A DNA stretch of 64,000 nucleotides from Methylovulum miyakonense HT12 (lineage in GTDB: Bacteria > Pseudomonadota > Gammaproteobacteria > Methylococcales > Methylomonadaceae). The stretch's first letter is position 1, and every line of letters starts with the position of its first letter. Positions 1 to 64,000 of the stretch are shown here, piece by piece. A program made the position numbers and the translations under genes. Where the stretch lies: positions 3,016,045 through 3,080,044 of the forward strand of contig NZ_KB913025.1 of the NCBI RefSeq assembly GCF_000384075.1. The letters are read 5' to 3'. The notes below the pieces were generated by a model. That model was not told where the DNA came from. It saw only the letters and a program-made list of their open reading frames with translations, and ran no database searches.

Positions 1-808
1 CGGCTGGTGTGCATGGAAGCGTTGTCAATAATGACGACGCACGGTTTTTTATGGACGGCGTAGCCGTCGCCATAGTGTGCGGCAAACAGGTCGAAGGCCC
101 CGGCCACCTGTTCTGTTTTGACGCGCCCTTCAACGGTGTGGAAAAAAGACCGGCTGTCCCGGGAAACAAACCCCAGGACATTGAGGCGCTGGCTATGGAA
201 ACAGGGGATTTCCAACGTCCGGCCTTTGGGTTGCCAGGCGTAAGGCACGGAGGACGCGGTGCTGAAGCCTGACTCGTCAAAATAGTACAGGCTGATTTTG
301 TCTTCATCGGCCCATTGTTTCATGACGGTTTGGATGGCTTTGGCCTTGGCAAAGCCATTGGCACAACGCCTTCCTTTTACGGAGCGCCTGCACCGCCGCC
401 ATGAATAACCGGTTTTTTTAAAATGCGCCTTAACGTCCCGGTCGCCGACTTTTTCCGGGTCCGGGCCTCCAGAAGGGCTTGGGCCTGCTTGATTTGGCGC
501 GGTTCTTCGTCCAATTGTGCCCGGAACAGTGCGATTTCTTCCGGCGTGTAAATCGGTGGCCGCCCGGAGCGCGGCAAATCCCCAAGCCCGCCGACGCCTT
601 GCGCGTTGAAGCGGTCGATCCACTGGCTGATAGGGTCACGGTCAACCTGGAAAATGGCTTGTAGCTGGTTTATCGTATGCCCGCTGCCGCTCAGCAACAA
701 GGCGTGGGCGCGTCTTCGCACCTTAAAGTTTGGGTGGGTCTTGTAAAGCGCATCCAACTCTTGCTTGTCTGTGTCGCTGAGTGGCCGGACAAATTTTAAA
801 CGTGGCAT
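1..808 (-). CDS. IS630-family transposase, two overlapping frames (partial)
   Basis: The first frame (377-808, 143 residues) is the helix-turn-helix half typical of IS630 transposases, with a second helix-turn-helix and an 'RSGRPP' linker. It ends soon after an A7 run at about 415-421. The neighbouring frame then continues without a stop to base 1 and holds the DDE domain: 'YYFDESGF' gives the first Asp and 'VVIIDNASMH' the second. The third acidic residue lies beyond the window. The switch at 'TTTAAAAAAACC' needs a -1 shift, which fits ribosomal slippage on the A run as used by some IS630 relatives, but a plain frameshift mutation is equally compatible with what is visible. The transposase would cut and paste the element at TA targets. 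Confidence 0.75.
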
Positions 809-852
809 GGGGGCGGTGGCTCAAAAAGCTTATATTTTATACCATAAAACTT
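1..852 (-). mobile_element. IS630-family insertion sequence, cut by the window start
   Basis: The element carries a two-part transposase on the minus strand and its upstream end lies near 810-852, directly against a fragment of hsdR. The far end is outside the window. I could not define the terminal repeat exactly; the boundary near 852 is inferred from where hsdR homology begins. Insertion into hsdR explains why only the 3' end of that gene is left here. Confidence 0.7.
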
Positions 853-1185
853 ATGTCAAATTACTTATGTTGCACCCTGGATGAAGCCAAGGCTGAGCGG
901 GAAGAAGTGGCTTTTTTCCAAGCCGTTAAGGTGTTGCTGACCAAGAAAGAAATCAGCGGCAAAAAGAAAACCAATGAAGAACGCGAGCTGGCTATCCGCC
1001 AAATTATCGGCTCGGCAGTCGTCTCAGAAGAAGTCGTGGACATTTTTAACGCCGTTGGCTTGGATAAACCCAATATCGGCATTCTTGACCAAGATTTTCT
1101 CAACGACGTCCGCAACCTGCCCGAACGCAACCTTGCCGTGGAACTGCTGGAACGCTTGCTGGAAGGCGAAATAAAAGCCAGGTAG
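853..1185 (+). pseudogene. hsdR: 3' remnant of type I restriction endonuclease subunit HsdR
   Basis: About 105 residues from 'LCCTLDEAKAEREEVAFFQ' to 'ELLERLLEGEIKAR' match the pattern of the C-terminal helical region (DUF3387) of type I restriction HsdR proteins, including the typical ending 'NLAVELLERLL-x-EIK'. The ATP-dependent translocase and nuclease parts are missing: the left side is occupied by the IS630 element and the right side is cut by a 125-bp MITE, whose first bases supply the stop codon after 'KAR'. No hsdM or hsdS is present in the window. It cannot be functional. It indicates that a type I restriction system once stood here or was carried in with the mobile DNA. Confidence 0.75.
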
Positions 1186-1301
1186 GGTGGGCAGGCTTTT
1201 TTGCCCACCATTTTTAAGCGATTGCGATGTTCCATGCAGTATTGAAGAAAGTGCCGTTCATTCCGCGTGGGCACAAACAGCATGTGCCCACCCTACCTGG
1301 C
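1177..1301. mobile_element. MITE, copy 1 (125 bp, 17-bp perfect terminal repeats)
   Basis: The ends are perfect inverted repeats, 'GCCAGGTAGGGTGGGCA' at 1177-1193 and its complement at 1285-1301. The element has no gene of its own. A second copy at 4010-4134 differs at one base (C at the position matching T in the other), so the two copies are recent duplicates. This copy joins the hsdR remnant to a fragment of the transglutaminase-like gene family. Confidence 0.85.
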
Positions 1302-1643
1302 TGATTTTGCCGCCACTGGTCACGGCGGTGATGGGGATGCCGCCCGAGGCGGCAAAAGCCATCGCGGCGTTGCTGTCGCTAAAGCCGCCCGCCCAGTTCT
1401 TCAAGGCTTCGACAGGCACGTCAATGGTGCCGTGGGCGTAGCGGGCGGGGATTTTCGAGGTGCGTAGCAATGCGATGGTCAGGCCGGCAATGTCCATCGC
1501 ATTGCTGCACAGGCTGGACAAGGTCAGGTCGGCGGCTTGGATGCCGCCCCAAGTGGGTTGTCATTCAACATGGTTCCTGACCCAATGGTAGATTTTCACG
1601 GGATCGTAGTTCAAAGCCTGTGCCTGTCTTTGATTGAAAAAAT
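1302..1643 (-). pseudogene. Fragment of transglutaminase-like secreted protein gene (silent cassette)
   Basis: Read on the minus strand this encodes 'QALNYDPVKIYHWVRNHVE', then a TGA stop at 1563-1561, then 'QPTWGGIQAADLTL' and 'NAMDIAGLTIALLR', running to 'GGIPITAVTSGGK'. It aligns with residues ~245-350 of the intact homologues at 7810 and 12790. The stop sits where relatives have an aromatic residue before 'LPTYG' or 'QPTWG', which suggests TGG changed to TGA. The signal peptide, stalk and everything downstream of the domain are missing. About 100 bp at its left end duplicates the segment at 3896-4000, so it derives from a paralogue or a local duplication. It is bounded by a MITE on the left and another inverted-repeat element on the right. 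Confidence 0.8.
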
Positions 1644-1731
1644 GGGGTCAGTTCCAACATTACAACATATGATAGTGAGTAGGGCTGTGAAAAAGATCAA
1701 GGATTGATGTTGTAATGTTGGAACTGACCCC
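1644..1731. mobile_element. 88-bp MITE-like element with 24-bp perfect inverted repeats
   Basis: The arms are 1644-1667 and 1708-1731, beginning 'GGGGTCAGTTCCAACATT'. They match perfectly over 24 bp around a 40-bp centre. It has no coding capacity. It abuts the broken end of the transglutaminase-like fragment. The outer 'GGGGTCAG' bases resemble those of the separate element at 7144-7202, so both may belong to one class of dispersed repeats. Confidence 0.75.
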
Positions 1732-1762
1732 TTAACTGTATTTAGTCCAATAATAGGTTACG

Positions 1763-2059
1763 CTATTCAATAGCAACAAAATGGCTAGTCAGATATTCCA
1801 TAATTACTAAAATAAAACCCACAAATAAAATAATTGGTTTATAGGGAATCAGTATCGTTGGCCATCCAAAAAACTGAAAGCCAAGTAAGGATATAAACAA
1901 ATATAATTTCCATGTTATGGCTAGAATAGAATTATGTTCTAGTTTCATTTTTAATCCACAGAAAGGGCATACATGAATATCCGAATTTCCATTTAAAAAT
2001 CGAAATTTAGAAAAATAAAATTTATTTCTGCAATAAGGGCAATAATGTTTCAATTTCAT
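1763..2059 (-). CDS. Small membrane protein with N-terminal zinc ribbon, candidate immunity partner
   Basis: This is a 98-residue protein that I do not recognise. Residues ~8-11 (CPYC) and ~32-35 (CPFC) form two CxxC knuckles, a likely zinc ribbon. They are followed by two strongly hydrophobic segments at about residues 50-66 and 70-90, so the protein should sit in the inner membrane with the ribbon in the cytoplasm. Its ATG lies 14 bases after the stop of the truncated gene at 2074-4116, on the same strand. That gene ends in a long hydrophobic tail, so a membrane-bound protective partner for a membrane-acting effector is a reasonable guess from position. It is more A+T-rich than the large genes, as expected of an acquired small gene. 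Confidence 0.55.
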   Translation of the reverse strand: MKLKHYCPYCRNKFYFSKFRFLNGNSDIHVCPFCGLKMKLEHNSILAITWKLYLFISLLGFQFFGWPTILIPYKPIILFVGFILVIMEYLTSHFVAIE

Positions 2060-2073
2060 TTAGCTACACCTTT

Positions 2074-4116
2074 TTAAGTGACGCAATCAATTCCGGTTGG
2101 AAGGCCTCCGGGAATCAAATTAGACAACACCACAAGAATAATTCCAACCTCAGGTTGTATATATAATGCCGCAGCACTAACACCAAAAAGCAAGCCTGCC
2201 AAAAAGCAAGGCTTGTTAAATCCCCCATCAGACATTGTCGCAAGCCAAGCTTCGATTGCTGCAACATGTAATGCGGCAGCGGCTACCAAGAATGGAAATA
2301 GTCCCAGTCCAGCAACTACCCCTACTTCTGCAGCAAATAATGCTAAAAAAAGAAAAATACTGCTAGACAGCAACACCCCCGCCCCGGTGTCCACATCGGT
2401 GATGATATAGCCCGCGCCCGTCCAGCCCGGCACGCTGACCGCGTCGGTGTGGGTGATGACTTCCTTGCCCGCGTTGAGGGCGTTGCGGATGTCGGTCATC
2501 GTGTCACTGTCATGGTGGATGTTGCCCAGTATAGCGGATTGGTTGGCGGGGGTGATGTGGTAAATCCGTTGCCCCGCCGCGCTGGCTTTTTTGATGGCCT
2601 TGACGGCGGAGATGGCCTCGCTGGGGTTCTGGGCGTTGGTGAACAGTTGCTCCGGCACGGCATGTTCCAGTGCGGAGCTTAAGATGCCGGTTTGTAGAGT
2701 GTATTGCTTTTTCTTAGCGGCATCGCCGTCGTTGCTGGCGGTGACCTGGATCAGCGGGATGTCCAGGGCGATGCCGCCGGGCTGGATGCTCCTGGGGAAG
2801 CCGAAGAAGTAACTGACCTTGGGTTCATAACCGAACGTGCCGATGCCCGCCGCCAGGGTGTAATGGGCGTCCGCCTGCAGCCCCATCAACTGGCTGAGCG
2901 CGGTCAGTTTCGCGTAATAGCCCAAACCCCCGGCATGGAACAAGTCGCCGAGCAGGTCTTCACGGCTGAGGGCGGCGATTTGGGTCTGGTCGGCACTTTC
3001 CAGCACGGTTTTGGTGTGTTCCAGTTGGGCTTTGGTGTCGCTGAGCATTTGCGGCGAGACGCTACCCGCGTAGGCGTTGACCGCGAGATATGATCCGGCG
3101 ATGACATAGTAAGTGCGCGGGGTCTGGGTCAGGCCGCGCCCGGCAAAGCTGATCGCCGTGACCCAGGGCAGTTCTTTACCTAAACGCATGGGGCTGTCGG
3201 TCTTGATGGTTTCGCCGTTGAGCTTGAGTTCGGGGATGACGCTGACCAAGTAGCTGGGGATGCTTTTGGGCAGTTGGCTACGGTCGGTGATCTCGCCTTG
3301 CGGCAACAGGGACTGCAACACCTGTTCATCGGCGGCAGTGGCGGGCTTGAAAGACAACGTGAGTTTCTGGTTGTTGGCCTTGGCGAAGGGCAGGCTGATG
3401 GGGTTCAGCAGATTGCCTTCAATGTCGGTGCCGAAACTGTAGCGCAGTTGTTGTTGCAAGGCGGCGGGCAGTTGGTCGTAACGACTGCCGATCAATAACA
3501 CCTTATTGGGCAAGCCGGAAGGCAAAAGCGGGTAGTCTTCGATGATGGTCTTGCGCCCGCCGATGACATCGCCGACCGTGGGGTTGGTCAGGTTGTCCTT
3601 GATATAGGTTTCCAGTTTTTGCCGGGCTTGGGTTTGGGCGTTGCTAAGGATGGTCGGGTCAAAGCCGGTCGCCCAGCCTTCCGCATCATTGACCGTGCCG
3701 CTGGCGACGAAACTTTGTGCCAGTTGCTGCGGGTTGATGCCGCTGATGGCGACGGCATCCAGGCCTTTTTTATAGTCATATTGCTTGTAGCTGGGGTCCA
3801 TCTCTACCCAACTGTCGGCATCCTTGTTTTTCGCCCCGCGTGACGGGATGAAGTCGATGGCCGCTTCCACCCAAACATGTTCCAGGCGGACTTTACTGAT
3901 TTTGCCGCCACTGGTCACGGCGGTGATGGGGATGCCGCCCGAGGCGGCAAAAGCCATCGCGGCGTTGCTGTCGCTAAAGCCGCCCGCCCAGTTCTTGAAG
4001 GCTTCGACAGCCAGGTAGGGTGGGCAGGCTTTTTTGCCCACCATTTTTAAGCGATTGCGATGTTCTATGCAGTATTGAAGAAAGTGCCGTTCATTCCGCG
4101 TGGGCACAAACAGCAT
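2074..4116 (-). pseudogene. 5'-truncated transglutaminase-like effector gene with MITE-derived start
   Basis: The 680-residue open frame begins inside the MITE at 4010-4134: its first ~36 residues ('MLFVPTRNERHFLQYC') are translated MITE sequence. The genuine gene part begins at 'VEAFKNWAGGF', midway through the transglutaminase-like domain, so the signal peptide, the stalk and the catalytic-loop half are gone. His and Asp of the domain remain in 'LEHVWVEAAIDF' and 'WVEMDPSYKQY'. The rest follows the family plan to 'GWTGAGYIITDVDTGAG' at ~560-580, then a ~100-residue hydrophobic tail with no toxin fold that I can name. Without an export signal the product should stay in the cell, so I treat it as a silent cassette. 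A zinc-ribbon membrane gene follows at 1763-2059. Confidence 0.7.
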
Positions 4117-4134
4117 GTGCCCACCCTACCTGGC
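4010..4134. mobile_element. MITE, copy 2 (125 bp), supplies start codon to the 2074-4116 frame
   Basis: Perfect 17-bp terminal repeats lie at 4010-4026 and 4118-4134. It is identical to copy 1 (1177-1301) apart from one base. Insertion or recombination here cut the transglutaminase-like gene, and an ATG on the minus strand at 4116 opens a reading frame that runs in phase into the surviving gene part. Confidence 0.85.
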
Positions 4135-4168
4135 TTCCTTGAAACGTTAATCGATATATCTCATGGAG

Positions 4169-4262
4169 CAGCGAGTAGCCCGCATGAAGAGCAACGGAAT
4201 GCAGGATCAACGGAGCCACGAAAGCTCCTGTATTCCGCAAGCTCCATACAGGCTACTTGCTG
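4169..4262. repeat. Imperfect palindromic dispersed repeat (about 94 bp)
   Basis: The left arm starts 'CAGCGAGTAGCCCGCATGAA' and the right arm is its imperfect complement ending 'GGCTACTTGCTG'. The pattern 'GTAGCCCGxATGxAG... GGAATxC' resembles palindromic repeats that I recall from many gammaproteobacterial genomes. It lies just downstream of the minus-strand gene at 4271-4873 and its hairpin could also end transcription there. Confidence 0.6.
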
Positions 4263-4270
4263 AGTACTAG

Positions 4271-4873
4271 CTATTGGCGTGAAAACTCAGCAATATGCAG
4301 CCGATGAATAAAATGGTATATATTTTCCATAAACGAATAGACGGCAATTAGGTAACCGTAGGCCTTGCCATAAGACCTAGCTCGATAAAATTGTGCCAAA
4401 CAAATTCCTATGCCCTCAGACTGGCTCATAAACCATTCCATCTGGATTTTGATCCCGGCATCAAGCGTTGGTGGATTACCTACCAATGTCTCCCATAATC
4501 CATTTTTATGGGATTCTAAATTATCCCGAAGATGAATTGTCCAGCCACAAGCATCTCCCCTGAACAAATAAAGCGAAAAAGCGTAATCTTCATTTTCTAT
4601 GGGGCTTAGAATTATTTGGTAAAGAGATTCAAGTGCTTTTATAGCCCATAGAATGTCCTCATTCATGTCAAGATGATCACGCCAAATTTGGGGTTCAATA
4701 ACAAATGTTTCTTCGATATGTATCAACTTGTTAAGGAACTCTTGGAGAAGCGATGCTTCTGCCAAGCGTCTGACTTGCCAATTTTTAGAAAAGGCAGCGG
4801 GTAATTTTCTTTTTTTGAAATGGGCGCAACGCTTTTGTTTCTCTTGCAGCCACAAATCCCGATCAATTTCCAT
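4271..4873 (-). CDS. Unknown 200-residue protein, candidate immunity protein
   Basis: I do not recognise this protein. It has no signal peptide or membrane segment. It is rich in aromatic residues and predicted helices ('YGYLIAVYSFMENIYHFIHRLH' near the C-terminus, quoted only in part as a helix rich in Tyr and Phe), so it is likely a cytoplasmic helical protein. It starts 22 bases after the stop of the decayed effector cassette at 4896-5651, on the same strand, which is the usual place for an immunity gene. The frame is intact although its presumed toxin gene is broken, as often seen when immunity genes are kept as orphans. The function is inferred from position only. Confidence 0.55.
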   Translation of the reverse strand: MEIDRDLWLQEKQKRCAHFKKRKLPAAFSKNWQVRRLAEASLLQEFLNKLIHIEETFVIEPQIWRDHLDMNEDILWAIKALESLYQIILSPIENEDYAFSLYLFRGDACGWTIHLRDNLESHKNGLWETLVGNPPTLDAGIKIQMEWFMSQSEGIGICLAQFYRARSYGKAYGYLIAVYSFMENIYHFIHRLHIAEFSRQ

Positions 4874-4895
4874 TTTCGTAAGCTCTTATCGTCGA

Positions 4896-5651
4896 TTATG
4901 AATAATTAATAACAGCTTCAGCCTCAATTACGGTCGCAGTCCAGTCATCAAATTCGGCAGGATATGCTTTTTTTCCACAGTTGCTGGTAATCTTTTCCAA
5001 AGCTTTTTTTAATCGGTCAGATGCCTCTTTAATTGCGTTTAAATGACCGCTATCGTGTAACCCTAAATTATCAATGTACCACTCATCAAGCCTTTGACGA
5101 AGAAGGCCATAAGCAGTTGCCGCTTCCTGCTTCGCATTTTCACAGCATTGGTTTTTATTGTAATTGGCCTGAGCTTGTGATGAAAGCAATAAACCTGAGC
5201 CAGCTGTAAGCACGGTAAGAATCGGCCTCAGCGACTTTACTGCAGCTCTCCCCGCTGCTGCTATTATTGCAATAGCTTCCGGCAAGACCGCTGCAATGAT
5301 TATCACCAGAAGTGCCGTAAGCACAATAGCCACCACAGCTTGTACCAAAGGAGAAGGATGATCATCGCAATCTGGGTCAGCACCTCCGTTTAGCCCCCCA
5401 TCAATTAGATAGGCCCCAGCTCCCGTGTTGGGGTCGAGCACGATATATCCCGAACCTTGTCAACGGGATGTCGTTAGTTCTTTTTCAGGAACGATTACAA
5501 GTTTATTGGCATTCACAGCGTTTGTGATATCGGACTTAACGTCTGTAGATACTTTTAATAACGGGAGTGTCGCATTAATATTGTCGGAAGTGACTTGATG
5601 AATAGCCGTACCGTTAGCTGCCACTGTCCGTAAAATTTGGATTGCGGAAAT
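4896..5651 (-). pseudogene. C-terminal remnant of transglutaminase-like effector gene, cut by IS3
   Basis: Minus-strand translation from the IS3 boundary gives 'ISAIQILRTVAANG', then 'SDITNAVNANKLVIVPEKEL', a TGA at 5462-5460, then 'QGSGYIVLDPNTGAGAYLI'. This matches the family segment just before and through the 'DP-x-TG-x-G' motif. The TGA stands where relatives have Trp ('GWTGSGYI'), so TGG to TGA is likely. The downstream 181-residue frame, openable from GTG at 5441, has two hydrophobic stretches at ~30-55 and 65-85 and then a ~95-residue helical, Cys-containing C-terminal domain that I cannot name. The sequence across the IS, once the IS is removed, does not continue the gene, so the 5' part was lost before or along with the IS insertion. 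Confidence 0.75.
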
Positions 5652-5681
5652 TGATCTTGCCCTGCTTTCACGGACACTCCA

Positions 5682-6548
5682 CTAAGCGACTTTTTCGGCT
5701 TCAAACGTTTCGGGGCTGACATAGCCTATTGTAGAGTGAAGCCGTTTGCGGTTGTAATACACCTCAATGTATTCGAACACCTGGGACTTGGCTTCTGTCC
5801 GGGTCAAAAACCGCTCACCGTGCACAGCCTCGACTTTAAAGCTATGGTTCCAGTTTCCATTGCCGCGTTATCATAACAGTCGCCTTTCTTGCTCATGCTG
5901 CAAACCAATGGGTGTTTGATAAACAGTTTTTGGTAGGCGGCCGAACAATACTGGCTGCCCCGGTCAGAGTGGACAACCACACCCTTTGGCATGTGGCGAC
6001 GCCATAATGTCATCGTCAGGGCATCACAGACCAGCGGTGCCGTCATCCGTTCGGCGATTGCCCAACCAATGGCCCGTCGGGAATAAAGTTCCAGCACCAC
6101 CGCCAAGTACAGCCAACCCTCTTCAGTCCAAATGTAGGTTATACCCACACGGGGCACTTGTGTCAGACACCCACTTTTGGTCGGGGGCATCCGCAGTGAA
6201 GTTTTGCTCCAATAGGTTAGGGGCAACCGGCAAGGAATGGTTGCTGTTGGTCGTGGCTTTGTATTTCTTGGCCGCTTTCGCCCGCCAACCGTTGCAGCGC
6301 ATGATTCTGGCGACCCGATGCCTGCCGACTACGTGTCCTTCCTCACGGAGCCGCCGGGTGATCCTGGGTGAACCGGGGCGGCCTTTTTCATCATCGAAAA
6401 TACGTTTGATTTCACCAGTTAACAATTGGTTTACCTGGCTTGTATCGGAAGGTGGCCTGTGCCGCCAATCATAATAACCGCTACGTGAAACCGACAACAG
6501 GCGGCACATCATACCTATGGGATACAGCTTTTCATTGGCCTTGATCAT
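5682..6548 (-). pseudogene. IS3 transposase OrfB (DDE integrase), frameshifted
   Basis: The N-terminal half (6123-6548, start 'MIKANEKLYPIGMMCRLL') and the catalytic half are in different frames. After 'DQKWVSD' a 19-bp insert at about 6142-6160 interrupts what should read '[10 protein letters not shown]'. A second shift near 5851 changes the expected 'AMETWNHSFK' to '[10 protein letters not shown]', consistent with one missing base. If both are repaired the frame runs to TAG at 5684-5682 with the usual ending 'YYNRKRLHSTIGY'. The catalytic residues are otherwise present: Asp in 'WVSD', Asp in '[10 protein letters not shown]' and Glu in 'DNAAMET'. OrfB joins to OrfA by slippage in active IS3 elements and carries out strand transfer. 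Confidence 0.85.
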
Positions 6549-6925
6549 GGCGTACTTCTCGGCAACTGCTCCTGCGTTGCCCTACCTCCTGCATCCATGC
6601 AGTCGACTTGGGCTGTTTGGCAAAGTACGCCGCCGCTTTTTCTAGTGCCCCGTGTGGGTATTAGGAAGGCCACTTCCTCTTCCAGCCGGGCATTTTCCCG
6701 TTTGAGACGGGACATTTCTGCCTGTTGGAGCTTCTGTTCTTCGAACGGCTGGTCTGTTTGGCGACGTTTTGCCCGCCAGGAGTACAATATCGACTCGGCA
6801 AGCCCTAAATCTTTCGCCACCGTTGGGATGCCATCACGGTCAGCACGCTCCAGTGCCTGTTCTTTAAATTGTGCAGTATATTGGTTACGTGCCGCAGGGA
6901 TTTTTGATTCGGTTTTGGTTTTCAT
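6545..6925 (-). pseudogene. IS3 transposase OrfA (helix-turn-helix), C-terminus disrupted
   Basis: Residues ~14-60 form the transposase helix-turn-helix ('QYTAQFKEQALERA', 'VAKDLGLAESILYSWRAKR') and ~65-90 the leucine-zipper-like segment ending 'EEEVAFL'. Here IS3 elements normally read 'KKAAAYFAKQPK' across an A-rich slippery run. Instead an 18-20 bp insert with the word 'ATACCCACACGGGGCACT' (complement of 6644-6661) breaks the run, and a 47-bp insert (6559-6605) follows the 'AKQPK' codons. The programmed frameshift site is therefore destroyed. Confidence 0.8.
6559..6605. repeat. 47-bp micro-repeat, copy inside IS3 orfA/orfB junction
   Basis: This segment matches 31630-31676 at 45 of 47 positions. 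It begins 'TCGGCAACTGCTCCTGCGTT' and ends 'GCATCCATGCAGTCG', with the internal palindrome 'GCATCCATGC'. Removing it restores a normal IS3 junction ('CAAACAGCCCAAG' joined to 'GAAGTACGCC'), so it behaves as an inserted unit. Confidence 0.8.
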
Positions 6926-6969
6926 TATTTACCTCGGTTTTAGAGATTACTCTCTTAGCCGAGTGTCCG

Positions 6970-7113
6970 CTAGACCGGGGCAAGATCAAAATCAGGCGGC
7001 CATTCTTCCCCACACTCTTTCTGAATGGCTTTCAAACGCATAATTTCAGCCTCCAACCAAATGATTCCATGTTGAACAACTACAGGTGATATAAACAAGG
7101 TGCTACCCTCCAT
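6970..7113 (-). other. Short orphan frame (47 residues) ended by the IS3 terminus
   Basis: The frame starts 'MEGSTLFISPVVVQHGI' at ATG 7113, contains 'MRLKAIQKECGEEWPPDF', and stops at a TAG inside the IS3 end. Without the IS it would run only a few codons further. The composition looks like coding sequence and the upstream strand has 'GGAGGG' only after the ATG, so it is probably the remnant of a gene broken in the same rearrangements. I do not recognise it. Confidence 0.3.
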
Positions 7114-7143
7114 TAAATTTTACTGTTTTATAAAAACAAGAAA

Positions 7144-7202
7144 CTGGGGGTCAGGCCTCACAATTTACATTAAAAAATGTCAAATTAAAGGCCTGACCCC
7201 AG
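7144..7202. repeat. 59-bp inverted-repeat element
   Basis: The arms 'CTGGGGGTCAGGCCT' (7144-7158) and 'AGGCCTGACCCCAG' (7189-7202) are complementary apart from one extra G. The centre is A+T-rich. It lies 58 bases beyond the stop of the minus-strand gene 7260-7808 and could form a terminator-like hairpin for that transcript. It is also likely a dispersed repeat. Confidence 0.6.
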
Positions 7203-7259
7203 GGCTTTTACCATCTCGCCAAAAAAGGTATTTTGAAAAAGGCATCATCCCTTAGCACA

Positions 7260-7808
7260 TTACCCAAGCCCCACTTCGGTCAACTTATTTAATGTTTCAT
7301 TTAATATCAGTATGTCTCGTACATCATCCCAATAATTATTACGACACCACTCCATATCCTCAGGTTTGTCGAGATTGATACACGCGGGGTATACACGCGA
7401 TAAAACAAAGCGTGCCGCTTGCGATAGAGTTTCAATATTTTCGGCTGTGAAATCCGGGGGGGTGATCGTTACAGCGTCGCAGTAGTTCGCCATAAATAAG
7501 TAGTGGCTGATTTCAGCCAGCGCAAACGCCAGCCCCCCGCTTTGACGGCTCTGAAGCGCCTCATTAAATCTAACAGAAAAAGGCGATACACGCAGTAAGT
7601 AGTATTTTAAAAAACCAACTTCTAAGTCCAATTTTCCTAAAGCGATAAGCTCAGCAATTTTAGTTATACATGATTCGATACGAAGTATGGTATCTGTTGC
7701 TTCTGCTGTGCTTTTCCCGATTTCATCTTCTGCGTACTGGATAAGGGAAACAAGCACACAGCATGTCGCCCTATCATCCCAGCCTTGTATAATTTTTTGA
7801 TAATCCAT
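7260..7808 (-). CDS. Unknown 182-residue protein, candidate immunity protein for the 7810-11019 effector
   Basis: I do not recognise this protein. It has no export signal or membrane segment and appears to be an all-helical cytoplasmic protein. Its ATG follows the stop of the effector gene after a single base, so the two are translationally coupled, which is the tightest link between effector and partner in this island. A small, unrelated gene directly after a secreted multidomain protein with a variable C-terminal domain is the standard arrangement of polymorphic toxins and their immunity proteins. By that logic it would bind and block the C-terminal domain of its neighbour. This is inference from position. 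An inverted repeat at 7144-7202 lies downstream. Confidence 0.6.
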   Translation of the reverse strand: MDYQKIIQGWDDRATCCVLVSLIQYAEDEIGKSTAEATDTILRIESCITKIAELIALGKLDLEVGFLKYYLLRVSPFSVRFNEALQSRQSGGLAFALAEISHYLFMANYCDAVTITPPDFTAENIETLSQAARFVLSRVYPACINLDKPEDMEWCRNNYWDDVRDILILNETLNKLTEVGLG

Positions 7809-7809
7809 G

Positions 7810-10800
7810 CTAATTCACCTTGTTAAACTTGGGATGCGTTAATCTGAGCAATCCTTTAAACGTTTCGGTGGGCATTTTATCCTTTGGCTGCCATGCCCAA
7901 TGGCCACCAGCACCTGCAACCACACAAAGTCTGACGGGTATGCCTGTTGGTTCTTCCTCTGGGTATTCATACCAACCGCCAGTAACGGCCTTGATATCTT
8001 TAGGCTTATCAAAAGTTGAAATTCCATGCTTGGGGTTAGTTATCAACGTTGGATCAATAAACTCAATGCCGTTTTCAATGCCAAAAGCATTGGAGTTAAT
8101 ATCATTATCACGAATACAGTCCATATTCGGCCAAGGACAGGCATCTGTAGCACCTCGATACATAGCAGGCGTACCGCAATCCCCACCGCCGCATATTTTT
8201 GTCCCAGCCGGATAAGCATAACTATTGGGACTGGCATTAGCCCCCAAAGACAACACCAAGCTGGACAAGCCCACTGTCGCCATAAGCGCTTTAATATTGA
8301 TGGCTACGCCAAAAAAATCCATTATCCCGGCGGCTGCCACACCAATTCCTATTTCAGGGGCCGCCCCGGCAACTGCGATAGCCGCAAGCACTAATTCGGC
8401 TATTAACGTCGCAGTCAAAATATAATCCCTAACCGATGAAGTCAATGGCTCTGATTGTTTCCTGCAATCCACCAGTTCATTGCCATTCGCCCCACCGGAA
8501 ATCAGGTAAGCACCCTCACCCGTCACCGGATCTTGAATGAGATAACCATTGCCCGTCCAGCCAAAGCGGGTGATGGGCGATTCCGGCGTAATGACGACTT
8601 TTCCGGCGTTAACCGCATTGGTTATATCAGCCATTATTTGTTGGGATAGCTTCAAACGCGGAAGCGCCGTTGCCTGATTGTCTTGACTGACCGCATAAAG
8701 CGGTATATGTGCCGCGTTCGCGGCAAGCAATAGTTGTACTGTGGAATTGCCTGAACCGGGTTTCCCGCCAAACAATTTTTCGTAGATCATCCCTTCCATC
8801 GCTGAGCCAAGCGCACCGACTGTCTTTAGGTAATTCGCCCTAGCTAGCGGATCTTTGCCGGATACGGTGGTTATTAAACGGGAAATATCCATTCTTCTGG
8901 AATGATAGCTACCTAAGCGCGGCAGGCCAAATGCGTATTTCACCGTTAGCGGTGAAGAAAAGAGTCCTGTGGAGGGGGTGCGTTGATTGACTAAGCCTTG
9001 GGACTGGGCAATACTTTTGTCAAGCCCGTCATTCACTACCCAGTAATGCAAGGCCGCTTGGTGCAGGTTTTCCGATGCTGTGTCGGAATCAACCGCATTG
9101 GCCCTTGCCTGAATAACGGATGGTGTCAAGCCATTGCCATTGACACTAAACACCACTTCGTCGCCAGCAGTAATCTCATAAGTATGAGAATATGGATTGG
9201 TGGTATTCGGACTTGAAAAAGACGTCTCCCAGTATTGGTCCGAACCCATCATGATAGATCCGCCAGTGGCGAGGGTTTGTCCATCAAGTTGGAGCACGGG
9301 CTGGACATGGATTAAATAAACGGGGAATTCGTTCGAATTTGCCTGACCCCGGTAGCTTTGCAAGACCTGGGCATCATTATCCGATGACGGGACAAAGCTC
9401 AAGCCGATACGATGGGAACTGATTTTTGGAAAACTGATTGAATAACTTAAACTTGGAGAATCGCTAGCCCTATCAAGTACAGTAGAGAAGAGCTTCAGCC
9501 TAAAATAATGCCGGAATTTGTCGGGCAGATTACCAAAAGCCCCCGCCTTTACAATTGTGGTATACGGTAAGCTGCCCATCAAAACCGGATATTTTTGTTC
9601 GACGATTTTCTTGACACCCAGCACATCGCCCACCGTGGCATTAGGTTTTTGGTTGTCAATATAGGCTTGAACCTGGCTTTGGTAGTCGGTCAGCGCGGTT
9701 TGCAGTGCTGTGCCGTTGAGGTTTTGTACCCAGCCTTCGTTTTCATTGACCGTGGCGCCTGCCTGAATTTGATCGGCTAAACTTTGGGCATCCAGCGGTA
9801 CGGCGGTCTTGATGTCCATGCCGTCACTATATTGGTATTGCTTAAACGCCGCATCCAAAGGCACCCAACTATCGCCGACTTTGTTGATCGCCCCGCGCGA
9901 AGGGATGTAATCGACAAAGGCTTCGACCCAGACATGTTCCAGCTTGAAAGCGGTGATTTTGCCTTTGGCGACCATCCCTACAGTAGGAATGCCGCCTTGA
10001 CCCAATAGGCTCTGTGCCGCTTCCGGTGTTTTTACGCCGCCGACCCAGTTCATCACTTGGGCGGCGGGGACTTGGATGGTGCCGTAGGCGTAGCGGGCGG
10101 GGATGTTGGACGCCCGCAGCAGGGCGACCAAGAGGCTGGCGGTGTCGAAGGCGTTGCCGCGCAGGGTCTGCAAGGTCAAATCGCTGCCTTGGATGGAGCC
10201 GTAGGTGGGCAGGAATTCGACGCTGTTCCTGACCCAGTTGTAAATCTCCACGGGGTTGTGGTGCAGGGCGGCGGCCTGGGTCTTGATGGCATCGGTGAGC
10301 GGCGCGTCCTCGGTGGCGGCCAAGTCGTCGGCGGTGGGCGTGGCGCCGGGGTCGTTCTGGGCGAGCATCCCCGGCAGCAATTCATTGGCGGCGACCGCCA
10401 CGGCTTGGGGCGGGCGCACCAGGTCGTCAAGCTCCTGTTTGCTTTCTTTCGGCGCACGGACGTTGCCGTCGGGCGTGCCGAACGGCAAGTGTTTGGGGTC
10501 AAACGGTTGGTGCTGGCGGTGCTTTTGCTCCTTGACTAGGAAGTCCGCCATGGCTTTCAGCTGTTGGCGGGCGGCGGCTTTGTCCTTGCGCCCGTGGGCG
10601 GCCTTGAAACCCTGCGCCAGTTGTTTGAGCTGCTTCATCTTGGCGCGGTACCCGGCCAGGGCTTCGGCATGGCGTTGTTTGATTTCGTCCGGCAGGTGGT
10701 GGTCTTCCAAGTGCTTGCGGGTCTGTGCAAATTCGGCTTCGGCCTGTTGTTCTTCCGTGTCCAGTTTGTCGGCCTGGTCGAGCAGTTGCTTGGCTTCGTC

Positions 10801-11019
10801 GGACTCGTCCTCGCCGCGGTCGGCTTTGGCATGGGCGCGCCCGGCCAGTTCCCGTAGGCTGTCAAGGGTGTCGGGTTCGGACGGTTGGGCGGCTTGGGCG
10901 GCGGGCGGTGTGGCCTGGTCTTGCCCGATCGCGGCGGACACCGCCGGGTACAAGGCCATCCATAAAAAGAAAAACAGGGTGGTGCCGGAAATTGGGCGCA
11001 GGCTACGGGCGGTGAACAT
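7810..11019 (-). CDS. Secreted transglutaminase-like protein with Tse2-like C-terminal domain (putative polymorphic toxin)
   Basis: The 1,069-residue product starts with a signal peptide (hydrophobic core 'TTLFFFLWMALYPAVSA', cleavage near 29). Residues ~50-170 are a charged helical stalk. Residues ~245-395 are a transglutaminase-like domain in which Ala290 ('GNAFD') replaces the catalytic Cys, while His362 ('LEHVWVEAF') and Asp389 ('WVPLDAAF') remain. A beta-rich middle leads to 'GYLIQDPVTGEGAYLI' near 835, then hydrophobic segments at ~870-940. The last ~100 residues have several Cys and the pattern 'GISTFDKP', 'PVRLCVVAG', 'GHW', 'PTETFKGLLRL', which resembles Tse2-type ADP-ribosyltransferase toxins. 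I infer an exported antibacterial effector; the Tse2 link is by eye. The first ~325 residues are nearly identical to those of the 12790-16050 protein. Confidence 0.7.
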   Translation of the reverse strand: MFTARSLRPISGTTLFFFLWMALYPAVSAAIGQDQATPPAAQAAQPSEPDTLDSLRELAGRAHAKADRGEDESDEAKQLLDQADKLDTEEQQAEAEFAQTRKHLEDHHLPDEIKQRHAEALAGYRAKMKQLKQLAQGFKAAHGRKDKAAARQQLKAMADFLVKEQKHRQHQPFDPKHLPFGTPDGNVRAPKESKQELDDLVRPPQAVAVAANELLPGMLAQNDPGATPTADDLAATEDAPLTDAIKTQAAALHHNPVEIYNWVRNSVEFLPTYGSIQGSDLTLQTLRGNAFDTASLLVALLRASNIPARYAYGTIQVPAAQVMNWVGGVKTPEAAQSLLGQGGIPTVGMVAKGKITAFKLEHVWVEAFVDYIPSRGAINKVGDSWVPLDAAFKQYQYSDGMDIKTAVPLDAQSLADQIQAGATVNENEGWVQNLNGTALQTALTDYQSQVQAYIDNQKPNATVGDVLGVKKIVEQKYPVLMGSLPYTTIVKAGAFGNLPDKFRHYFRLKLFSTVLDRASDSPSLSYSISFPKISSHRIGLSFVPSSDNDAQVLQSYRGQANSNEFPVYLIHVQPVLQLDGQTLATGGSIMMGSDQYWETSFSSPNTTNPYSHTYEITAGDEVVFSVNGNGLTPSVIQARANAVDSDTASENLHQAALHYWVVNDGLDKSIAQSQGLVNQRTPSTGLFSSPLTVKYAFGLPRLGSYHSRRMDISRLITTVSGKDPLARANYLKTVGALGSAMEGMIYEKLFGGKPGSGNSTVQLLLAANAAHIPLYAVSQDNQATALPRLKLSQQIMADITNAVNAGKVVITPESPITRFGWTGNGYLIQDPVTGEGAYLISGGANGNELVDCRKQSEPLTSSVRDYILTATLIAELVLAAIAVAGAAPEIGIGVAAAGIMDFFGVAINIKALMATVGLSSLVLSLGANASPNSYAYPAGTKICGGGDCGTPAMYRGATDACPWPNMDCIRDNDINSNAFGIENGIEFIDPTLITNPKHGISTFDKPKDIKAVTGGWYEYPEEEPTGIPVRLCVVAGAGGHWAWQPKDKMPTETFKGLLRLTHPKFNKVN

Positions 11020-11037
11020 GGGCAGGTCTCGCGTTAG
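10040..11037 (-). repeat. Long direct repeat, copy A (5' end of effector gene and leader)
   Basis: This ~1-kb segment is near-identical to 15071-16068 at a constant offset of 5,031 bp without gaps. It covers the first ~325 codons and about 18 bases upstream of the ATG. Milder similarity extends on to about 9840/14871. Homologous recombination between the copies would exchange C-terminal domains or delete one effector-partner pair. Confidence 0.85.
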
Positions 11038-11056
11038 TGCGTAGGGCGGAATACGC

Positions 11057-12598
11057 CTATCGGCTATTGTGCTCTACTCTTGGCTGAGCTGGGATCAAAA
11101 AGAGCCTTACCCCTTGCCGATTCTGCCACACGTTGCTAGTGACCGTTTCAACGAAACTTTTATCGCCACATAAATCTGCGTTTTTTCCAATCAACAGGCC
11201 ATGCAGTTGCTCGGCGATTTGCCCGTAGTCGTCGATATTGCCTATGTCCGTGTCAATGCCGATGGGCAATAAGCGGAACTCGACCACAGGTGGATTGCCG
11301 CTTTCGCCCATGGCCTCAAAATCCACGTCGTCAGGCAACCCTTCGAAATCCTGAATCCCGGATTGGCATGTCCGTCCGTCGGCAGCGGCTTCCAAAAGTA
11401 GGGCTTCACATTCGCTGTGAATGTTCAATAGAAATCCGGCACACTGGGTTTTTCTGCACAGTTCAAATAACATCGGTTCTTCCTTGCCTGGTATGGGGTT
11501 TGCCAAAAAATCACTGGGAAGCGTTTTTAGGACAGTCCAATCCGTTTCTCCTGAAATCAAACCGATGGTGACTATGTTGTCTGCACTGGCTTTTTTAGGA
11601 AGCCGGTCAAGGATTTGATAACCGTGTGACCGGAAGAAAGACACTATATTTTCAAAAACATGCAATAGCTTGCCATCTTGGATATAAGTCGTGTGTTCGG
11701 GATAAGTGAAGGATGGTGGTTCATCGGCTTTCTTGACGACCCGTAAACCAAGTTTGGGGAATCGGGCATAAACATCAGCAAAAATTTCCAGATGTTCCGG
11801 GCGGTCAAAATCCAGCGGTTCTGCACTAAGTTTCACTAGCCAGGCCCCGCCGGGTGTTGGGTAGGAATGCGCGAGCAAATCACGGTCACGCATGGGGTCA
11901 GGAAACCCTAAGTAGCTACAAGTCTCCGCCGACCAATAGTTCAGCCAGCCGAGTGCTATGGGTTGGGCGGGGTGGTGGCGGATGCCGTATTGGTTGGCGA
12001 TTGGTAACGTCCGGCCAGTATTTATGAGCATAGTTTTAAGTTTTAGTGCTTCTTCAATTTCATTTTCAAAATATTGAATATCCCAGTTAAGACTACGATG
12101 TAGGCCCAAAATTTGAGTCAAATTTCCTGATAGAAATCGTTCGTAACAAGTCAGTTTTTGTATTGTAGAAAACGGCAAAATTTGTGCCGCATAAGCATTT
12201 ATTGCATCCCCAAGACTTATAAGGCACTTTATGCATTCGTCCCACATACTGGTCTGAAAATCGACATCGAGCAGATAAACGCCGTTCTTACGTTCGTAAA
12301 ACCGACCAGCGATGCCTAAATGACCATTTTCTAAAAATCCACCTTTTCCATCAGGCCGCAAATAATTTGCTTTTCCATTATGAAGGTCGAATTCCCAACC
12401 ACTGCGTTTTAGCCTGGATTGAAGAAAGCGAATCCTATTTGAAATGGGCTTATCGTTCGCATAATCTTTTTCGGCTTGAGCGGTCATTAGTTTATATTGA
12501 GGAAATAATCCCTCTAAAACCACACAAGCTATTTCCATGGTATTAACCCAAGTTTTTTCATTGAGTGGAATTGCATACTGAATTCTGTGTGTCAGCAT
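11057..12598 (-). CDS. 513-residue cytoplasmic protein, candidate immunity protein for the 12790-16050 effector
   Basis: I cannot assign this protein to a family with certainty. No signal peptide or membrane span is visible. The first ~190 residues look helical. The middle, with 'YPTPGGAWLVKLSAEPLDF' and 'DVYARFPKLGLR', reminds me of immunity proteins that accompany toxins in myxobacteria and other Proteobacteria. The C-terminal ~150 residues form a separate acidic domain with 'FEGLPDDVDFEAMGE'. It is much longer than usual for an immunity protein and may be a fusion of two modules. It lies between the two intact effector genes on the same strand, 191 bases after the 12790 gene, with a MITE filling most of that gap. 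The role is inferred from position. Confidence 0.5.
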   Translation of the reverse strand: MLTHRIQYAIPLNEKTWVNTMEIACVVLEGLFPQYKLMTAQAEKDYANDKPISNRIRFLQSRLKRSGWEFDLHNGKANYLRPDGKGGFLENGHLGIAGRFYERKNGVYLLDVDFQTSMWDECIKCLISLGDAINAYAAQILPFSTIQKLTCYERFLSGNLTQILGLHRSLNWDIQYFENEIEEALKLKTMLINTGRTLPIANQYGIRHHPAQPIALGWLNYWSAETCSYLGFPDPMRDRDLLAHSYPTPGGAWLVKLSAEPLDFDRPEHLEIFADVYARFPKLGLRVVKKADEPPSFTYPEHTTYIQDGKLLHVFENIVSFFRSHGYQILDRLPKKASADNIVTIGLISGETDWTVLKTLPSDFLANPIPGKEEPMLFELCRKTQCAGFLLNIHSECEALLLEAAADGRTCQSGIQDFEGLPDDVDFEAMGESGNPPVVEFRLLPIGIDTDIGNIDDYGQIAEQLHGLLIGKNADLCGDKSFVETVTSNVWQNRQGVRLFLIPAQPRVEHNSR

Positions 12599-12674
12599 TG
12601 TATAATCTTATCTGTGTCAAATATTTGTAAGGTTAATACTGTTGTTGTTTCAATACCATAAGGTAATAGCCAAT

Positions 12675-12782
12675 TACTCCCATCTCACTTTGAAAACGTA
12701 CAACTTTGAAATAAGAAAACGCCTTTTAAATCAAAGGTTATTGCTCTGCAAAGGTATACGGTTTTTCAGTCCGATGGGAGTA
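12675..12782. mobile_element. 108-bp MITE-like inverted-repeat element
   Basis: The terminal 10 bp match perfectly ('TACTCCCATC' at 12675-12684, complement at 12773-12782) and the similarity extends imperfectly to ~28 bp ('GAAAAxCGTA'). It fills the gap between the effector stop at 12790 and the next gene. The insertion probably widened what was once a short effector-immunity spacer. Confidence 0.65.
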
Positions 12783-12789
12783 GGATAAA

Positions 12790-15700
12790 TCATTGGCACT
12801 GATTATCAAAAATTCGTGTTGCTTCATCAAGCCTACCTGCTTCAATAAAAAAATCTTGCATATCGCCCAACAAAACTGGATCTTTAAGGCCATAGAGAAA
12901 TTCGAAATCACAAAATTGGGCGGCTATTCGTTCTCGATAATATCCATAAATTGCTTTGGCCTTTAGAAATTCTAAGAATTTCTTTTTGCCGGGGACTAAT
13001 TCGCTTTGAAACCTGATTGTTCTATAAAACATACCCGTTTTAATTTCGTAGAGCGTTCCTGGTGGGTTTATCAATTTTTCCAAACTATCAAATGCGACAC
13101 CACTCACCTCCACATCCTTATTTATATATTCATCATCTGTAAAACGATCTGCACACATATTGTGCACTATAGTGTATTTTGACGTTCCCCCACGCCGCTT
13201 TATGGCTTTGGGTTCACAAGAGCAACTATCCTCAGCCGCCGCCACTGCCACTTCCATCCCAAACAACGCGACCTCTATCGCCTGGAATGAACTTCTCACG
13301 ATTGAACCTGACGCAGCAACGGCAACACCTTGGTAAGCGGTAGTTCCAACAATAAATTCAACTAACATGATTTGTTGGAAAGCCTGTGCGATACCGTCAC
13401 TATTAAAGTTAAAATCATCGTCCACCATCCATGCGAATAAAATTATCCAGATTAAGGCAATATCAGGCACGGTCACCTTGACTGGTTCAGTCGAACGTTT
13501 GCATTCATCATCGAAATTGCCGCTCAACCCGCCGCTGACCCGGTAATCGGCCGCCCCAGTATTGGGGTTGAGCATGATGTAGCCACTGCCAGACCAAGCC
13601 CCATTGGTTTGTCGGGATTTTGGGATGATGACTTCCAGCCCCGCATTGAGGGCATTGTCAATGTCAGCCATGACTTCGGCGGTATGTTGTAATGCGGCAC
13701 GGTTAGCGGCAATGTTGCTGGTTGTCAGGTGGTAAATTGGAATTTTTTGTTCGTTAGCCAGTTGTAACAGGCGCATGGTGTTGGAGCCATGGCCTAAAGG
13801 CTTTGAAAACACCTCCTCTATTGCGGCACCTTCTGTTGCAGAGGACATCATGCCGGAATTGAGCAAAAAGGTGGCTGTTTTCTTTGGGTTGCCATCTAAT
13901 GCCACGGCAGCGACACTGGACAGCTTTACATCCACTTGACGGGAGTGGTAGCTGGCACGTCTTGGTATGCCAAAACTGTATAACACACTAATGGGTGATG
14001 CAAAAATCCCTACAGAAGGTAACCGCGTGACGGCAACGCCTTGTAAACGGGCGAACAGTCGGTCTTGGAAATCTTGCTGAGTCCAGAAAACCTTGTTGGC
14101 AACATACAAATTTCCTTCTGCCGTCGCAAGGTCACTACGGTCTTTAAGGGACAAACCCGCTAACGCAGACTGACCGGATCCGTTGATGCCGATTTCCATC
14201 TCATCACCGGAAACAATCCGAAAAATAGCTGTTTTAGTGTTCACGGAAACGCCCAATGTTACTTTGAGCAATAAATCTTGCCCAATTCCCAACATCGGGC
14301 CATCGGCAACAAGTGTCCCATTAATTGCCAACTGTGGTTTTACTTTCACAAGGTAGGAAGGAAAATCCGTTGCTCCCGCATTGGTATAACTAGCCCAAAT
14401 ATTGGCATCTTGAACGGTTGCGGGTGCATGTGACAAATTGACCGAGCCATACCCTAGTGAAGCTAGGGAAATTTTCTTGCTTAACAAAAGCCCGGCTTCT
14501 TCTCCATAAGGCCCTTCCATACGAAGTTCAATTTGAGCCATAACACGGGTATTTTCTGGTAAAACACTTGATTGCGTGGCCTTTGCAACAATGGCGTAAG
14601 GTAATGTACCTAACAAAATAGGCAAGGCAGATACTGTAATTGCCCTGCCTCCGATAATTTCATCCAAAGAAATTTTGTCAGGATTAGCTTCAAGCAACCC
14701 AGATATTCGTGTCTGAAGTAATTCAAATGACCCTGACAACAAATTAGCGTCGTATCCGGTAGACCATGAGCCATCTGACGCTTGATTGGCAGATTGCATA
14801 AAGTTCGAAGCTACCGTAGCCATGCCCGATGAAATATCGGATGGAATCAGCGAAGGGAGTGCTGAATACTGCTTAAACGCCGCATCCATCGGCACCCAGG
14901 TGTCGCCCTGCTTGTTCACCGCCCCGCGTGAGGGGATATAGTCGACAAAGGCCTCGACCCAGACATGTTCCAGCCGGAACGCGGCGATCTTGCCGCCAGA
15001 TTTGACCGCAACGGTGGGAATGCCGCCTTGCCCCAGCAAGTCTTGGGCGGCTTCGGCGGTGGTGACACCGCCGACCCAGTTCATCACTTGGGCCGCTGGG
15101 ATTTGGATGGTGCCGTAGACGTAGCGGGCGGGGATGTTGGACGCCCGCAGCAGGGAGACCAAGAGGCTGGCGGTGTCGAAGGCGTTGCCGCGCAGGGTCT
15201 GCAAGGTCAAATCGCTGCCTTGGATGGAGCCGTAGGTGGGCAGGAATTCGACGCTGTTCCTGACCCAGTTGTAAATCTCCACGGGGTTGTGGTGCAGGGC
15301 GGCGGCCTGGGCCTTGATGGCGTCGGTGAGCGGCGCGTCCTCGGTGGCGGCCAGGTCGTCGGCGGTGGGCGTGGCGCCGGGGTCGTTCTGGGCGAGCATC
15401 CCCGGCAGCAGTTCATTGGCGGCGACCGCCACGGCTTGGGGCGGGCGCACCAGGTCGTCGAGTTCTTGTTTGGTTTCTTTCGGCGCACGGACGTTGCCGT
15501 CGGGCGTGCCGAACGGCAAGTGTTTGGGGTCAAACGGTTGGTGCCGACGGTGCTTCTGCTCTTTGCCGAGGAAGTCCGCCATGGCTTTCAGCTGTTGGCG
15601 GGCGGCGGCCCTGTCCTTGCGGCCGTGAGCGGCCTTGAAGCCCTGTGCCAGTTGTTTGAGCTGCTTCATCTTGGCGCGGTACCCGGCCAGGGCTTCGGCA

Positions 15701-16050
15701 TGGCGTTGTTTGATTTCGTCCGGCAGGTGGTGGTCTTCCAAGTGCTTGCGGGTCTGTGCAAATTCGGCTTCGGCCTGTTGTTCTTCCGTGTCCAGTTTGT
15801 CGGCCTGGTCGAGCAGTTGCTTGGCTTCGTCGGACTCGTCCTCGCCGCGGTCGGCTTTGGCATGGGCGCGCCCGGCCAGTTCCCGTAGGCTGTCCAGGGT
15901 GTCGGGTTCGGCAGGGGCTGCTGCTTGGGCGGCGGTCGGGGTGGCTTGGCTTTGCCCGACGGCGGCGGACACCGCCGGGAATAGGGTCATCCACAAAAAG
16001 AAAAACAGGGTGGTGCCGGAAATCGGGCGCAGGCTACGGGCGGTGAACAT
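12790..16050 (-). CDS. Secreted transglutaminase-like protein with DUF6310-like nuclease C-terminal domain (putative polymorphic toxin)
   Basis: The 1,086-residue protein has the same first ~390 residues as the 7810-11019 protein: signal peptide, charged stalk, and a transglutaminase-like domain with Ala290, His362 and Asp389. The middle diverges more. The motif 'GYIMLNPNTGAADYRV' near 830 is followed by hydrophobic segments. The final ~145 residues begin with 'CSCEPK', then 'HNMCAD', 'DVEVSGVAFDSLEKL', 'LYEIKT' (Glu ~1002, Lys ~1004) and 'ERIAAQFCDFEFLYGL'. This order (Cys-x-Cys, CAD, D-x-x-V-x-G-x-x-FD, E-I-K-T) is what I recall of DUF6310 proteins, a restriction-endonuclease-fold toxin group in which Asp and Glu-x-Lys are catalytic. 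I infer a secreted nuclease effector. The next gene, 11057-12598, is the likely protective partner. Confidence 0.75.
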   Translation of the reverse strand: MFTARSLRPISGTTLFFFLWMTLFPAVSAAVGQSQATPTAAQAAAPAEPDTLDSLRELAGRAHAKADRGEDESDEAKQLLDQADKLDTEEQQAEAEFAQTRKHLEDHHLPDEIKQRHAEALAGYRAKMKQLKQLAQGFKAAHGRKDRAAARQQLKAMADFLGKEQKHRRHQPFDPKHLPFGTPDGNVRAPKETKQELDDLVRPPQAVAVAANELLPGMLAQNDPGATPTADDLAATEDAPLTDAIKAQAAALHHNPVEIYNWVRNSVEFLPTYGSIQGSDLTLQTLRGNAFDTASLLVSLLRASNIPARYVYGTIQIPAAQVMNWVGGVTTAEAAQDLLGQGGIPTVAVKSGGKIAAFRLEHVWVEAFVDYIPSRGAVNKQGDTWVPMDAAFKQYSALPSLIPSDISSGMATVASNFMQSANQASDGSWSTGYDANLLSGSFELLQTRISGLLEANPDKISLDEIIGGRAITVSALPILLGTLPYAIVAKATQSSVLPENTRVMAQIELRMEGPYGEEAGLLLSKKISLASLGYGSVNLSHAPATVQDANIWASYTNAGATDFPSYLVKVKPQLAINGTLVADGPMLGIGQDLLLKVTLGVSVNTKTAIFRIVSGDEMEIGINGSGQSALAGLSLKDRSDLATAEGNLYVANKVFWTQQDFQDRLFARLQGVAVTRLPSVGIFASPISVLYSFGIPRRASYHSRQVDVKLSSVAAVALDGNPKKTATFLLNSGMMSSATEGAAIEEVFSKPLGHGSNTMRLLQLANEQKIPIYHLTTSNIAANRAALQHTAEVMADIDNALNAGLEVIIPKSRQTNGAWSGSGYIMLNPNTGAADYRVSGGLSGNFDDECKRSTEPVKVTVPDIALIWIILFAWMVDDDFNFNSDGIAQAFQQIMLVEFIVGTTAYQGVAVAASGSIVRSSFQAIEVALFGMEVAVAAAEDSCSCEPKAIKRRGGTSKYTIVHNMCADRFTDDEYINKDVEVSGVAFDSLEKLINPPGTLYEIKTGMFYRTIRFQSELVPGKKKFLEFLKAKAIYGYYRERIAAQFCDFEFLYGLKDPVLLGDMQDFFIEAGRLDEATRIFDNQCQ

Positions 16051-16068
16051 GGGCAGGTCTCGCGTTAG
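15071..16068 (-). repeat. Long direct repeat, copy B (5' end of effector gene and leader)
   Basis: This is the partner of 10040-11037. Differences are scattered single bases, mainly in the alanine-rich segment behind the signal peptide. The shared leader suggests that both genes were created by duplication of one effector unit followed by replacement of the 3' part. Confidence 0.85.
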
Positions 16069-16148
16069 GAGTGGCTATCGTGTGTGTCAGGGGAGCGGGT
16101 TGGGGGACATTGCCCCAACCCGTTTGGTTTGGGTTGCCGGGCAAGGCG

Positions 16149-19100
16149 TCAGCCTGTGGCCGCCCCCAGCCTGCGCAAGGCCTCGTCAATGGCCTGGCGC
16201 ACGGTGGCGGCGGTGTTACCGACGATGTTAAGCAGCGCGTCGGCGCTTTTCAGCAGTTCGGCGCGGGCGGTGTCGGGTTTGCCTTGGGCGATGGCGGTGG
16301 CCGCCCGCTGCGCGCTTTGGTAGGCGGGCAGGTAGGCTTTGTTGGTTTTGCTTAAGACCAGCAGTTGCGTTTTGGCGAAGTCCAAGGCTGGGGCATCGGT
16401 GAGCGGCACCGCCAAGCTGAGGCTTTGGTAAGGGTCTTGGGCACTGCCGTCGGCATGGATGTCCAAGCTGGCAAGGGACGTGCCTGTGCTTGGCAACCGC
16501 GCCCAGACCTGATGGCCCAGGCTGGCATCCGCCGCCAGCGTGAACGGCCAGCGCAGGCTGCCGTCGGCTTGCGCCGCGCCGCCGCCCAGGTCATAAACGC
16601 CAGCACCGCCCGCCAAGGCCAAGCCCAGCCAGCCCGTGGCGGGTTGGCTGCCGGCGTTGTGCAGGCTCAGGTTCAAGGCGATGACGTCACCGGCACGGTA
16701 AGCGGGTGCGGGGCTGACATCGGCGAGCAGGTCCAGCAGCAATTGGCTGAACTCGCCAGTGCCAGCCGTTTCCAGCAACGCGCCTTGCGCCAACAGGTCG
16801 AAGCCCAGGTAGGCGGCTTTGCCGCGCCCGTAGGTTTGTACCGTGACGGCGCAGTCGGCGGCTTTATTTTTGGCATCCAGGAATTGCCCCAACATTAGGG
16901 CCGTTAACGGACGGATGCGGTTGACCGGACAGGCGGTGGCAAACGGTTTGCCGAACGCGCCGTAGCCGGGCGAAGCCGGAACCATCAAACCGTAAGCCGT
17001 GCTATGGCCAACATAGTGCAGCCCCAACACGTTATCCAGGACATTGTTGCGTTGGTCATGGTCGCCGCCGACCAGTAGCCCCAAGCCGTGGTTGACCGCT
17101 TCGCGCAGTTCTTTCTGCACGGATTCGTCCAGTTTGACTTGTGCCGACAGCAGCGCATGGAGGCGGTAAGCCCCGCCACGCAGGGCACGGGTATAGGCAT
17201 CGTCGGTGTCAACGATGGCGTACTGCCAACCGGCGGCCTCCAACACCCTGCCCAGATAGGCGCGTTCGGCCTGTTGGGTTTGGCAGGCGGCATCGCCTTC
17301 GTGGCCGTCGCCATGTTCGTCATTATCGTGACCGCTGTCTTCCTCGCTTTCGTGGCCATCGCCATGCCCGTGGCCGTCCGAGTGACGGTCATCATCGTCT
17401 TCCTCCTCATGGCCACTGTCATGATGGCCGCCATCGTCATCGTCATCGTCATCGTCATGCTTGCACTCCTTGTCCAACGGGTCGAGCAGCACCAGCAGGC
17501 GCCCGTGTCCGCCAAGTTCCAGCGTGCCGCGCAGGTCGATGGTAGCCTTGGCCGGTGTGATGGCGACACTGACCAAAGCGGTGGCGCACACTGTGGTGTC
17601 GGGTGCGGGCAGGCAGACTTGGTAGCTGAAGCTGTCATTACCTTGGTAACCGCTGGCGGGGTTGTAGGTGTAATCGCCAGTGGCGTTGAGGCTTGCCGTG
17701 CCGTGGCTGGCGGGGCTTTGCAGCGTATACAGCGCACCGGACGGGGCGATGTCATTGCCGGACACGCTGCCTCCGACGCTTTCGCCCGCTTGGGTCGTGG
17801 CACTATCGGCCACGGCGGCAGGGCCCACCGCCACGGTGAGGGTGGCGGTGTTGGTGGCTTGATGGAGGCTATCCTGCACCCGGTAGCTGGCTTGGGCAAG
17901 GCCGCTAAAGGCGGAGTCGGGGTTGAACAGGACGCTGCCGTCAGCTTGCCGCGCAAACACGCCTTGGCCTGCCACGCTCAAGCTAGTGTCGATGGTAGCG
18001 GTGGCGGGGTCTAAATCCAGCGTGGCGGCTGTGAACCCCATAGTGCCGGGGCCGGCCAGGTCATTGGCCAGCGGGGTCAGGGTGACGGCCTGTGCGTGGG
18101 CGGTGCCGGCACGGTCAGCGGTGGCGACGGACGGCGCACCGTCAATGGCGAAATCCAGCGCAGTGAGGGCGGTGATGTGGGTGGTGACGTCAAGGCTCCC
18201 GTCCGCGACGGCATCGGCTACACCGCTTATTATTTCACCTGTGTACGACCAGCCTGCAGGCAGGGCGGCTCCGGTGGCGTTGGCCGCCGTGGACAGCACC
18301 AAGCGGTAGGTAGTAACCCCAGGTACGGTGAGTTGGTAACTGCCATCGGCTTGCACAGGGGCGCTGGCAACCACCAGGCCGCCCTGGCTTGCAGTCACCC
18401 ACAGCCCGCCAGCATCGGTGCCGGGTTCGTCCGCCGTTTGGATGCGGTCATGGTCAAGGTCGTGGAACACATGGCCATTAAGGGTGATTTGCGGTGCGAT
18501 GGCGGTGAACGGCGCAGCGGCGACATCTTTGGCCGTGCCGTCCACGGTGGCGCGGAGCACGCAGGCGTAATGGCCGGGCAAGAGGTTTGCCGTGTCGACG
18601 CTGCGGTCAAGATGGTCGGTTTGCCCGCCAGCCAGATCAACGGTACGGTCAGCTTGGCTGACGAGAGTGGCGGTGTCGGTGTCGAGGTTGACCAGCAGGC
18701 CGGACACTGCCAAAGCGCCGGTGCCGCTGGCGGATTGGTTGCTGAGGTCTTCCGCGCAGGTGAGCGGTGTGCCAATGACTACCGGGTTGGGGCTGGCGGC
18801 AACGCTGCCGGCCAAGCCTTGCAAGGTGGTGCGGACGACGCTGAAGGTATTGCTGAAGCTGTCCATGACGGCATTGTCTTCGGCGCGGTTGATGGAGACC
18901 GCCACCTGGTAGGTGCCACTGGCGGCATCCGCCAACGCGAAGCTGAAGCTGGCGGGGAGGCTGCCGCCCGCCGCCAGATCGGCTATGTCCGTTGTCCCGG
19001 CATAGACCACGGTGCCGTCCGGTGCGGTGACGCTGACCGCCACGACGGTGGGCGGCAACAAGGCGTTGGTGGCGGTGTTGCTGATAAGGCCATCCAACTG

Positions 19101-22100
19101 CACACTGTCCCAACCACCATAGATCAGCTTGTCGGGGCTGAGGGTGGCGGACAGTGCGGGCGTCTGCGGGTCTTGGACAATAGCGAACGGAACGCTGCCA
19201 TCGGCAACTTGGCGTCCGGCGGTGTCGTAAAGGGTGGCCTGGAGGTGGTAATCGCCAATCAGGAACAGCCCGGTGCCCCATAGGGCGGGATAGGCGACAG
19301 TGCTGGTGCCGGCTTGGCCGTTGATGGCAATACTCGGTAAATCCTGTACCGGGAAGCCGTCGGCATCGGCGACGCTAAGGCGCAGTTCGCCGTCGAATGG
19401 CTGGACACCGCCGTTGCTGACATCGACGGTGATGTGGACGGGCGACAGCGGGCCGTACTGGCTGGCATCCAGTTTGGGCGCCAGTTGCATGGCGCTGCTG
19501 GCCAGCACGTCAGGGATGGCCAGCGGGGTGCGCACGGTCTGCCCGGGCACGAAGCTGTTGTTGAATTCGATGTAGGCTGACTCGGCGATCGGGCGGGACT
19601 CGCCTTCGGCCATGCCCTTGAGCAACAGCCCCAACTGGATTTGTGCGCCTTTGTTGTCGACCTGGCTCAGCTTCCAGACATGCTCGAAGCGGCCGCCGCC
19701 CAAGTCGGTGGACTGGCTGGGGGCGGGCGTGAGGGCGGACACACCGACATCGCCACGGGTGACCAGATGGACATCGGCGTCAATGCCGCCGCAGACCAGC
19801 GGGAAGGAGAAGATCTTGCCGTTGTTCAGATCCGTCCAGATCAGCAGCCGCTGGCCGAAGCGGTCATAGTACAGCACGTCCATGTCGGACATCGCGGGGT
19901 CGTAGTCGGGGCCGTAGAGGACTTGGCGTTCCTCGCCCGTGTCGCCGACTATTTGAAGCAAAGTATCCTCTTCTTTATTTGTATTCTTGAAAGGATAGTC
20001 AGTCCAAGGTGCATAGAGCAGGTTATTGGAGCAGTCTGCAATGACATTCACCCCTTCAAATTCAAAAATGGCTTGCGGACGATGGTCAGCATAGCGTTTG
20101 CCGTCAGGGCTGATTCGGAGAACTTTATGGTAACTCCGCAGAATTCCATCTTCATCATAATGGGTTACTAAATTGGAAGTTGGGATATAGAAATATCCAT
20201 AGGCATCAATGGTAAGTCCGCGGGCATTGGAGATACCGGTTTTGGTGACCAATTCCACCTGCCCATCGGGATGGATGCGCGACAAAATGTTGCCCGCATC
20301 CACCGTGTAAAGCAATCCGTCAGCCCCTATTGCCAGCCCTTTGATGGCGAAGCCGACACTGGCAAATGGGGTCACCGTCCCATCAGGGGCGATTCTCAGC
20401 ACGGTACCGGTATCTGTCGTCGCATTAGGATAGGCATACAAATTGTCTTGGTTGTCAATGGCCAAACTGCTGCCTAATGCGTAACCCGACATGAAAGTGG
20501 ACAAAGTTCCGCTAGGGCTAATACGTACAATACTGGAGGTAGTCGAGGCATTAGTGGCGTAAATATTGCCTTTAGTGTCGGCGGCAATGCCTCTTCCGGT
20601 GGTTTTTGATGAAGCCGCCAAGGTGGTGCCGGACGGGTCGATGCGGGTGATGCTGGTGGAATCGGCGCCAAACAGCTGGATAGTGGTCTGGTCGTCTTGA
20701 TCACCAGGATGTACGGTGGGTTGGGACACCGTGATATCGCCGTGGGCGTTGGGGCCGACATGCAGGGTGTTCGCCAACGCGCCGTATTCGGCATGGGTAT
20801 CCACGGTGAGTTCGGCTTGGAAATCACCGCTCAGGGTCGGTGTCCAACTGTCAAAATCTAGGGATATGGCGGCATCGCCAAGAGCCAACGGCGGCAACAT
20901 GACGGTGCGGGTATAGATTTCTTCACCGATGTCGGTAGGTGGAGTCGATAGGGATAGTTTCAATATTTCGTCGTTCAGCAAAGAATTGGTATAGTCAACC
21001 ACCGCCCTCAATTCAAAATTGGAATTCCAAACGATTCCTTGCGTTAATACGGGTAAAGCAGAAGTCATTTCACGACGACCTCTATTAGGAGCAATCAAGG
21101 CCAATTTGTATCCCCCATAAATGACAGCTATAGTTCCATTAGGAGCAATGGCGAAAGTTCCCAAAGAAGGCAAGAGAGTTTGGACAGTTTCCAAGGTGTT
21201 GTCGGATGTGATTCGAAAAATAGCCCCAATTGAGACATCGCCAACATATAATCTTTCTTGGTCATCGGCTTGTATTTCCGACAGATTGGTAAAACCAGTT
21301 AAAGGCAGTTTGGTTTTGATGCCGGTAGGTGTTATTTTCCATACGCCATTGCTAGCTGCCGCAATATAAACCGTCCCGTCCGCCAATACTTCAAGAGCAC
21401 GGCCAGCTACTCCTGTTCCTATTCTTTGGCGGGAGCCATCAACTGACAGTCGATCATAGTTACCACCTCCACCGTTAAGAACGTAAATGTCTCCGTTTGA
21501 TGCCACGTCCACGTCGATAGGATTGGAAAATCCTGAAGCAATTTGAGTTATTCCACCATTGGTTTCTATGCGGCTTAACGTGCCTGGATAGTGAACCACA
21601 TATAAATTGCCTGCTGCATCCTTATCTATTGCTTGTGGATTGATCAAGCCATTGCCTTCGATAATTTTCTCAATATCCAAGACATTATTGTTGCTCTGGT
21701 AGCCTTGGTTTTTCAGCCTGACCTTGAGCGTCGCCGTGCCACCTGCCAAATCCAAATTGCCCCGGTTGCTGACCTTGGCTGTGATATGCACGGGTTGCTG
21801 GGCGGCCAGTTGCGCGATGGGCGGGTTGAACTCGACCGAACCGCCAATAGTTTTGGTGGGCTGGATGTCGAACGGGACGCCACGCTCGGCGAGCAATTGC
21901 CCGGTCACGCCGTCATAGGCCTGGACGGTGAGGCTGTAGCCGCCAGGGGCGGTGGCGCCGTTATGCCAGTCGATGTTGGTGGCGAGGCTGCCGCTCCCGG
22001 GCACGGTTTCCAGCGCGTCGGCGGCGTTGCCGCCAAGCGGGATGATCCGTGCCGGAAATTCGTCGATCACTTGCCCCGCCACAGTGGTGATGATCCCATA

Positions 22101-24692
22101 CAGACGTACGCTGCGGTCGGTGCTTTTGGCGTTGGCGAGCTGGATGTCGGCTTCGATTTTGCCATGGGCCAGGAAGCTGGGGTGGTTCAGCACCAAGGAG
22201 CGGATGTCAATGTCTCCGCCAGCGGCGCGTTCCAAGGCCACGTTCAGGGTGGACAGCCCGGCTTGCGCCAAGCTGATGTCGCCTTGGCGGCTGAGGTAGC
22301 CGACCGCGCTGATGCTGACGCTAAACTGGTTGGCGCCAATGCCTTCGATCCGGTAAGAACCGTCGGCGGCGGTCTGCACCCGTTTGCTTTCGCTGGCGAT
22401 GGTGACCACGGCGCCGGCCAGTGGTTGGCCGCCTTGGCTGTCGGTGACCACGCCCGCCAAGGTGTTGCCGTTGGCGGTGGCAAACGGCAGGCGGATAGTG
22501 CCCAAATCGGAGGTGCCAGCGGACGCGGTCAAGGACAGGCGCAGGCCTTGGTAACCGGCCCTGTTCACATCCAGCACCCAAGCCCCTGGCGCCAAACCTT
22601 CCAAGCGGAATTGCCCGTTGCCATCGGTCATGGCGGTGACAGTGCTGCCTGCGACCACCACGGAGGCATCCGATAAAGGCTGGTTGCTGGCGGCATCGAC
22701 GATAGTGCCAATCAGGGTGGCTTGGGTCGGTACGGTGGCAGATTCGGTCAGCAGGCCTGGGGAGAAGGTGAGCGTGGCCCCGGCGGTGAGGGTGGCGGTT
22801 CCGGTCGCGTCCCGATAGCCCGGGGCGGAAGCGGTGACGCTGATGTTCCCGGTAGGGGCGACGATACGATAGGCGCCCAAGGCGTTGGTCACCGCCGATG
22901 TGGTGCTGCTGCTGCCGGTCAAGTTGATGTGGGCATTGGCAATCGGGTTGCCGGTGGCGGCATCGGTGATGCTGCCAGTGACAATGCCTTCATCTTGGGC
23001 GCCGGACAAGGACGGCAGGCGGATCACGCCCATATCGGAGGTGCCGGCCGGGGCGGTCAGCGTAATGTGGGCGGAGCGGTAGCCCGCCAAGCTGACATCC
23101 AATTCCCAATTGCCCGGTTGCAGGCCGGTCAAGCCGAAGCCGCCGTCGGCATCGGTGACCGTCCTGAGCGTGCCGCCGCTGACGGCGACATCCACGTCCG
23201 ACAAGGCTTGCCCGCTATCGGCATCTACCACTGTCCCCAAAAGGCTAGTGGTGGTGGGCGGTGTACCGGAAGCTTCGGTCAGGCTGGGCGACAAGGTCAA
23301 GGTCGCCCCGGCCATCACGGTGGCCTCCGCTGTTGCGGTCAGGAAACCGGACGCCGCCAAGGTGACGGTGTAGGAACCGGCTGGCACCACTAGGCGGTAA
23401 GCGCCCGCCGCGTCGGTCAGCGTCGTGTTGTTGCCGTTGGCCGTAATGGCGACCCCAGCCAGCGGCTGGTGGCTAGCGGCGGCTGTGACAGTACCTGACA
23501 GGATGCCCGCATTGCTGGCGACCGTCAGGCCGACGCTACCAACCGCCGCCTGCTGTCCGGCATCGACCAGCGCCGTACGGTTGGCATTGGCGTAGCCGGT
23601 CAAGGCAAAATCGAAACCATGGAGGCCAGGGGTAATGCCCGTGAGCAGGAATTCGCCGTCGGTTCCGGTAAGGGCCGATTGCCCGCTGTCCGCCGTCACT
23701 TGCACGCCCGCCAAAGGCAGGCCGCTGAGTTGGTCCACGACGTGGCCCGTCACCGATCCGTTCCACGGGGATGTTGTCCCGCCACCGTTCTTGATGGCCT
23801 GCAAGGCGCGTGCCGCCAAGGCGGTCTGGTAGACATCCTGCCCCCAAGAGCCGTCACTCAATTGCGCGTTTTGTAAGGCTTGGATGGCGTTGCTGTAAGG
23901 TGTTGTGTCGGTGGTGGCCGGGATCAGCGCCAGTAACGTCCAGGCCGTGTCCATCGTGCTACCCCAACCGCCTGTGCCGGCTTGCGCGGATTGCAGGAAA
24001 GCGGTTGCCTTGCCAATGGCTTGGGTCAGGTCATAACGCAGGCGTAGGCTGTGCAAGGCCATTAAGGCGGATGCCGTGGTATAGGTCGCCCCCTGCCCGT
24101 AAGGGTTTTGGGTAAAGCTGCCGTCGGCGTTTTGTTGGTTACGCAGGTAGGCCACCGCCGCCGAGATCACGGCGGTAGGGCTGGCATTGGTTTTTGCCAA
24201 GGCCTCCAACGCGAAGGCGGTGTCCAAGGCGTTGCTGGTCTGCTCCGGTGCGCCGCCAAAACCGCCGTCGGGGTTTTGGTTGGCCTCCAGGCTGGCCAGC
24301 ACGCTGGCCGCCGGGCTGCCGGCCTCGCTATGGGCAATGAGGGCACGGGATAGGTATTCGGTGACGGGCTGTCCGGTGGCGGTGTCCAGGAAAGCCAGCG
24401 AGCTTGCCAGGCTGCCGTTCGTGGCAGAGAGTGCCTGTTGGGTGCGCAGGGTTTCGGCAGTGGCCTGGACAGGGGTGGCGATATCGTCAGGGCGGGCGTA
24501 GCTGCCGTCCGTTTGCAGTTGGCCGTTAAGCCATGACAGCGCCGCCGTATTGGCCATCCCAGGCATAGGCAACAAGGCCAGCAACCAGAGCAGGGCAGTG
24601 ATGGCTAGGGCGGTTGGCGCGGGCATGGGGGGGTTGCGGCGGGTGGCTTCCTTTTTACGGAGGCTCATGGATGTCAGGCAAGTGGCGGTCAT
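16149..24692 (-). CDS. Giant secreted multidomain protein (prenyltransferase-like repeats, CarboxypepD-like repeats, beta-propellers, Asp/His-rich linker)
   Basis: The product has 2,847 residues. I prefer ATG 24692, with AAGGA ten bases upstream; TTG 24698 would add two residues. A signal peptide lies near residues 23-48. Residues ~55-305 hold at least five alpha-alpha repeats with 'DGSW/GGFG' turns like terpene cyclases. About 312-817 has six CarboxypepD-regulatory-like beta domains, ~820-990 CARDB-like domains, and two NHL-type beta-propellers at ~1000-1220 and ~1340-1590. Ig-like domains, an SdrD-B-like domain (~2070-2150) and cadherin-like domains (~2190-2385) follow. Residues ~2411-2468 are almost only Asp, His, Glu, Gly and Ser, a likely metal-binding stretch. 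The C-terminal ~380 residues begin with a GATase-like fold. It is probably cell-surface. It heads the same-strand run of effector genes with 98 bp to the next, so it may be their surface scaffold or carrier; that role is inference. Confidence 0.7.
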   Translation of the reverse strand: MTATCLTSMSLRKKEATRRNPPMPAPTALAITALLWLLALLPMPGMANTAALSWLNGQLQTDGSYARPDDIATPVQATAETLRTQQALSATNGSLASSLAFLDTATGQPVTEYLSRALIAHSEAGSPAASVLASLEANQNPDGGFGGAPEQTSNALDTAFALEALAKTNASPTAVISAAVAYLRNQQNADGSFTQNPYGQGATYTTASALMALHSLRLRYDLTQAIGKATAFLQSAQAGTGGWGSTMDTAWTLLALIPATTDTTPYSNAIQALQNAQLSDGSWGQDVYQTALAARALQAIKNGGGTTSPWNGSVTGHVVDQLSGLPLAGVQVTADSGQSALTGTDGEFLLTGITPGLHGFDFALTGYANANRTALVDAGQQAAVGSVGLTVASNAGILSGTVTAAASHQPLAGVAITANGNNTTLTDAAGAYRLVVPAGSYTVTLAASGFLTATAEATVMAGATLTLSPSLTEASGTPPTTTSLLGTVVDADSGQALSDVDVAVSGGTLRTVTDADGGFGLTGLQPGNWELDVSLAGYRSAHITLTAPAGTSDMGVIRLPSLSGAQDEGIVTGSITDAATGNPIANAHINLTGSSSTTSAVTNALGAYRIVAPTGNISVTASAPGYRDATGTATLTAGATLTFSPGLLTESATVPTQATLIGTIVDAASNQPLSDASVVVAGSTVTAMTDGNGQFRLEGLAPGAWVLDVNRAGYQGLRLSLTASAGTSDLGTIRLPFATANGNTLAGVVTDSQGGQPLAGAVVTIASESKRVQTAADGSYRIEGIGANQFSVSISAVGYLSRQGDISLAQAGLSTLNVALERAAGGDIDIRSLVLNHPSFLAHGKIEADIQLANAKSTDRSVRLYGIITTVAGQVIDEFPARIIPLGGNAADALETVPGSGSLATNIDWHNGATAPGGYSLTVQAYDGVTGQLLAERGVPFDIQPTKTIGGSVEFNPPIAQLAAQQPVHITAKVSNRGNLDLAGGTATLKVRLKNQGYQSNNNVLDIEKIIEGNGLINPQAIDKDAAGNLYVVHYPGTLSRIETNGGITQIASGFSNPIDVDVASNGDIYVLNGGGGNYDRLSVDGSRQRIGTGVAGRALEVLADGTVYIAAASNGVWKITPTGIKTKLPLTGFTNLSEIQADDQERLYVGDVSIGAIFRITSDNTLETVQTLLPSLGTFAIAPNGTIAVIYGGYKLALIAPNRGRREMTSALPVLTQGIVWNSNFELRAVVDYTNSLLNDEILKLSLSTPPTDIGEEIYTRTVMLPPLALGDAAISLDFDSWTPTLSGDFQAELTVDTHAEYGALANTLHVGPNAHGDITVSQPTVHPGDQDDQTTIQLFGADSTSITRIDPSGTTLAASSKTTGRGIAADTKGNIYATNASTTSSIVRISPSGTLSTFMSGYALGSSLAIDNQDNLYAYPNATTDTGTVLRIAPDGTVTPFASVGFAIKGLAIGADGLLYTVDAGNILSRIHPDGQVELVTKTGISNARGLTIDAYGYFYIPTSNLVTHYDEDGILRSYHKVLRISPDGKRYADHRPQAIFEFEGVNVIADCSNNLLYAPWTDYPFKNTNKEEDTLLQIVGDTGEERQVLYGPDYDPAMSDMDVLYYDRFGQRLLIWTDLNNGKIFSFPLVCGGIDADVHLVTRGDVGVSALTPAPSQSTDLGGGRFEHVWKLSQVDNKGAQIQLGLLLKGMAEGESRPIAESAYIEFNNSFVPGQTVRTPLAIPDVLASSAMQLAPKLDASQYGPLSPVHITVDVSNGGVQPFDGELRLSVADADGFPVQDLPSIAINGQAGTSTVAYPALWGTGLFLIGDYHLQATLYDTAGRQVADGSVPFAIVQDPQTPALSATLSPDKLIYGGWDSVQLDGLISNTATNALLPPTVVAVSVTAPDGTVVYAGTTDIADLAAGGSLPASFSFALADAASGTYQVAVSINRAEDNAVMDSFSNTFSVVRTTLQGLAGSVAASPNPVVIGTPLTCAEDLSNQSASGTGALAVSGLLVNLDTDTATLVSQADRTVDLAGGQTDHLDRSVDTANLLPGHYACVLRATVDGTAKDVAAAPFTAIAPQITLNGHVFHDLDHDRIQTADEPGTDAGGLWVTASQGGLVVASAPVQADGSYQLTVPGVTTYRLVLSTAANATGAALPAGWSYTGEIISGVADAVADGSLDVTTHITALTALDFAIDGAPSVATADRAGTAHAQAVTLTPLANDLAGPGTMGFTAATLDLDPATATIDTSLSVAGQGVFARQADGSVLFNPDSAFSGLAQASYRVQDSLHQATNTATLTVAVGPAAVADSATTQAGESVGGSVSGNDIAPSGALYTLQSPASHGTASLNATGDYTYNPASGYQGNDSFSYQVCLPAPDTTVCATALVSVAITPAKATIDLRGTLELGGHGRLLVLLDPLDKECKHDDDDDDDDGGHHDSGHEEEDDDDRHSDGHGHGDGHESEEDSGHDNDEHGDGHEGDAACQTQQAERAYLGRVLEAAGWQYAIVDTDDAYTRALRGGAYRLHALLSAQVKLDESVQKELREAVNHGLGLLVGGDHDQRNNVLDNVLGLHYVGHSTAYGLMVPASPGYGAFGKPFATACPVNRIRPLTALMLGQFLDAKNKAADCAVTVQTYGRGKAAYLGFDLLAQGALLETAGTGEFSQLLLDLLADVSPAPAYRAGDVIALNLSLHNAGSQPATGWLGLALAGGAGVYDLGGGAAQADGSLRWPFTLAADASLGHQVWARLPSTGTSLASLDIHADGSAQDPYQSLSLAVPLTDAPALDFAKTQLLVLSKTNKAYLPAYQSAQRAATAIAQGKPDTARAELLKSADALLNIVGNTAATVRQAIDEALRRLGAATG
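17415..17456. repeat. Hexamer microsatellite CATCGT in the Asp-rich coding segment
   Basis: Four to five tandem CATCGT units (plus strand, about 17432-17455) encode the poly-Asp run on the minus strand. The surrounding 17300-17420 is also built from short GTCAT/GGCCAT units coding for His and Asp. Such tracts change length easily without loss of frame, because the unit is a multiple of three. Confidence 0.7.
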
Positions 24693-25241
24693 CTGCAAAC
24701 AGTCCTTTCGGTAGATGTGTTAGGTTAATGGAAGCCGGTAACGCGGAAATAGTAACCTATGGCACGGGCGGGTGTCTGCTGGTTTTCTAGCGCGTTTGTG
24801 AAGGAAGTTCCGCAGCCGTGCTGTTTTTTATATTTTTGTGATGGAAATCACGTTTATTATGGCATCCGGCGAATTTGGCTACCGTGCCGGGAATATAGGG
24901 AGGTCAAACAGCGTGAAACATGACCAGGGATTGTGGTGGACATGCGCCATCTTCAGTACGTTTTTTTAAAAATAGCCAGTGCTTGCTGATTATATTTTTA
25001 ATGGGGTAGCTCTGGCTTCCCCCGCTTTTTTGTAAGATCCATCATCTCCCTGCCCAATCTTCCATACCATCAAGATCTAACTCAATCCTCATCTAATCTT
25101 AATCAAACCCCACCGTTTCCCCTCATTTTGTCCCTGTAAGCTTTACCTAAACGTAGCGACGGGTGCTTGCACCGCGTTGTTTGGGGATGGATGGTTTTCA
25201 CCGTCCGTCATTGGGTAAAGACAGTATAGGAGTTTAGTGAA
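24693..25241. promoter_or_regulatory. 549-bp divergent intergenic region between the effector island and the exopolysaccharide locus
   Basis: No gene is visible. The region must hold the promoters of the giant protein (leftward) and of the exopolysaccharide locus (rightward). A clear AGGAG ribosome site at 25228-25232 precedes the ATG at 25242. A small hairpin GGTGC-TT-GCACC occurs near 25165. I do not see a convincing sigma-54 site or a classical JUMPstart element, and I cannot place the promoters with confidence. Confidence 0.4.
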
Positions 25242-26663
25242 ATGCCACTGGGTTTAGGTAATATTTTCAACGGGCTCATCAAACAATACGGGCACACAGT
25301 GATCCTGTTGCTGCGGTTTATCGACATAGCCATGCTGGTTGGTGCCGCTTGGGTCTCCCATTATTTTTGGTTGCGCCAATGGGACATCGATCAGGATTAC
25401 CGGATCGTGATCTCGTTGGGTGTTTTGGCGGCCATCATCTTTTTTGAGATCGGCCAGGTGTACCGTCCTTGGCAGAATGATGCGATGCGCGGCGAAATTG
25501 CCCGCATTGTCAGGGCGTGGGCGTCGGCCATCGTTTCGGTGATCGCCATTGTCGCCTTGGTGCGCTTGCATTTCTGGTTTGGTTCCAGTTACCGCTGGAT
25601 CGCCACTTGGTGGGGCTTGGGCTTGGTGTCCGTGCTCGCCGCCCGCAGTGTGCTTGCCAGCCTGTTGCAATGGCTGCGGGCCCGTGGTTGGTCGCAAGGG
25701 CGCATCATCATGGTCGGTTTGAACCAGATGGCGATTATGTCCACCCGGCAGTTGCGCCGTTCTTCTTGGGCGGGCCTGCAGGTGGTCGGCTATGTCGACG
25801 ACCATTGTGAAGGCACGGTTACGGATGGCGATTTGTCGTTACCTTATCTGGGCAAACTGGGGGATTTGGCCGACATCGTCATGAAGGAAGCCATTGACGA
25901 AGTGTGGATCGCTTTCCCTCCCGAAGCGTTGGCTGAACGCGCGCAGCATGAACTGCGGCACTTGCCGGTCAGCATCCGGCTGGTCATCGACTGTTTTACG
26001 TTCAAGCAAAGCAAGTTCCTCAGCCTGAACACCGTCGCAGGCATACCGACCCTAGATGTTTCGGTTTCACCCCTGCACGGCGTCAACCGTTATATCAAAG
26101 AAATTGAAGACCGCTTCCTAGCCTTTTTCCTGCTGGTGCTGATCAGCCCCTTGCTGATGGCCATCGCCATCGGCGTCAAGCTTAGTTCCCCCGGCCCCGT
26201 GTTTTACAGGCAAGTGAGGGTAGGGTGGAACAACCGCAAATTCACGATGCTAAAGTTCCGTTCCATGCCGACGGATGCGGAAGCCAAAACTGGCGCGGTG
26301 TGGGCCAAGCCTGGCGAAAACCGTGCGACCCCGTTTGGCGCTTTCCTGCGCAAGACTAGCTTGGATGAACTGCCGCAATTGATCAATGTGCTGTTGGGCG
26401 ATATGTCCTTGGTGGGCCCGCGGCCTGAAAGGCCCGATTTTGTCGAGGTGTTCAAAGAGCAAGTGCCCAATTACATGAAAAAGCACATGGTCAAGGCGGG
26501 CATCACCGGCTGGGCGCAAGTCAACGGCTGGCGCGGCGACACAGACCTGAACCAGCGCATCGAACACGATTTGTATTACATCCAGCATTGGTCGCTGTGG
26601 TTTGATCTGGAAATTGCCTTCCGCACCGTGCTGACCGGCTTCATCAATAAAAATGCTTATTAA
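25242..26663 (+). CDS. wcaJ: Undecaprenyl-phosphate sugar phosphotransferase (initiating enzyme)
   Basis: The 473-residue membrane protein starts exopolysaccharide synthesis by moving a sugar 1-phosphate, usually glucose, from UDP-sugar to undecaprenyl phosphate at the inner membrane. Four hydrophobic segments occur within residues ~15-150, a CoA-binding-like Rossmann part at ~155-270, a further membrane segment at ~290-310, and then the bacterial sugar transferase domain. Family signatures there are 'SPGPVFYRQVRVGWNN', 'KFRSM', 'LDELPQLINVLLGDMSLVGPRPE', 'ITGWAQVNGWRGDT' and 'ERIEHDLYYI'-like 'QRIEHDLYYIQHWS'. It is the first gene of the plus-strand locus and has a good AGGAG site. Full length compared with WcaJ/GumD proteins. 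Which sugar it uses cannot be read from the sequence. Confidence 0.9.
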   Translation: MPLGLGNIFNGLIKQYGHTVILLLRFIDIAMLVGAAWVSHYFWLRQWDIDQDYRIVISLGVLAAIIFFEIGQVYRPWQNDAMRGEIARIVRAWASAIVSVIAIVALVRLHFWFGSSYRWIATWWGLGLVSVLAARSVLASLLQWLRARGWSQGRIIMVGLNQMAIMSTRQLRRSSWAGLQVVGYVDDHCEGTVTDGDLSLPYLGKLGDLADIVMKEAIDEVWIAFPPEALAERAQHELRHLPVSIRLVIDCFTFKQSKFLSLNTVAGIPTLDVSVSPLHGVNRYIKEIEDRFLAFFLLVLISPLLMAIAIGVKLSSPGPVFYRQVRVGWNNRKFTMLKFRSMPTDAEAKTGAVWAKPGENRATPFGAFLRKTSLDELPQLINVLLGDMSLVGPRPERPDFVEVFKEQVPNYMKKHMVKAGITGWAQVNGWRGDTDLNQRIEHDLYYIQHWSLWFDLEIAFRTVLTGFINKNAY

Positions 26664-26722
26664 GCCGAACAAGCCATTGTCCGCGAAAAACAACCGATTT
26701 TTTGAATTAAGGATACATTGCC

Positions 26723-27823
26723 ATGTTTAGATTATCTCCCTTAGTGCTGGTTTTGGCTTTGTCGGCTTGCTCTTGGGTACCCGGCATGAAAATGCAAGCC
26801 GACAATAACGTATCGGAACTGGAAGTGCCGGTCATGAAAGGGGGCAGGATGGTCAAGGAAAAGACCCGGATTGTCCCGATCACCGCCGATTTGATTATCG
26901 CTAGGGAAAACGCCCGGCAGCAGACCGTCAATAAGTTGCCGCCCGTTGACCCGGACAAGACGGCCTACCGCATCGGCCCGCATGACCGGCTGCTGGTGAC
27001 CGTTTGGGAACACCCCGAACTGAACGATCCCGGTGGCGAGAAGATCATGCCCGAATTGGCCGGGAAAGTGGTCGATGATGACGGCAATCTGTTTTATCCC
27101 TATGTCGGCGACCTCCCTGTCGCCGGGAAAACCGTCAGCGAGGTCAGGACGCTGTTGACGCGGGAGCTTTCCAATTATTTCAAGAAAGTCAAACTGGATG
27201 TCCGGGTGCTGTCGTTCCAAAGCCATCGGGCGGCCGTCGTCGGGGAAGTGAAAACGCCGGGCGTGCAGGCGATGAACGAGACGCCAATGACCGTGGCCGA
27301 AGCGATCAGCCGTGCCGGAGGGGTGACCGAGGACGCCGACATGAGCAATGTCGCCTTGGCCCGTGACGGCAAGCTTTACAAGATCGATGTGCTGGCGCTG
27401 TACGAAAAGGGCAATTCGACCCAAAACCTGCTGCTGAAGGACGGCGACGTGCTGAATATCCCCAATAGCAAGGACAACAAGGTGTTCATGATGGGCGAAG
27501 TGGGCAAGCAACAAGCCCTGCAAATGAACAAGGACAGGATGACATTGGCGCAGGCCTTGGCGGAAGCCTACGGTGTCGATTTTAATTCATCACGGCCAGA
27601 GGACATTTATGTGATACGGCCTGGCGACATGAACCCCGAAATTTTCCAGTTGGATGCGGAATCGCCCGACGCCCTGATTTTGGCTGACCAGTTTGCCTTG
27701 CAGCCACATGACACGGTTTTCGTGGGCACGGCGGGTGTGACCCGGTGGTCACGCGTCCTCAACCAAATCCTGCCGGGATCGTTCACATCCATCATGTCGC
27801 GTGCCGCGTTCGTGGGTATGTAG
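26723..27823 (+). CDS. wza: Polysaccharide export outer-membrane lipoprotein (Wza type)
   Basis: The 366-residue protein has a lipoprotein signal peptide with lipobox 'LSAC' (Cys near 16). Next come a Poly_export domain from ~75 ('YRIGPHDRLLVTVWEHPEL', 'VDDDGNLFYPYVGDLPVAG') and SLBB domains from ~170 ('VGEVKTPGVQAMNETPMTVAEAISRAGG' abbreviated here to its 'AISRAGG' end, and 'MGEVGKQQALQ'). Such proteins form the octameric outer-membrane pore for exopolysaccharide and contact the Wzc-type kinase encoded next. 'AAGGA' lies before the ATG. The length is normal for the family. Confidence 0.9.
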   Translation: MFRLSPLVLVLALSACSWVPGMKMQADNNVSELEVPVMKGGRMVKEKTRIVPITADLIIARENARQQTVNKLPPVDPDKTAYRIGPHDRLLVTVWEHPELNDPGGEKIMPELAGKVVDDDGNLFYPYVGDLPVAGKTVSEVRTLLTRELSNYFKKVKLDVRVLSFQSHRAAVVGEVKTPGVQAMNETPMTVAEAISRAGGVTEDADMSNVALARDGKLYKIDVLALYEKGNSTQNLLLKDGDVLNIPNSKDNKVFMMGEVGKQQALQMNKDRMTLAQALAEAYGVDFNSSRPEDIYVIRPGDMNPEIFQLDAESPDALILADQFALQPHDTVFVGTAGVTRWSRVLNQILPGSFTSIMSRAAFVGM

Positions 27824-27887
27824 ATGGGACATCCCCCTTTAAAAACGGGGACGCCTGGCTTTTCCAACAATTGGGATATAAAAGATC

Positions 27888-30245
27888 ATGTATTCACAAA
27901 ACGAACCCCCCGCATTGCCGCCGCTTAACCCGGCCAAAATTTTGGAGCAGGGTGTCAGCATCCGCGACATGATCGACTTGCTGTTAGAAGGCAAAAAAAT
28001 CATTTTTTCGGCCTTAGGGGCGGTGCTGCTGGTGACGGTGGTGTATTTGTTGCTGGCCCCGCGCACCTACAAAGCCGATGCCTTGTTGCGTATCGACAAG
28101 AACAAAGCCTTGCTGGCCGCGCCCTTGCATAGCGAGGCCAACCAGTCGCCCACCGAAGCCGATAGCCCACGGGCGCAGCGTGAAGTGGAAATCCTGCGTT
28201 CCCGTTCGGTGCTGGGCAAGGTGGTCGATGACCTGAATTTGGTGGTGGAGGCCTCGCCCGATTATTTTCCGGTGATCGGTGAAACCTTGGCGCGTCGGCA
28301 TGACGCCCATGATGGCATTGCCACGCCATGGCTAGGCTTAAGCCGCTGGGCTTGGGGCGGCGAAAAACTGAAGGTCGCCTCTTTCGAGGTGCCAGACCGC
28401 TATTTGGACAAGGAATTCACCTTAGTCGCGCTGGAAGCGGGCCGCTTCCGTTTGCTGGGGCCTAAGGATGAAAACTTAGGCGAAGGGCGGGTCGGCGAAA
28501 CGGTCACCGGCGATATGGGCGAAAAAGTCCCTGTGGGTATCAAGATCGACGAACTGGCGGCCAATCCCGGCACCCATTTCGAGTTGGTTCGGAAAACCTC
28601 GCTGGCGGCCATCGAAACGTTGCAAAAGGCGTTTTCCGTCAAGGAAGTGTCCAAGGACACCGACATCCTCAGCGTCGAGCTTAAGGGCAGGGATCCTGAG
28701 CAACTCGCCAAATCGGTCAATGACATCGCCACGATTTATGTCAACGCCACGGTCAGTTGGGAATCTGCCGAAGCCGGGCAAAAACTGAGTTTTCTGGAAA
28801 GCCATTTGCCCATCGTCAAGGAACGTCTGGAGAAGGCCGAGCAAGGCTTGAGCGCGTACCGGCAAAAACATGGCGCGGTCGACATAAGTGCCGAAGCCGA
28901 AATCCTGATGAAACAGGCTTCGGAAATGGAGACTTTAGGCATCCAACTGAAGCAAAAATACGACGAGCAGAGCCAACGCTTGGAATCGGCACACCCTGAC
29001 ATGGTCGCCACCAATGCGCAAATCAGGCGCGTCAATAACAAATTGGCGACCTTGGAAAAACGCATCCGGGACTTGCCGCGCACCGAGCAGAGCGTGGTCA
29101 GTTTATCCCGTGACGTGCAGGTCAACACCGAACTGTACACCTCGTTGCTGAACAGCGCCCAAGAACAGCGCATCGCCGCCGCAGGTTCGCTAGGCAACTC
29201 GCGCATCGTCGATTTTGCGGTGACCCCGGAAAAGCCGTATTGGCCTAACCCCAGCCTATTGTTGGCCATCGCCAGCCTGTTGGGCTTGAGTTTGGGGTCG
29301 GCGTTGGTGTTCCTGCGGCATTCTTTGCAACGCCACGACAATTACCCGGCCTTGCTGGAATACCAGGTCGGCTTGCCCTTGTTCGCCGCGATACCGCATA
29401 GCAAAAAACAACGCCGCTTGGCGAAGCTGGTCGACCAGGGCAAAGACCGCGAACCGGGCATTTTGGTCAGCCAAGACCCGTTGGACATTTCCGTCGAATC
29501 GTTGCGCGGGCTGCGGACCACCTTGGAAACCACCTTGGCGCACCACGAAAGCAAAGTGATTATGGTCAGCAGCCCGGCGCCGGGTATGGGCAAGTCCTTT
29601 GTCAGCACCAACTTGGCGGCCTTGTTGGCGAGCATCAAAAAACGGGTGCTGGTGGTTGACGCCGACATGCGCAATGGCCGTTTGCACGAGACCTTTTCGG
29701 TGGCCAAGGAGCCGGGCCTGTCGGATTTTTTGGCGGGCAAGGTGTCGCTAGGCGAGGTCATCATCAGCCTGCCGGAGGTGGGCGTGGACTTTATCCCGAG
29801 GGGCAGCATGAGACTAGACCCCGCAGAATTGCTGGTGTTGGGCAACTTGGCGGAAACCTTGGGGCAGTTGAAGAGCTTTTACAACCATATCGTCATTGAC
29901 TCGCCGCCGATTTTGGGGGCGACCGACGCGGCCATCTTGGGCAAGCACGCCGACGCGACCTTTTTGGTGGTCAAGGAAGGCCGCTACACGGCGCAGGAAT
30001 TGGAAGTCAGTTTCCGGCGTTTCCAACAAGCTGGCATCAAACCGAATGGCTTTATTATCAATGACATGAAAGAAGGCTCGTCTTACTACCCCTATTATGG
30101 CTATGCCTATAACCGTAGGGAAAAGGACAGTAAAAGTGGCGCGCCGTGGGCGGCGATGGGCGATTGGTTCGGCAAACGTGACGGCAATGCGTACCTGCCC
30201 CCTATCGAATTGGCCGAAACTACGGATGACAGTGTCGGGGCTTAA
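27888..30245 (+). CDS. wzc: Wzc-type chain-length determinant / autophosphorylating tyrosine kinase
   Basis: The 785-residue protein combines a Wzz-type chain-length domain (first membrane segment ~38-58, second ~455-475, with a coiled-coil periplasmic part of ~300-400) and a cytoplasmic BY-kinase domain. The kinase has Walker A 'SSPAPGMGKSF', Walker A-prime 'VLVVDADMRNGRLH' and Walker B 'HIVIDSPP'. A tyrosine cluster 'SSYYPYYGYAY' near the C-terminus is the autophosphorylation tail. Cycles of phosphorylation control polymer length and export through the Wza pore encoded upstream. The next gene begins after three bases, so the two are co-transcribed. Confidence 0.92.
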   Translation: MYSQNEPPALPPLNPAKILEQGVSIRDMIDLLLEGKKIIFSALGAVLLVTVVYLLLAPRTYKADALLRIDKNKALLAAPLHSEANQSPTEADSPRAQREVEILRSRSVLGKVVDDLNLVVEASPDYFPVIGETLARRHDAHDGIATPWLGLSRWAWGGEKLKVASFEVPDRYLDKEFTLVALEAGRFRLLGPKDENLGEGRVGETVTGDMGEKVPVGIKIDELAANPGTHFELVRKTSLAAIETLQKAFSVKEVSKDTDILSVELKGRDPEQLAKSVNDIATIYVNATVSWESAEAGQKLSFLESHLPIVKERLEKAEQGLSAYRQKHGAVDISAEAEILMKQASEMETLGIQLKQKYDEQSQRLESAHPDMVATNAQIRRVNNKLATLEKRIRDLPRTEQSVVSLSRDVQVNTELYTSLLNSAQEQRIAAAGSLGNSRIVDFAVTPEKPYWPNPSLLLAIASLLGLSLGSALVFLRHSLQRHDNYPALLEYQVGLPLFAAIPHSKKQRRLAKLVDQGKDREPGILVSQDPLDISVESLRGLRTTLETTLAHHESKVIMVSSPAPGMGKSFVSTNLAALLASIKKRVLVVDADMRNGRLHETFSVAKEPGLSDFLAGKVSLGEVIISLPEVGVDFIPRGSMRLDPAELLVLGNLAETLGQLKSFYNHIVIDSPPILGATDAAILGKHADATFLVVKEGRYTAQELEVSFRRFQQAGIKPNGFIINDMKEGSSYYPYYGYAYNRREKDSKSGAPWAAMGDWFGKRDGNAYLPPIELAETTDDSVGA

Positions 30246-30248
30246 GCG

Positions 30249-31514
30249 ATGAAACTGCAATTGGAAAGGGATTTGCCGGTGCTGTTGTTCGTGCTGGTTT
30301 GCGTATCGGTGGTGGCCGCGTTGCCGCAAGTCGAATCGGCTTGGTTGGGGATCAAGGAAGTCTATGGCGAGCAGGATTTTGGTTTGCGCATCTTGCGTGA
30401 GCTGATGTTGGTGGTGATGGTCGCTTACGCTTTTTTTGAGCCACGCTTGCGTAACGGGGTCTCCAGCGGGGCCGTACTGGCTTTTTTGAGCGTGGTCGCC
30501 ACTTATGTGCTGTGTGAAGTGGCTTATGCGCTATATCTGGATTTGCCGCTGGTGGTGCCGATGGCGGGGCTGCGGGTTTTTGAATACTTGCCGCTGGCCT
30601 TGATCGGCTTCGCCGTCAGCCAATTGGGCGCGGGCGAATATATCCTCAACCGCTTCACGCATTACCTGCGCTATTACATCGCCTTGCAGGCGGTGTTGGC
30701 GATAGCCCAGGCGCTGTGGGCGCCACCGTTGTTCGGGGTGTCATTTTTAGGCGGAGGCCGGCCTTTTGGCACCTTTGTCAGCCCTAACTTGTTTGGTGCG
30801 GCGATGGCGACTTGTGCGCTGGTGTTCGCCCTGGTGCCGGGGATGCGGCTATGGCTGGCCGTGAGTGTCTTCCTGGCGTTGCTGAGCGGTTCGCGGACGG
30901 CGTTCATCAGCTCGTTATTAGTGCTTTTTTTCCAGGTTTATGCGCTGCTGCGCCCCCGTGACCGTTGGGCCTTAGTGATGCCGGCGCCTATTTTGGCCAT
31001 CGGTGCGCTGGTGCTGGCGTCCAGCCCCTTGCTGAGCGGCCGTGATGACGCCGACCCCACCCAAGATGGCAGGCTGGATTTGTGGCAGCGGATTTTTTCC
31101 AATTACATCCACGGGCCGGTGGATTTGCTGTTCGGCTGGGGTTTGGGCTTGAGTTCCAACACCATCAACATTCTGTATGGTGCCGAACATTTCCAAGGCC
31201 AATTTGATTCGGACAGCCTGTATTTGTTCTTGCTGAATGGCTACGGTTTGGTCGGCCTGTTGGCTTATGTGGGTTTTTTATGGGTCACAGCACGGACGTC
31301 CGTCCACCCGGACAAGGGCTTGGTGGTGACGTTCATTTTAGTCGCCGGATTGACGTTCAATATGTGGGAGTATTTTCCGCAAAACGTTTTGTTGATGTAT
31401 TTGTGGGGCATGGTGTTGGGCACGAGTTTCCAAACTAGCACACCTGTAGACCGGGTTCACGCGGGTTCCCACACTGCCCCTGATGGTAAGCCGCAGCTTC
31501 ACTGCCAGGAATAA
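30249..31514 (+). CDS. O-antigen-ligase-like polysaccharide polymerase (Wzy-like)
   Basis: The 421-residue protein has about ten to twelve hydrophobic segments and the general layout of the O-antigen ligase/Wzy polymerase superfamily. A larger periplasmic loop near residues 260-320 contains 'DGRLDLWQRIF' and 'HFQGQFDSDSLYLFLLNGYGLVGL', the region where these proteins carry their conserved features. In a Wzx/Wzy pathway it would join repeat units on the outer face of the inner membrane. It is coupled to the kinase gene by three bases. Specific substrate unknown. The last ~30 residues are poorly conserved in appearance. Confidence 0.8.
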   Translation: MKLQLERDLPVLLFVLVCVSVVAALPQVESAWLGIKEVYGEQDFGLRILRELMLVVMVAYAFFEPRLRNGVSSGAVLAFLSVVATYVLCEVAYALYLDLPLVVPMAGLRVFEYLPLALIGFAVSQLGAGEYILNRFTHYLRYYIALQAVLAIAQALWAPPLFGVSFLGGGRPFGTFVSPNLFGAAMATCALVFALVPGMRLWLAVSVFLALLSGSRTAFISSLLVLFFQVYALLRPRDRWALVMPAPILAIGALVLASSPLLSGRDDADPTQDGRLDLWQRIFSNYIHGPVDLLFGWGLGLSSNTINILYGAEHFQGQFDSDSLYLFLLNGYGLVGLLAYVGFLWVTARTSVHPDKGLVVTFILVAGLTFNMWEYFPQNVLLMYLWGMVLGTSFQTSTPVDRVHAGSHTAPDGKPQLHCQE

Positions 31515-31562
31515 ATTTTAATATTCATGTGGTTACGATTGCTTTTGTGATGCGCTTCAATC

Positions 31563-31689
31563 GTAGGTCGGGTTAGCGATAGCGTAACCCGACGCAATCA
31601 GCACAAAAAATGTCGGGTTACGCTGACGCTCGGCAACTGCTCCTGCGTTGCTCTACCTTCTGCATCCATGCAGTCGTAACCCGACCTAC
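31563..31689. repeat. Palindromic dispersed repeat carrying an inserted 47-bp micro-repeat
   Basis: The ends 'GTAGGTCGGGTTA' (31563-31575) and 'TAACCCGACCTAC' (31677-31689) are perfect complements. Inside, the inner palindrome 'GGGTTAGCGATAGCGTAACCC' style core is followed by 'GTCGGGTTACGCTGACGC' and then by the 47-bp unit 31630-31676. The outer repeat is a common type in gammaproteobacterial genomes as far as I recall; the inserted unit is the one found in the IS3 element. Confidence 0.7.
31630..31676. repeat. 47-bp micro-repeat, second copy
   Basis: It matches 6559-6605 at 45 of 47 bases, in the same orientation on the plus strand. Here it sits between two arms of a palindromic repeat, there inside a transposase gene, so it has moved as an independent unit. 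Confidence 0.8.
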
Positions 31690-31713
31690 TGAAAGTTTCA
31701 GGAGAAAACAAAA

Positions 31714-33048
31714 ATGTTGCGGCTTTTGAAAGAAAAACGGATGTTTGGTGATGCGTTTTGGGTGCTGTTTGGGCAGTTAGTCTCCGCCATCGCTTTGTTG
31801 GCAGGGACACGCATACTCACTGAGCTGGTGACACCTGAAACCTATGGGCAAGTCGCGCTGTTGAACGGTTTTATCGCCCTGGGCGTCGCGGTTTTTTCTT
31901 ATCCTTTCGTTTGCGCCGGGATGAGGCTGTTGCCGGAATGCCCGGACATTGCCTCACAAGCGGCATTGTTTAAGGTGGTGTTTAAATTGGCGGCATGGTC
32001 CACAGGTGTGGCGGTTGTTTTGCTGATGCTCGGCGGTTGGGCCTATAGCCGCATCGTCCCGGGCTCTATGACGCTGTTTGTGCTGACAGGCTTGTTGCTG
32101 GTGGTGACCGTACGGCGGGAACTGGGCATCCAACTGCTGATAGGCGGGCGTAAACAACGTGGGGCCAGTTTATGGCAAACCAGTGACAGCATCCTGCGCC
32201 CGGTGTTGGCCATCTCGTTGGCCGTGTGGGTGGAGCCCAAGGCCGAATGGGTGTTGCTGGGTTACATCTTGGCCAGCATGGTTTCGAATACGGCTTGGTC
32301 ATTTGTGCAAACCCCTCAGGCCCATAAAAACCAACGCCCTGCCACCGTGCGGCCTTATAAGGCGGATGTCTGGGCTTACGCCTTGCCGTTGATCCCGATG
32401 GAATTGATCTTTTGGCTGAATGGCTTAGGCGATAGGTATGTCATTGGTTATTTCATGAGCGCCGCCGAGGTGGGTTTATATGCCGCCACTTACCTGATCA
32501 TCAACGAGGCGTTCAACCGCTCGGCTATGGTTTTGCTACGGGTTTTCCAGCCGGTTTATTTCCAGTCATGCGCGTCAAACCAGGCCAAGGAAGGCTTTAG
32601 GATTTTATGGCTATGGATAGGCTGTGTGGTGGCGTTAGGGATTGTGGGTGTGGCGGTATTGTGGGTGACCAAGGATTGGGTGGCGATGTGGGCGCTGGCG
32701 CAATCTTACCATCCGGCGGTGGCGCTGATGCCTGCGATAGCTAGTGGCTGCGCCTTGCATTGCCTGGGGACGGTGGTGTCGCAACCGCTGTTGGCAAAAA
32801 AACGCACCCGCTTGTTGTTGCTAGGCAGGGTGTCGGGCGTGCTGACGGCGGCCATCAGCATCCCGCTGCTAGTGCAAGATTTTGGTTTGCTGGGCGCGGC
32901 GCTGGCGAACCCGGTTTACTTTGGTGTCGAGGCCTTGGTGTTGCTGATGCTGGCCAAACCTTGGCGGCCTATCAGTCCAGGGCATCGGGATGCAGATGCC
33001 ATCACCCGGACGGAAGAGGAAATGGCAAGCGTAAGCATCACGGCATGA
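31714..33048 (+). CDS. Oligosaccharide flippase (Wzx-like)
   Basis: The 444-residue protein has about twelve to fourteen hydrophobic segments evenly spread and belongs by appearance to the polysaccharide biosynthesis (Polysacc_synt) branch of the MOP flippase superfamily. The N-terminus 'FWVLFGQLVSAIALLAGTRILTELV' pattern (positively charged, then Gly and Thr in the first helix) and 'LPLIPMELIFWLNGLGDRYVIGYFM' in the middle are typical; these are described rather than fully quoted signatures. It would flip lipid-linked repeat units across the inner membrane for the Wzy-like polymerase. A 'CAGGAG' site precedes ATG 31714. It is separated from the polymerase gene by a 127-bp palindromic repeat. 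Confidence 0.85.
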   Translation: MLRLLKEKRMFGDAFWVLFGQLVSAIALLAGTRILTELVTPETYGQVALLNGFIALGVAVFSYPFVCAGMRLLPECPDIASQAALFKVVFKLAAWSTGVAVVLLMLGGWAYSRIVPGSMTLFVLTGLLLVVTVRRELGIQLLIGGRKQRGASLWQTSDSILRPVLAISLAVWVEPKAEWVLLGYILASMVSNTAWSFVQTPQAHKNQRPATVRPYKADVWAYALPLIPMELIFWLNGLGDRYVIGYFMSAAEVGLYAATYLIINEAFNRSAMVLLRVFQPVYFQSCASNQAKEGFRILWLWIGCVVALGIVGVAVLWVTKDWVAMWALAQSYHPAVALMPAIASGCALHCLGTVVSQPLLAKKRTRLLLLGRVSGVLTAAISIPLLVQDFGLLGAALANPVYFGVEALVLLMLAKPWRPISPGHRDADAITRTEEEMASVSITA

Positions 33049-33176
33049 GATGCCGCTGGGCACAAGCCTACGGGCTGATCCCGACAAAAACCTGCGGTGC
33101 CCGGGCGCGGCAAACGGGAATAAAAAGACGTTACCGGGTAACGTCAGTTATTAAAAACAAACACAAGGGGAACATT

Positions 33177-34121
33177 ATGATTTACGCATCCACCACTTCA
33201 GGAACTTATGGCGAAGTCTTACACGAATGTGTGGCTTGCCGGGCCGAGAAAATACGCTATTGGCGGCAAAAAAACTACCAATACACCCAAAGCGCCAGCC
33301 ACAAGGAATTCCATATCTACCGTTGCGAAAGCTGCGGCACCGGGTTTTTAAACCGCCCGCCCGCCATGCAATGGCTGCAATCCATTTACCAATATTCCGG
33401 GCAAGCCCTGACCCAAGCGGTGACGCTGGAAGAGGTGTTGGCCAAGGAAACCGAGTTCCCCAATTGCAAGCTGGACGCGGCCCGTATGGGCCAGCTCGCC
33501 GACCGCTTCAACGTGTCCGATAATGCCCAGGCCTTGGATATAGGCTCTGGCTTTGGTTTCTACACGCAGGCGCTGAGGAAAGCGGGCTACCAAACCACCA
33601 GCATCAACCCTGGCAAATATGAGAACGAGGTGTTCAGGCAGTTGAACGGCGACGAACCTCTGGCCATGATGTTTGAGAATTACCAGCCCACCGGGAAGTT
33701 TGGCGTGGTGATGATGTCGCAGGTTTTGGAGCATTTGCTTGAACCCGACCAAACGGTAAAAAAAGTGGCCGGACTGTTGGCATCAGGTGGCGTGTTGGCC
33801 TGCGCCGTACCCAATTACGCGTCGTTCTTGGTCAAATTGCTGGGGACGAAAGACAACGCCTGTTTATGGGTGCCTGAGCATGTCAATTATTTTACCGAGC
33901 AAGGGCTAAGGGAGTTGGTCGGGCGCAACGGTTTACGGGTGGTGAAAGTTGAGCAGGTCACCCGCATCCCGTCCAACGCGCTATCCAAAAGGTTAGGCCT
34001 GAAAGGGAAAACGGCGGCGTTCGTAGACCGTCTGGTAGGCCGTTGGCAAAACCCGTTTGCCCGTTTTATGAACTTCCTGGGATTGGGCATTTACATCAAT
34101 TTATACGCGGTCAAACCGTGA
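33177..34121 (+). CDS. SAM-dependent methyltransferase with N-terminal zinc ribbon
   Basis: The protein is 314 residues from ATG 33177, which has 'AAGGGG' upstream. A longer frame upstream overlaps the flippase gene and I reject it. Residues ~12-55 contain CxxC pairs ('CVACRAEK', 'CESCGTGF'), a likely zinc ribbon. The class I methyltransferase fold follows with motif I 'ALDIGSGFGFYTQAL' and 'VVMMSQVLEHLLEP' (Methyltransf_23 type). The pattern is that of sugar C- or O-methyltransferases in polysaccharide loci. It most likely modifies a sugar of the repeat unit; acceptor unknown. Confidence 0.85.
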   Translation: MIYASTTSGTYGEVLHECVACRAEKIRYWRQKNYQYTQSASHKEFHIYRCESCGTGFLNRPPAMQWLQSIYQYSGQALTQAVTLEEVLAKETEFPNCKLDAARMGQLADRFNVSDNAQALDIGSGFGFYTQALRKAGYQTTSINPGKYENEVFRQLNGDEPLAMMFENYQPTGKFGVVMMSQVLEHLLEPDQTVKKVAGLLASGGVLACAVPNYASFLVKLLGTKDNACLWVPEHVNYFTEQGLRELVGRNGLRVVKVEQVTRIPSNALSKRLGLKGKTAAFVDRLVGRWQNPFARFMNFLGLGIYINLYAVKP

Positions 34122-34144
34122 TTTAAAAAAGGTAAACAAATCCC

Positions 34145-34930
34145 ATGCTAACTATTGTCATTTTGACCAAAAACGAAGAAGTGAACCTGCCGCGCTGCTT
34201 GGCCGCGATTCCCGAAAGGTATCCGATAGTGGTTGTCGATTCGGGCAGCACCGACGGCACGGTCGCCATCGCTGAAAGCCGGGGTTGCCGGGTTTATGGC
34301 AACCCTTGGCCGGGCTTTGCCGAACAGCGTAACTTCGCCATCCGGCAATGCGCTATAGATACGCCGTGGCTATTGTTTGTCGATGCCGACGAAATTTATC
34401 CGCCCGCCTTTTACCAATGGTTTGAAGCCGGGATGGCGGGCAACGAAGTTATTGATGTGCTAATGGTGCCGTCGGTCCTGTACCTGCGCGGCAAACGCCT
34501 GAACCATGCGCCCGGTTACCCCATTTACCACCCACGACTGGTGCGCCGGGACACGGTGCGCTTTGTCCGCAACCATACCGGGCATGGCGAGGCGGTGATG
34601 GATAACTGCCAGATAGGCTATTCCGACATCCCATACCAACACTATTTTTATCATGGGGAAATTATTGAATGGATGCACAAACATGTCGATAAGGCCGCGC
34701 AAGAAGTGCAAGTGCGGCCCACCACGGGCGCGGTGATGACGGCGCGGGGGCGGATCAGCGTTTTATTGGGGCGGTCTTGGCTCAGGGTGCTGGCTCGGTT
34801 TTTATACCACTTCGTATTCCGGGGTGGTTTTTTAGATGGCATGGCGGGCTTAGAATTTGCGCTGATGTTCACTTGGTATGAGGCGACCATTTATGTGCAG
34901 GCAAAATCCGGTATCCAGGCAAGGGGGTAA
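34145..34930 (+). CDS. Family 2 glycosyltransferase (WaaE/KdtX-like)
   Basis: The 261-residue protein has the GT-A fold of family 2: 'MLTIVILTKNEEVNLPRCL' start, 'VVVDSGSTDGTVAIA', and metal-binding 'LFVDADE' (DxD). A C-terminal hydrophobic, basic helix ('LGRSWLRVLARFLYHFVF') suggests membrane association. The closest type in my memory is the WaaE/KdtX group of lipopolysaccharide core glucosyltransferases. It should add one sugar to the growing repeat unit on the cytoplasmic side. The next gene starts one base after its stop. Confidence 0.85.
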   Translation: MLTIVILTKNEEVNLPRCLAAIPERYPIVVVDSGSTDGTVAIAESRGCRVYGNPWPGFAEQRNFAIRQCAIDTPWLLFVDADEIYPPAFYQWFEAGMAGNEVIDVLMVPSVLYLRGKRLNHAPGYPIYHPRLVRRDTVRFVRNHTGHGEAVMDNCQIGYSDIPYQHYFYHGEIIEWMHKHVDKAAQEVQVRPTTGAVMTARGRISVLLGRSWLRVLARFLYHFVFRGGFLDGMAGLEFALMFTWYEATIYVQAKSGIQARG

Positions 34931-34931
34931 C

Positions 34932-35798
34932 ATGAAAATTTCGTTGGTTTTAGCAACACTAGGCCGTGACCAAGACGTGCAGGTGTTTTTGGAGTCGGTG
35001 CGGCGGCAGACTTACCAAAATTTTGAGTTGGTCATCATCGACCAAAACCAGGACGGTAAAATTGACGGCATTGTCGGGCCATTCAAAAGCTGTATGGAAC
35101 TGCGCCATATCAAAGTCAATTTTACCGGTAACGCCAGGGCCAGGGATTACGGCATAGGCTTTGCCAAAGGCGAAATCATCGCTTTCCCTGATGATGATTG
35201 CGCTTACGAAACCGATGTCCTGGAAAAAGTCGTGGCCGAATTTGCAAGGCGCAAAGGCCTGTCCATTTTGGTCGCGGGTTCTTATGACCTGGCGTCCAGC
35301 CGCTTCAGCATCGGCGTCAACAGCCGTAAAGCGCATTACTTCTCGCGCTTCCAGATGATGGGGGTCGAGTTCACGCAGTTTTTTGACCTCGCCAGGATAG
35401 ACCGCAAGCAATTTTATCTGGACCACGATTTTGGCATTGGTTCCAAATATTCCGGCGGCGAAGGCTTTGAGCTTTTGTACCGTTTGCTGCGGATAGGCAG
35501 CGCGGCGTTTTATACCCCGGACATCAAGATTTACCATCCGGACAAAGACCACTACCAGCTGGGGACGGCCAGGATGCTGATGTATTCCACCGGGGTTGGC
35601 GCGTACATCCGAAAATTCGCCAACCAGCGCGATGCGTTCATTTTGTACTACATCGCCCGCAAGATGTTTATCGCCCCGTTCCTGAAAATGCTGTTGGCCT
35701 TGGTGTTATTGAACCGGAAAAAGCTGAGCTTTTCGTTTTACAACTTGGTCGGCGTTTGGCGGGGGTTTCTGGCTTATGGAAGCCAACACACCATTTAG
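34932..35798 (+). CDS. Family 2 glycosyltransferase
   Basis: The protein is 288 residues from ATG 34932, with 'AAGGGGG' just upstream, inside the end of the preceding gene. GT-A features are 'KISLVLATLGRDQDV', 'FELVIIDQNQDG', and 'IAFPDDDCAYE' with the metal-binding Asp cluster. The C-terminal ~50 residues include an amphipathic or membrane-associated helix. It is translationally coupled to the preceding glycosyltransferase. Sugar and linkage are not predictable. Confidence 0.85.
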   Translation: MKISLVLATLGRDQDVQVFLESVRRQTYQNFELVIIDQNQDGKIDGIVGPFKSCMELRHIKVNFTGNARARDYGIGFAKGEIIAFPDDDCAYETDVLEKVVAEFARRKGLSILVAGSYDLASSRFSIGVNSRKAHYFSRFQMMGVEFTQFFDLARIDRKQFYLDHDFGIGSKYSGGEGFELLYRLLRIGSAAFYTPDIKIYHPDKDHYQLGTARMLMYSTGVGAYIRKFANQRDAFILYYIARKMFIAPFLKMLLALVLLNRKKLSFSFYNLVGVWRGFLAYGSQHTI

Positions 35799-35816
35799 CA
35801 AAAAAATCCTAGGGCG

Positions 35817-35839
35817 GGACGGGGTTTGCAACCCCGTCC
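35817..35839 (+). terminator. Strong hairpin after the glycosyltransferase gene
   Basis: A 10-bp perfect stem 'GGACGGGGTT' / 'AACCCCGTCC' with a 3-base loop lies 18 bases after the stop at 35798. It is followed by 'TTAACGTTTAAT', a weak T tract, so it may act as a terminator; the sequence also looks like a dispersed repeat unit. Confidence 0.5.
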
Positions 35840-35950
35840 TTAACGTTTAATACACTGTTAATTAATTAAAACGTATGGAACGGGTACAAACCTGTTCCAG
35901 CTTGAGCAAAAAAATAACTTATCAAGAATCGGTCTGTAGGAAAAGTATGA

Positions 35951-36054
35951 TCCACGAAAGGCACGAATACCCTCTGGGACAAGAAGCATAAAAAACTTCA
36001 CAACACGATTTTCGTGCTTCTTGTGCCCCTGCGGGTATTCGTTTTTTTCGTGGA
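35951..36054. repeat. 104-bp imperfect palindrome
   Basis: Arms 'TCCACGAAAGGCACGAATAC' and the complement ending 'TTCGTGGA' extend inward through 'GGGACAAGAAGCA' / 'TGCTTCTTGTGCCC'. The 'TCCACGAA' ends recur inside the MITE at 41647-41807 and in part near 46793-46825. The rest of the 307-bp gap (35799-36105) holds the hairpin at 35817, a second small palindrome 'GGAACGGGTACAAACCTGTTCC'-like unit near 35878 (22 bases, imperfect), and the ribosome site of the next gene. Confidence 0.65.
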
Positions 36055-36105
36055 CAAACGCTTTTCCAGGCCTGTTTAACCACAATTAGATTTAGGAGAA
36101 ATGCA

Positions 36106-37308
36106 ATGGATGTAGGTATTGTCACTACACATATCCCCCCCGCCAAAGGTTACGGCGGGGTGTCCGTCACCGCCGCCGTGTTGACCAAAGCGTGGGCTGA
36201 ACGAGGGTATAACATGGTGCTGGTCGCCTCTGACGAATCCACCGATGGCCCATTGCGGCCCGAAGACGTGCGGCTAGGCGACGGGGTGGAGGTCAAACTT
36301 TACCCTTGTTATGGCTTCAGGCGCTGGGGCTTTGGCCTGGGCGCAATCCCTGAGCTGTTCAAATTGTGCGTACAAGCACCTGTGGTTTATATCCACGGCA
36401 TTGCCACCTGGCCGTCCACGCTGGCGGCGGTGTTTTGCACGGTGCTGCGCCGCCCGTTCATGGTGGCGGCGCACGGCGGCTTGATGCCGGAGCATGTGGC
36501 TTTGATACGCCAGCACAAACCCCATAAATGGCTGTTCTATAAATGGCTGACGTTCCCCACCTTGCGCCGGGCTATCGCCGTGCATTGCACCAGCAATACC
36601 GAAGCCCAAGGTGCGCGCGAGGTGCTAGGTGAAGGTTCACGCATTTTGCTAGTCCCCAATGGCATAGCCAGCCGTGATTTTACGATTGCCCCTTACCCCA
36701 CTAGGGAAGGCCTGCAGCTTTGTTTCTTGGGCCATATCCAACAGGAAAAAGGCATCAACGCCTTTATCCGGGCGTGGTTGAAAGTGCGCCAGCCATCAGA
36801 CCGCTTGGTGGTCGCCGGGCGGAGCGTGGACGGCGCTTATTTCCAAGAATTCCAAGCTTTGGTTGGACAGGCGCAAGGCGCTATCCGTTACCAAGGCTAT
36901 TTGGAACGCGGCGAAGTCTTGGATCTGCTGGCGGCCAGCCATTTTCTGGTGTTGCCTTCGGGCTTGGAGGAAGCAGGCGGGATGCGCGAGAATTTTGGCA
37001 ATGTGGTCGCCGAAGCCATGGCGGCGGGGCGTCCGGTTTTGGTGGCTAAGGGCTTGGCCTGGGATGGCTTGGAAGCCACAGGTGCTGGCTTTGTTTTCGA
37101 TAGGAACGAAGCATCGGTATGCGACGTGTTGCGCAAAGCCCAAACCTTGGGCCGCTTGGCATGGGAGCAGATGTCTTCGAACGGTAGAAGCTATGTCGAA
37201 CAACAACTGGATGCCGTCAAACTGGGGGATAAGGTTTGGCAGGCATTGACGGAATGTGGCCAAGCCGCAAACCCTATCCCATTAGCCGAGGAGTCTTTGT
37301 ATGAATAA
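36106..37308 (+). CDS. Family 4 glycosyltransferase
   Basis: The 400-residue protein has the GT-B layout. The N-terminal domain opens 'MDVGIVTTHIPPAKGYGGV', with 'VYIHGIATWPS' and 'MVAAHGGLMPEHV'. The C-terminal domain has 'LCFLGHIQQEKGINAFIRAW', 'VAGRSVDG' and a Glu-rich donor site 'LEEAGGMRENFGNVVAEAMAAGRPVLV'-type loop ending in 'VVAEAMAAGRPVLV' (E-x7-E). 'TAGGAG' precedes the ATG. It overlaps the next gene by eight bases. It should transfer a nucleotide-activated sugar to the repeat unit; specificity unknown. Confidence 0.85.
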   Translation: MDVGIVTTHIPPAKGYGGVSVTAAVLTKAWAERGYNMVLVASDESTDGPLRPEDVRLGDGVEVKLYPCYGFRRWGFGLGAIPELFKLCVQAPVVYIHGIATWPSTLAAVFCTVLRRPFMVAAHGGLMPEHVALIRQHKPHKWLFYKWLTFPTLRRAIAVHCTSNTEAQGAREVLGEGSRILLVPNGIASRDFTIAPYPTREGLQLCFLGHIQQEKGINAFIRAWLKVRQPSDRLVVAGRSVDGAYFQEFQALVGQAQGAIRYQGYLERGEVLDLLAASHFLVLPSGLEEAGGMRENFGNVVAEAMAAGRPVLVAKGLAWDGLEATGAGFVFDRNEASVCDVLRKAQTLGRLAWEQMSSNGRSYVEQQLDAVKLGDKVWQALTECGQAANPIPLAEESLYE

Positions 37309-38242
37309 GCCTTTGGGTATAAGCAAGGTAGGGCTGATTGTCCCCACCTTAAATGCCGGCGGCCTTTGGGAATCGTGGTTGGAGGCCTTTGGACAACAAA
37401 CCCGAAAACCGGAGGCTTTGTTGTTGATAGATTCTTCATCCAGCGATGACACCGTGGCGATGGCCCGCGCCCAAGGTTTTGAGGTGCGGGTTATCCCTAA
37501 GCCGGAGTTTAACCACGGCGGAACCCGCCAGTTGGGAGTGGATTTGCTGTCGGACATGGACGTTATCGTGTTCCTGACCCAAGACGCCTTATTGGCTAGC
37601 CCCGACGCCATCGAAAAGCTGGTGGCCGGGTTTGACGACGGGCAAGCCGGCGCTGCCTACGGGCGCCAGTTGCCGCACCGCACCGCCGGGCCGATTGCCG
37701 CCCATGCCCGGTTATTCAATTATCCGGCCGAAAGCCAACGGCGCAGCCTGAAAGACCGGAAACGCTTTGGCATTAAAACGGTGTTTATTTCCAATTCATT
37801 TGCCGCTTATAGGACAAGCGCATTGATGCAAGTTGGCGGCTTCCCTGTCGACACCATCATGAATGAAGATACCTTTGTGGCAGGGAGGATGTTGATTTCC
37901 GGCTGGAAAATTGCCTATTGTGCTGATGCCCAAGTGTTCCACTCCCATGATTACAATTTTCGGGACGAATTTAAGCGTTATTTTGACATCGGCGTTTTCC
38001 ATACCACGACGTCATGGTTGCAACGGATATTTGGCGGGGCATCGGGCGAGGGCCTGCGTTTTGTGGTTTCGGAAATGCGCTACCTGATGCAGCACGCCCC
38101 TTGGTTAGTCCCGTCAGCCCTATTGCGTACCGGCTTGAAATGGCTGGGGTTCAAATTGGGTGCGCTACATTGGGGATTGCCGCAAGCTATGCGCAGGAGC
38201 CTTAGCCTGCATGGGACGTATTGGTTCCGCAGCTTGCCGTAA
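37301..38242 (+). CDS. Family 2 glycosyltransferase, rhamnosyltransferase-like
   Basis: The 313-residue protein starts at ATG 37301, preceded by GGAG inside the end of the upstream gene (8-base overlap, coupled translation). Signatures are 'VGLIVPTLNAGG', 'LLLIDSSSSDDTV', 'FNHGGTRQLGVDL' and 'VFLTQDALL'. The 'FNHGGTRN/Q' motif is typical of rhamnosyltransferases of the RfbF/WbbL type. 'NEDTFVAGRML' follows. A rhamnose or related deoxysugar is therefore a reasonable donor guess. No dTDP-rhamnose synthesis genes are in the window. Confidence 0.8.
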   Translation: MNKPLGISKVGLIVPTLNAGGLWESWLEAFGQQTRKPEALLLIDSSSSDDTVAMARAQGFEVRVIPKPEFNHGGTRQLGVDLLSDMDVIVFLTQDALLASPDAIEKLVAGFDDGQAGAAYGRQLPHRTAGPIAAHARLFNYPAESQRRSLKDRKRFGIKTVFISNSFAAYRTSALMQVGGFPVDTIMNEDTFVAGRMLISGWKIAYCADAQVFHSHDYNFRDEFKRYFDIGVFHTTTSWLQRIFGGASGEGLRFVVSEMRYLMQHAPWLVPSALLRTGLKWLGFKLGALHWGLPQAMRRSLSLHGTYWFRSLP

Positions 38243-38404
38243 TTCCCGTCAACAAAGAGGTGATGGGACTAATCTTCTATAGGGTGGGCACCGCTGTTTT
38301 GCCCGCCATTTGCCTGATAAAACGACTGAAGAGGCCACGGATTTAACCCGCCACCCACAAAGAAAATCCGGATGCCCCTACGCCCGATCCAATGGCCAAC
38401 ACTT

Positions 38405-39742
38405 ATGTCAAACACCCAATTATCCCTATCACCGTCCAGGCTTTTGCTCCTGGCCATCCTGTCCAGTTTGTCCCTTAGCGGTTGCCAAACGTTGCCGTCG
38501 CTGACCCAACCGGAACCAGTGGCAAGCAAGGTGGACAACGGAACCCTGCCGGAGTCGGTGGAGACGCATGAGTTCGGGTTGGCTGACGGGCAAACCCTGG
38601 TCGGCGCATTGGCCGCGATGGAGTCGCGCGAAAACGATACCCTGCCGGATATCGCCCGGCATTTTGGCTTAGGTTACAACGACATCACCCGGGCAAACCC
38701 GATTGTGGCGCCGTGGACACCCGCACCGGGCAGCCGGGTGCTGTTACCGACAAGCTTTATTTTGCCAAACACACCGCATCAGGGCATCACGTTAAACCTG
38801 GCCAATATGCGGCTGTTTTATTACCCTAAAGCCGAACCCAACAAAGTTTACACTTACCCGATCGGCATCGGTAGGCAAGGCTGGAACACGCCAACAGGCT
38901 TGACCCAAATCGTCACCAAAAAAGCCAACCCGGTTTGGAATGTCCCGCCTTCCATCCACCAGGAACATGCGCAAAAAGGCGATCCCTTGCCTGGCTCAAT
39001 TGGGCCGGGGCCCAACAACCCCTTGGGGCTTTATGCCATGAACCTGGGGTTTGAGCGTTACCTGATCCACGGCACCAATAAGCCCTACGGGATCGGTATG
39101 CAGATCAGCCATGGTTGCGTGCAGCTGTATCCTGAGGACATTGAAGTTTTGTTCCATAAGGTCGGGGTAGGGCTGCCCGTGCGCATCGTCCACCAACCTT
39201 ATTTGACGGCATGGCAGGATGGCGGCTTATATCTTGAAGCCAATGAACCCTTGCCAAAGTGGTCGGGTGATAAAGCCCGGCTAAAAAAACAGCTGCTGAA
39301 AGACTTGCGTAAACTCAGCGCCAAACAACATGTCACGGTGGATTGGGGGAAGGTCGAGCGCATTGTCGAGCGGGCCGATGGTATCCCCACGCCTGTCCTA
39401 GTGCCCAGCCCTAGTGAAACGGAACTGGCTGCATCCGCCACCTTGCTTAAGCATCCTGAACGGCTTTACCAGCAACCGGAGCCTGGGATCATCACGGACA
39501 GTGACTGGGCGGCGTTAGTGGGCCGTTTTGACAACGAAACCGAAGCGCAAAAATTGGCCGCCATGCTCACGCACCAAGGGCCGATGATACCTGCCCATAA
39601 GATCCAGAAAGATAATGGCTATTTAGTGATCGCCGGCCCGTTTAAAAGCAAAAAAGAATTGAAGAGCGCCGTCAAACGTATCCGCATGGATTTTGATTTT
39701 GACGTTGAGCCGTTAAAACCGCGTACCATTACGGTTGATTGA
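38405..39742 (+). CDS. L,D-transpeptidase lipoprotein with LysM-like and SPOR domains
   Basis: From ATG 38405 the protein has 445 residues and a lipobox 'SLSGC' near residue 24. An upstream ATG at 38372 would spoil the signal peptide. Residues ~65-115 are LysM-like ('DTLPDIARHFGLGYNDITRANP'-type, ending 'ITRANP'). The YkuD catalytic domain spans ~120-265 with 'LIHGTNKPYGIG' and 'SHGCVQLYPEDI', Cys being the nucleophile. Most relatives have Arg after 'SHGC-x' where this has Gln. The C-terminal ~70 residues ('VGRFDNETEAQKLAAML', 'NGYLVIAGPFKSKKE') form a SPOR domain that binds denuded peptidoglycan. It should cross-link peptidoglycan or attach lipoprotein in the periplasm. Its place inside the polysaccharide locus suggests a link between envelope and capsule attachment, unproven. 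Confidence 0.85.
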   Translation: MSNTQLSLSPSRLLLLAILSSLSLSGCQTLPSLTQPEPVASKVDNGTLPESVETHEFGLADGQTLVGALAAMESRENDTLPDIARHFGLGYNDITRANPIVAPWTPAPGSRVLLPTSFILPNTPHQGITLNLANMRLFYYPKAEPNKVYTYPIGIGRQGWNTPTGLTQIVTKKANPVWNVPPSIHQEHAQKGDPLPGSIGPGPNNPLGLYAMNLGFERYLIHGTNKPYGIGMQISHGCVQLYPEDIEVLFHKVGVGLPVRIVHQPYLTAWQDGGLYLEANEPLPKWSGDKARLKKQLLKDLRKLSAKQHVTVDWGKVERIVERADGIPTPVLVPSPSETELAASATLLKHPERLYQQPEPGIITDSDWAALVGRFDNETEAQKLAAMLTHQGPMIPAHKIQKDNGYLVIAGPFKSKKELKSAVKRIRMDFDFDVEPLKPRTITVD

Positions 39743-40184
39743 TGGCCATTTGGAGCCGGGTTGCCGGATCAACAACCCAAGCCACTGCCAGTTGGTTTTA
39801 GAAGGCCTTAGCCATCAAGCTACCGCACAGGCCTCTGCTCCCTTGCGCGGCAATTGCGTTGCTATTTCCAACAAAGAAGCCAGATTTTTAAAGAAGCCAG
39901 ATTTTTACGGTGGTTATGCCGCCCTTCTTGGAGCGTGGCGTCCTCGTGTTTGGATAATTTGGGGCGTCCACTAAAAAGCTAGCCGATTGTGCTGGATAAT
40001 TATAAACTTGGGCGCGTAAGGCAAACTGTCAACCTTGATACGATTGAAGGGATTGGGTTTAGAATGGCGTGGCGGGTTTTCAGTTCGGAAAAGGTCGGGT
40101 TTTGGATCAGCTAGAACTAAGGTCTTTGAATTAGCAAAAGTTTATCCAGATTTTTTACACCATAATTTGGAGGAAGCGGCAACC
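39743..40184. other. 442-bp intergenic region with a 17-bp tandem duplication
   Basis: I see no gene here. 'AAGAAGCCAGATTTTTA' occurs twice head to tail at 39874-39890 and 39891-39907. A short plus-strand frame reading through it (79 codons) lacks a ribosome site and family features. 'GGAGG' at 40169-40173 is the ribosome site of the next gene. Confidence 0.5.
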
Positions 40185-41552
40185 ATGAAAACCAAATATC
40201 CTTTAATAGTCATATCCGTCACATTGCTTAGCAGCGTATTTTGTGGATCCAGTTTCGCAGACGGGGACGAGATAATCGACAGCGTAGTCAGTAGTATTGA
40301 TGACAGCATAAAAACTTGGCAGATATTTTTCTGGATCAGCTTGACATCAATTGTCATTGTTGGCGTTCTTGGCGCAATCATTGCCACTCTCCAGGGTATT
40401 GACCAAGTCAAATATAAAACCCTCACCATCGTTTTCGGCGCGGTTATTACCCTGTGCACTTTTTTATCTAATAGTGTCCTAAAAGGGGATTATAGGCTGT
40501 ACGACACAATCCAAAAGGAAGCGCGTTTAAGGAAGGCGGTGCTGAGTGGTTTAATTGAAAAATTTAAAGCTGCCGAAACGGCGGAAGCCAAGAATGAGTT
40601 GATTCCTGTGCTTCTTAAAGAAACTCGCCTGATCAATCAATTGGAAACAAAGCCGGCTTTGGATGCCGATGGCACGGCAATGTTGGAATTCCAATTCGTC
40701 AATTCAGCCTATGCGGACTCCCCTCCTAATTGGCTAACGGCGCTTCCTGAGGATAATGATTATTTATATTTCAGAGGCTCCGCCGACTCGGAATCCATCG
40801 CAAACCTAGAAACGGCCGCCAACAAAAATGCCATGCAGAATGCGGCGGATTTCATGGCAAAACAATTCGGCCCGGAAGCCAAAAATATCGACACCGGGAA
40901 ATTGGCGGGGTTAATCGCCGATTCAGCAGAGCTTTATAGTTCATACATCAGCAGCACCGATAATAAAACTTACCGGTACTACAGCCTGATCAGAATCAGT
41001 AAAAATACAATGAAAATGGGTGCCAGGTTATTTGGTGTCGCAAATAATGTGGATATCCCCGAAACCCTGATTGCAAAAATCGATACATCCCAACGCGCCC
41101 GTGACGATTATACGGCGAAGCAAACAAAACTCTACGAAGACCAAGAGGATCAAATAAAGAACGACCTTCCTTCGGAATTATATTCGAAGTATCTAAAGGC
41201 TAGGCAGTTAAGGAGAGAGGAAAAAAACAATCTGGCGGCCATCCCTTTATTAAAGGAAATACTCCAACAATCAGCCGATTTCTATCTAGGTTGGTATAAC
41301 CTTGCGTTGGCCTACGATGCCCTTAAGGAAAATCCTGCGGCTGAAGAAGCCTATAAACGGGCGATTGAGCTTGAATCCAAGTCCTTGCCCAGGGATGCAA
41401 CGCTCTATAACTCTTACGGCCTCTTTTTGCGTAATCAGAAAAAATATCAAGAGGCGTTAATCCAGTATAAAAAATCGCTTAGCCTTGACCCAGAAAACCC
41501 AAGGGCCCAAAACAACCTTATTCAGTTGACCAAGGATCTTAAGTCCAATTAG
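40185..41552 (+). CDS. Membrane protein with C-terminal TPR repeats
   Basis: From ATG 40185 (GGAGG 11 bases upstream) the product has 455 residues. An N-terminal signal peptide ends near 'GSSFADG' (residue ~24). Two hydrophobic segments follow at ~45-70 and ~80-98. A long, mostly helical soluble part comes next, with 'FVNSAYADSPPNWLTALPEDNDYLYFRG' described here only by its 'YLYFRGSADSES' core, which looks like a LPP20/SIMPL-type small domain. From ~345 there are two to three TPR units ('GWYNLALAYDALKENPAAEEAYKRA', given by its 'NLALAYDALKENPAAEEAY' part, and 'SYGLFLRNQKKYQEALIQY'). It probably acts as a protein scaffold at the inner membrane. A link with polysaccharide export is suggested only by location. 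Confidence 0.6.
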   Translation: MKTKYPLIVISVTLLSSVFCGSSFADGDEIIDSVVSSIDDSIKTWQIFFWISLTSIVIVGVLGAIIATLQGIDQVKYKTLTIVFGAVITLCTFLSNSVLKGDYRLYDTIQKEARLRKAVLSGLIEKFKAAETAEAKNELIPVLLKETRLINQLETKPALDADGTAMLEFQFVNSAYADSPPNWLTALPEDNDYLYFRGSADSESIANLETAANKNAMQNAADFMAKQFGPEAKNIDTGKLAGLIADSAELYSSYISSTDNKTYRYYSLIRISKNTMKMGARLFGVANNVDIPETLIAKIDTSQRARDDYTAKQTKLYEDQEDQIKNDLPSELYSKYLKARQLRREEKNNLAAIPLLKEILQQSADFYLGWYNLALAYDALKENPAAEEAYKRAIELESKSLPRDATLYNSYGLFLRNQKKYQEALIQYKKSLSLDPENPRAQNNLIQLTKDLKSN

Positions 41553-41624
41553 ATTCCCCAAGGCATGAGGTTGGATCACTACGGACGGGTTCCAATACCC
41601 TTACCAAAAATTTCAAGCCAGCCC

Positions 41625-41880
41625 GCGTAGGGCGCATTAGCGATAGAGACTGTGAAAGAATTGCAAAATGCTCTAAGAATTAATGATTGTCCACGAAAAA
41701 CACTAAACAATTAAATGTTAACTTTCAATAACTTATATTTAATCTGGTTTTACACTTTCGTGTTTTTTCGTGATTTTCGTGGACATAAAATAATTCTTTC
41801 ACAGTCTCGATAGCGTAATGCGCCGGATGATTGAAGGCCAACATGCGGTGCATACGGCTGTCGCCTATTGCACCCTACGG
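41625..41880. repeat. Palindromic dispersed repeat interrupted by a MITE
   Basis: If 41647-41813 is removed, the flanks close to 'GGCGCATTAGCGATAGCGTAATGCGCC'-type palindrome (arms 'GGCGCATTA' and 'TAATGCGCC'). The outer ends 'CGTAGGGCGCATTA' and 'TATTGCACCCTACGG' are also imperfect complements. The remainder of the 41553-41977 gap shows no gene. Confidence 0.7.
41647..41807. mobile_element. 161-bp MITE with 16-bp terminal repeats and 6-bp target duplication
   Basis: The ends 'AGACTGTGAAAGAATT' (41647-41662) and its complement (41792-41807) are perfect. CGATAG lies directly on both sides (41641-41646 and 41808-41813), a target-site duplication. The inside carries another inverted repeat 'GTCCACGAAAAACAC' / 'TTTTCGTGGAC'. 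It holds no gene and must be moved by a transposase encoded elsewhere. Confidence 0.85.
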
Positions 41881-41977
41881 TATGTGTCTTACGGGTTTTA
41901 TCTTTTTAACCGTTTGCCACAAAATCCCCAAACCACCTTAAAAATGATATGGGCAAGGCCTCAAGGATCCGTTATTG

Positions 41978-43150
41978 ATGAAGCACAAACTTAAAATAGG
42001 TTTTTTAACGGCCCATGATCCGGCGGACCGGCGGGCGTGGTCGGGGATTATCCATTATCTGGCAAGTTCACTGGAGCGGCATGCCGGGGAGGTCATTCCA
42101 TTAGGGCCGGCCTTGACCGGACGTGAAGACCACGTTAAGACCGTAGATTGGAAAGCCAGGCAGTGGTTCGGTAAGGGCTACGATTGTAGCCATAGCCTTT
42201 ACCTGTCGATGGGCTATGCCCGATTGTTCAACGCACGGTTGCGGCAAAATCCGGTCGATGTCATTTTTGCCCCTGTGGCCTCCACAGAAATTGCCATGCT
42301 CAAGACCCCCATCCCGATTGTCTATATGTCCGACGCCACAATGGCGGCGATGTTGGGGTATTACCCCGGATATTCGGAGTTCATGGCCATTTCCAGGATC
42401 GAGGCCAATCTCACGGAACGGCTGGCAATCCAAAAAGCGGCGCAATTGATTTATCCGTCCAGATGGGCCGCAGATTCAGCAATCCAAGACTATGGGGCGG
42501 ACGGGGGGAACGTCCATATTTTCCCCATGGGTGCCAACGTTGATGCCTTGCCTTTGCGGGAAGATATTGCCCGGCGCCGGCGCGGAGAATGCCTCCGCTT
42601 GCTGTTCGTCGGTGTGGAGTGGCAAAGGAAAGGCGGGCCGGTGGCTTTTGATACCTTGGTTGCCCTTGGACGTATGGGCATCCCGGCCCGCCTCACCATC
42701 GTGGGATGTGTCCCCCCTGCTGGTGTTTCACATCCTGCATTGACGGTAATCCCGTTCCTTAATAAGAACGATCCGGCCCAACGCACACAACTGTCCGAAC
42801 TTTACCTGGATTCAGATATTTTCATTTTGCCCACCCGCGCGGAATGCATGGGGATTGTGTTTTGCGAGGCGGCGGCCTATGGGCTTCCGGCGTTTGCAAC
42901 GGCGACGGGGGGAGTCCCTTCGGTGGTTGGCGATGGGGAGACGGGGCGGCTATTCCCTTTGGACGCCAGCGGCGAGGATTATGCCAAGTCAATCGCAGAA
43001 CTTTGGCGTAACCCCGCATACCTGGATGAGTTAAGCAACGCAAGCCGGGCACGTTTTGATACTGACCTAAACTGGGATGCATGGGGCAAACAAGCCGCGA
43101 AAGTTATCCATAGGGCCGCTGGATCCGGGGCTTTTGGACAAACGCTTTAA
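41978..43150 (+). CDS. Family 4 glycosyltransferase
   Basis: The product is 390 residues from ATG 41978, with AAGGA ten bases upstream; a TTG three bases earlier is possible. The GT-B layout is clear: '[18 protein letters not shown]' start, donor-domain '[20 protein letters not shown]', '[21 protein letters not shown]' with the conserved E-x7-E, and '[17 protein letters not shown]'. It is 13 bases ahead of the UDP-glucuronate decarboxylase gene, so the two are probably co-transcribed. Xylose transfer would fit that neighbour, but this is a guess from location. Confidence 0.85.
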
Positions 43151-43162
43151 TCAGGAAAAAAT

Positions 43163-44116
43163 ATGCCGAAATTTATACGAAAACGGATAATGGTGACTGG
43201 AGGGGCCGGATTCCTGGGTTCCCATTTGTGCGAACGTTTGTTGGAGAGGGGGGATGATGTCCTATGCGTGGACAATTTTTTTACCGGGACGAAGGACAAT
43301 ATCGCACATCTGATCGGTAACCCCCATTTCGAGCTTCAGCGGCACGACGTGACCTTTCCCCTCTATGTTGAAGTGGACGAGATTTTTAACTTGGCTTGCC
43401 CGGCCTCACCCATCCATTACCAGTTTGACCCGGTGCAAACGACCAAGACATCTGTTTTAGGCGCCATCAATATGCTGGGTTTGGCCAAACGGGTCAAGGC
43501 CAAAGTGCTCCAGGCCTCAACCAGCGAGGTCTATGGGGATCCGGAAATCCACCCGCAACATGAGGGTTACTGGGGTAAAGTCAATCCCATCGGTTTACGG
43601 TCTTGTTATGACGAAGGCAAGCGTTGCGCTGAAACGCTGTTCTTTGATTACCACCGGCAACACCATTTACGGATCAAAGTCGCCCGGATATTTAACACTT
43701 ACGGGCCAAGGATGCTCCCGAACGATGGCCGGGTGGTCTCGAACATCATTATGCAGGCCTTGCAAAACGAACCTATCACCCTATTCGGGAACGGGATGCA
43801 AACCCGCTCTTTTTGTTTCGTCGACGATTTGGTCGAAGCCCTCTTACGCTTGATGGACACACCTGACGATATCACAGGCCCCATGAACCTGGGCAACCCT
43901 AAGGAATTCACCATTTACCAGCTCGCCGAGCTGGTCATACGGATCACGGGCTCCCGATCGGCTATCGTGTTTAAGCCTTTGCCTTCCGATGACCCGCGCC
44001 AACGCCAACCCGACATTGCTATGGCAACAGGAACCCTTAACTGGAGCCCTAAAATTTCGCTAGAAGAGGGGCTGGAATTGACGGTCAGGCATTTCGAACA
44101 ATACCTTTCAGCCTAG
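43163..44116 (+). CDS. uxs: UDP-glucuronate decarboxylase (UDP-xylose synthase)
   Basis: The 317-residue protein is an extended SDR enzyme that oxidises and decarboxylates UDP-glucuronate to UDP-xylose with bound NAD. The NAD motif is '[13 protein letters not shown]', then '[12 protein letters not shown]', '[15 protein letters not shown]' (typical of this subfamily), '[10 protein letters not shown]', and the catalytic 'YDEGK' (Tyr-x3-Lys) within '[13 protein letters not shown]'. '[10 protein letters not shown]' and '[14 protein letters not shown]' complete the pattern. Length is normal. It supplies a pentose donor for the neighbouring glycosyltransferase and implies xylose or a derivative in the polymer. 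Confidence 0.9.
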
Positions 44117-44219
44117 CAACGGCATCAATGCCATAAACTGGCTTTTGCCCCACCTGCTAGGCTTTTGACTATTTCAAATAATTTTTTCTTGAATTTGCTG
44201 CAAATTCCTGGAGTTTCCG

Positions 44220-44837
44220 ATGGCTACAATTAACATGCCGTTAAAGCATTTTTCCTATTTTTATACCAAGAAAAGCCTGGCCGGATTGGCGGTATTTTTA
44301 AGCCTATTGTTCTTGCTGGGTGGCTGCCAGGACGTATTAACCCCAGAACAGGCCACTACGGCATTTTGGGAAGCGATGGCGGAAGGGGATATTGATTCGG
44401 CCAGGAAATATGCTACCGAGGAGAGCCAACATCTTGTAATTAAACAGCAAAACCTAGAAGGGGCGGCTGTAAAGACCGGGGCGGTTTTAATCGACGGTGC
44501 CAATGCAAGGGTATCGACGACCATGACGTTAACAAAACCTGGCAACAATAAGGTGTTGTCTTTTGACAGCGTTTTGTTACAAGAAAATGGCCGATGGAAA
44601 GTCGATTATCAGCGAACGCTCAATAATCTTTTTAGCCTGCCTTTCGGGGATATTTTTAAGAGTTTGCAAGGGATAGGCGAAGCCATTAACAAGGGGCTGG
44701 AACAACAGATCCCTTTGTTTGAGAAGCAAATCCAATCCTTCGGTGAAGCATTGACACGGCAATTGGAGGAATTTCGCCGTCAACTGGAAACCCCCGCCCC
44801 GCCTGAAAAACAGCAGCCCCGTTCTGACAGCATCTAA
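44220..44837 (+). CDS. Lipoprotein with NTF2-like (DUF4878-type) domain
   Basis: The 205-residue product has a late signal peptide, with hydrophobic residues ~20-36 and lipobox 'LGGC' near 38, preceded by an unusually long basic N-terminus. The soluble part starts 'TPEQATTAFWEAMAEGDIDSA', a pattern of DUF4878/NTF2-like proteins ('A-x-x-F-W-x-A-x-x-x-GD'), continuing to 'LLQENGRWKVDY'. The last ~60 residues are a charged helix. GGAG lies six bases before ATG 44220. Function unknown; presumably periplasmic and membrane-anchored. It is the last plus-strand gene of this stretch. Confidence 0.65.
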   Translation: MATINMPLKHFSYFYTKKSLAGLAVFLSLLFLLGGCQDVLTPEQATTAFWEAMAEGDIDSARKYATEESQHLVIKQQNLEGAAVKTGAVLIDGANARVSTTMTLTKPGNNKVLSFDSVLLQENGRWKVDYQRTLNNLFSLPFGDIFKSLQGIGEAINKGLEQQIPLFEKQIQSFGEALTRQLEEFRRQLETPAPPEKQQPRSDSI

Positions 44838-45064
44838 CTGTTTCCCCTGAAAAGTCTGGTGAGTTGGTGTGTTAGGTTTGAATGGCCCGATGGTTATGTT
44901 TTATTTTCGGTTATTAGATGGTAGGTCGGTGGTGGGTTTGCGAACCCCAACATTTGCGGCTTAGATGCGTTGGTGGTTTGTTCCTCACGCCAAACCACCG
45001 CGCTGATTAATGTCAGCGATCATGACAGCAGTTAAGTCATCATGGCTAAAACTTCAAGTATTTG

Positions 45065-45092
45065 AAAAGGGTGTGCAGAAAGACTGCACACC
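45065..45092 (-). terminator. Rho-independent terminator of the cbpA-cbpM operon
   Basis: Read on the minus strand: stem 'GGTGTGCAG' (45092-45084), loop TCTTT, stem 'CTGCACACC' (45078-45070), then C and TTTT (45068-45065). It lies 49 bases beyond the stop of the minus-strand gene at 45141. Confidence 0.75.
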
Positions 45093-45140
45093 TTCCTACA
45101 TCCAATATTGAAATCTTCAAAATCGGCCAATCTTATATCC

Positions 45141-45458
45141 TCAGACCGGGCATTTTACTTTTATTTGCGCACGTAAACGCTCCAGTTCTTCCATTAAATC
45201 CAGGGCCAGAGCGATGCCCGGCAAGTTTACGCCCAAATCACGTTCCAAACTAAGGGCGGAACGGACCCGCACTAGGCTGTCCCCCGAAAAACGCCATGAA
45301 TGGACTTCTCCACCATCGGGTTCAATGATGCTTTCATCGACCAAGCTGATCACCCAGTCGGTAGGGGCGCCGCAGGCATTGCACAACTGTTCTAAAGTTA
45401 ACGTGTCATCCTCAATGATCGTGCCGGTGTGGATGACATAGAGATTGTTTGAGTTCAT
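45141..45458 (-). CDS. cbpM: CbpM-type modulator of the DnaJ-like protein CbpA
   Basis: The 105-residue protein has the MerR-like helical layout of CbpM: 'DDTLTLEQLCNACGAP', 'SLVDESIIEPDGGEVHSWRFSGDSLVRV', cited by its 'WRFSGDSLVRVRSALSLERD' core, and 'NLPGIALALDLMEELERLRA'. CbpM binds the J-domain of CbpA and blocks its co-chaperone action. It starts six bases after the cbpA stop with GGGAG in front, so the two are one operon, and a clear terminator follows. Confidence 0.85.
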   Translation of the reverse strand: MNSNNLYVIHTGTIIEDDTLTLEQLCNACGAPTDWVISLVDESIIEPDGGEVHSWRFSGDSLVRVRSALSLERDLGVNLPGIALALDLMEELERLRAQIKVKCPV

Positions 45459-45464
45459 CGGTAT

Positions 45465-46394
45465 CTACACTCCCAGAGACTGGCGTGGGTTAAAGTCAAA
45501 CGCCTGCTGCAAATGTTGGTAGGCGGCTTTGGCCGCATCTGTATTGGCGGGCGGCAAGGCAATTTGCAGCACGATATAAAAATCACCGGGCGTTTTGGCG
45601 GGTAGCCCCCGGCCTGGCAAACGCAGTTTGCCGCCTTGTTTGGAATTGGGCGGCACTTTCAGGTCAACATAACCATCCGGTGTGGGCACTTTGATTTTTG
45701 CACCCAAAGCCGCTTCCCAAGGGGTGACGGGAAGGTCCAGATAGACATCGGTTTCGGAAACCCGGTAGAGCGGGTGATGGTTAAATTCAATTTCAAGGAC
45801 CAGGTCACCCGCCTGTCCGCTGCCTAAGCCTGGGTTGCCTTGGCCTGCCAGCTTGATATGTTGGCCTGGCTTTATGCCTTTGGGGATTTTGACATTTAGG
45901 TTCCTGTGCTTAAGCTGCACTTGGCCTTGCGCGTTCATTTCCGGTGTGCTTAAAGAAATGGAGCGCGTCGCCCCGTGAAAACTGTCTTCCAGATCAATAT
46001 GGATTTTGGCATGGCTGTCCTGCCCACGCGCATGGCCACCGTGTTGTTGCCCCGTGGCGTGGAAACCCTTTTGCCCAAACAACTGCTCGAAAAAATCGCT
46101 AAAGCTATTGGTGTCGCCGCCTTTGAATTCAAAGCCTTCATCCCAGTTGGGCGGCGGCCTGAAGTCTTGGCCGGATTTCCAATTCGCACCGAGTTGGTCA
46201 TAAGCCAGCCTTTTTTCGGGATCCTTGAGGACTTCATAAGCTTCCCCCAATTCCTTGAATTTGGCTTCGGCATTGGCTTCTTTGCTGACATCGGGATGGT
46301 ATTTGCGGGCCAGTTTACGGTAAGCGCGTTTGATGTCGTCCTGACTGGCATCCCGCGACAAGCCCATGACCTTATAGTAATCTTTGTATTGCAT
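45465..46394 (-). CDS. cbpA: DnaJ-like co-chaperone CbpA
   Basis: From ATG 46394 the protein has 309 residues, the usual CbpA size; the open frame extends 43 codons upstream but without homologous look. The J-domain occupies residues 1-70 ('[20 protein letters not shown]', '[16 protein letters not shown]' with the HPD triad). A Gly-rich linker follows ('[15 protein letters not shown]'). Two DnaJ C-terminal substrate-binding domains run from ~125 ('[11 protein letters not shown]', '[20 protein letters not shown]', 'LRLPGRGLP'). The zinc-finger region of DnaJ is absent, as in CbpA. It stimulates DnaK and may bind curved DNA. It is paired with CbpM. Confidence 0.92.
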
Positions 46395-46996
46395 GATGGT
46401 GGTCTCTAGCCAATTACAATGAAATGCCTGTTGATAAGCCCCCTTGGGCGTAGATGGGAGGCTTACCGATAAGTAGTCAGCTTCGGGCGGTAAAGAACCC
46501 TGTTCACCTCGTATCATCCCCAACCAGCCGCCGAATCTGTTTTCTTTAAGTCCGGGCGGTATGGGAAATCATTGTAGGCCAGCTTTGGCAGTTTGCAATA
46601 GCCCTTGGGGCGGGATTTCAAAAAGGAGGGTAGCCGTCCGAAGGTGATTTACAACGGCTTATGGCCAAACGGGGTTGGTACAGCAGTTTGATAAGCCTGT
46701 TTTGCCCCTTTGCAGGGGGGGGGCTAAGTAAGCGGGCAAAAGTCTTTTAATTTGATTTTCTCCCCCCTTGTTCACCTCGAAGAAATGGTAGCTTCGTGAT
46801 CTTCGTATCCTTCGTGGTTGGTACAAAATGTCAAAAGACTTCTGGACGGTTACACTTATTTTGCTGATTGGCAAGGGTTGCCAGGTAACTGGGTTTGGGC
46901 GGACGGCCATTGCCTCCATTTATGATTATGCCCGCAATTTGGCCAAAAGGGATACGGATGTGATAACCGCATCCCTGGTTCAGGCTCTGTGGCCAA
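46395..46996. other. 602-bp intergenic region with repeat debris
   Basis: No gene is supported. The region has a pyrimidine/purine-rich stretch with G9 near 46711, and a partial 'CTTCGTGATCTTCGTATCC' segment near 46793 related to the 'CACGAA' repeats elsewhere. Short frames on both strands lack ribosome sites and family features. Confidence 0.4.
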
Positions 46997-48199
46997 TCAA
47001 TCTTTCTTGAATTTGGCCGCTTCTTCCGAACCGCCCGTAGCATTGCCTTTACTGTAGGAATGCGCACCGGCCCCCGCCAATTGCCCGCCTTGGACAATCA
47101 AATATTCGTCGCGGATGGGGCGGCCTTCGAAATGGCATTCGAGAATTTCGCGCGTACCCGCCGCATAACGGGTTTGTGCCGACAAACTCGTGCCGGAGAT
47201 ATGCGGGGTCATGCCGTGGTTGGGCATGGTGCGCCACGGATGGTCGTTCGGCGCGGGTTGCGGAAACCAGACATCACCTGCATAACCCGCCAATTGTCCA
47301 CTTTCCAGCGCGTTGACTATCGCGTCACGGTCGCACAGCTTGCCGCGTGCCGTGTTAATCAAATAGGCGCCGCGTTTGAAGTTTTTCAAACTTGCTTCGT
47401 TAATCATGTGCTCGGTTTCAGGATGCAGCGGACAGTTCAACGTCACCACGTCACAGACCTTGGTCAAGCTTTCCAGGCTGGAGTGGTAAGTCAGGTTGAG
47501 TTCCTGCTCGACCGCTTCCGGCAAACGGTGGCGGTCCAGATAATGCAGCTTCACATCGAACGGTTTCAGCAAGCGCAACACCCGCAATCCAATACGTCCG
47601 GCGGCAACCGTGCCGACATGCATCGCTTCCAAATCATAAGAACGCGCCACACAGTCGGCGATATTCCAGCCACCTTTAATGACCCAGTGGTAAGACGGGA
47701 GGTAATTGCGCACCAACGCCAGCGTCATCATGACGACATGTTCGGCGACGCTGTTGCTGTTGCAGTAGGTGACTTCGGCCACGGTGATGCCGCGTTCCAT
47801 GGCCGCCTGCAAATCGGTATGGTCGGAGCCGATGCCCGCCGTGACGATCATTTTCAGGTTTTTGGCCTTGGCGATACGTGCGGCGGTCATGTAAGCGGGC
47901 CAGAACGGTTGGGAAATGACGATTTCAGCATCGTGTAGTTCGTGGTCGAGAACGCTGTCGGCACCGTCTTTGCTGGACGTCACCACCAGTTGGTGACCAT
48001 TAGATTCCAAATATTTACGCAGGCCCAACTCGCCGGACACGCTACCTAGCAATGCGCCGGGCTGGAAATCTATGGCTTTGGGGGTAGGCAGGGTTTGCCC
48101 ATCGGGGTAACGTTCCGGTTGCGGCAAATCATCACGCGCATAAGCAGTGGGATAACCGCCGATAGGGTCGTCGTAAAGCACACAAACAATTTTAGCCAT
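46997..48199 (-). CDS. fdh: NAD-dependent formate dehydrogenase
   Basis: The 400-residue cytoplasmic enzyme oxidises formate to CO2 with NAD+, the last energy-yielding step of one-carbon oxidation. It belongs to the D-2-hydroxyacid dehydrogenase family and closely follows the bacterial methylotroph type. Visible features: 'PGALLGSVSGELGLRKYLE', 'TAGIGSDHTDL', 'EVTYCNSNSVAEHVVMM', NAD motif 'VGTVAAGRIGLRVL', the NAD-selecting Asp in 'LDRHRLP', catalytic Arg in 'NTARGKLCD', and His in 'MTPHISGTSLSAQ'. Length matches these enzymes. It stands alone with a long upstream region (48200-48863), so it has its own promoter. Confidence 0.93.
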   Translation of the reverse strand: MAKIVCVLYDDPIGGYPTAYARDDLPQPERYPDGQTLPTPKAIDFQPGALLGSVSGELGLRKYLESNGHQLVVTSSKDGADSVLDHELHDAEIVISQPFWPAYMTAARIAKAKNLKMIVTAGIGSDHTDLQAAMERGITVAEVTYCNSNSVAEHVVMMTLALVRNYLPSYHWVIKGGWNIADCVARSYDLEAMHVGTVAAGRIGLRVLRLLKPFDVKLHYLDRHRLPEAVEQELNLTYHSSLESLTKVCDVVTLNCPLHPETEHMINEASLKNFKRGAYLINTARGKLCDRDAIVNALESGQLAGYAGDVWFPQPAPNDHPWRTMPNHGMTPHISGTSLSAQTRYAAGTREILECHFEGRPIRDEYLIVQGGQLAGAGAHSYSKGNATGGSEEAAKFKKD

Positions 48200-48863
48200 T
48201 TTATTATTACCTGAATTTTGATTGGATGGTTAGGCAGTCCGTTTTGCGGTATGCCCAAGTGTATCCCGGCCGGGTAACCGTATTGTCTGCGTTAGCGACG
48301 CGGGACGTCCAATCGTTTGCAGGTATGGCTTGATAGTTTGCGGTTATTAACGGTTTATCACATGTTGTTTGGCAAGTGCTTATGGTGTTTTGCCCACCAG
48401 AACTAATGGGGTTTTGTCCTAAAGTTAATTATTACCAGACACAAGCCGTCATTGGCAATTATTGGGAGTGGTAGGGCGGTTTCGGCCATTTTCTGCCGGT
48501 CAGTATGCCAAAATTCATGGAAATTGAGTGGCTGTTATCTGTGCTAAACCAGTCGTAGACTTGCTACCCATGATTCTAAAAAAGAATTCTGATTAATGCA
48601 ATAGTTATTTTAAATCAATATGTTATATTTTTTTTAAAGCTTGGCGTGATTTTTTGAAAGTCCAGAGAGTCAGAAATCTTTACCCTAATCTCCACTTTGA
48701 GTTCCATTGCTAATTTTTATCTTTTCGAGGATATGCAGAACCCGGGAATATGCGGAGTAGCGATCTATCAACCCTTAACAATTACAGACAATCACAGCAT
48801 CTAATTGAACAACTCTACACTATGGTATGTTAGAGTTTTGGCTACACCAACAGGGTGAATTCG
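48200..48863. promoter_or_regulatory. Divergent intergenic region (formate dehydrogenase / ankyrin gene)
   Basis: No gene is visible in these 664 bases. The right part is A+T-rich. A short inverted repeat 'AACTCTA' (48811-48817) and 'TAGAGTT' (48831-48837) flanks 'TATGGTATGT', which could serve as a -10 region for the rightward gene, with 'TTGAAC' upstream at a short 15-base spacing. The arms might be an operator. Confidence is low. Confidence 0.35.
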
Positions 48864-49829
48864 ATGAAAAGTCCGACTAAACGCCAACCGGAAGCCGTCT
48901 TTCTCCTTAACTCGCTACTCATTGCATTATTGACTGCTGTATCAGTGCGTTATGATGTTCTGGATGATCCCGAGTTTGGATTCCTACTTATTCTAATCTG
49001 GCCCATTACGCTTATCGCTTTGCTCTCAGTGCTTGCGACATCAGTAAACGCAATTATCCTAACCATTCGCACCAGCGACAAGAAGCCAATTTTAATAATC
49101 CTGTCTTGTTTGACGTTAGCCTATTTGGTATTTGTCATAGGCTCTACTGTGTTTGGCTTTGCATCCACCTTTATCGTCGTCACTGTCTCCTTCATCTATG
49201 CCGCAGTCACAGCAATGAATGTCACACTTTCTTATGGCGTTACAAACAAAAAAATACAAATGGTATTCATGGTAGCGTCTTTACTAACGGCATTGACTGG
49301 CGCCATATTATGGGATGAACAGCAAGGACGTTTCCACTTCCATTTCCATTTTAATATCGGCCCGAAATCCCAGGCTCTATTGCTCGCAGCTTACGAGGGG
49401 GATACAACGCAGGTGCAACAACTGCTTGCGGAAGATGCAAACATCAATGCCTTAGATGAAGCAGGTTTGGATGCTCTGCACATTGCTGTGCGACGCAACC
49501 ATGTGGAGACTGCGCACACCCTGCTAGAGCAAGGCGCCAATCCTAATACACGGGAGAACAAAAGTGGTCACGGCAGTGTTAAGGTGGACTCGGACTATAC
49601 CTTTAGGGATTCACTGAGCGGCAACCCAGTGATTGTAACGGCTGCCCAAAACGGCAATGAGAAATTGGTGCAGTTGCTTATAGACCACGGAGCCGCAGTC
49701 AACGCGACTAATAAATTCTGCGACTCAGCGCTTGACATGGCAGTACTCCATAAAAATGCCACCATGATTCAATTGCTTCTGAATGCCGGAGCAGATCCCG
49801 ACCATAAAGCTAAACAACTATGCCGCTGA
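48864..49829 (+). CDS. Membrane protein with ankyrin repeats, probably frameshifted near its end
   Basis: The product is 321 residues from ATG 48864, with 'AGGGTGA' five bases upstream; a GTG nine bases earlier is less likely. Residues ~10-165 contain about five hydrophobic segments. From ~172 three to four ankyrin repeats face the cytoplasm ('ALLLAAYEGDTTQVQQLLAE', 'GLDALHIAVRRNHVETAHTL', 'NPVIVTAAQNGNEKLVQLL', 'CDSALDMAVLHKNATMIQLL'). The frame stops soon after 'NAGADPDHKAK', in the middle of a repeat, while the +1 frame continues the next repeat (49840-49910). I infer a one-base indel near 49800-49830. Function unknown; ankyrin repeats bind proteins. Confidence 0.7.
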   Translation: MKSPTKRQPEAVFLLNSLLIALLTAVSVRYDVLDDPEFGFLLILIWPITLIALLSVLATSVNAIILTIRTSDKKPILIILSCLTLAYLVFVIGSTVFGFASTFIVVTVSFIYAAVTAMNVTLSYGVTNKKIQMVFMVASLLTALTGAILWDEQQGRFHFHFHFNIGPKSQALLLAAYEGDTTQVQQLLAEDANINALDEAGLDALHIAVRRNHVETAHTLLEQGANPNTRENKSGHGSVKVDSDYTFRDSLSGNPVIVTAAQNGNEKLVQLLIDHGAAVNATNKFCDSALDMAVLHKNATMIQLLLNAGADPDHKAKQLCR

Positions 49830-49980
49830 GCCTACATTGGGTATAGCCAAAAAAGGATGCCATGTGGAAATTACTCGCATGCTGCTACTTAACCGTGTAG
49901 CTCTGAACCTACGAAAATCGTATCAAATTTTTTATCAGCGTTATTTTAGGGTTCCGAATTACATAATCCTCAACCTATAG
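49800..49980 (+). pseudogene. Out-of-frame ankyrin-repeat tail of the preceding gene
   Basis: In the +1 frame 'TLGIAKKGCHVEITRMLLLN' matches the second half of an ankyrin repeat, with the 'G-x-x-x-I-x-x-LL' pattern. It lies directly after the premature stop at 49827-49829. The frame ends at 49978-49980. The rest of the gap to 50258 shows nothing I can name. Confidence 0.6.
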
Positions 49981-50258
49981 CTCCTGAGAACAAGTTATTG
50001 TCGTTCAGGTTGCGGCACTTCATCCAAAGGATCTGTCAGCCACTTCAACATATAATTTTTGATGTTGCTGATGTTTATGTCAGCTTTGTAGACGATAGCA
50101 GTCCGACAAACATCGCTATTGCAGCAGGCAGCTATGGGTCGCCATCCGTCGGTCAAAATTACACCAATCCATAGCTACCTATATCTGCTTTCAGATAAAT
50201 TTATCCTGACTAGTTTTATTTTAACGGCCAGCGACTATGAAAATTTCATGGACACGGA

Positions 50259-51293
50259 TTAGGGCATGGCCTTGCCGGATGCCACCCCACCCAACCATTG
50301 CCAAAATGCCGCCGCCCCTTGATAGCCAGTGTAACGGGCCACTTCCTGCTTATTTCTAAACAACACAATGGTTGGCGTGGCAAATAAGGGCTGGGTCAGC
50401 GTCCAGCCGTTTGGCGGTGTGGTTGCATGGGTGGCGACGATGGGGATGGGGTTCTTCCAATTCAACAACACCTCTTTGTCGAATAATCGGCAGTAGCCGC
50501 ATTCGACCGACTCAAAGGCAATCAATTGTTCTGCGGCGTTCAGTTGGCTGTTTTGCCAACTCGGTTCGGTGGTGGCGTTTTTTCCCGTTAACGGGGTGTG
50601 GGGATTGATGCCGCTGGCGGGGTCGGCATAGGCCACGCCAGTCCCGCCCAAACCGCAATAACCCAGCGGGTTGTTCTGCAAATAATCCTGATGGTAATCT
50701 TCGGCGGCCGTGTAGTTTTTTAGCGGGGCAATTTGTGTGGTGATTGCTTCGGCGATGGCCGCTGTTTTTAAATTGCCTTGATAAATGGCGCGGGTTTTTT
50801 CCGCCATTTGGCGTTCTTCATCCGTCCGGTAAAACACGGCGCTGCGGTAATTGCTGCCCGTGTCATTGCCTTGACGGTTGCCTTGGGTGGGATTGTGGCT
50901 TTCCCAAAATTGGATCAAGACCCGCTCAAGCGTGGTTTGCTGGGGGTCGAAATAGACCTTCACCACTTCGGCATGGTTTGTTATGGCTTGGCCTTGTTGT
51001 ATGGCCGCTTCGGTGTCATGCAGCGTTTCGTAGCCGGGATTGGCAATATCGCCACCCGCGTAACCGGCCTCAACATCCAAGACGCCCGCCAAAGCTTGCA
51101 TACGTTTTTCCGCCCCCCAAAAACAGCCCATGCCCAAGACGATATAAGGGGTATCCGGGCCGACCTTGGTTTTGTCCAACGCAGGGTTGGCAGGGTTACC
51201 GGCCACTAAGGCCGAGTTAGGCAACAGCGCGGCGGGAAGCACTAACAGGCTTAGGGTGAGTAAGGCCCAAAATGCACGCAGCCATCTATTCAT
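50259..51293 (-). CDS. msrA: Peptide methionine sulfoxide reductase MsrA fused to a thioredoxin-like domain
   Basis: The product is 344 residues from ATG 51293. A signal peptide (hydrophobic residues ~7-30, 'LTLSLLVLPAALLPNSALVAG') sends it to the periplasm. MsrA spans ~45-205 with catalytic Cys in 'GMGCFWGAEKRM' and features 'GYAGG', 'NHAEVVKVYFDP', 'NYRSAVFY' and 'EDYHQDYL'; 'GYCGLGGTG' carries a recycling Cys. From ~245 a thioredoxin-fold domain has 'SVECGYCRLFDKEVL' (CxxC active site) and 'PLFATPTIVLFRNKQ' (cis-Pro). MsrA reduces S-methionine sulfoxide, and the fused domain could regenerate its disulfide or receive electrons from a DsbD-type carrier. Most MsrA proteins lack this fusion partner. 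Confidence 0.88.
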   Translation of the reverse strand: MNRWLRAFWALLTLSLLVLPAALLPNSALVAGNPANPALDKTKVGPDTPYIVLGMGCFWGAEKRMQALAGVLDVEAGYAGGDIANPGYETLHDTEAAIQQGQAITNHAEVVKVYFDPQQTTLERVLIQFWESHNPTQGNRQGNDTGSNYRSAVFYRTDEERQMAEKTRAIYQGNLKTAAIAEAITTQIAPLKNYTAAEDYHQDYLQNNPLGYCGLGGTGVAYADPASGINPHTPLTGKNATTEPSWQNSQLNAAEQLIAFESVECGYCRLFDKEVLLNWKNPIPIVATHATTPPNGWTLTQPLFATPTIVLFRNKQEVARYTGYQGAAAFWQWLGGVASGKAMP

Positions 51294-51395
51294 ATATCTT
51301 GCTTTCAAATTCAGCTACCTATAAAGCAATTTGGGTTAATGTTGTTAGTTGCAAACGTTATACCCGTAATTGCCATTGTTGCAAATGAAACCATC

Positions 51396-52343
51396 TTACC
51401 TTACAGCAGCGCTTTGCCGGAGGGTAAGATGGCCAGCCGCCATCAATGAATCGAAGCGGTGTTGCAAATCCAACTGCCGGGCTATGTTCCAGGCGGCATC
51501 TTGGATGGGGGACGGCAAATCCTGGCGGCGGACGATCAGCCCTACCTCCCTTGACAGTTCCGGTGTTAAGGGCAATGCGGTGATGTCCTCATGGAGGGCG
51601 AACTGGTTCAACATGCTGTGCGGGACCACACAATATAATCCGGCGCTGCGGACATGGGCATATAAGGCGAAGATGGAATCGGTTTCCAGCATGACATTTG
51701 GGATCACGTTTGCTTCCCGAAAGGCGGCATCAATCAGGCGGCGGTTTTGCATGTTTTGGGTCAACAAACATAAAGGCAAGCTGGCAATATCGCGCCAATG
51801 CAAAGCACTTTTCAACAAACAGGGAGCAGGGTTACGGGCCAGCAGCACATAGCGTTCAAGATACAGCGGCAGGGTCTTGAAGCCTTTCAGACGGGGGTCA
51901 TCCAGATAAGTCAAACCTAAGTCCAGCTCAAAATTGTCCAATTGCCGGATGAGTTCTTCGGCGGAAAGGGATAGCAATTTGATGGCGATACCGGGGTATC
52001 CGGCTTGGCAAGGTTGCGTCAATAACGGCGTGACGGGCAGCGTGGTCGGTATCGCGCCGATCCGTAACACGCCAGTCAGTTGTTGGCTGTATTGCGCCGC
52101 CGCTTGCCGCATCCCTTCCCAGTTTTGGGCTAAAATCCGCGCCCATTGCAGCACCCGTTCACCTTCTTCAGTAAAGCCCTGGAAACGTTGCCCGCGTTTG
52201 ATGATAGTGACGCCAAGCTCTTCTTCAAGGTGCTGTAGCGCGGTGGACAAGGCGGGTTGGGAAACGTGGCAGGTTTGCGCCGCACGACCGAAATGGCCAG
52301 TTTTGGCAAGGGCGAGCAGATAGTGGATTTGGCGGATAAACAT
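51396..52343 (-). CDS. LysR-family transcriptional regulator
   Basis: From ATG 52343 the protein has 315 residues, the family norm; the open frame continues upstream into non-homologous sequence, so I use the internal start. The winged helix-turn-helix is at 1-60 ('IHYLLALAKTGHFGRAAQTC', 'SQPALSTALQHLEEELG', 'RFTEEG'-like 'QGFTEEGERVLQWA'). The LysR substrate-binding domain follows from ~90 ('GVLRIGAIPTTLPVTPLL', 'FELDLGLTYLDDPRLKG'). LysR proteins respond to small ligands or redox state. It lies on the same strand as the ModC-like gene (255 bp apart) and next to msrA; its targets cannot be told. Confidence 0.88.
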   Translation of the reverse strand: MFIRQIHYLLALAKTGHFGRAAQTCHVSQPALSTALQHLEEELGVTIIKRGQRFQGFTEEGERVLQWARILAQNWEGMRQAAAQYSQQLTGVLRIGAIPTTLPVTPLLTQPCQAGYPGIAIKLLSLSAEELIRQLDNFELDLGLTYLDDPRLKGFKTLPLYLERYVLLARNPAPCLLKSALHWRDIASLPLCLLTQNMQNRRLIDAAFREANVIPNVMLETDSIFALYAHVRSAGLYCVVPHSMLNQFALHEDITALPLTPELSREVGLIVRRQDLPSPIQDAAWNIARQLDLQHRFDSLMAAGHLTLRQSAAVR

Positions 52344-52598
52344 GCGGTGATGGCCAGTAAGGTTAAGGGTTGGGATTGCCAAAGCAAACGCCATAGAATG
52401 ACAGCCCCCAATTGACCCAGGCCCATAAAAAACCAACAGCCTTGGTGGAGGTAAGGCGAATGGCCTATTTTCAGGCATTGCCGCTATCTGTATCAAATGC
52501 GACAAACCGTGTCGGGCTTGTCGGTATTTTGACACACTGAAAAGCGTTTTTATGGCCAGCCTATAAACCTATCCATCCGGTCTTGTTGGTGGTCCGCC

Positions 52599-53711
52599 TT
52601 ATTTGTTGAACAACTGGCTAAACGCATCCAGGCCGGATTGGGGGCAATAAGAAAATGCCTGGGTTTTAGCCAAGCAATAAAGGGTGTCGCCTTCTTGTAA
52701 GTTCATCTCCCGGCAAGCCCTCAAGGTAATGCCGGCCAACCAGGTTTTGCCGCAGTCAATTTGCACCAAGATCCCGTTGCCGTGGGGTATTAAGGCGCAA
52801 ATCCGTCCCTTGACTTGGTTTTGTATTGAAATGCCAGGGAGGTAAGTGCGCGACAAGGCGATTTCATGGGCGGGTATGCTGACCGTGACCCAAGAACCCA
52901 TAGGCAAATCGCGGCGCAAAGGCAACACCAATTCAATGCCATAGGTTTTTGCCAGCGTGCAACCATCCATGAGGTCATGCCCGGTCACCATGGCCGGTAT
53001 CTTGTTTTCGACAAGCCCCAAGCCAATTTTTTGTATCAGCTCGGCGTTTTGCAGCAGTTCCGTTATCAAGCCGACTTGGATGGCGCGGCCTTCGGCGACC
53101 ACGACGATTTTGTCGCTGAATTCGACAATATCGCCCAATGCGTGGCTGGCGTAGAACAACGGCAGGTTCAGCTCGCTACGCACCCGTTTTAGGAACGGCG
53201 TCACGGAATTGGCAAAATACCCCATGGTCGCCAAGGGATCGTCCAGCAATAACAAGGCGGGCGACTTTAACAGGGCCCTTGCCAGCAAGACCCGTTGGAG
53301 CTCTCCAGTGGACAAATGCCCCATAGCTTGCCCCAATAAATGCCCGATATCGAGAAATTCGATCAGGTGTTTCGGTTTTAAGGTGCGCCGCTGCTTGAGC
53401 GTGCGTTCGTGGGCCGAAGACAGGCCATCGTTTACGGTCCCGTCGGATGGCCACCGGTCATCTTGGAGCACGGCACCGATAGGCCTTTGTTCACGGGGCA
53501 CCATGATGCCTTTGCGGCTATCAAACAGGATTTTGCCATCCAACACTATCCGCCCCTCTTCCGGCATCAGGGTTCCGGCCAACAGGCCCAAGATAGTGCT
53601 CTTCCCGGCACCGGAACGTCCGATCAACCCCATGCTTTCGTCCTGTATCGACAAATCGGTGGTCAGGTCAAAATTGCCGCGCCGCATGGAGACGTTCATT
53701 TCTAGCAACAT
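52599..53711 (-). CDS. modC: ModC-like ABC ATPase with TOBE/Mop domain, altered Walker B
   Basis: The 370-residue protein resembles the ATPase of molybdate importers. Residues ~1-230 form the ABC domain with Walker A 'GRSGAGKST', Q-loop 'AVLQDD', signature 'LSTGELQRV', Walker B 'LLLLDDP' and H-loop 'YASHALGD'. The usual ModC signature is LSGGE and Walker B ends DE-P. Here the catalytic Glu is Asp and the D-loop after it ('LATMG') is not recognisable. From ~300 a TOBE/Mop-like molybdate-binding domain is present ('GISIQNQVKGRICALIPHGN'). No modA or modB lies nearby. It may be a slow or regulatory ATPase. AAGGAG precedes the ATG; the hydrogenase operon is divergent. Confidence 0.75.
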   Translation of the reverse strand: MLLEMNVSMRRGNFDLTTDLSIQDESMGLIGRSGAGKSTILGLLAGTLMPEEGRIVLDGKILFDSRKGIMVPREQRPIGAVLQDDRWPSDGTVNDGLSSAHERTLKQRRTLKPKHLIEFLDIGHLLGQAMGHLSTGELQRVLLARALLKSPALLLLDDPLATMGYFANSVTPFLKRVRSELNLPLFYASHALGDIVEFSDKIVVVAEGRAIQVGLITELLQNAELIQKIGLGLVENKIPAMVTGHDLMDGCTLAKTYGIELVLPLRRDLPMGSWVTVSIPAHEIALSRTYLPGISIQNQVKGRICALIPHGNGILVQIDCGKTWLAGITLRACREMNLQEGDTLYCLAKTQAFSYCPQSGLDAFSQLFNK

Positions 53712-53944
53712 AGTATGCTCCTTTTCATTATGTGTTTAAGTAAATAACGAAATGCAAGCATTAAATGAGCCATATTTGGCCGGTTTAAAATAGCCCGATA
53801 GGTGGGGCGTTATGGTTGGCTATCCCAGGGCATAAAAATTAGGGCGGGAATGCAAACAGGGTTTGGTGACGGGTCAAATGGCCAAACCGATAGATAATGT
53901 AAGCCATATGCACTATCATGCAACAAAGTATCACGGAGATTTTT
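53712..53944. promoter_or_regulatory. Divergent region between the ModC-like gene and the hydrogenase operon
   Basis: These 233 bases separate oppositely oriented genes and must hold both promoters. 'GGAG' at 53935-53938 is the ribosome site that decides the start at 53945 for the hydrogenase small subunit. I see no clear sigma-54 site, although related hydrogenase operons often use one. Confidence 0.4.
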
Positions 53945-54886
53945 ATGGCGGCATTACTCTGGCTACAAACTGGCTCTTGTGGTGGCGACACCATGTCACT
54001 CCTGTGCGCCGACAGCCCATCTTTGGAAGAGCTGGTGGATGAGTATGGCATCGAAATGCTCTGGCAGCCCTCCTTGTCCTTAGGGCCTGCCGGCAAATTG
54101 GACGCCTTGGTCGAAGCGGTCATCGCCGGCCAACAGGACTTGGACATTTTGTGCATTGAAGGCAGCATCATCACTGGCCCCAATGGTTCAGGCATGTATG
54201 ACCCGTACCGGGGGCGTTCCAAAATGGGCCTGGTCCGGCAACTGGCCGAAAAGGCGCAATATGTGGTGGCTATGGGCACTTGCGCGGCATACGGCGGTGT
54301 CCATGCCGCACCACCCAACCCCACCGACTGCCTGGGTCTGCAGTTCGACAAACACTCCCCCGGAGGCCTATTGCCGGCCGGATGGCGCTCCCGCAAAGGC
54401 CTGCCCGTCATCAATCTTTCCGGTTGCCCCGCGCACCCCAATGCGATGACCAAAACCTTGGCCATGCTGGCTTTGGGGTTGGCCGTGGAACTCGACCATC
54501 TCAACCGTCCCAAAGCTTTTTTCAATACCACGGTGCACCAGGGCTGCACCCGTAACGAATACCATGAGTATGACGTGGAAGACGCCGAGTTCGGCGGCAA
54601 AGCGTGCATGTTCTTTAATCTAGGTTGCCAAGGGCCGGTCACGATGGCGGTATGCAACACCGAATTGTGGAATGGCCGCAGCAGCAAGACCCGCGCCGGT
54701 GTGCCGTGTTTCGGTTGCACGTCCCCGGATTTCCCGCTAGACCACGACTTGTTCCGCACCGAAAAAATCGGCCCTATCCCGTTACATCTGCCGCTGGGCG
54801 TTGAGCGGGCGAATTATATGGCCTACAAAAGCCTGGCCCATGAAGCGGCGCCTGAACGGGTGCTTAACAAGACCATGGATCCTTGA
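53945..54886 (+). CDS. [NiFe]-hydrogenase small subunit (iron-sulfur subunit)
   Basis: The product is 313 residues from ATG 53945 (GGAG seven bases upstream); an ATG 27 bases earlier has no site. There is no twin-arginine signal, so the protein is cytoplasmic. It carries the three Fe-S clusters that lead electrons away from the Ni-Fe site. Proximal cluster: Cys12 and Asp15 in 'GSCGGDTMS', Cys in 'MGTCAAYGG' and Cys in 'SGCPAHP'. Asp15 replaces the usual Cys. Medial and distal clusters: 'HQGCTRNEYHEY', 'GKACMFFNLGCQG', 'GVPCFGCTSP'. The overall look is of group 2 or actinobacterial-type (group 1h) enzymes, and the operon context favours a sensory group 2 enzyme. First gene of a four-gene operon. 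Confidence 0.9.
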   Translation: MAALLWLQTGSCGGDTMSLLCADSPSLEELVDEYGIEMLWQPSLSLGPAGKLDALVEAVIAGQQDLDILCIEGSIITGPNGSGMYDPYRGRSKMGLVRQLAEKAQYVVAMGTCAAYGGVHAAPPNPTDCLGLQFDKHSPGGLLPAGWRSRKGLPVINLSGCPAHPNAMTKTLAMLALGLAVELDHLNRPKAFFNTTVHQGCTRNEYHEYDVEDAEFGGKACMFFNLGCQGPVTMAVCNTELWNGRSSKTRAGVPCFGCTSPDFPLDHDLFRTEKIGPIPLHLPLGVERANYMAYKSLAHEAAPERVLNKTMDP

Positions 54887-54888
54887 GC

Positions 54889-56427
54889 ATGGCCAGAAGA
54901 ACCATCCAAATCGACCTTAACCGCGTCGAAGGCGACCTGGATTTCCAACTGGAACTGGAAGGCAATACCGTCGTCGATGCCCGCTGTATCGGTTCGCTCT
55001 ACAGGGGGTTCGAACAAATCCTCGTGACCCGCAAGCCTAAAGATTCGTTGGTGATCACGCCACGTATCTGCGGCATTTGTGGCACCGCGCAACTCAACGC
55101 GGCGGTGCTGGCCTTGGAACAGATCGGCCGCATCCCCGTGCCGCCCACGGCCATCCGCATCCGCAACCTGTGCCTGATGGCGGAGACGGTGCAAAGCGAT
55201 TTGCGGCAATCTTTTTTATTCTTCACCGCCGATTTTTGCCATCCCAAATACAGCCAGCGTGGCTTTTATGAAACGGCACGGGCCGCGTTCTTGCCGTTCA
55301 AAGGTTCAGTCCACCGTGGCGCCCTTGAGCATTCGCGCCATATTGTCGAAATTATCGCCCTGTTTGGCGGCCAGTGGCCGCATTCGTCGTACATGCTGCC
55401 GGGTGGCGTGACCGCGCCCGCGAATAGCCGCCACATCATCGACAGCCTGTCCATCCTCAACAAATTGACCCGCTGGTTCGAACAGGATGTGATCGGGACT
55501 GGCCTGGACAACTGGCTAGCCTTAGAAACCGCCGATGACTTTTTCTCTTGGTTGGCGGCAAAAGACGCCCACTCCGACAGCGCCATCGGCCTGTTCTCGT
55601 TGATAGGCCGGGACATCGGCTTGCACCGTTTGGGCTTCGGCACACCCCACATGCTCAGCTATGGCGCTTATGACGACCCTGATGATGCGGAAACTCCCCC
55701 GCCGCAGCGCAAGCACTTGTTCAGGGCCGGTTTCCTGGATGGCGACACCGGTGAGCTTAAGCCATTCGAGCAAGCCGAAATTACCGAACATGTGCGCTAT
55801 TCCTGGTTCCAGCCCTACGCAGGTGGCCGCCATCCGTTTCAGGGGCAAACCATCCCGGATTACCAGCCCCATTCTGACCGTTATACTTGGTGCAAGGCGC
55901 CCCGCTATCAAAATAAAGTCGTGCAATGCGGCCCGTTGGCCGATGCGCTTATCGACGGCGAGCCGCTGATCCGTTCCTTATACCAGCTTGAGGGCGGCAA
56001 TGCCTGGCTGCGCCAGTTCGCCCGTTTACGCCGTACCGCGCGGCTGTTGCAGACAATGCGCACAACCCTGCACCAGTTGGCCGCGCATCCTGATGGCCCG
56101 CACATGGTTTCCCCCGTCGAAAAGGAAATCCCTGACGGCGAAGGCTTTGGGTTGGTGACGGCGGCGCGTGGCGCGCTAGGCCATTGGGTGCAAATCACCG
56201 ATGGCGCCATTAGCCGTTATCAAGTCATCACGCCCACCGCCTGGAACGCCTCGCCCAAGGATAGCGAAGGCCGCCGCGGGCATTGGGAGAGCAGCCTGAT
56301 CGGCCTGACGGTTGATGATCCCGATGACCCTGTGGAAATTGGCCATATCATCCGTTCCCACGATCCCTGCCTGGTCTGCACCGTGCATTTGCTCGATACG
56401 GGCAAACGCCTCACCGTATGGCCTTAA
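54889..56427 (+). CDS. [NiFe]-hydrogenase large subunit (catalytic)
   Basis: From ATG 54889, two bases after the small-subunit stop, the protein has 512 residues. It binds the Ni-Fe(CN)2CO centre that splits H2. The N-terminal ligand motif is 'RICGICG' (Cys61, Cys64), and the C-terminal one 'DPCLVCTVH' (Cys494, Cys497). Other family features are 'NRVEGDLDF', 'GFEQILVTRKP' and 'LGHWVQITDG'. Twelve residues follow the final His, the kind of tail that a maturation protease removes, and such a protease is encoded next. Classical regulatory hydrogenases (HupV/HoxC) lack this tail. Group assignment needs a proper classifier. Confidence 0.92.
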   Translation: MARRTIQIDLNRVEGDLDFQLELEGNTVVDARCIGSLYRGFEQILVTRKPKDSLVITPRICGICGTAQLNAAVLALEQIGRIPVPPTAIRIRNLCLMAETVQSDLRQSFLFFTADFCHPKYSQRGFYETARAAFLPFKGSVHRGALEHSRHIVEIIALFGGQWPHSSYMLPGGVTAPANSRHIIDSLSILNKLTRWFEQDVIGTGLDNWLALETADDFFSWLAAKDAHSDSAIGLFSLIGRDIGLHRLGFGTPHMLSYGAYDDPDDAETPPPQRKHLFRAGFLDGDTGELKPFEQAEITEHVRYSWFQPYAGGRHPFQGQTIPDYQPHSDRYTWCKAPRYQNKVVQCGPLADALIDGEPLIRSLYQLEGGNAWLRQFARLRRTARLLQTMRTTLHQLAAHPDGPHMVSPVEKEIPDGEGFGLVTAARGALGHWVQITDGAISRYQVITPTAWNASPKDSEGRRGHWESSLIGLTVDDPDDPVEIGHIIRSHDPCLVCTVHLLDTGKRLTVWP

Positions 56428-56430
56428 GTT

Positions 56431-56883
56431 ATGGGCGGGCGCCATATCATTTGTTTTGGCAATGAGCTGCACGGGGATGACGGCTTTGGTCCCCGCATCT
56501 ACACGGAGCTTTGCCAATTGGCGTGGGCCAGCGATGCCGAAGTGTTCAATGCCGGTATCGCCGGGCTTGATGCGCTAAGGTTTCTGGAGGGTTGCCGGCA
56601 GGCGATCCTGGTCGATGCGCTGGCCAACTTCGGGAAGCCGGGTGACGTTTGCCTGGTGAGGCCTGAAGAATTGGCTAACCGGCCCCAACGGCTTAGCGGC
56701 CATGGCCTGGGGCTTCCCTATTTGTTGGAGGCCTTTAAAAGCCTCCGGGGGCCAGTGCCGGAGATCCTGATCGTGGGGGTCGAAGTAACCGCTGCCAAAC
56801 CCTTTTCCCCTGGCCTGTCCGCCAAAACCGAACAGGCCGTACCTACAACCCTCCAATTGATACGGAGCCTTTTGTCGGAATGA
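56431..56883 (+). CDS. Hydrogenase maturation protease
   Basis: The 150-residue protein is a nickel-dependent endopeptidase of the HyaD/HupD (M52) family, which cuts the C-terminal tail of the large subunit after nickel insertion. Signatures are 'GNELHGDDGFGPRI' (Glu and Asp metal ligands in the GNxLxxDDGxG pattern), 'DAEVFNAGIAGLDAL' with the second Asp, and 'ILIVGVEVTAAKPFSPGLS' with the typical 'G-V-E' and later helix. It begins three bases after the large subunit and overlaps the next gene by four bases (ATGA). Its presence agrees with the cleavable tail seen on the large subunit. Confidence 0.88.
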   Translation: MGGRHIICFGNELHGDDGFGPRIYTELCQLAWASDAEVFNAGIAGLDALRFLEGCRQAILVDALANFGKPGDVCLVRPEELANRPQRLSGHGLGLPYLLEAFKSLRGPVPEILIVGVEVTAAKPFSPGLSAKTEQAVPTTLQLIRSLLSE

Positions 56884-59510
56884 GCCGCCAAAGCCCCTAT
56901 TTCCGCAATGCCATCATCGAATCGCTGAGCTTCCTCGACACGCCTGATCCCCCGCGTTGGACGGGCAAATTACGGCGGCCTGACGGGCATCAGCCTATGG
57001 ATGTCCTGGTTTTTGACATTGCCGGGGAATTCCTGGCTATCCCGGCCTTATGTCCGCATGAAGGCTACCATTTGGCGCAATGCCCGCTGCTTGACGGCCA
57101 CACCCTGGTTTGCCCGGCGCATAGCCTGCGCATCGACCTAAAAACGTCCGGGTTCCGTGTGGAAAAGGACGGCGACCAATTTCTGTTGCCCTTGGACGGA
57201 ACTAGGCTTCCCGGAACAATTGAAAATGGACTTGGGTTTATCGCCTCCGCCAATGGTGCTAAGGGTGGCCCGGAAACCTTGGCCAAGTTACGGGAGGAAA
57301 TCGAAAATCTACGGTTAGCCAATCTGAAACAGGAAAGGCAAATCCTCGTCATCACCCAAAGCATGGATGCCATGCTCAGTGAATCACAACAGCAGCAGCA
57401 AAAAATTAAAGAAAAAGCAGACCAGCAGCATAGCCTCAGCCGCTTTGTTGCCCGGGTCATGGATGCCATGGATGACCTGCTGTTCGTCATTGACACGGAA
57501 GGGCGGATCCGGCGGGTGAATACGGAAGTGGGGCGCGAGCTTGGGTTTTCCGAAGCCGAACTGTTAGGGTGCGGCATTGACGGCTTGTTGCCGCCTGCGG
57601 AACGGCAGCAGCTTGCCGGGCAATTGCCGGCCCTGCCTTGGCCCGTCCAATCCGTGCTGTTGGAAACCGTCCGGCTGCACGGGAACTACACTGGCGAGCA
57701 TGGGCTGCTCGGCAAAAATGGGGATAAACCCGCAGCCATTTATTGGCTGAAAGGGGGTTTGCTGCATTCGGAACAGGGCAAACTGGAAGGCGCGGTCGTG
57801 ACCGCTTTGGACATCTCCGAGCTGAAAGACCGGGAAATACGGCTGCGCTTAAGCGCCAAAGTCTTCGAGAACAGCAGCGAGGCCATTTTCATCACCGACC
57901 CGCAAGGCGTCATTTTGGATGTCAATGCCGCCTTCTGCTCAATCACGGGTTACGTGCGGCCCGAAGTGCTGGGCCAAAGCACCCGGATATTGAAATCGCA
58001 CATGCACGACCCGCCGTTTTACGAACGGTTATGGCAAGCGTTATTGGGCAAGGGGGTTTGGAAAGGCGAGATATGGGACCGCCGGAAAAATGGCGAACTC
58101 TGCCCGATGCTGCTCAGCATCAATGCCGTCACCGACGAGCATGGCCTGCTTACCCATTATGTGGCGATTTCCACGGATATTAGCCACCAGAAACAAACGG
58201 AACAGGAACTCCAGCAGCTGGCGCATTACGATGTGCTCACCAGGCTACCTAACCGGTTTCTGTTCAAAGACCGGTTTGAGCAGGAAATTCTATTGGCGCG
58301 AAGCCATAACACCCGGCTCGCGTTGCTTTTTCTTGACCTGGACCATTTCAAAAATATCAACGATACCCTTGGGCATTGGGCGGGCGACTATTTATTGCAA
58401 ATCATTGCCGTCCGCATCCAAAGTTGCTTACGTAAAACGGATACGGTCGCCCGTTTGGGCGGGGATGAATTCACCATCATCCTGCCCAATTTGGTCGGCA
58501 TTGCCACTGCCACCGAGCTGGCCCGGAAATTGGTCGAGGCCATCTCGGAACCGGTGCAGATTAAGGACCATACCGTCTACGTTGGCATCAGCATCGGCAT
58601 TGCGGTGTTTCCCGATGACGGCACCGATTTCGACACCCTGACCAAACATGCGGACACGGCGATGTATGCGTCCAAAGCCCAAGGGCGCGGCATGTTCCAA
58701 TACTTCGAAACGGGCATGAATGAGGCGGCGTATCAGAGGCTGTCGCTGGAAAACGCCTTGCGGCTGGGGATAGAACGGGGGGAATTCCAACTTTATTACC
58801 AGCCCAAAGCCGCGTGTGTTTCCGGCCGGATAACGGGCGCCGAAGCCTTGGTCCGCTGGCGGCGCCCTGGTTTTGGGATGGTCCCGCCCGACCGTTTCAT
58901 TACCGTCGCCGAAGAAACGGCATTGATCATTCCGCTAGGCACCTGGATACTGAAGGCCGCCTGTTTGCAGGCCCATATTTGGGCTAACAAACGGGCAGGG
59001 TTCCGGCTTGCGGTCAACCTCTCGGCCCGGCAACTGCTGGCGGATGATTTTATCGCCATCCTCGACGATATTTTGGCAGAAACCCAAACAAGGCCGGAAT
59101 GGATTGAATTGGAAGTGACCGAGAGCCTGGTCATGCATGATGTCGAAAAAGCGGCCGAGCGTTTGCAACAAATCCGCCAGCGCGGCATCCAGGTCGCGAT
59201 GGATGATTTCGGCACCGGCTATTCGTCTTTATCCTATCTGCAAAAATTGCCCATCCATACGCTTAAAATCGACCGTTCCTTCATCCAGGTTTATAGGGGC
59301 GACCCCGCCTCGAACGAAGCGGCATTTATCAAGACCATAGTGTCCCTCGGGAAAATCCTGGACATGAAAGTTGTCGCCGAAGGTGTGGAGACCGAATCCC
59401 AATTGCAGCTGCTGCAATCTTTCGGCTGTGACGAGATCCAGGGATATTATCTTTCGCCGCCGCTGCCTGCGGACGAGTTCCAGAGGCGTTGGATTGAACC
59501 AGCCGGGTAG
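56880..59510 (+). CDS. Rieske-PAS-PAS-GGDEF-EAL protein (redox-linked cyclic di-GMP enzyme)
   Basis: The 876-residue protein overlaps the protease gene by four bases. Residues ~20-120 are a Rieske domain with the complete ligand set C-x-H-x17-C-x2-H: Cys58, His60, Cys78, His81 ('CPHEGYHL', 'VCPAHS'). A coiled coil spans ~133-185 and two PAS domains ~187-315 and ~325-440. The diguanylate cyclase domain (~445-610) has intact 'GGDEF' (527-531). The EAL phosphodiesterase domain (~620-870) has 'AEALVRW', 'NLSARQL', 'ELEVTESL', 'DDFGTGYSSL', 'LKIDRSF' and 'EGVET', so both catalytic sites look active. No membrane segments. It is co-transcribed with a cytoplasmic hydrogenase, so I infer that electrons from H2 reach the Rieske cluster and tune c-di-GMP output. 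Confidence 0.92.
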   Translation: MSRQSPYFRNAIIESLSFLDTPDPPRWTGKLRRPDGHQPMDVLVFDIAGEFLAIPALCPHEGYHLAQCPLLDGHTLVCPAHSLRIDLKTSGFRVEKDGDQFLLPLDGTRLPGTIENGLGFIASANGAKGGPETLAKLREEIENLRLANLKQERQILVITQSMDAMLSESQQQQQKIKEKADQQHSLSRFVARVMDAMDDLLFVIDTEGRIRRVNTEVGRELGFSEAELLGCGIDGLLPPAERQQLAGQLPALPWPVQSVLLETVRLHGNYTGEHGLLGKNGDKPAAIYWLKGGLLHSEQGKLEGAVVTALDISELKDREIRLRLSAKVFENSSEAIFITDPQGVILDVNAAFCSITGYVRPEVLGQSTRILKSHMHDPPFYERLWQALLGKGVWKGEIWDRRKNGELCPMLLSINAVTDEHGLLTHYVAISTDISHQKQTEQELQQLAHYDVLTRLPNRFLFKDRFEQEILLARSHNTRLALLFLDLDHFKNINDTLGHWAGDYLLQIIAVRIQSCLRKTDTVARLGGDEFTIILPNLVGIATATELARKLVEAISEPVQIKDHTVYVGISIGIAVFPDDGTDFDTLTKHADTAMYASKAQGRGMFQYFETGMNEAAYQRLSLENALRLGIERGEFQLYYQPKAACVSGRITGAEALVRWRRPGFGMVPPDRFITVAEETALIIPLGTWILKAACLQAHIWANKRAGFRLAVNLSARQLLADDFIAILDDILAETQTRPEWIELEVTESLVMHDVEKAAERLQQIRQRGIQVAMDDFGTGYSSLSYLQKLPIHTLKIDRSFIQVYRGDPASNEAAFIKTIVSLGKILDMKVVAEGVETESQLQLLQSFGCDEIQGYYLSPPLPADEFQRRWIEPAG

Positions 59511-59598
59511 GGCGGGCCATTTTTGTCCATGCGGAAGAGGGGGTCAGGGCGGGTAAGGGCGCCCTGCCAAGCTGTCATCCCTTAGGGTTGCATTCTTA
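59511..59598. terminator. Convergent intergenic gap with a weak hairpin
   Basis: Stem 'CAGGGCG' (59545-59551) and 'CGCCCTG' (59560-59566) lies between the convergent genes ending at 59510 and 59599. It lacks a T tract, so termination is only possible, not shown. Confidence 0.35.
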
Positions 59599-60258
59599 TC
59601 AAGCTTTGCCTTCCATCACTAGCAGGCCGTATTCTTCCGGTGTGATAGTCCCCCCCAATTTCCCCGCGACATCCTTTTCACGTTCGGGCAGGACGTCCTG
59701 TATCGCATCAATACGTTTCCATTGCGGTGCTGGGGGTGTTTCGCAGTCGGCTTGGGGGGTGTATTTGGAGTTTTGTATGCGCCCGTATTTGTGGATATAG
59801 CGGGGGCAATTGACGAAAATTTCAGTGACCGTTACGCGCACAAGCAATTCCGCCCCATGGAATTCCCCGATTAGCGGGTCTTGTTGGCTAACGCTGGCGG
59901 TGCCATGCACCCGGATCCGGTGGGGTGTCCCGAAATCAATAAACAACATTCCGACCTTGTTGTTGGCCGTAATATTGCCCATGGATAGAAACATGCCGTT
60001 GCCATCATAACTTGGGAATGCGATGGTGTTGTTATCTATCACCTTGACAAAACCAGGCGCGCCGCCTTTATAGGAGCAAGTGGGGTAGCCACGGTGGTCG
60101 ATAGTCGTGAGAAAGAACATGTCGCGGCTTTCAATAAAAGGTTTATGGCTGTCGGTGATCTCCGGCAACACAATCAGTTCCTTAACCCTATCCGCCAATC
60201 TTGTGGTATCAAACTCTTGCTGCAAGAGCCTATGTTGTTCGCCGTAAATTGTGCTCAT
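59599..60258 (-). CDS. Pyridoxamine 5'-phosphate oxidase family protein (FMN-binding split barrel)
   Basis: The 219-residue protein shows the split-barrel pattern: 'SRDMFFLTTIDHRGYPTCSY', 'KGGAPGFVKVIDNNTIAFPS', 'GNITANNKVGMLFIDF' and 'RIRVHGTASVSQ'. Members bind FMN or related cofactors and reduce or oxidise small molecules. The extended C-terminal part ('VNCPRYIHKYGRI') is found in the larger general-stress or 'PNPOx-like' group. The exact substrate is unknown. It heads a minus-strand series with 81 bp before the dehydrogenase gene on its upstream side, so it may belong to the same transcript. Confidence 0.8.
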   Translation of the reverse strand: MSTIYGEQHRLLQQEFDTTRLADRVKELIVLPEITDSHKPFIESRDMFFLTTIDHRGYPTCSYKGGAPGFVKVIDNNTIAFPSYDGNGMFLSMGNITANNKVGMLFIDFGTPHRIRVHGTASVSQQDPLIGEFHGAELLVRVTVTEIFVNCPRYIHKYGRIQNSKYTPQADCETPPAPQWKRIDAIQDVLPEREKDVAGKLGGTITPEEYGLLVMEGKA

Positions 60259-60339
60259 AATTTATCCGAAAGTTTGCTTTTAATGGGGTTGGCTGTGCTA
60301 AAGCGGACGGGTTGGCTCCCGTCCGCCCACACTAAATGG

Positions 60340-61110
60340 TTAACGCAAAAACCGTCCGCCGCTAATGTCTATCAATGCGCCGTTGATATGGGAAGCCATA
60401 TTGCTGGACAGGAACAGCACCGAACTGGCGACTTCTTCGGCGTAGGTGTTGCGGCCCAAGGGGGTTTGTTTGCGGTAGTTTTCCATCATTTCCGGGGTCG
60501 AGTGGATTTCATGGTGCTGGGTTTCGACGGTGCCTGGCATGACGGAGTTTGTGCGTACCAGTGGGGCCAGTTCTTTGGCAAGCGTATGCGTGAACACCAT
60601 CAAGCCGCCTTTGGCGGCGGCATAAGCCCCGCCCCCGTTGGCCCCGCCTGTTTGTACGGACAAGGACAGGATATTCACGATGCTGCCATTGCCTGAGGCA
60701 CGCAAATGCGGGATGGCGCGTTTGGTCACCAAAAATGCGCTGGTCAGGTTAATGTCCAGCGATTTGTTCCAATTTTCTAAAAGGCAATCTTCAATTTTGG
60801 CGCGTTTGACCAAGCCGCCGCTGTTGTTGACGACAATATCCAGACGGCCTGTTTCAGCGACCAACTTATCAATAGCCGCGTTGGCTTGCCCTTCCTGTGT
60901 CAGGTCGGCAGGCAGCAATAGGGTTTTGATATTTGCTGCGGCCAATTCAGCCAGCAAAGCGTTGGCTGCGTCCGAGCTGGAGTAATAATGCAGGCCGATA
61001 GTCGCGCCCGCCTTGCCCAACCTTAAGGCAACGGCACGGCCTATGCCGACGGCGGCGCCGCTGATGAAAGCGACTTTGCCAGTTAGATCTAAGTTTTGTT
61101 CCGGTATCAT
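60340..61110 (-). CDS. SDR-family oxidoreductase
   Basis: From ATG 61110 (GGGGGAA upstream) the protein has 256 residues; the open frame extends 15 codons further but without a ribosome site. It is a classical short-chain dehydrogenase: 'FISGAAVGIGRAVAL' (TG-x3-G-x-G variant with Ser in place of Thr), 'NNSGG', catalytic Ser in 'NILSLSVQTGG' and Tyr/Lys in 'AYAAAKGGL', then 'VMPGTVETQ'. Such enzymes oxidise or reduce alcohols and ketones with NAD(P). It lies 13 bases after the VOC gene and may form an operon with it. Substrate unknown. Confidence 0.85.
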   Translation of the reverse strand: MIPEQNLDLTGKVAFISGAAVGIGRAVALRLGKAGATIGLHYYSSSDAANALLAELAAANIKTLLLPADLTQEGQANAAIDKLVAETGRLDIVVNNSGGLVKRAKIEDCLLENWNKSLDINLTSAFLVTKRAIPHLRASGNGSIVNILSLSVQTGGANGGGAYAAAKGGLMVFTHTLAKELAPLVRTNSVMPGTVETQHHEIHSTPEMMENYRKQTPLGRNTYAEEVASSVLFLSSNMASHINGALIDISGGRFLR

Positions 61111-61123
61111 AACGGGTTCCCCC

Positions 61124-61519
61124 TTAAGCTGATGGTTCCAAACGTTCACCGGCAAAATTCAATTCGATACGTATGCCTACAGGGTCGTAGAGAAACAGCT
61201 GGGTCATTTCCGGTGACGGGCGGTAGTCAATGTCAAAATGGACGGCGTGACGGTTTAAGTGGCTCACCCAACCGGTAACGCCGCTACAGCTTAAGGCGAC
61301 ATGGTTAAAGAGGGTGTCTTTGCCAGTGTAAGGCGCTTGTTCCACGACCGACAGATGGATGATCGCCGTGTCATGGCAATAAAGCCATGCGCCGTTACGC
61401 TTGGAAACCGCCCGCAGGCCTTGCCTTAAGCCGATGATTTGTTCGTAAAACGCCACCACGTCCGGCAATTGCGCGGACGTGACGACGATATTGATATGGT
61501 TGATGCCAGATATGTCCAT
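61124..61519 (-). CDS. VOC-family (glyoxalase/dioxygenase fold) protein
   Basis: The 131-residue protein has the paired beta-alpha-beta units of the vicinal oxygen chelate fold: 'INHINIVVTSAQLPDVVAFY' with His as first metal ligand, 'NHVALSCSG' with a second His, and 'LFLYDPVGIRIELNF' with the terminal Glu ligand. The His/His/Glu set suggests metal binding. It could be a glyoxalase, fosfomycin-resistance-like or extradiol-dioxygenase-like enzyme; the sequence does not decide. It is tightly followed by the SDR gene. Confidence 0.8.
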   Translation of the reverse strand: MDISGINHINIVVTSAQLPDVVAFYEQIIGLRQGLRAVSKRNGAWLYCHDTAIIHLSVVEQAPYTGKDTLFNHVALSCSGVTGWVSHLNRHAVHFDIDYRPSPEMTQLFLYDPVGIRIELNFAGERLEPSA

Positions 61520-61550
61520 ACCTACACCTTAGAAATTGGCATGGCGCCCA

Positions 61551-62063
61551 TTATTCGGCCTCAACAGGGGCTTCTTCAGCCACAGTCATGTCTGGATTGG
61601 CCAATGCCTTAATTTTTTCTAAGACTTCTTGGGCATGGCCTTCAGGCGTGACCCCATAGATGACATCGGCCAACACCCCGTTTTTATCAATAATGAACGT
61701 CGAGCGGAAAATGGCCATGCTTTTTACGCCTTCCTTTTCCCGTTCCCGCCAAACACCGTAGTTTTCGCACATCTCACCACGGGTGTCGGCCAGCAATTTG
61801 ACTTTTAAACCGTATTTGTTAATGAAATCGGTATGGCTTTCGCAGGTGTCCTTACTGATGCCGATCACAACCGTATCCAGGTCCGCAAATTCATCAGCCA
61901 ATTGGGTAAATTGGTTTGCTTCTATGGTGCAGCCAGGGGTGTCGTCTTTAGGATAAAAGTAGAGGACGATGTTCTTTTCTCCGGAGTAATCAGTTAAACT
62001 GACTAATTGATTGTTTTGGTCCAACGCCCTGAACATCGGTGCATATTGTTGTTTTTCCAGCAT
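61551..62063 (-). CDS. bcp: Peroxiredoxin of the Bcp/PrxQ type
   Basis: The 170-residue thiol peroxidase reduces hydrogen peroxide and organic peroxides. The peroxidatic Cys is in 'DDTPGCTIEANQF', with the usual Pro-x3-Thr-x2-Cys pattern. The resolving Cys that many Bcp proteins have five residues later is absent (Gln-Phe there), so this may be a one-Cys type or use the later Cys in 'KDTCESH' or 'GEMCENYG'. 'RSTFIIDKNGVL' follows. The C-terminus has an acidic Glu/Ala tail beyond the usual end. 'GAGGAG' precedes ATG 62063. Confidence 0.88.
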   Translation of the reverse strand: MLEKQQYAPMFRALDQNNQLVSLTDYSGEKNIVLYFYPKDDTPGCTIEANQFTQLADEFADLDTVVIGISKDTCESHTDFINKYGLKVKLLADTRGEMCENYGVWREREKEGVKSMAIFRSTFIIDKNGVLADVIYGVTPEGHAQEVLEKIKALANPDMTVAEEAPVEAE

Positions 62064-62292
62064 AAAATACTCCTCATTTGAACTGATAAATAATTATTGG
62101 ACATAGACGGCACGCCACCTGCGCGTCCCGTGTGTGGCATGATAGATAGCTGTCAAGTGAATGTCCAGATAATAAATCGTAAAATTCGTTTGAAGACTTA
62201 TCATCGTAAAATCATAAACTTAAGAAATAATTTAGCGCCTTTACAATGCCCCATAGCGGCAGTCTTAACCCTAAGGACAAACGACGTAAAAA

Positions 62293-64000
62293 ATGAATAA
62301 CAAGTTACCTGCTACGTTTACCACGCTTACTACAGCGGAACAAGATATTGTCATGGCCTTAGCGGTGATTTACGCCCCCATTAGCCAAACTAATTTCCAG
62401 AACCTATTATCCAAGGCCGGTGGTTTTGACCTTAAAACTGTCCGCCTCGTGGATAAGGCCCTCAAAGAAAAATTGCACAAAAGCAAATTGATCATTGCCA
62501 GTAACGATGGTTGGGCTTGCCATCCCGAATGCAGTGAGGCATTGATGCGCAATGCCGTTGACCAGCCTTGGTTTAAAAAGCTGGCGCCGTTGCTGATAGC
62601 CGATGGCGGCTACTACCCGTCGCATCGGATCATTGCCTGCCATATCGTCAAACAATTGCGGCTGTTTTTATATCAAGGCAGCGTCACCGCTTTTATGGCC
62701 AATATTGACAGGCTACATTCGAGCTATCCCGAATATTTTGCCGAACATATCAACCGGGTATTTTTCAACGATTTTGATGAAAATTGGTTCACGGGCTTGC
62801 CTGTGCAAATCCAATACGGTGCGCTCAAATATTTGGTGATAAACGATTGCAAAGGTTTTGCCAATGACCCGAAGGCCTACCAGTTATTGGAGCGCTTATT
62901 TGGGGCCAGTAAACCCGTCTGCACTGAAATCGCCCAGATATTGGTTGAACAGCGTTTGTTGCGCGGCAATTTTAAGGATGCCGAAATTTGGCTTGACGGC
63001 GACCATTCAAGCCAAAGTTTGAAATTGTTGGCGACCTTGTGTTTTTTGCAAAACCGTAATGATGAAGCCATCGGTTTGTTTCAAGTGGCGCTTAAACAGC
63101 TAAAAAAGGAAAGCAGCAAACGTAACATTACGCTTTATGGCCTGCATGGGTATTTTTTTAGCTTGGCCTTGCTGCGTTCAAGGACTGGCGAACATTTGTC
63201 TTATCTAAAAAAACAGCATCTGCCGATGACGATGAAAAAAGGCTATGACGCGTTTTACGAGGCCAACGCCCTTTTGGATAAGGCGGTTGATGTTTATCAG
63301 GCAAAGGCGAGTGTCGAGGAGCTGGTCCGGCAATTCAGAAGCCCGCGTTACCCTTATGAATGCCTATTCCAGGCTTTGATTTTTTATTGGTTGGTTGACT
63401 TCAATGCCGTTGGCAATAATACCCGTCTGGCTTTTGTTTTGGAGCAATTGGCAAAGTATTGCCCGGAAGCCCATAAACAAGGCTATGTGTGGTATGCGGC
63501 GGTCAGCTCCCAACTCCTGCAGCGGCTGGCCCATAAAAATGCCGATTGTGAAAAAATCGCCCTGCATTACGTTGACACGCCGTTCAGCACGATTTTTGAC
63601 CTGTTGCCCAAAGTGTCCTTATGGGAACGCGCCTTGACGGCATTGACGCAATTAAGCGGCCAACCGCTGGCCGGCACCGAATCCCAACAAGAATTGCGCA
63701 TGATCTGGAGCATCAGCCTTGAAGCCGGCAGTATCGTCCTGGTGCCTAAAGAGCAGCGTCTGAGCAAGGCCGGGCAGTGGAGCAAAGGCCGTCCGGTGGC
63801 TTTGAAAAAGCTTTACCATGATTTGGCGGACTACGATTACCTCTCGGAACAAGACCGGAACATTTGCACCAAAATCACCATAAACAAAGAGAGCGAATAC
63901 TATGGTTATTATCCAAAAGATGTTTATGAATTGACTATCGAAGGCCTGCTTGCCACTGCCGGGCATCCCCATGTCTATTGGGCGGGCCAGGAACAGACCG
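62293..64000 (+). CDS. N-terminal part of a SNF2-type helicase-like protein (runs off the window)
   Basis: Translation from ATG 62293 is open for 569 codons to the window end. The first ~450 residues are helical and contain TPR/HEAT-like stretches ('LLRGNFKDAEIWLDGD', 'ATLCFLQNRNDEAIGLFQVA'). From ~455 the sequence follows what I recall of the region before the SNF2 ATPase in large bacterial SNF2 proteins: 'LRMIWSISLEAGSIVLVPKE', 'GQWSKGRPVALKKL', 'YYGYYPKDVYELTIEGLLA' and 'GHPHVYWAG'. The helicase motifs themselves would lie outside the window, so the assignment is by pattern only. These proteins are presumed DNA or RNA translocases. The gene is divergent from the peroxiredoxin gene across a 229-bp region. 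Confidence 0.65.
   Translation, partial: MNNKLPATFTTLTTAEQDIVMALAVIYAPISQTNFQNLLSKAGGFDLKTVRLVDKALKEKLHKSKLIIASNDGWACHPECSEALMRNAVDQPWFKKLAPLLIADGGYYPSHRIIACHIVKQLRLFLYQGSVTAFMANIDRLHSSYPEYFAEHINRVFFNDFDENWFTGLPVQIQYGALKYLVINDCKGFANDPKAYQLLERLFGASKPVCTEIAQILVEQRLLRGNFKDAEIWLDGDHSSQSLKLLATLCFLQNRNDEAIGLFQVALKQLKKESSKRNITLYGLHGYFFSLALLRSRTGEHLSYLKKQHLPMTMKKGYDAFYEANALLDKAVDVYQAKASVEELVRQFRSPRYPYECLFQALIFYWLVDFNAVGNNTRLAFVLEQLAKYCPEAHKQGYVWYAAVSSQLLQRLAHKNADCEKIALHYVDTPFSTIFDLLPKVSLWERALTALTQLSGQPLAGTESQQELRMIWSISLEAGSIVLVPKEQRLSKAGQWSKGRPVALKKLYHDLADYDYLSEQDRNICTKITINKESEYYGYYPKDVYELTIEGLLATAGHPHVYWAGQEQT

Follow-up and report, generated by a model that had tools for sequence, protein, structure and literature searches.

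A group 2c [NiFe]-hydrogenase operon of Methylovulum miyakonense ending in a Rieske-PAS-PAS-GGDEF-EAL protein: a candidate H2 sensor acting on c-di-GMP

The window, a 64,000-nucleotide stretch of contig NZ_KB913025.1 (GCF_000384075.1) of the methanotroph Methylovulum miyakonense HT12, carries a four-gene operon at positions 53945-59510 on the + strand, which is the strand of every feature given below. The first gene (53945..54886) encodes a [NiFe]-hydrogenase small subunit of 313 aa (Pfam Oxidored_q6 and NiFe_hyd_SSU_C, 3.8e-24); its mechanical open reading frame (ORF) runs from 53918, and the alignment of its relatives begins at ~53945. It is followed by genes for a large subunit of 514 aa (54883..56427; Pfam NiFeSe_Hases, E 3.8e-79), placed in group 2c by its tree, a hydrogenase maturation protease of 150 aa (56431..56883; Pfam HycI 2e-13; TIGR00072 1e-28, above cut-off) and a signalling protein of 876 aa with the Pfam architecture Rieske-coil-PAS-PAS-GGDEF-EAL (56880..59510). 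The small- and large-subunit genes overlap by 4 bp, a 3-bp gap separates the large-subunit and protease genes, and the protease and sensor genes overlap by 4 bp. ORF coordinates and Pfam agree on the tight unit of hydrogenase subunits, protease and Rieske-PAS-PAS-GGDEF-EAL protein that a sequence-only reading of this DNA had described. From adjacency and the 4-bp overlap, the hydrogenase genes and the cyclase/phosphodiesterase gene are predicted to be co-transcribed.

The N-terminal extension of the small subunit is not longer than in its relatives, its C-terminal tail is conserved, and its nearest solved chain is the Huc small subunit (7uur, E 4e-84). When aligned with HoxB and the 2a/2b references, its C-G-G-D motif (53978..53989) has Asp at the position of the second Cys in the CGGC of HoxB, a known H2 sensor; the corresponding residues of the two references are CSGN in Mycobacterium and CGGC in C. 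necator. The motif is presumed to be a cluster-binding one. In the large subunit, the first Ni-Fe ligand motif, R-I-C-G-I-C (C63, C66; 55063..55080), is invariant in 18/18 sequences, as are C496, C499 and H502 of the second, D-P-C-L-V-C-T-V-H (56362..56388). A C-terminal tail of 12 residues past the last His (56389..56424) is seen in the alignment and is missing in the readable 2b large subunits; as in the family at large, it is presumably the piece that the maturation protease cleaves off. The closest solved hydrogenase is Huc (7utd/7uus), and the large subunit of Methylobacter tundripaludum is 89% identical.

The large-subunit tree places the protein of the window inside a 41-row clade, 2c, with support 100/96; groups 2a (7 rows) and 2b (12 rows) are each supported 100/100, and their labels were set from the C-terminal motif and from two references, HoxC of C. 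necator and the Mycobacterium sequence. Clade 2c lies closer to the uptake group 2a than to the sensor group 2b. The L2 motif of the window, SHDPCLVCTVH, fits the published 2c consensus SFDxCLVCTVH (SHDaCLVCTVH in Thiomargarita; PMC4853749), and HydDB assigns the genus Methylobacter to 2c (PMC12810054). As expected of group 2c, a GGDEF-EAL gene lies directly downstream. H2 sensors of group 2b have a large subunit without a C-terminal tail and a histidine kinase partner, and here a 12-residue tail and a GGDEF-EAL partner were found; uptake enzymes of group 2a have DSCLVCTVH and a long tail, and the window has DPCLVCTVH and the short one. The sequence-only reading had named a "group 2c" proposed to work with second-messenger enzymes, and rightly so. 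The HydDB table describes 2c as "Diguanylate cyclase-linked (putative)", which may sense H2 and act via cyclic di-GMP production (PMC5037454), so the idea of an H2-to-c-di-GMP route is not new: group 2c has been listed since 2016 as putative sensors of this kind.

The signalling protein begins with a Rieske [2Fe-2S] domain (residues 10-105; 56907..57194), matched by Pfam at E 1.3e-5 and 25.5 bits (cut-off 20.3). Of 35 collected sensors, 22 have the motif C-x-H-(17)-C-x-x-H, always with a spacer of 17, and the other 13 lack it; the four ligands are invariant in 19/19 aligned Rieske domains. A structure search with residues 1-330 was topped by PAS domains, and the Rieske domain was therefore modelled separately (pLDDT 86). 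With this model, all 50 matches listed by Foldseek were Rieske ferredoxins, oxygenases or Rieske proteins, none of them as good as E 0.001. Sequence and alignment bear out the earlier claim that C58, H60, C78 and H81 are all present, and the C-x-H and C-x-x-H ligands in a modelled Rieske fold form a predicted [2Fe-2S] site.

A coiled coil (residues 131-196; 57270..57467), modelled as one helix with pLDDT ~93, leads into PAS1 (residues 197-312; 57468..57815), and the two together are a HoxJ-like candidate docking or input region. Among solved structures, PAS2 (57861..58181) is nearest to MmoS and NifL, whose PAS domains are of the redox (flavin) type (3ewk, E 1.3e-26; 2gj3, E 1.5e-12; sequence similarity only), and it probably binds flavin. 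In the alignment, the active site of the GGDEF domain (58221..58688; Pfam 2e-53) and its I-site (R518, D521) are intact, as are the catalytic motifs of the EAL domain (58752..59462; Pfam 1.2e-70). Both I-site residues (R and D) and G-D-E-F are kept in 35/35 sensors and the first Gly of GGDEF in 33/35; E and L of EAL are kept in 35/35 and the remaining EAL catalytic positions in 34/35, the single exception being a row truncated by a contig end. Intact GGDEF and EAL domains, as claimed earlier, are thus found both in the window and in this alignment, and both diguanylate cyclase and phosphodiesterase are predicted to be active. The Rieske domain changes fastest, with a mean identity to the window of 50%; GGDEF/EAL average 74% and the large subunit 80%.

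The four-gene unit with a Rieske sensor was found in 22/301 genomes of the order and in one genome of another class (G314). Strong Rieske-coil matches (E <= 1.4e-66) in the order genomes coincide with the 22 hydrogenase loci in 22/22 cases. Among 398 phylum genomes, the sole full match besides the window is that of G314, which also adjoins a hydrogenase, so that 23/23 strong matches in the two sets lie beside such an enzyme. The recurrence of this unit upholds the proposed coupling of a hydrogenase to a c-di-GMP enzyme; occurrence of the Rieske-GGDEF-EAL protein mostly without hydrogenase genes, the outcome that the sequence-only reading had named as speaking against it, was looked for in the order and phylum genomes and not seen. 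Divergence of the hydrogenase tracks that of the sensor (r 0.97 across 33 loci; 0/999 permutations as high), a correlation to which shared species history contributes. In 22/24 loci tested, none of seven genes flanking the window operon is kept, and the other two loci give only 30-34% partial matches.

A widespread stand-alone Rieske signalling protein was considered and not seen in the 301 order and 398 phylum genomes. In the order genomes, at most 11 candidates were scored per genome and a very divergent Rieske fusion might escape; the weaker matches listed there (E 2e-11 to 2e-9) are frames of 92-227 aa, that is, free-standing Rieske proteins. The third match in the phylum genomes, in G463 (E 1.5e-13), is a frame of 125 aa. 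A contig scan with the large subunit gave 17 loci, all in methanotroph records. The same query matched 38 plasmid records, one of them of the 2c kind (Ideonella dechloratans, 58% identity); the first 200 sensor residues matched no plasmid, and no relative was found on viral contigs.

In thirteen sister operons, 12 in genomes of the window's family and one on the Ideonella plasmid, genes for both hydrogenase subunits and the protease are kept, and the PAS-GGDEF-EAL sensor has no Rieske domain. More distant 2c operons encode PAS-histidine kinases (5) or PAS-GGDEF proteins (2), with no Rieske domain by Pfam. A PAS signalling protein follows the hydrogenase in 40 of the 41 clade rows, and the contig of the remaining one (L069) ends too early. 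The hydrogenase can therefore have a signalling partner without a Rieske domain, and the earlier proposal that the Rieske domain is the link is not supported as it was put. On the large-subunit tree, Rieske presence needs two changes, a gain and a loss or two gains. In the Rieske tree, the 12 domains taken from sensors are set apart from 12 free-standing ones (97/93), but the branches of L121 and of the HucE reference are long; a single origin of the sensor domains is favoured.

To judge by sequence, the 2c partners share a coil followed by a PAS domain, which moderately resembles the input region of HoxJ. The N-terminal 180 residues of HoxJ match coil-PAS1, and not PAS2, in 20/22 sensors that have a Rieske domain, at E 3e-9 to 0.04 in a small database. 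The likeness is only moderately specific: the profile probability with HoxJ is 95.3 for PAS1 and 92.7 for PAS2, the coil by itself gives 17, and in 12/13 Rieske-less sensors it was PAS2 that a second HoxJ-like kinase matched. Profiles of the coil on its own do not back one coil motif common to all 2c partners: those of the GGDEF-EAL and kinase partners aligned over only 14 columns, with a probability of 4.6.

HoxC residues 62 (Ile) and 110 (Phe) correspond to Ile65 and Phe113 in the trimmed window row. Since Ile is also found at the first position in 2a, Phe alone discriminates: it occupies the HoxC-110 position in 32/33 GGDEF-EAL-linked 2c and 12/12 2b sequences, with Leu in 7/7 2a and Met in the histidine kinase/GGDEF-linked 2c subclade. 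In H2 sensors, a bulky Phe at this position is presumed to constrict the gas channel.

Operon, domains, intact motifs, co-occurrence and Rieske-less sister operons are read from the DNA. We propose, with a probability of roughly 0.55, that the group 2c hydrogenase is an intracellular H2 sensor controlling c-di-GMP, docked via coil-PAS1, with the Rieske centre and a probable PAS2 flavin as added redox input. The hydrogenase would be matured by its own protease and would dock at a putative site on the coil and PAS1 of the fourth protein, as HoxBC does on HoxJ. H2 turnover would reduce its iron-sulfur chain and shift the state of PAS and coil, which would alter the balance of diguanylate cyclase and phosphodiesterase, and so c-di-GMP, in a direction that we infer. 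In the window's lineage, the Rieske centre, and probably the PAS2 flavin, would add a redox input; they would most likely take or hold H2-derived electrons along a presumed path, and the signal would depend on H2 against O2 or redox state.

In weighing the reading as an H2 sensor, one-to-one occurrence, co-divergence, the PAS partner in 40/41 rows, the HoxJ match, the channel Phe, the MmoS/NifL-like PAS2 and the HydDB proposal were counted for it. Moderate HoxJ specificity, weak coil alignment, nearness to 2a, the absence of the tail in 2b, the Met subclade and fast Rieske change were counted against it.

That the Rieske centre is instead the obligatory acceptor of small-subunit electrons and alone switches cyclase and phosphodiesterase seems doubtful to us. 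The four ligands are kept in 22/22 Rieske sensors although the domain evolves fastest, and HucE, a Rieske-type protein beside a group 2 hydrogenase, offers a precedent; however, the 13 sister operons work without the domain, if they work, and HucE differs in architecture and has a carrier role that is unproven according to its authors (PMC6883350). Less probable again is a mainly catalytic uptake hydrogenase whose operon partner would sense redox state or O2, either with no further tie to the enzyme or taking electrons from it without reporting H2. Its own protease and cleavable tail are a catalytic-type feature, 2a is phylogenetically near, and the sensor has two redox-type modules. Against this, a signalling partner, with differing outputs, is present in 40/40 visible clade rows, no gene for an electron-transfer subunit is seen within the four-gene unit or next to it, and each of the 35 genomes searched, all with 2c, encodes one or more additional [NiFe]-hydrogenase large subunits. 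A relic Rieske domain, or one that has lost its cluster and serves docking or structure only, would fit its fast change and its loss or absence in the sister group, but is very improbable given four ligands and a 17-residue spacing invariant in 22/22 sensors, including one from another class.

A more tentative and rather unlikely reading is a two-centre redox gate in which H2 electrons leave the small subunit via the Rieske centre to the PAS2 flavin, and one protein computes H2 versus O2 with c-di-GMP as output. If true, a hydrogenase would be reducing a Rieske centre that serves as a signalling cofactor, and the sister operons that lack the domain would be a natural control.

The Rieske-bearing version of the 2c partner appears undescribed: no description of a Rieske domain on such a partner, and no test of the H2/c-di-GMP role of 2c, was found in the open-access literature, and in PMC12727194 Rieske, GGDEF and EAL stand in separate table rows, not as one protein. 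Related methanotrophs with matched operons, with and without Rieske, allow direct tests both of a response to H2 and of the part played by the Rieske centre, and an H2 sensor of this kind, if real, would link H2 to attachment and motility decisions of methane-oxidising bacteria.

Among known systems, HoxBC/HupUV (2b) with HoxJ likewise pairs a cytosolic hydrogenase with a PAS signalling partner, and shares Phe at HoxC-110 and an N-terminal HoxJ region resembled by coil-PAS1. HoxJ, however, is a histidine kinase, whereas the window output is predicted to be c-di-GMP, and the window differs in its large-subunit tail, its own protease and CGGD in place of CGGC. Huc (2a) is the closest solved hydrogenase and also has a Rieske-type protein in its operon, although its large subunit carries DSCLVCTVH and a longer tail. 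HucE combines NifU with a CxH-CxxC Rieske motif as a separate protein with no fused signalling domains; it is needed for H2 oxidation by Huc, and its high potential suits accepting such electrons in the view of its authors (PMC6883350). MmoS and NifL have the PAS domains most similar to PAS2 in sequence, and differ in their other domains. HydDB group 2c matches in large-subunit clade, L2 motif and downstream GGDEF/EAL gene; the accessible published descriptions of 2c make no mention of a Rieske domain, whereas the partner in the window carries one.

The sequence-only reading had described a four-gene operon joining a [NiFe]-hydrogenase to a Rieske-PAS-GGDEF-EAL protein, which gene coordinates and Pfam domains bear out. 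The small (53945-54886) and large (54883-56427) subunit genes overlap by 4 bp, and both products carry hydrogenase domains (Pfam). A maturation protease gene (56431-56883, Pfam HycI) follows after a 3-bp gap, and overlaps by 4 bp the gene for the 876-residue sensor (56880-59510; Pfam Rieske, PAS, GGDEF and EAL), whose Rieske ligands are C58, H60, C78 and H81, as first named. In a one-contig, 4.69-Mb genome, the window spans G000:C1:3016045-3080044. An NAD-dependent formate dehydrogenase (46997-48199) scores above its cut-off and is encoded near the operon, as is an ABC ATPase resembling ModC (52599-53711), which scores below cut-off and is not retained beside the operon in relatives. A row of several related large secreted-looking proteins occupies 2074-16050; its ORFs 7810-11019 and 12790-16050 have near-identical starts (MFTARSLRPISGTTLFFFLWM...) and adjoin a repeat-rich 2849-aa ORF (16149-24698).

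A large-subunit match (E <= 1e-60) was found in 43 of 301 genomes of the order, including G106 of the same genus. Classed by neighbouring genes and C-terminal motif, 22 of these loci encode a Rieske sensor and 12 a PAS-GGDEF-EAL sensor that lacks the Rieske domain; of the other nine, L070 has a PAS-histidine kinase as partner, L069 is cut short by its contig end, and seven are of the uptake (2a) or H2-sensing (2b) kind. A Rieske-coil profile gave 22 strong matches in the same 301 genomes (E 7e-92 to 1.4e-66), each adjoining, by coordinates, one of the 22 Rieske-type hydrogenase loci; the next-best match was a 161-aa frame (E 2e-11). In 398 genomes from across the phylum, the profile with one row added matched in full twice, in the window and in G314, from another class; each of these matches adjoins a group 2c hydrogenase. 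The search also gave one Rieske frame that stands alone. All strong Rieske-coil matches in both genome sets adjoin such a hydrogenase. Of the seven genes that flank the window operon, none lies close to the hydrogenase in 22 of the 24 loci, and the other two, L061 (34%) and L141 (30%), have partial matches only. Large-subunit and sensor identities run parallel (r 0.97, 33 loci), with species relatedness accounting for part of this. The hydrogenase-sensor operon is a real, conserved unit. In one MAG locus (L037, G104:C43, about 9998-12579 of the locus), a frame change within PAS2 splits the sensor gene, leaving a 416-aa frame, which is either an assembly error or a broken gene.

In a large-subunit tree of 61 rows, 12 fall in group 2b, 7 in 2a and 41 in a third clade (100/96), to which the window and Methylobacter tundripaludum proteins belong. 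A 2025 survey assigns Methylobacter hydrogenases to HydDB groups 1d, 1e, 2c and 3d, 2c being the sole group 2 among those it gives (PMC12810054), and the window L2 motif is consistent with the 2c motif in PMC4853749. The small-subunit motif is CGGD in 2c rows, including the window (53978-53989), and CSGD in the G314 locus; references have CGGC (2b) and CSGN (2a). A CGGD-type motif at the first cluster ligands is a possible class mark.

The link between group 2c and second messengers, mentioned in the sequence-only reading, matches the HydDB table entry, 'Diguanylate cyclase-linked (putative)', with 'Undetermined role. May sense H2 and regulate processes through cyclic di-GMP production' (PMC5037454). 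The general H2/c-di-GMP idea was therefore already known, and the present sequence evidence strengthens this published prediction; what is apparently undescribed is the Rieske domain of the partner protein. Literature searches found no precedent for a Rieske domain fused to a c-di-GMP enzyme. A Rieske-type protein adjoining a group 2 hydrogenase does have a parallel in HucE, encoded with the 2a hydrogenase Huc; its authors favour electron transfer and leave room for other roles (PMC6883350).

Sequence comparison with solved structures gave 13 matches to the domain, which are Rieske proteins, with 3d89 the best (E 3.5e-5). Modelled alone (pLDDT 86, pTM 0.79), it matched Rieske ferredoxins or oxygenases in all 50 listed structures (probability 0.90-1.00), with TM-scores near 0.5 and E < 0.001 in none of the 50. 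It is the most variable sensor domain, with mean identity to the window of 50% across 20 sensors (coil 63%, PAS1 68%, PAS2 72%, GGDEF and EAL 74%), and its ligands are nevertheless invariant. Free-standing Rieske proteins of the order cluster apart from the sensor domains (97/93).

The proposal that the Rieske centre is the link from H2 oxidation to the c-di-GMP enzyme was not supported in that form. The motif C-x-H-(17)-C-x-x-H occurs within the first 140 residues of 22 of 35 collected sensors and is absent from 13; Pfam found no Rieske domain in the 10 of these 13 that were run. Rieske-less sensors begin at the coil and have an additional PAS (PAS_3) between PAS1 and PAS2. Of the clade 2c rows, 33 are paired with a GGDEF-EAL protein; among these the Rieske-bearing G314 locus splits off first, leaving a group of 12 Rieske-less rows (100/99) and its sister group of 20 with the Rieske domain (100/97). 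The other eight rows have PAS-histidine-kinase-receiver (5), PAS-GGDEF (2) or unseen (L069) partners, with the protease found in 6/7 of those with a visible partner (L125 is the exception). The Rieske domain is a lineage-specific addition and probably not the sole link. The G314 sensor reads Rieske-PAS-PAS_7-PAS-GGDEF-EAL, and this genome also holds a 2b (L136) and two group-1-like large subunits. On a 709-kb plasmid (NZ_CP088082.1, L141) of the betaproteobacterium Ideonella dechloratans, a 2c operon includes a GGDEF-EAL sensor that lacks the Rieske domain, which suggests transfer.

A further hydrogenase is present in 35/35 genomes with GGDEF-EAL-linked 2c, to which the comparison was limited, as would be expected of a regulator. 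It is group-1-like in 19 (11/22 order genomes with Rieske, 7/12 without, and G314) and group-3-like in the other 16; the window genome has a group-1-like large subunit at 1.57 Mb and a group-3-like one at 1.52 Mb.

Three features of the sequences are relevant to how the unit may work. In H2 sensors, HoxC Phe110 and Ile62 together make the gas channel narrower; the Phe110 position is Phe in 32/33 GGDEF-EAL-linked 2c rows (one Met) and 12/12 2b rows, in contrast to Leu in 7/7 2a rows and Met in the eight other 2c rows. PAS2 most resembles the MmoS and NifL redox PAS domains, so a flavin may be present in the sensor in addition to the Rieske centre; PAS1 matched solved PAS domains weakly (best E 0.0055). 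HoxJ, the kinase partner of Cupriavidus necator HoxBC, aligns to coil-PAS1 in 20/22 Rieske sensors (E 3e-9 to 0.04, 35-protein database) and weakly matches 10/13 Rieske-less sensors (E 0.008 to 1.9); its profile probabilities are little apart (PAS1 95.3, PAS2 92.7). A HoxJ-like Azospirillum kinase likewise matches coil-PAS1 in 20/22 Rieske sensors, and prefers PAS2 in 12/13 Rieske-less ones. The resemblance of coil-PAS1 to HoxJ gives moderate support to coil-PAS1 as a candidate docking region.
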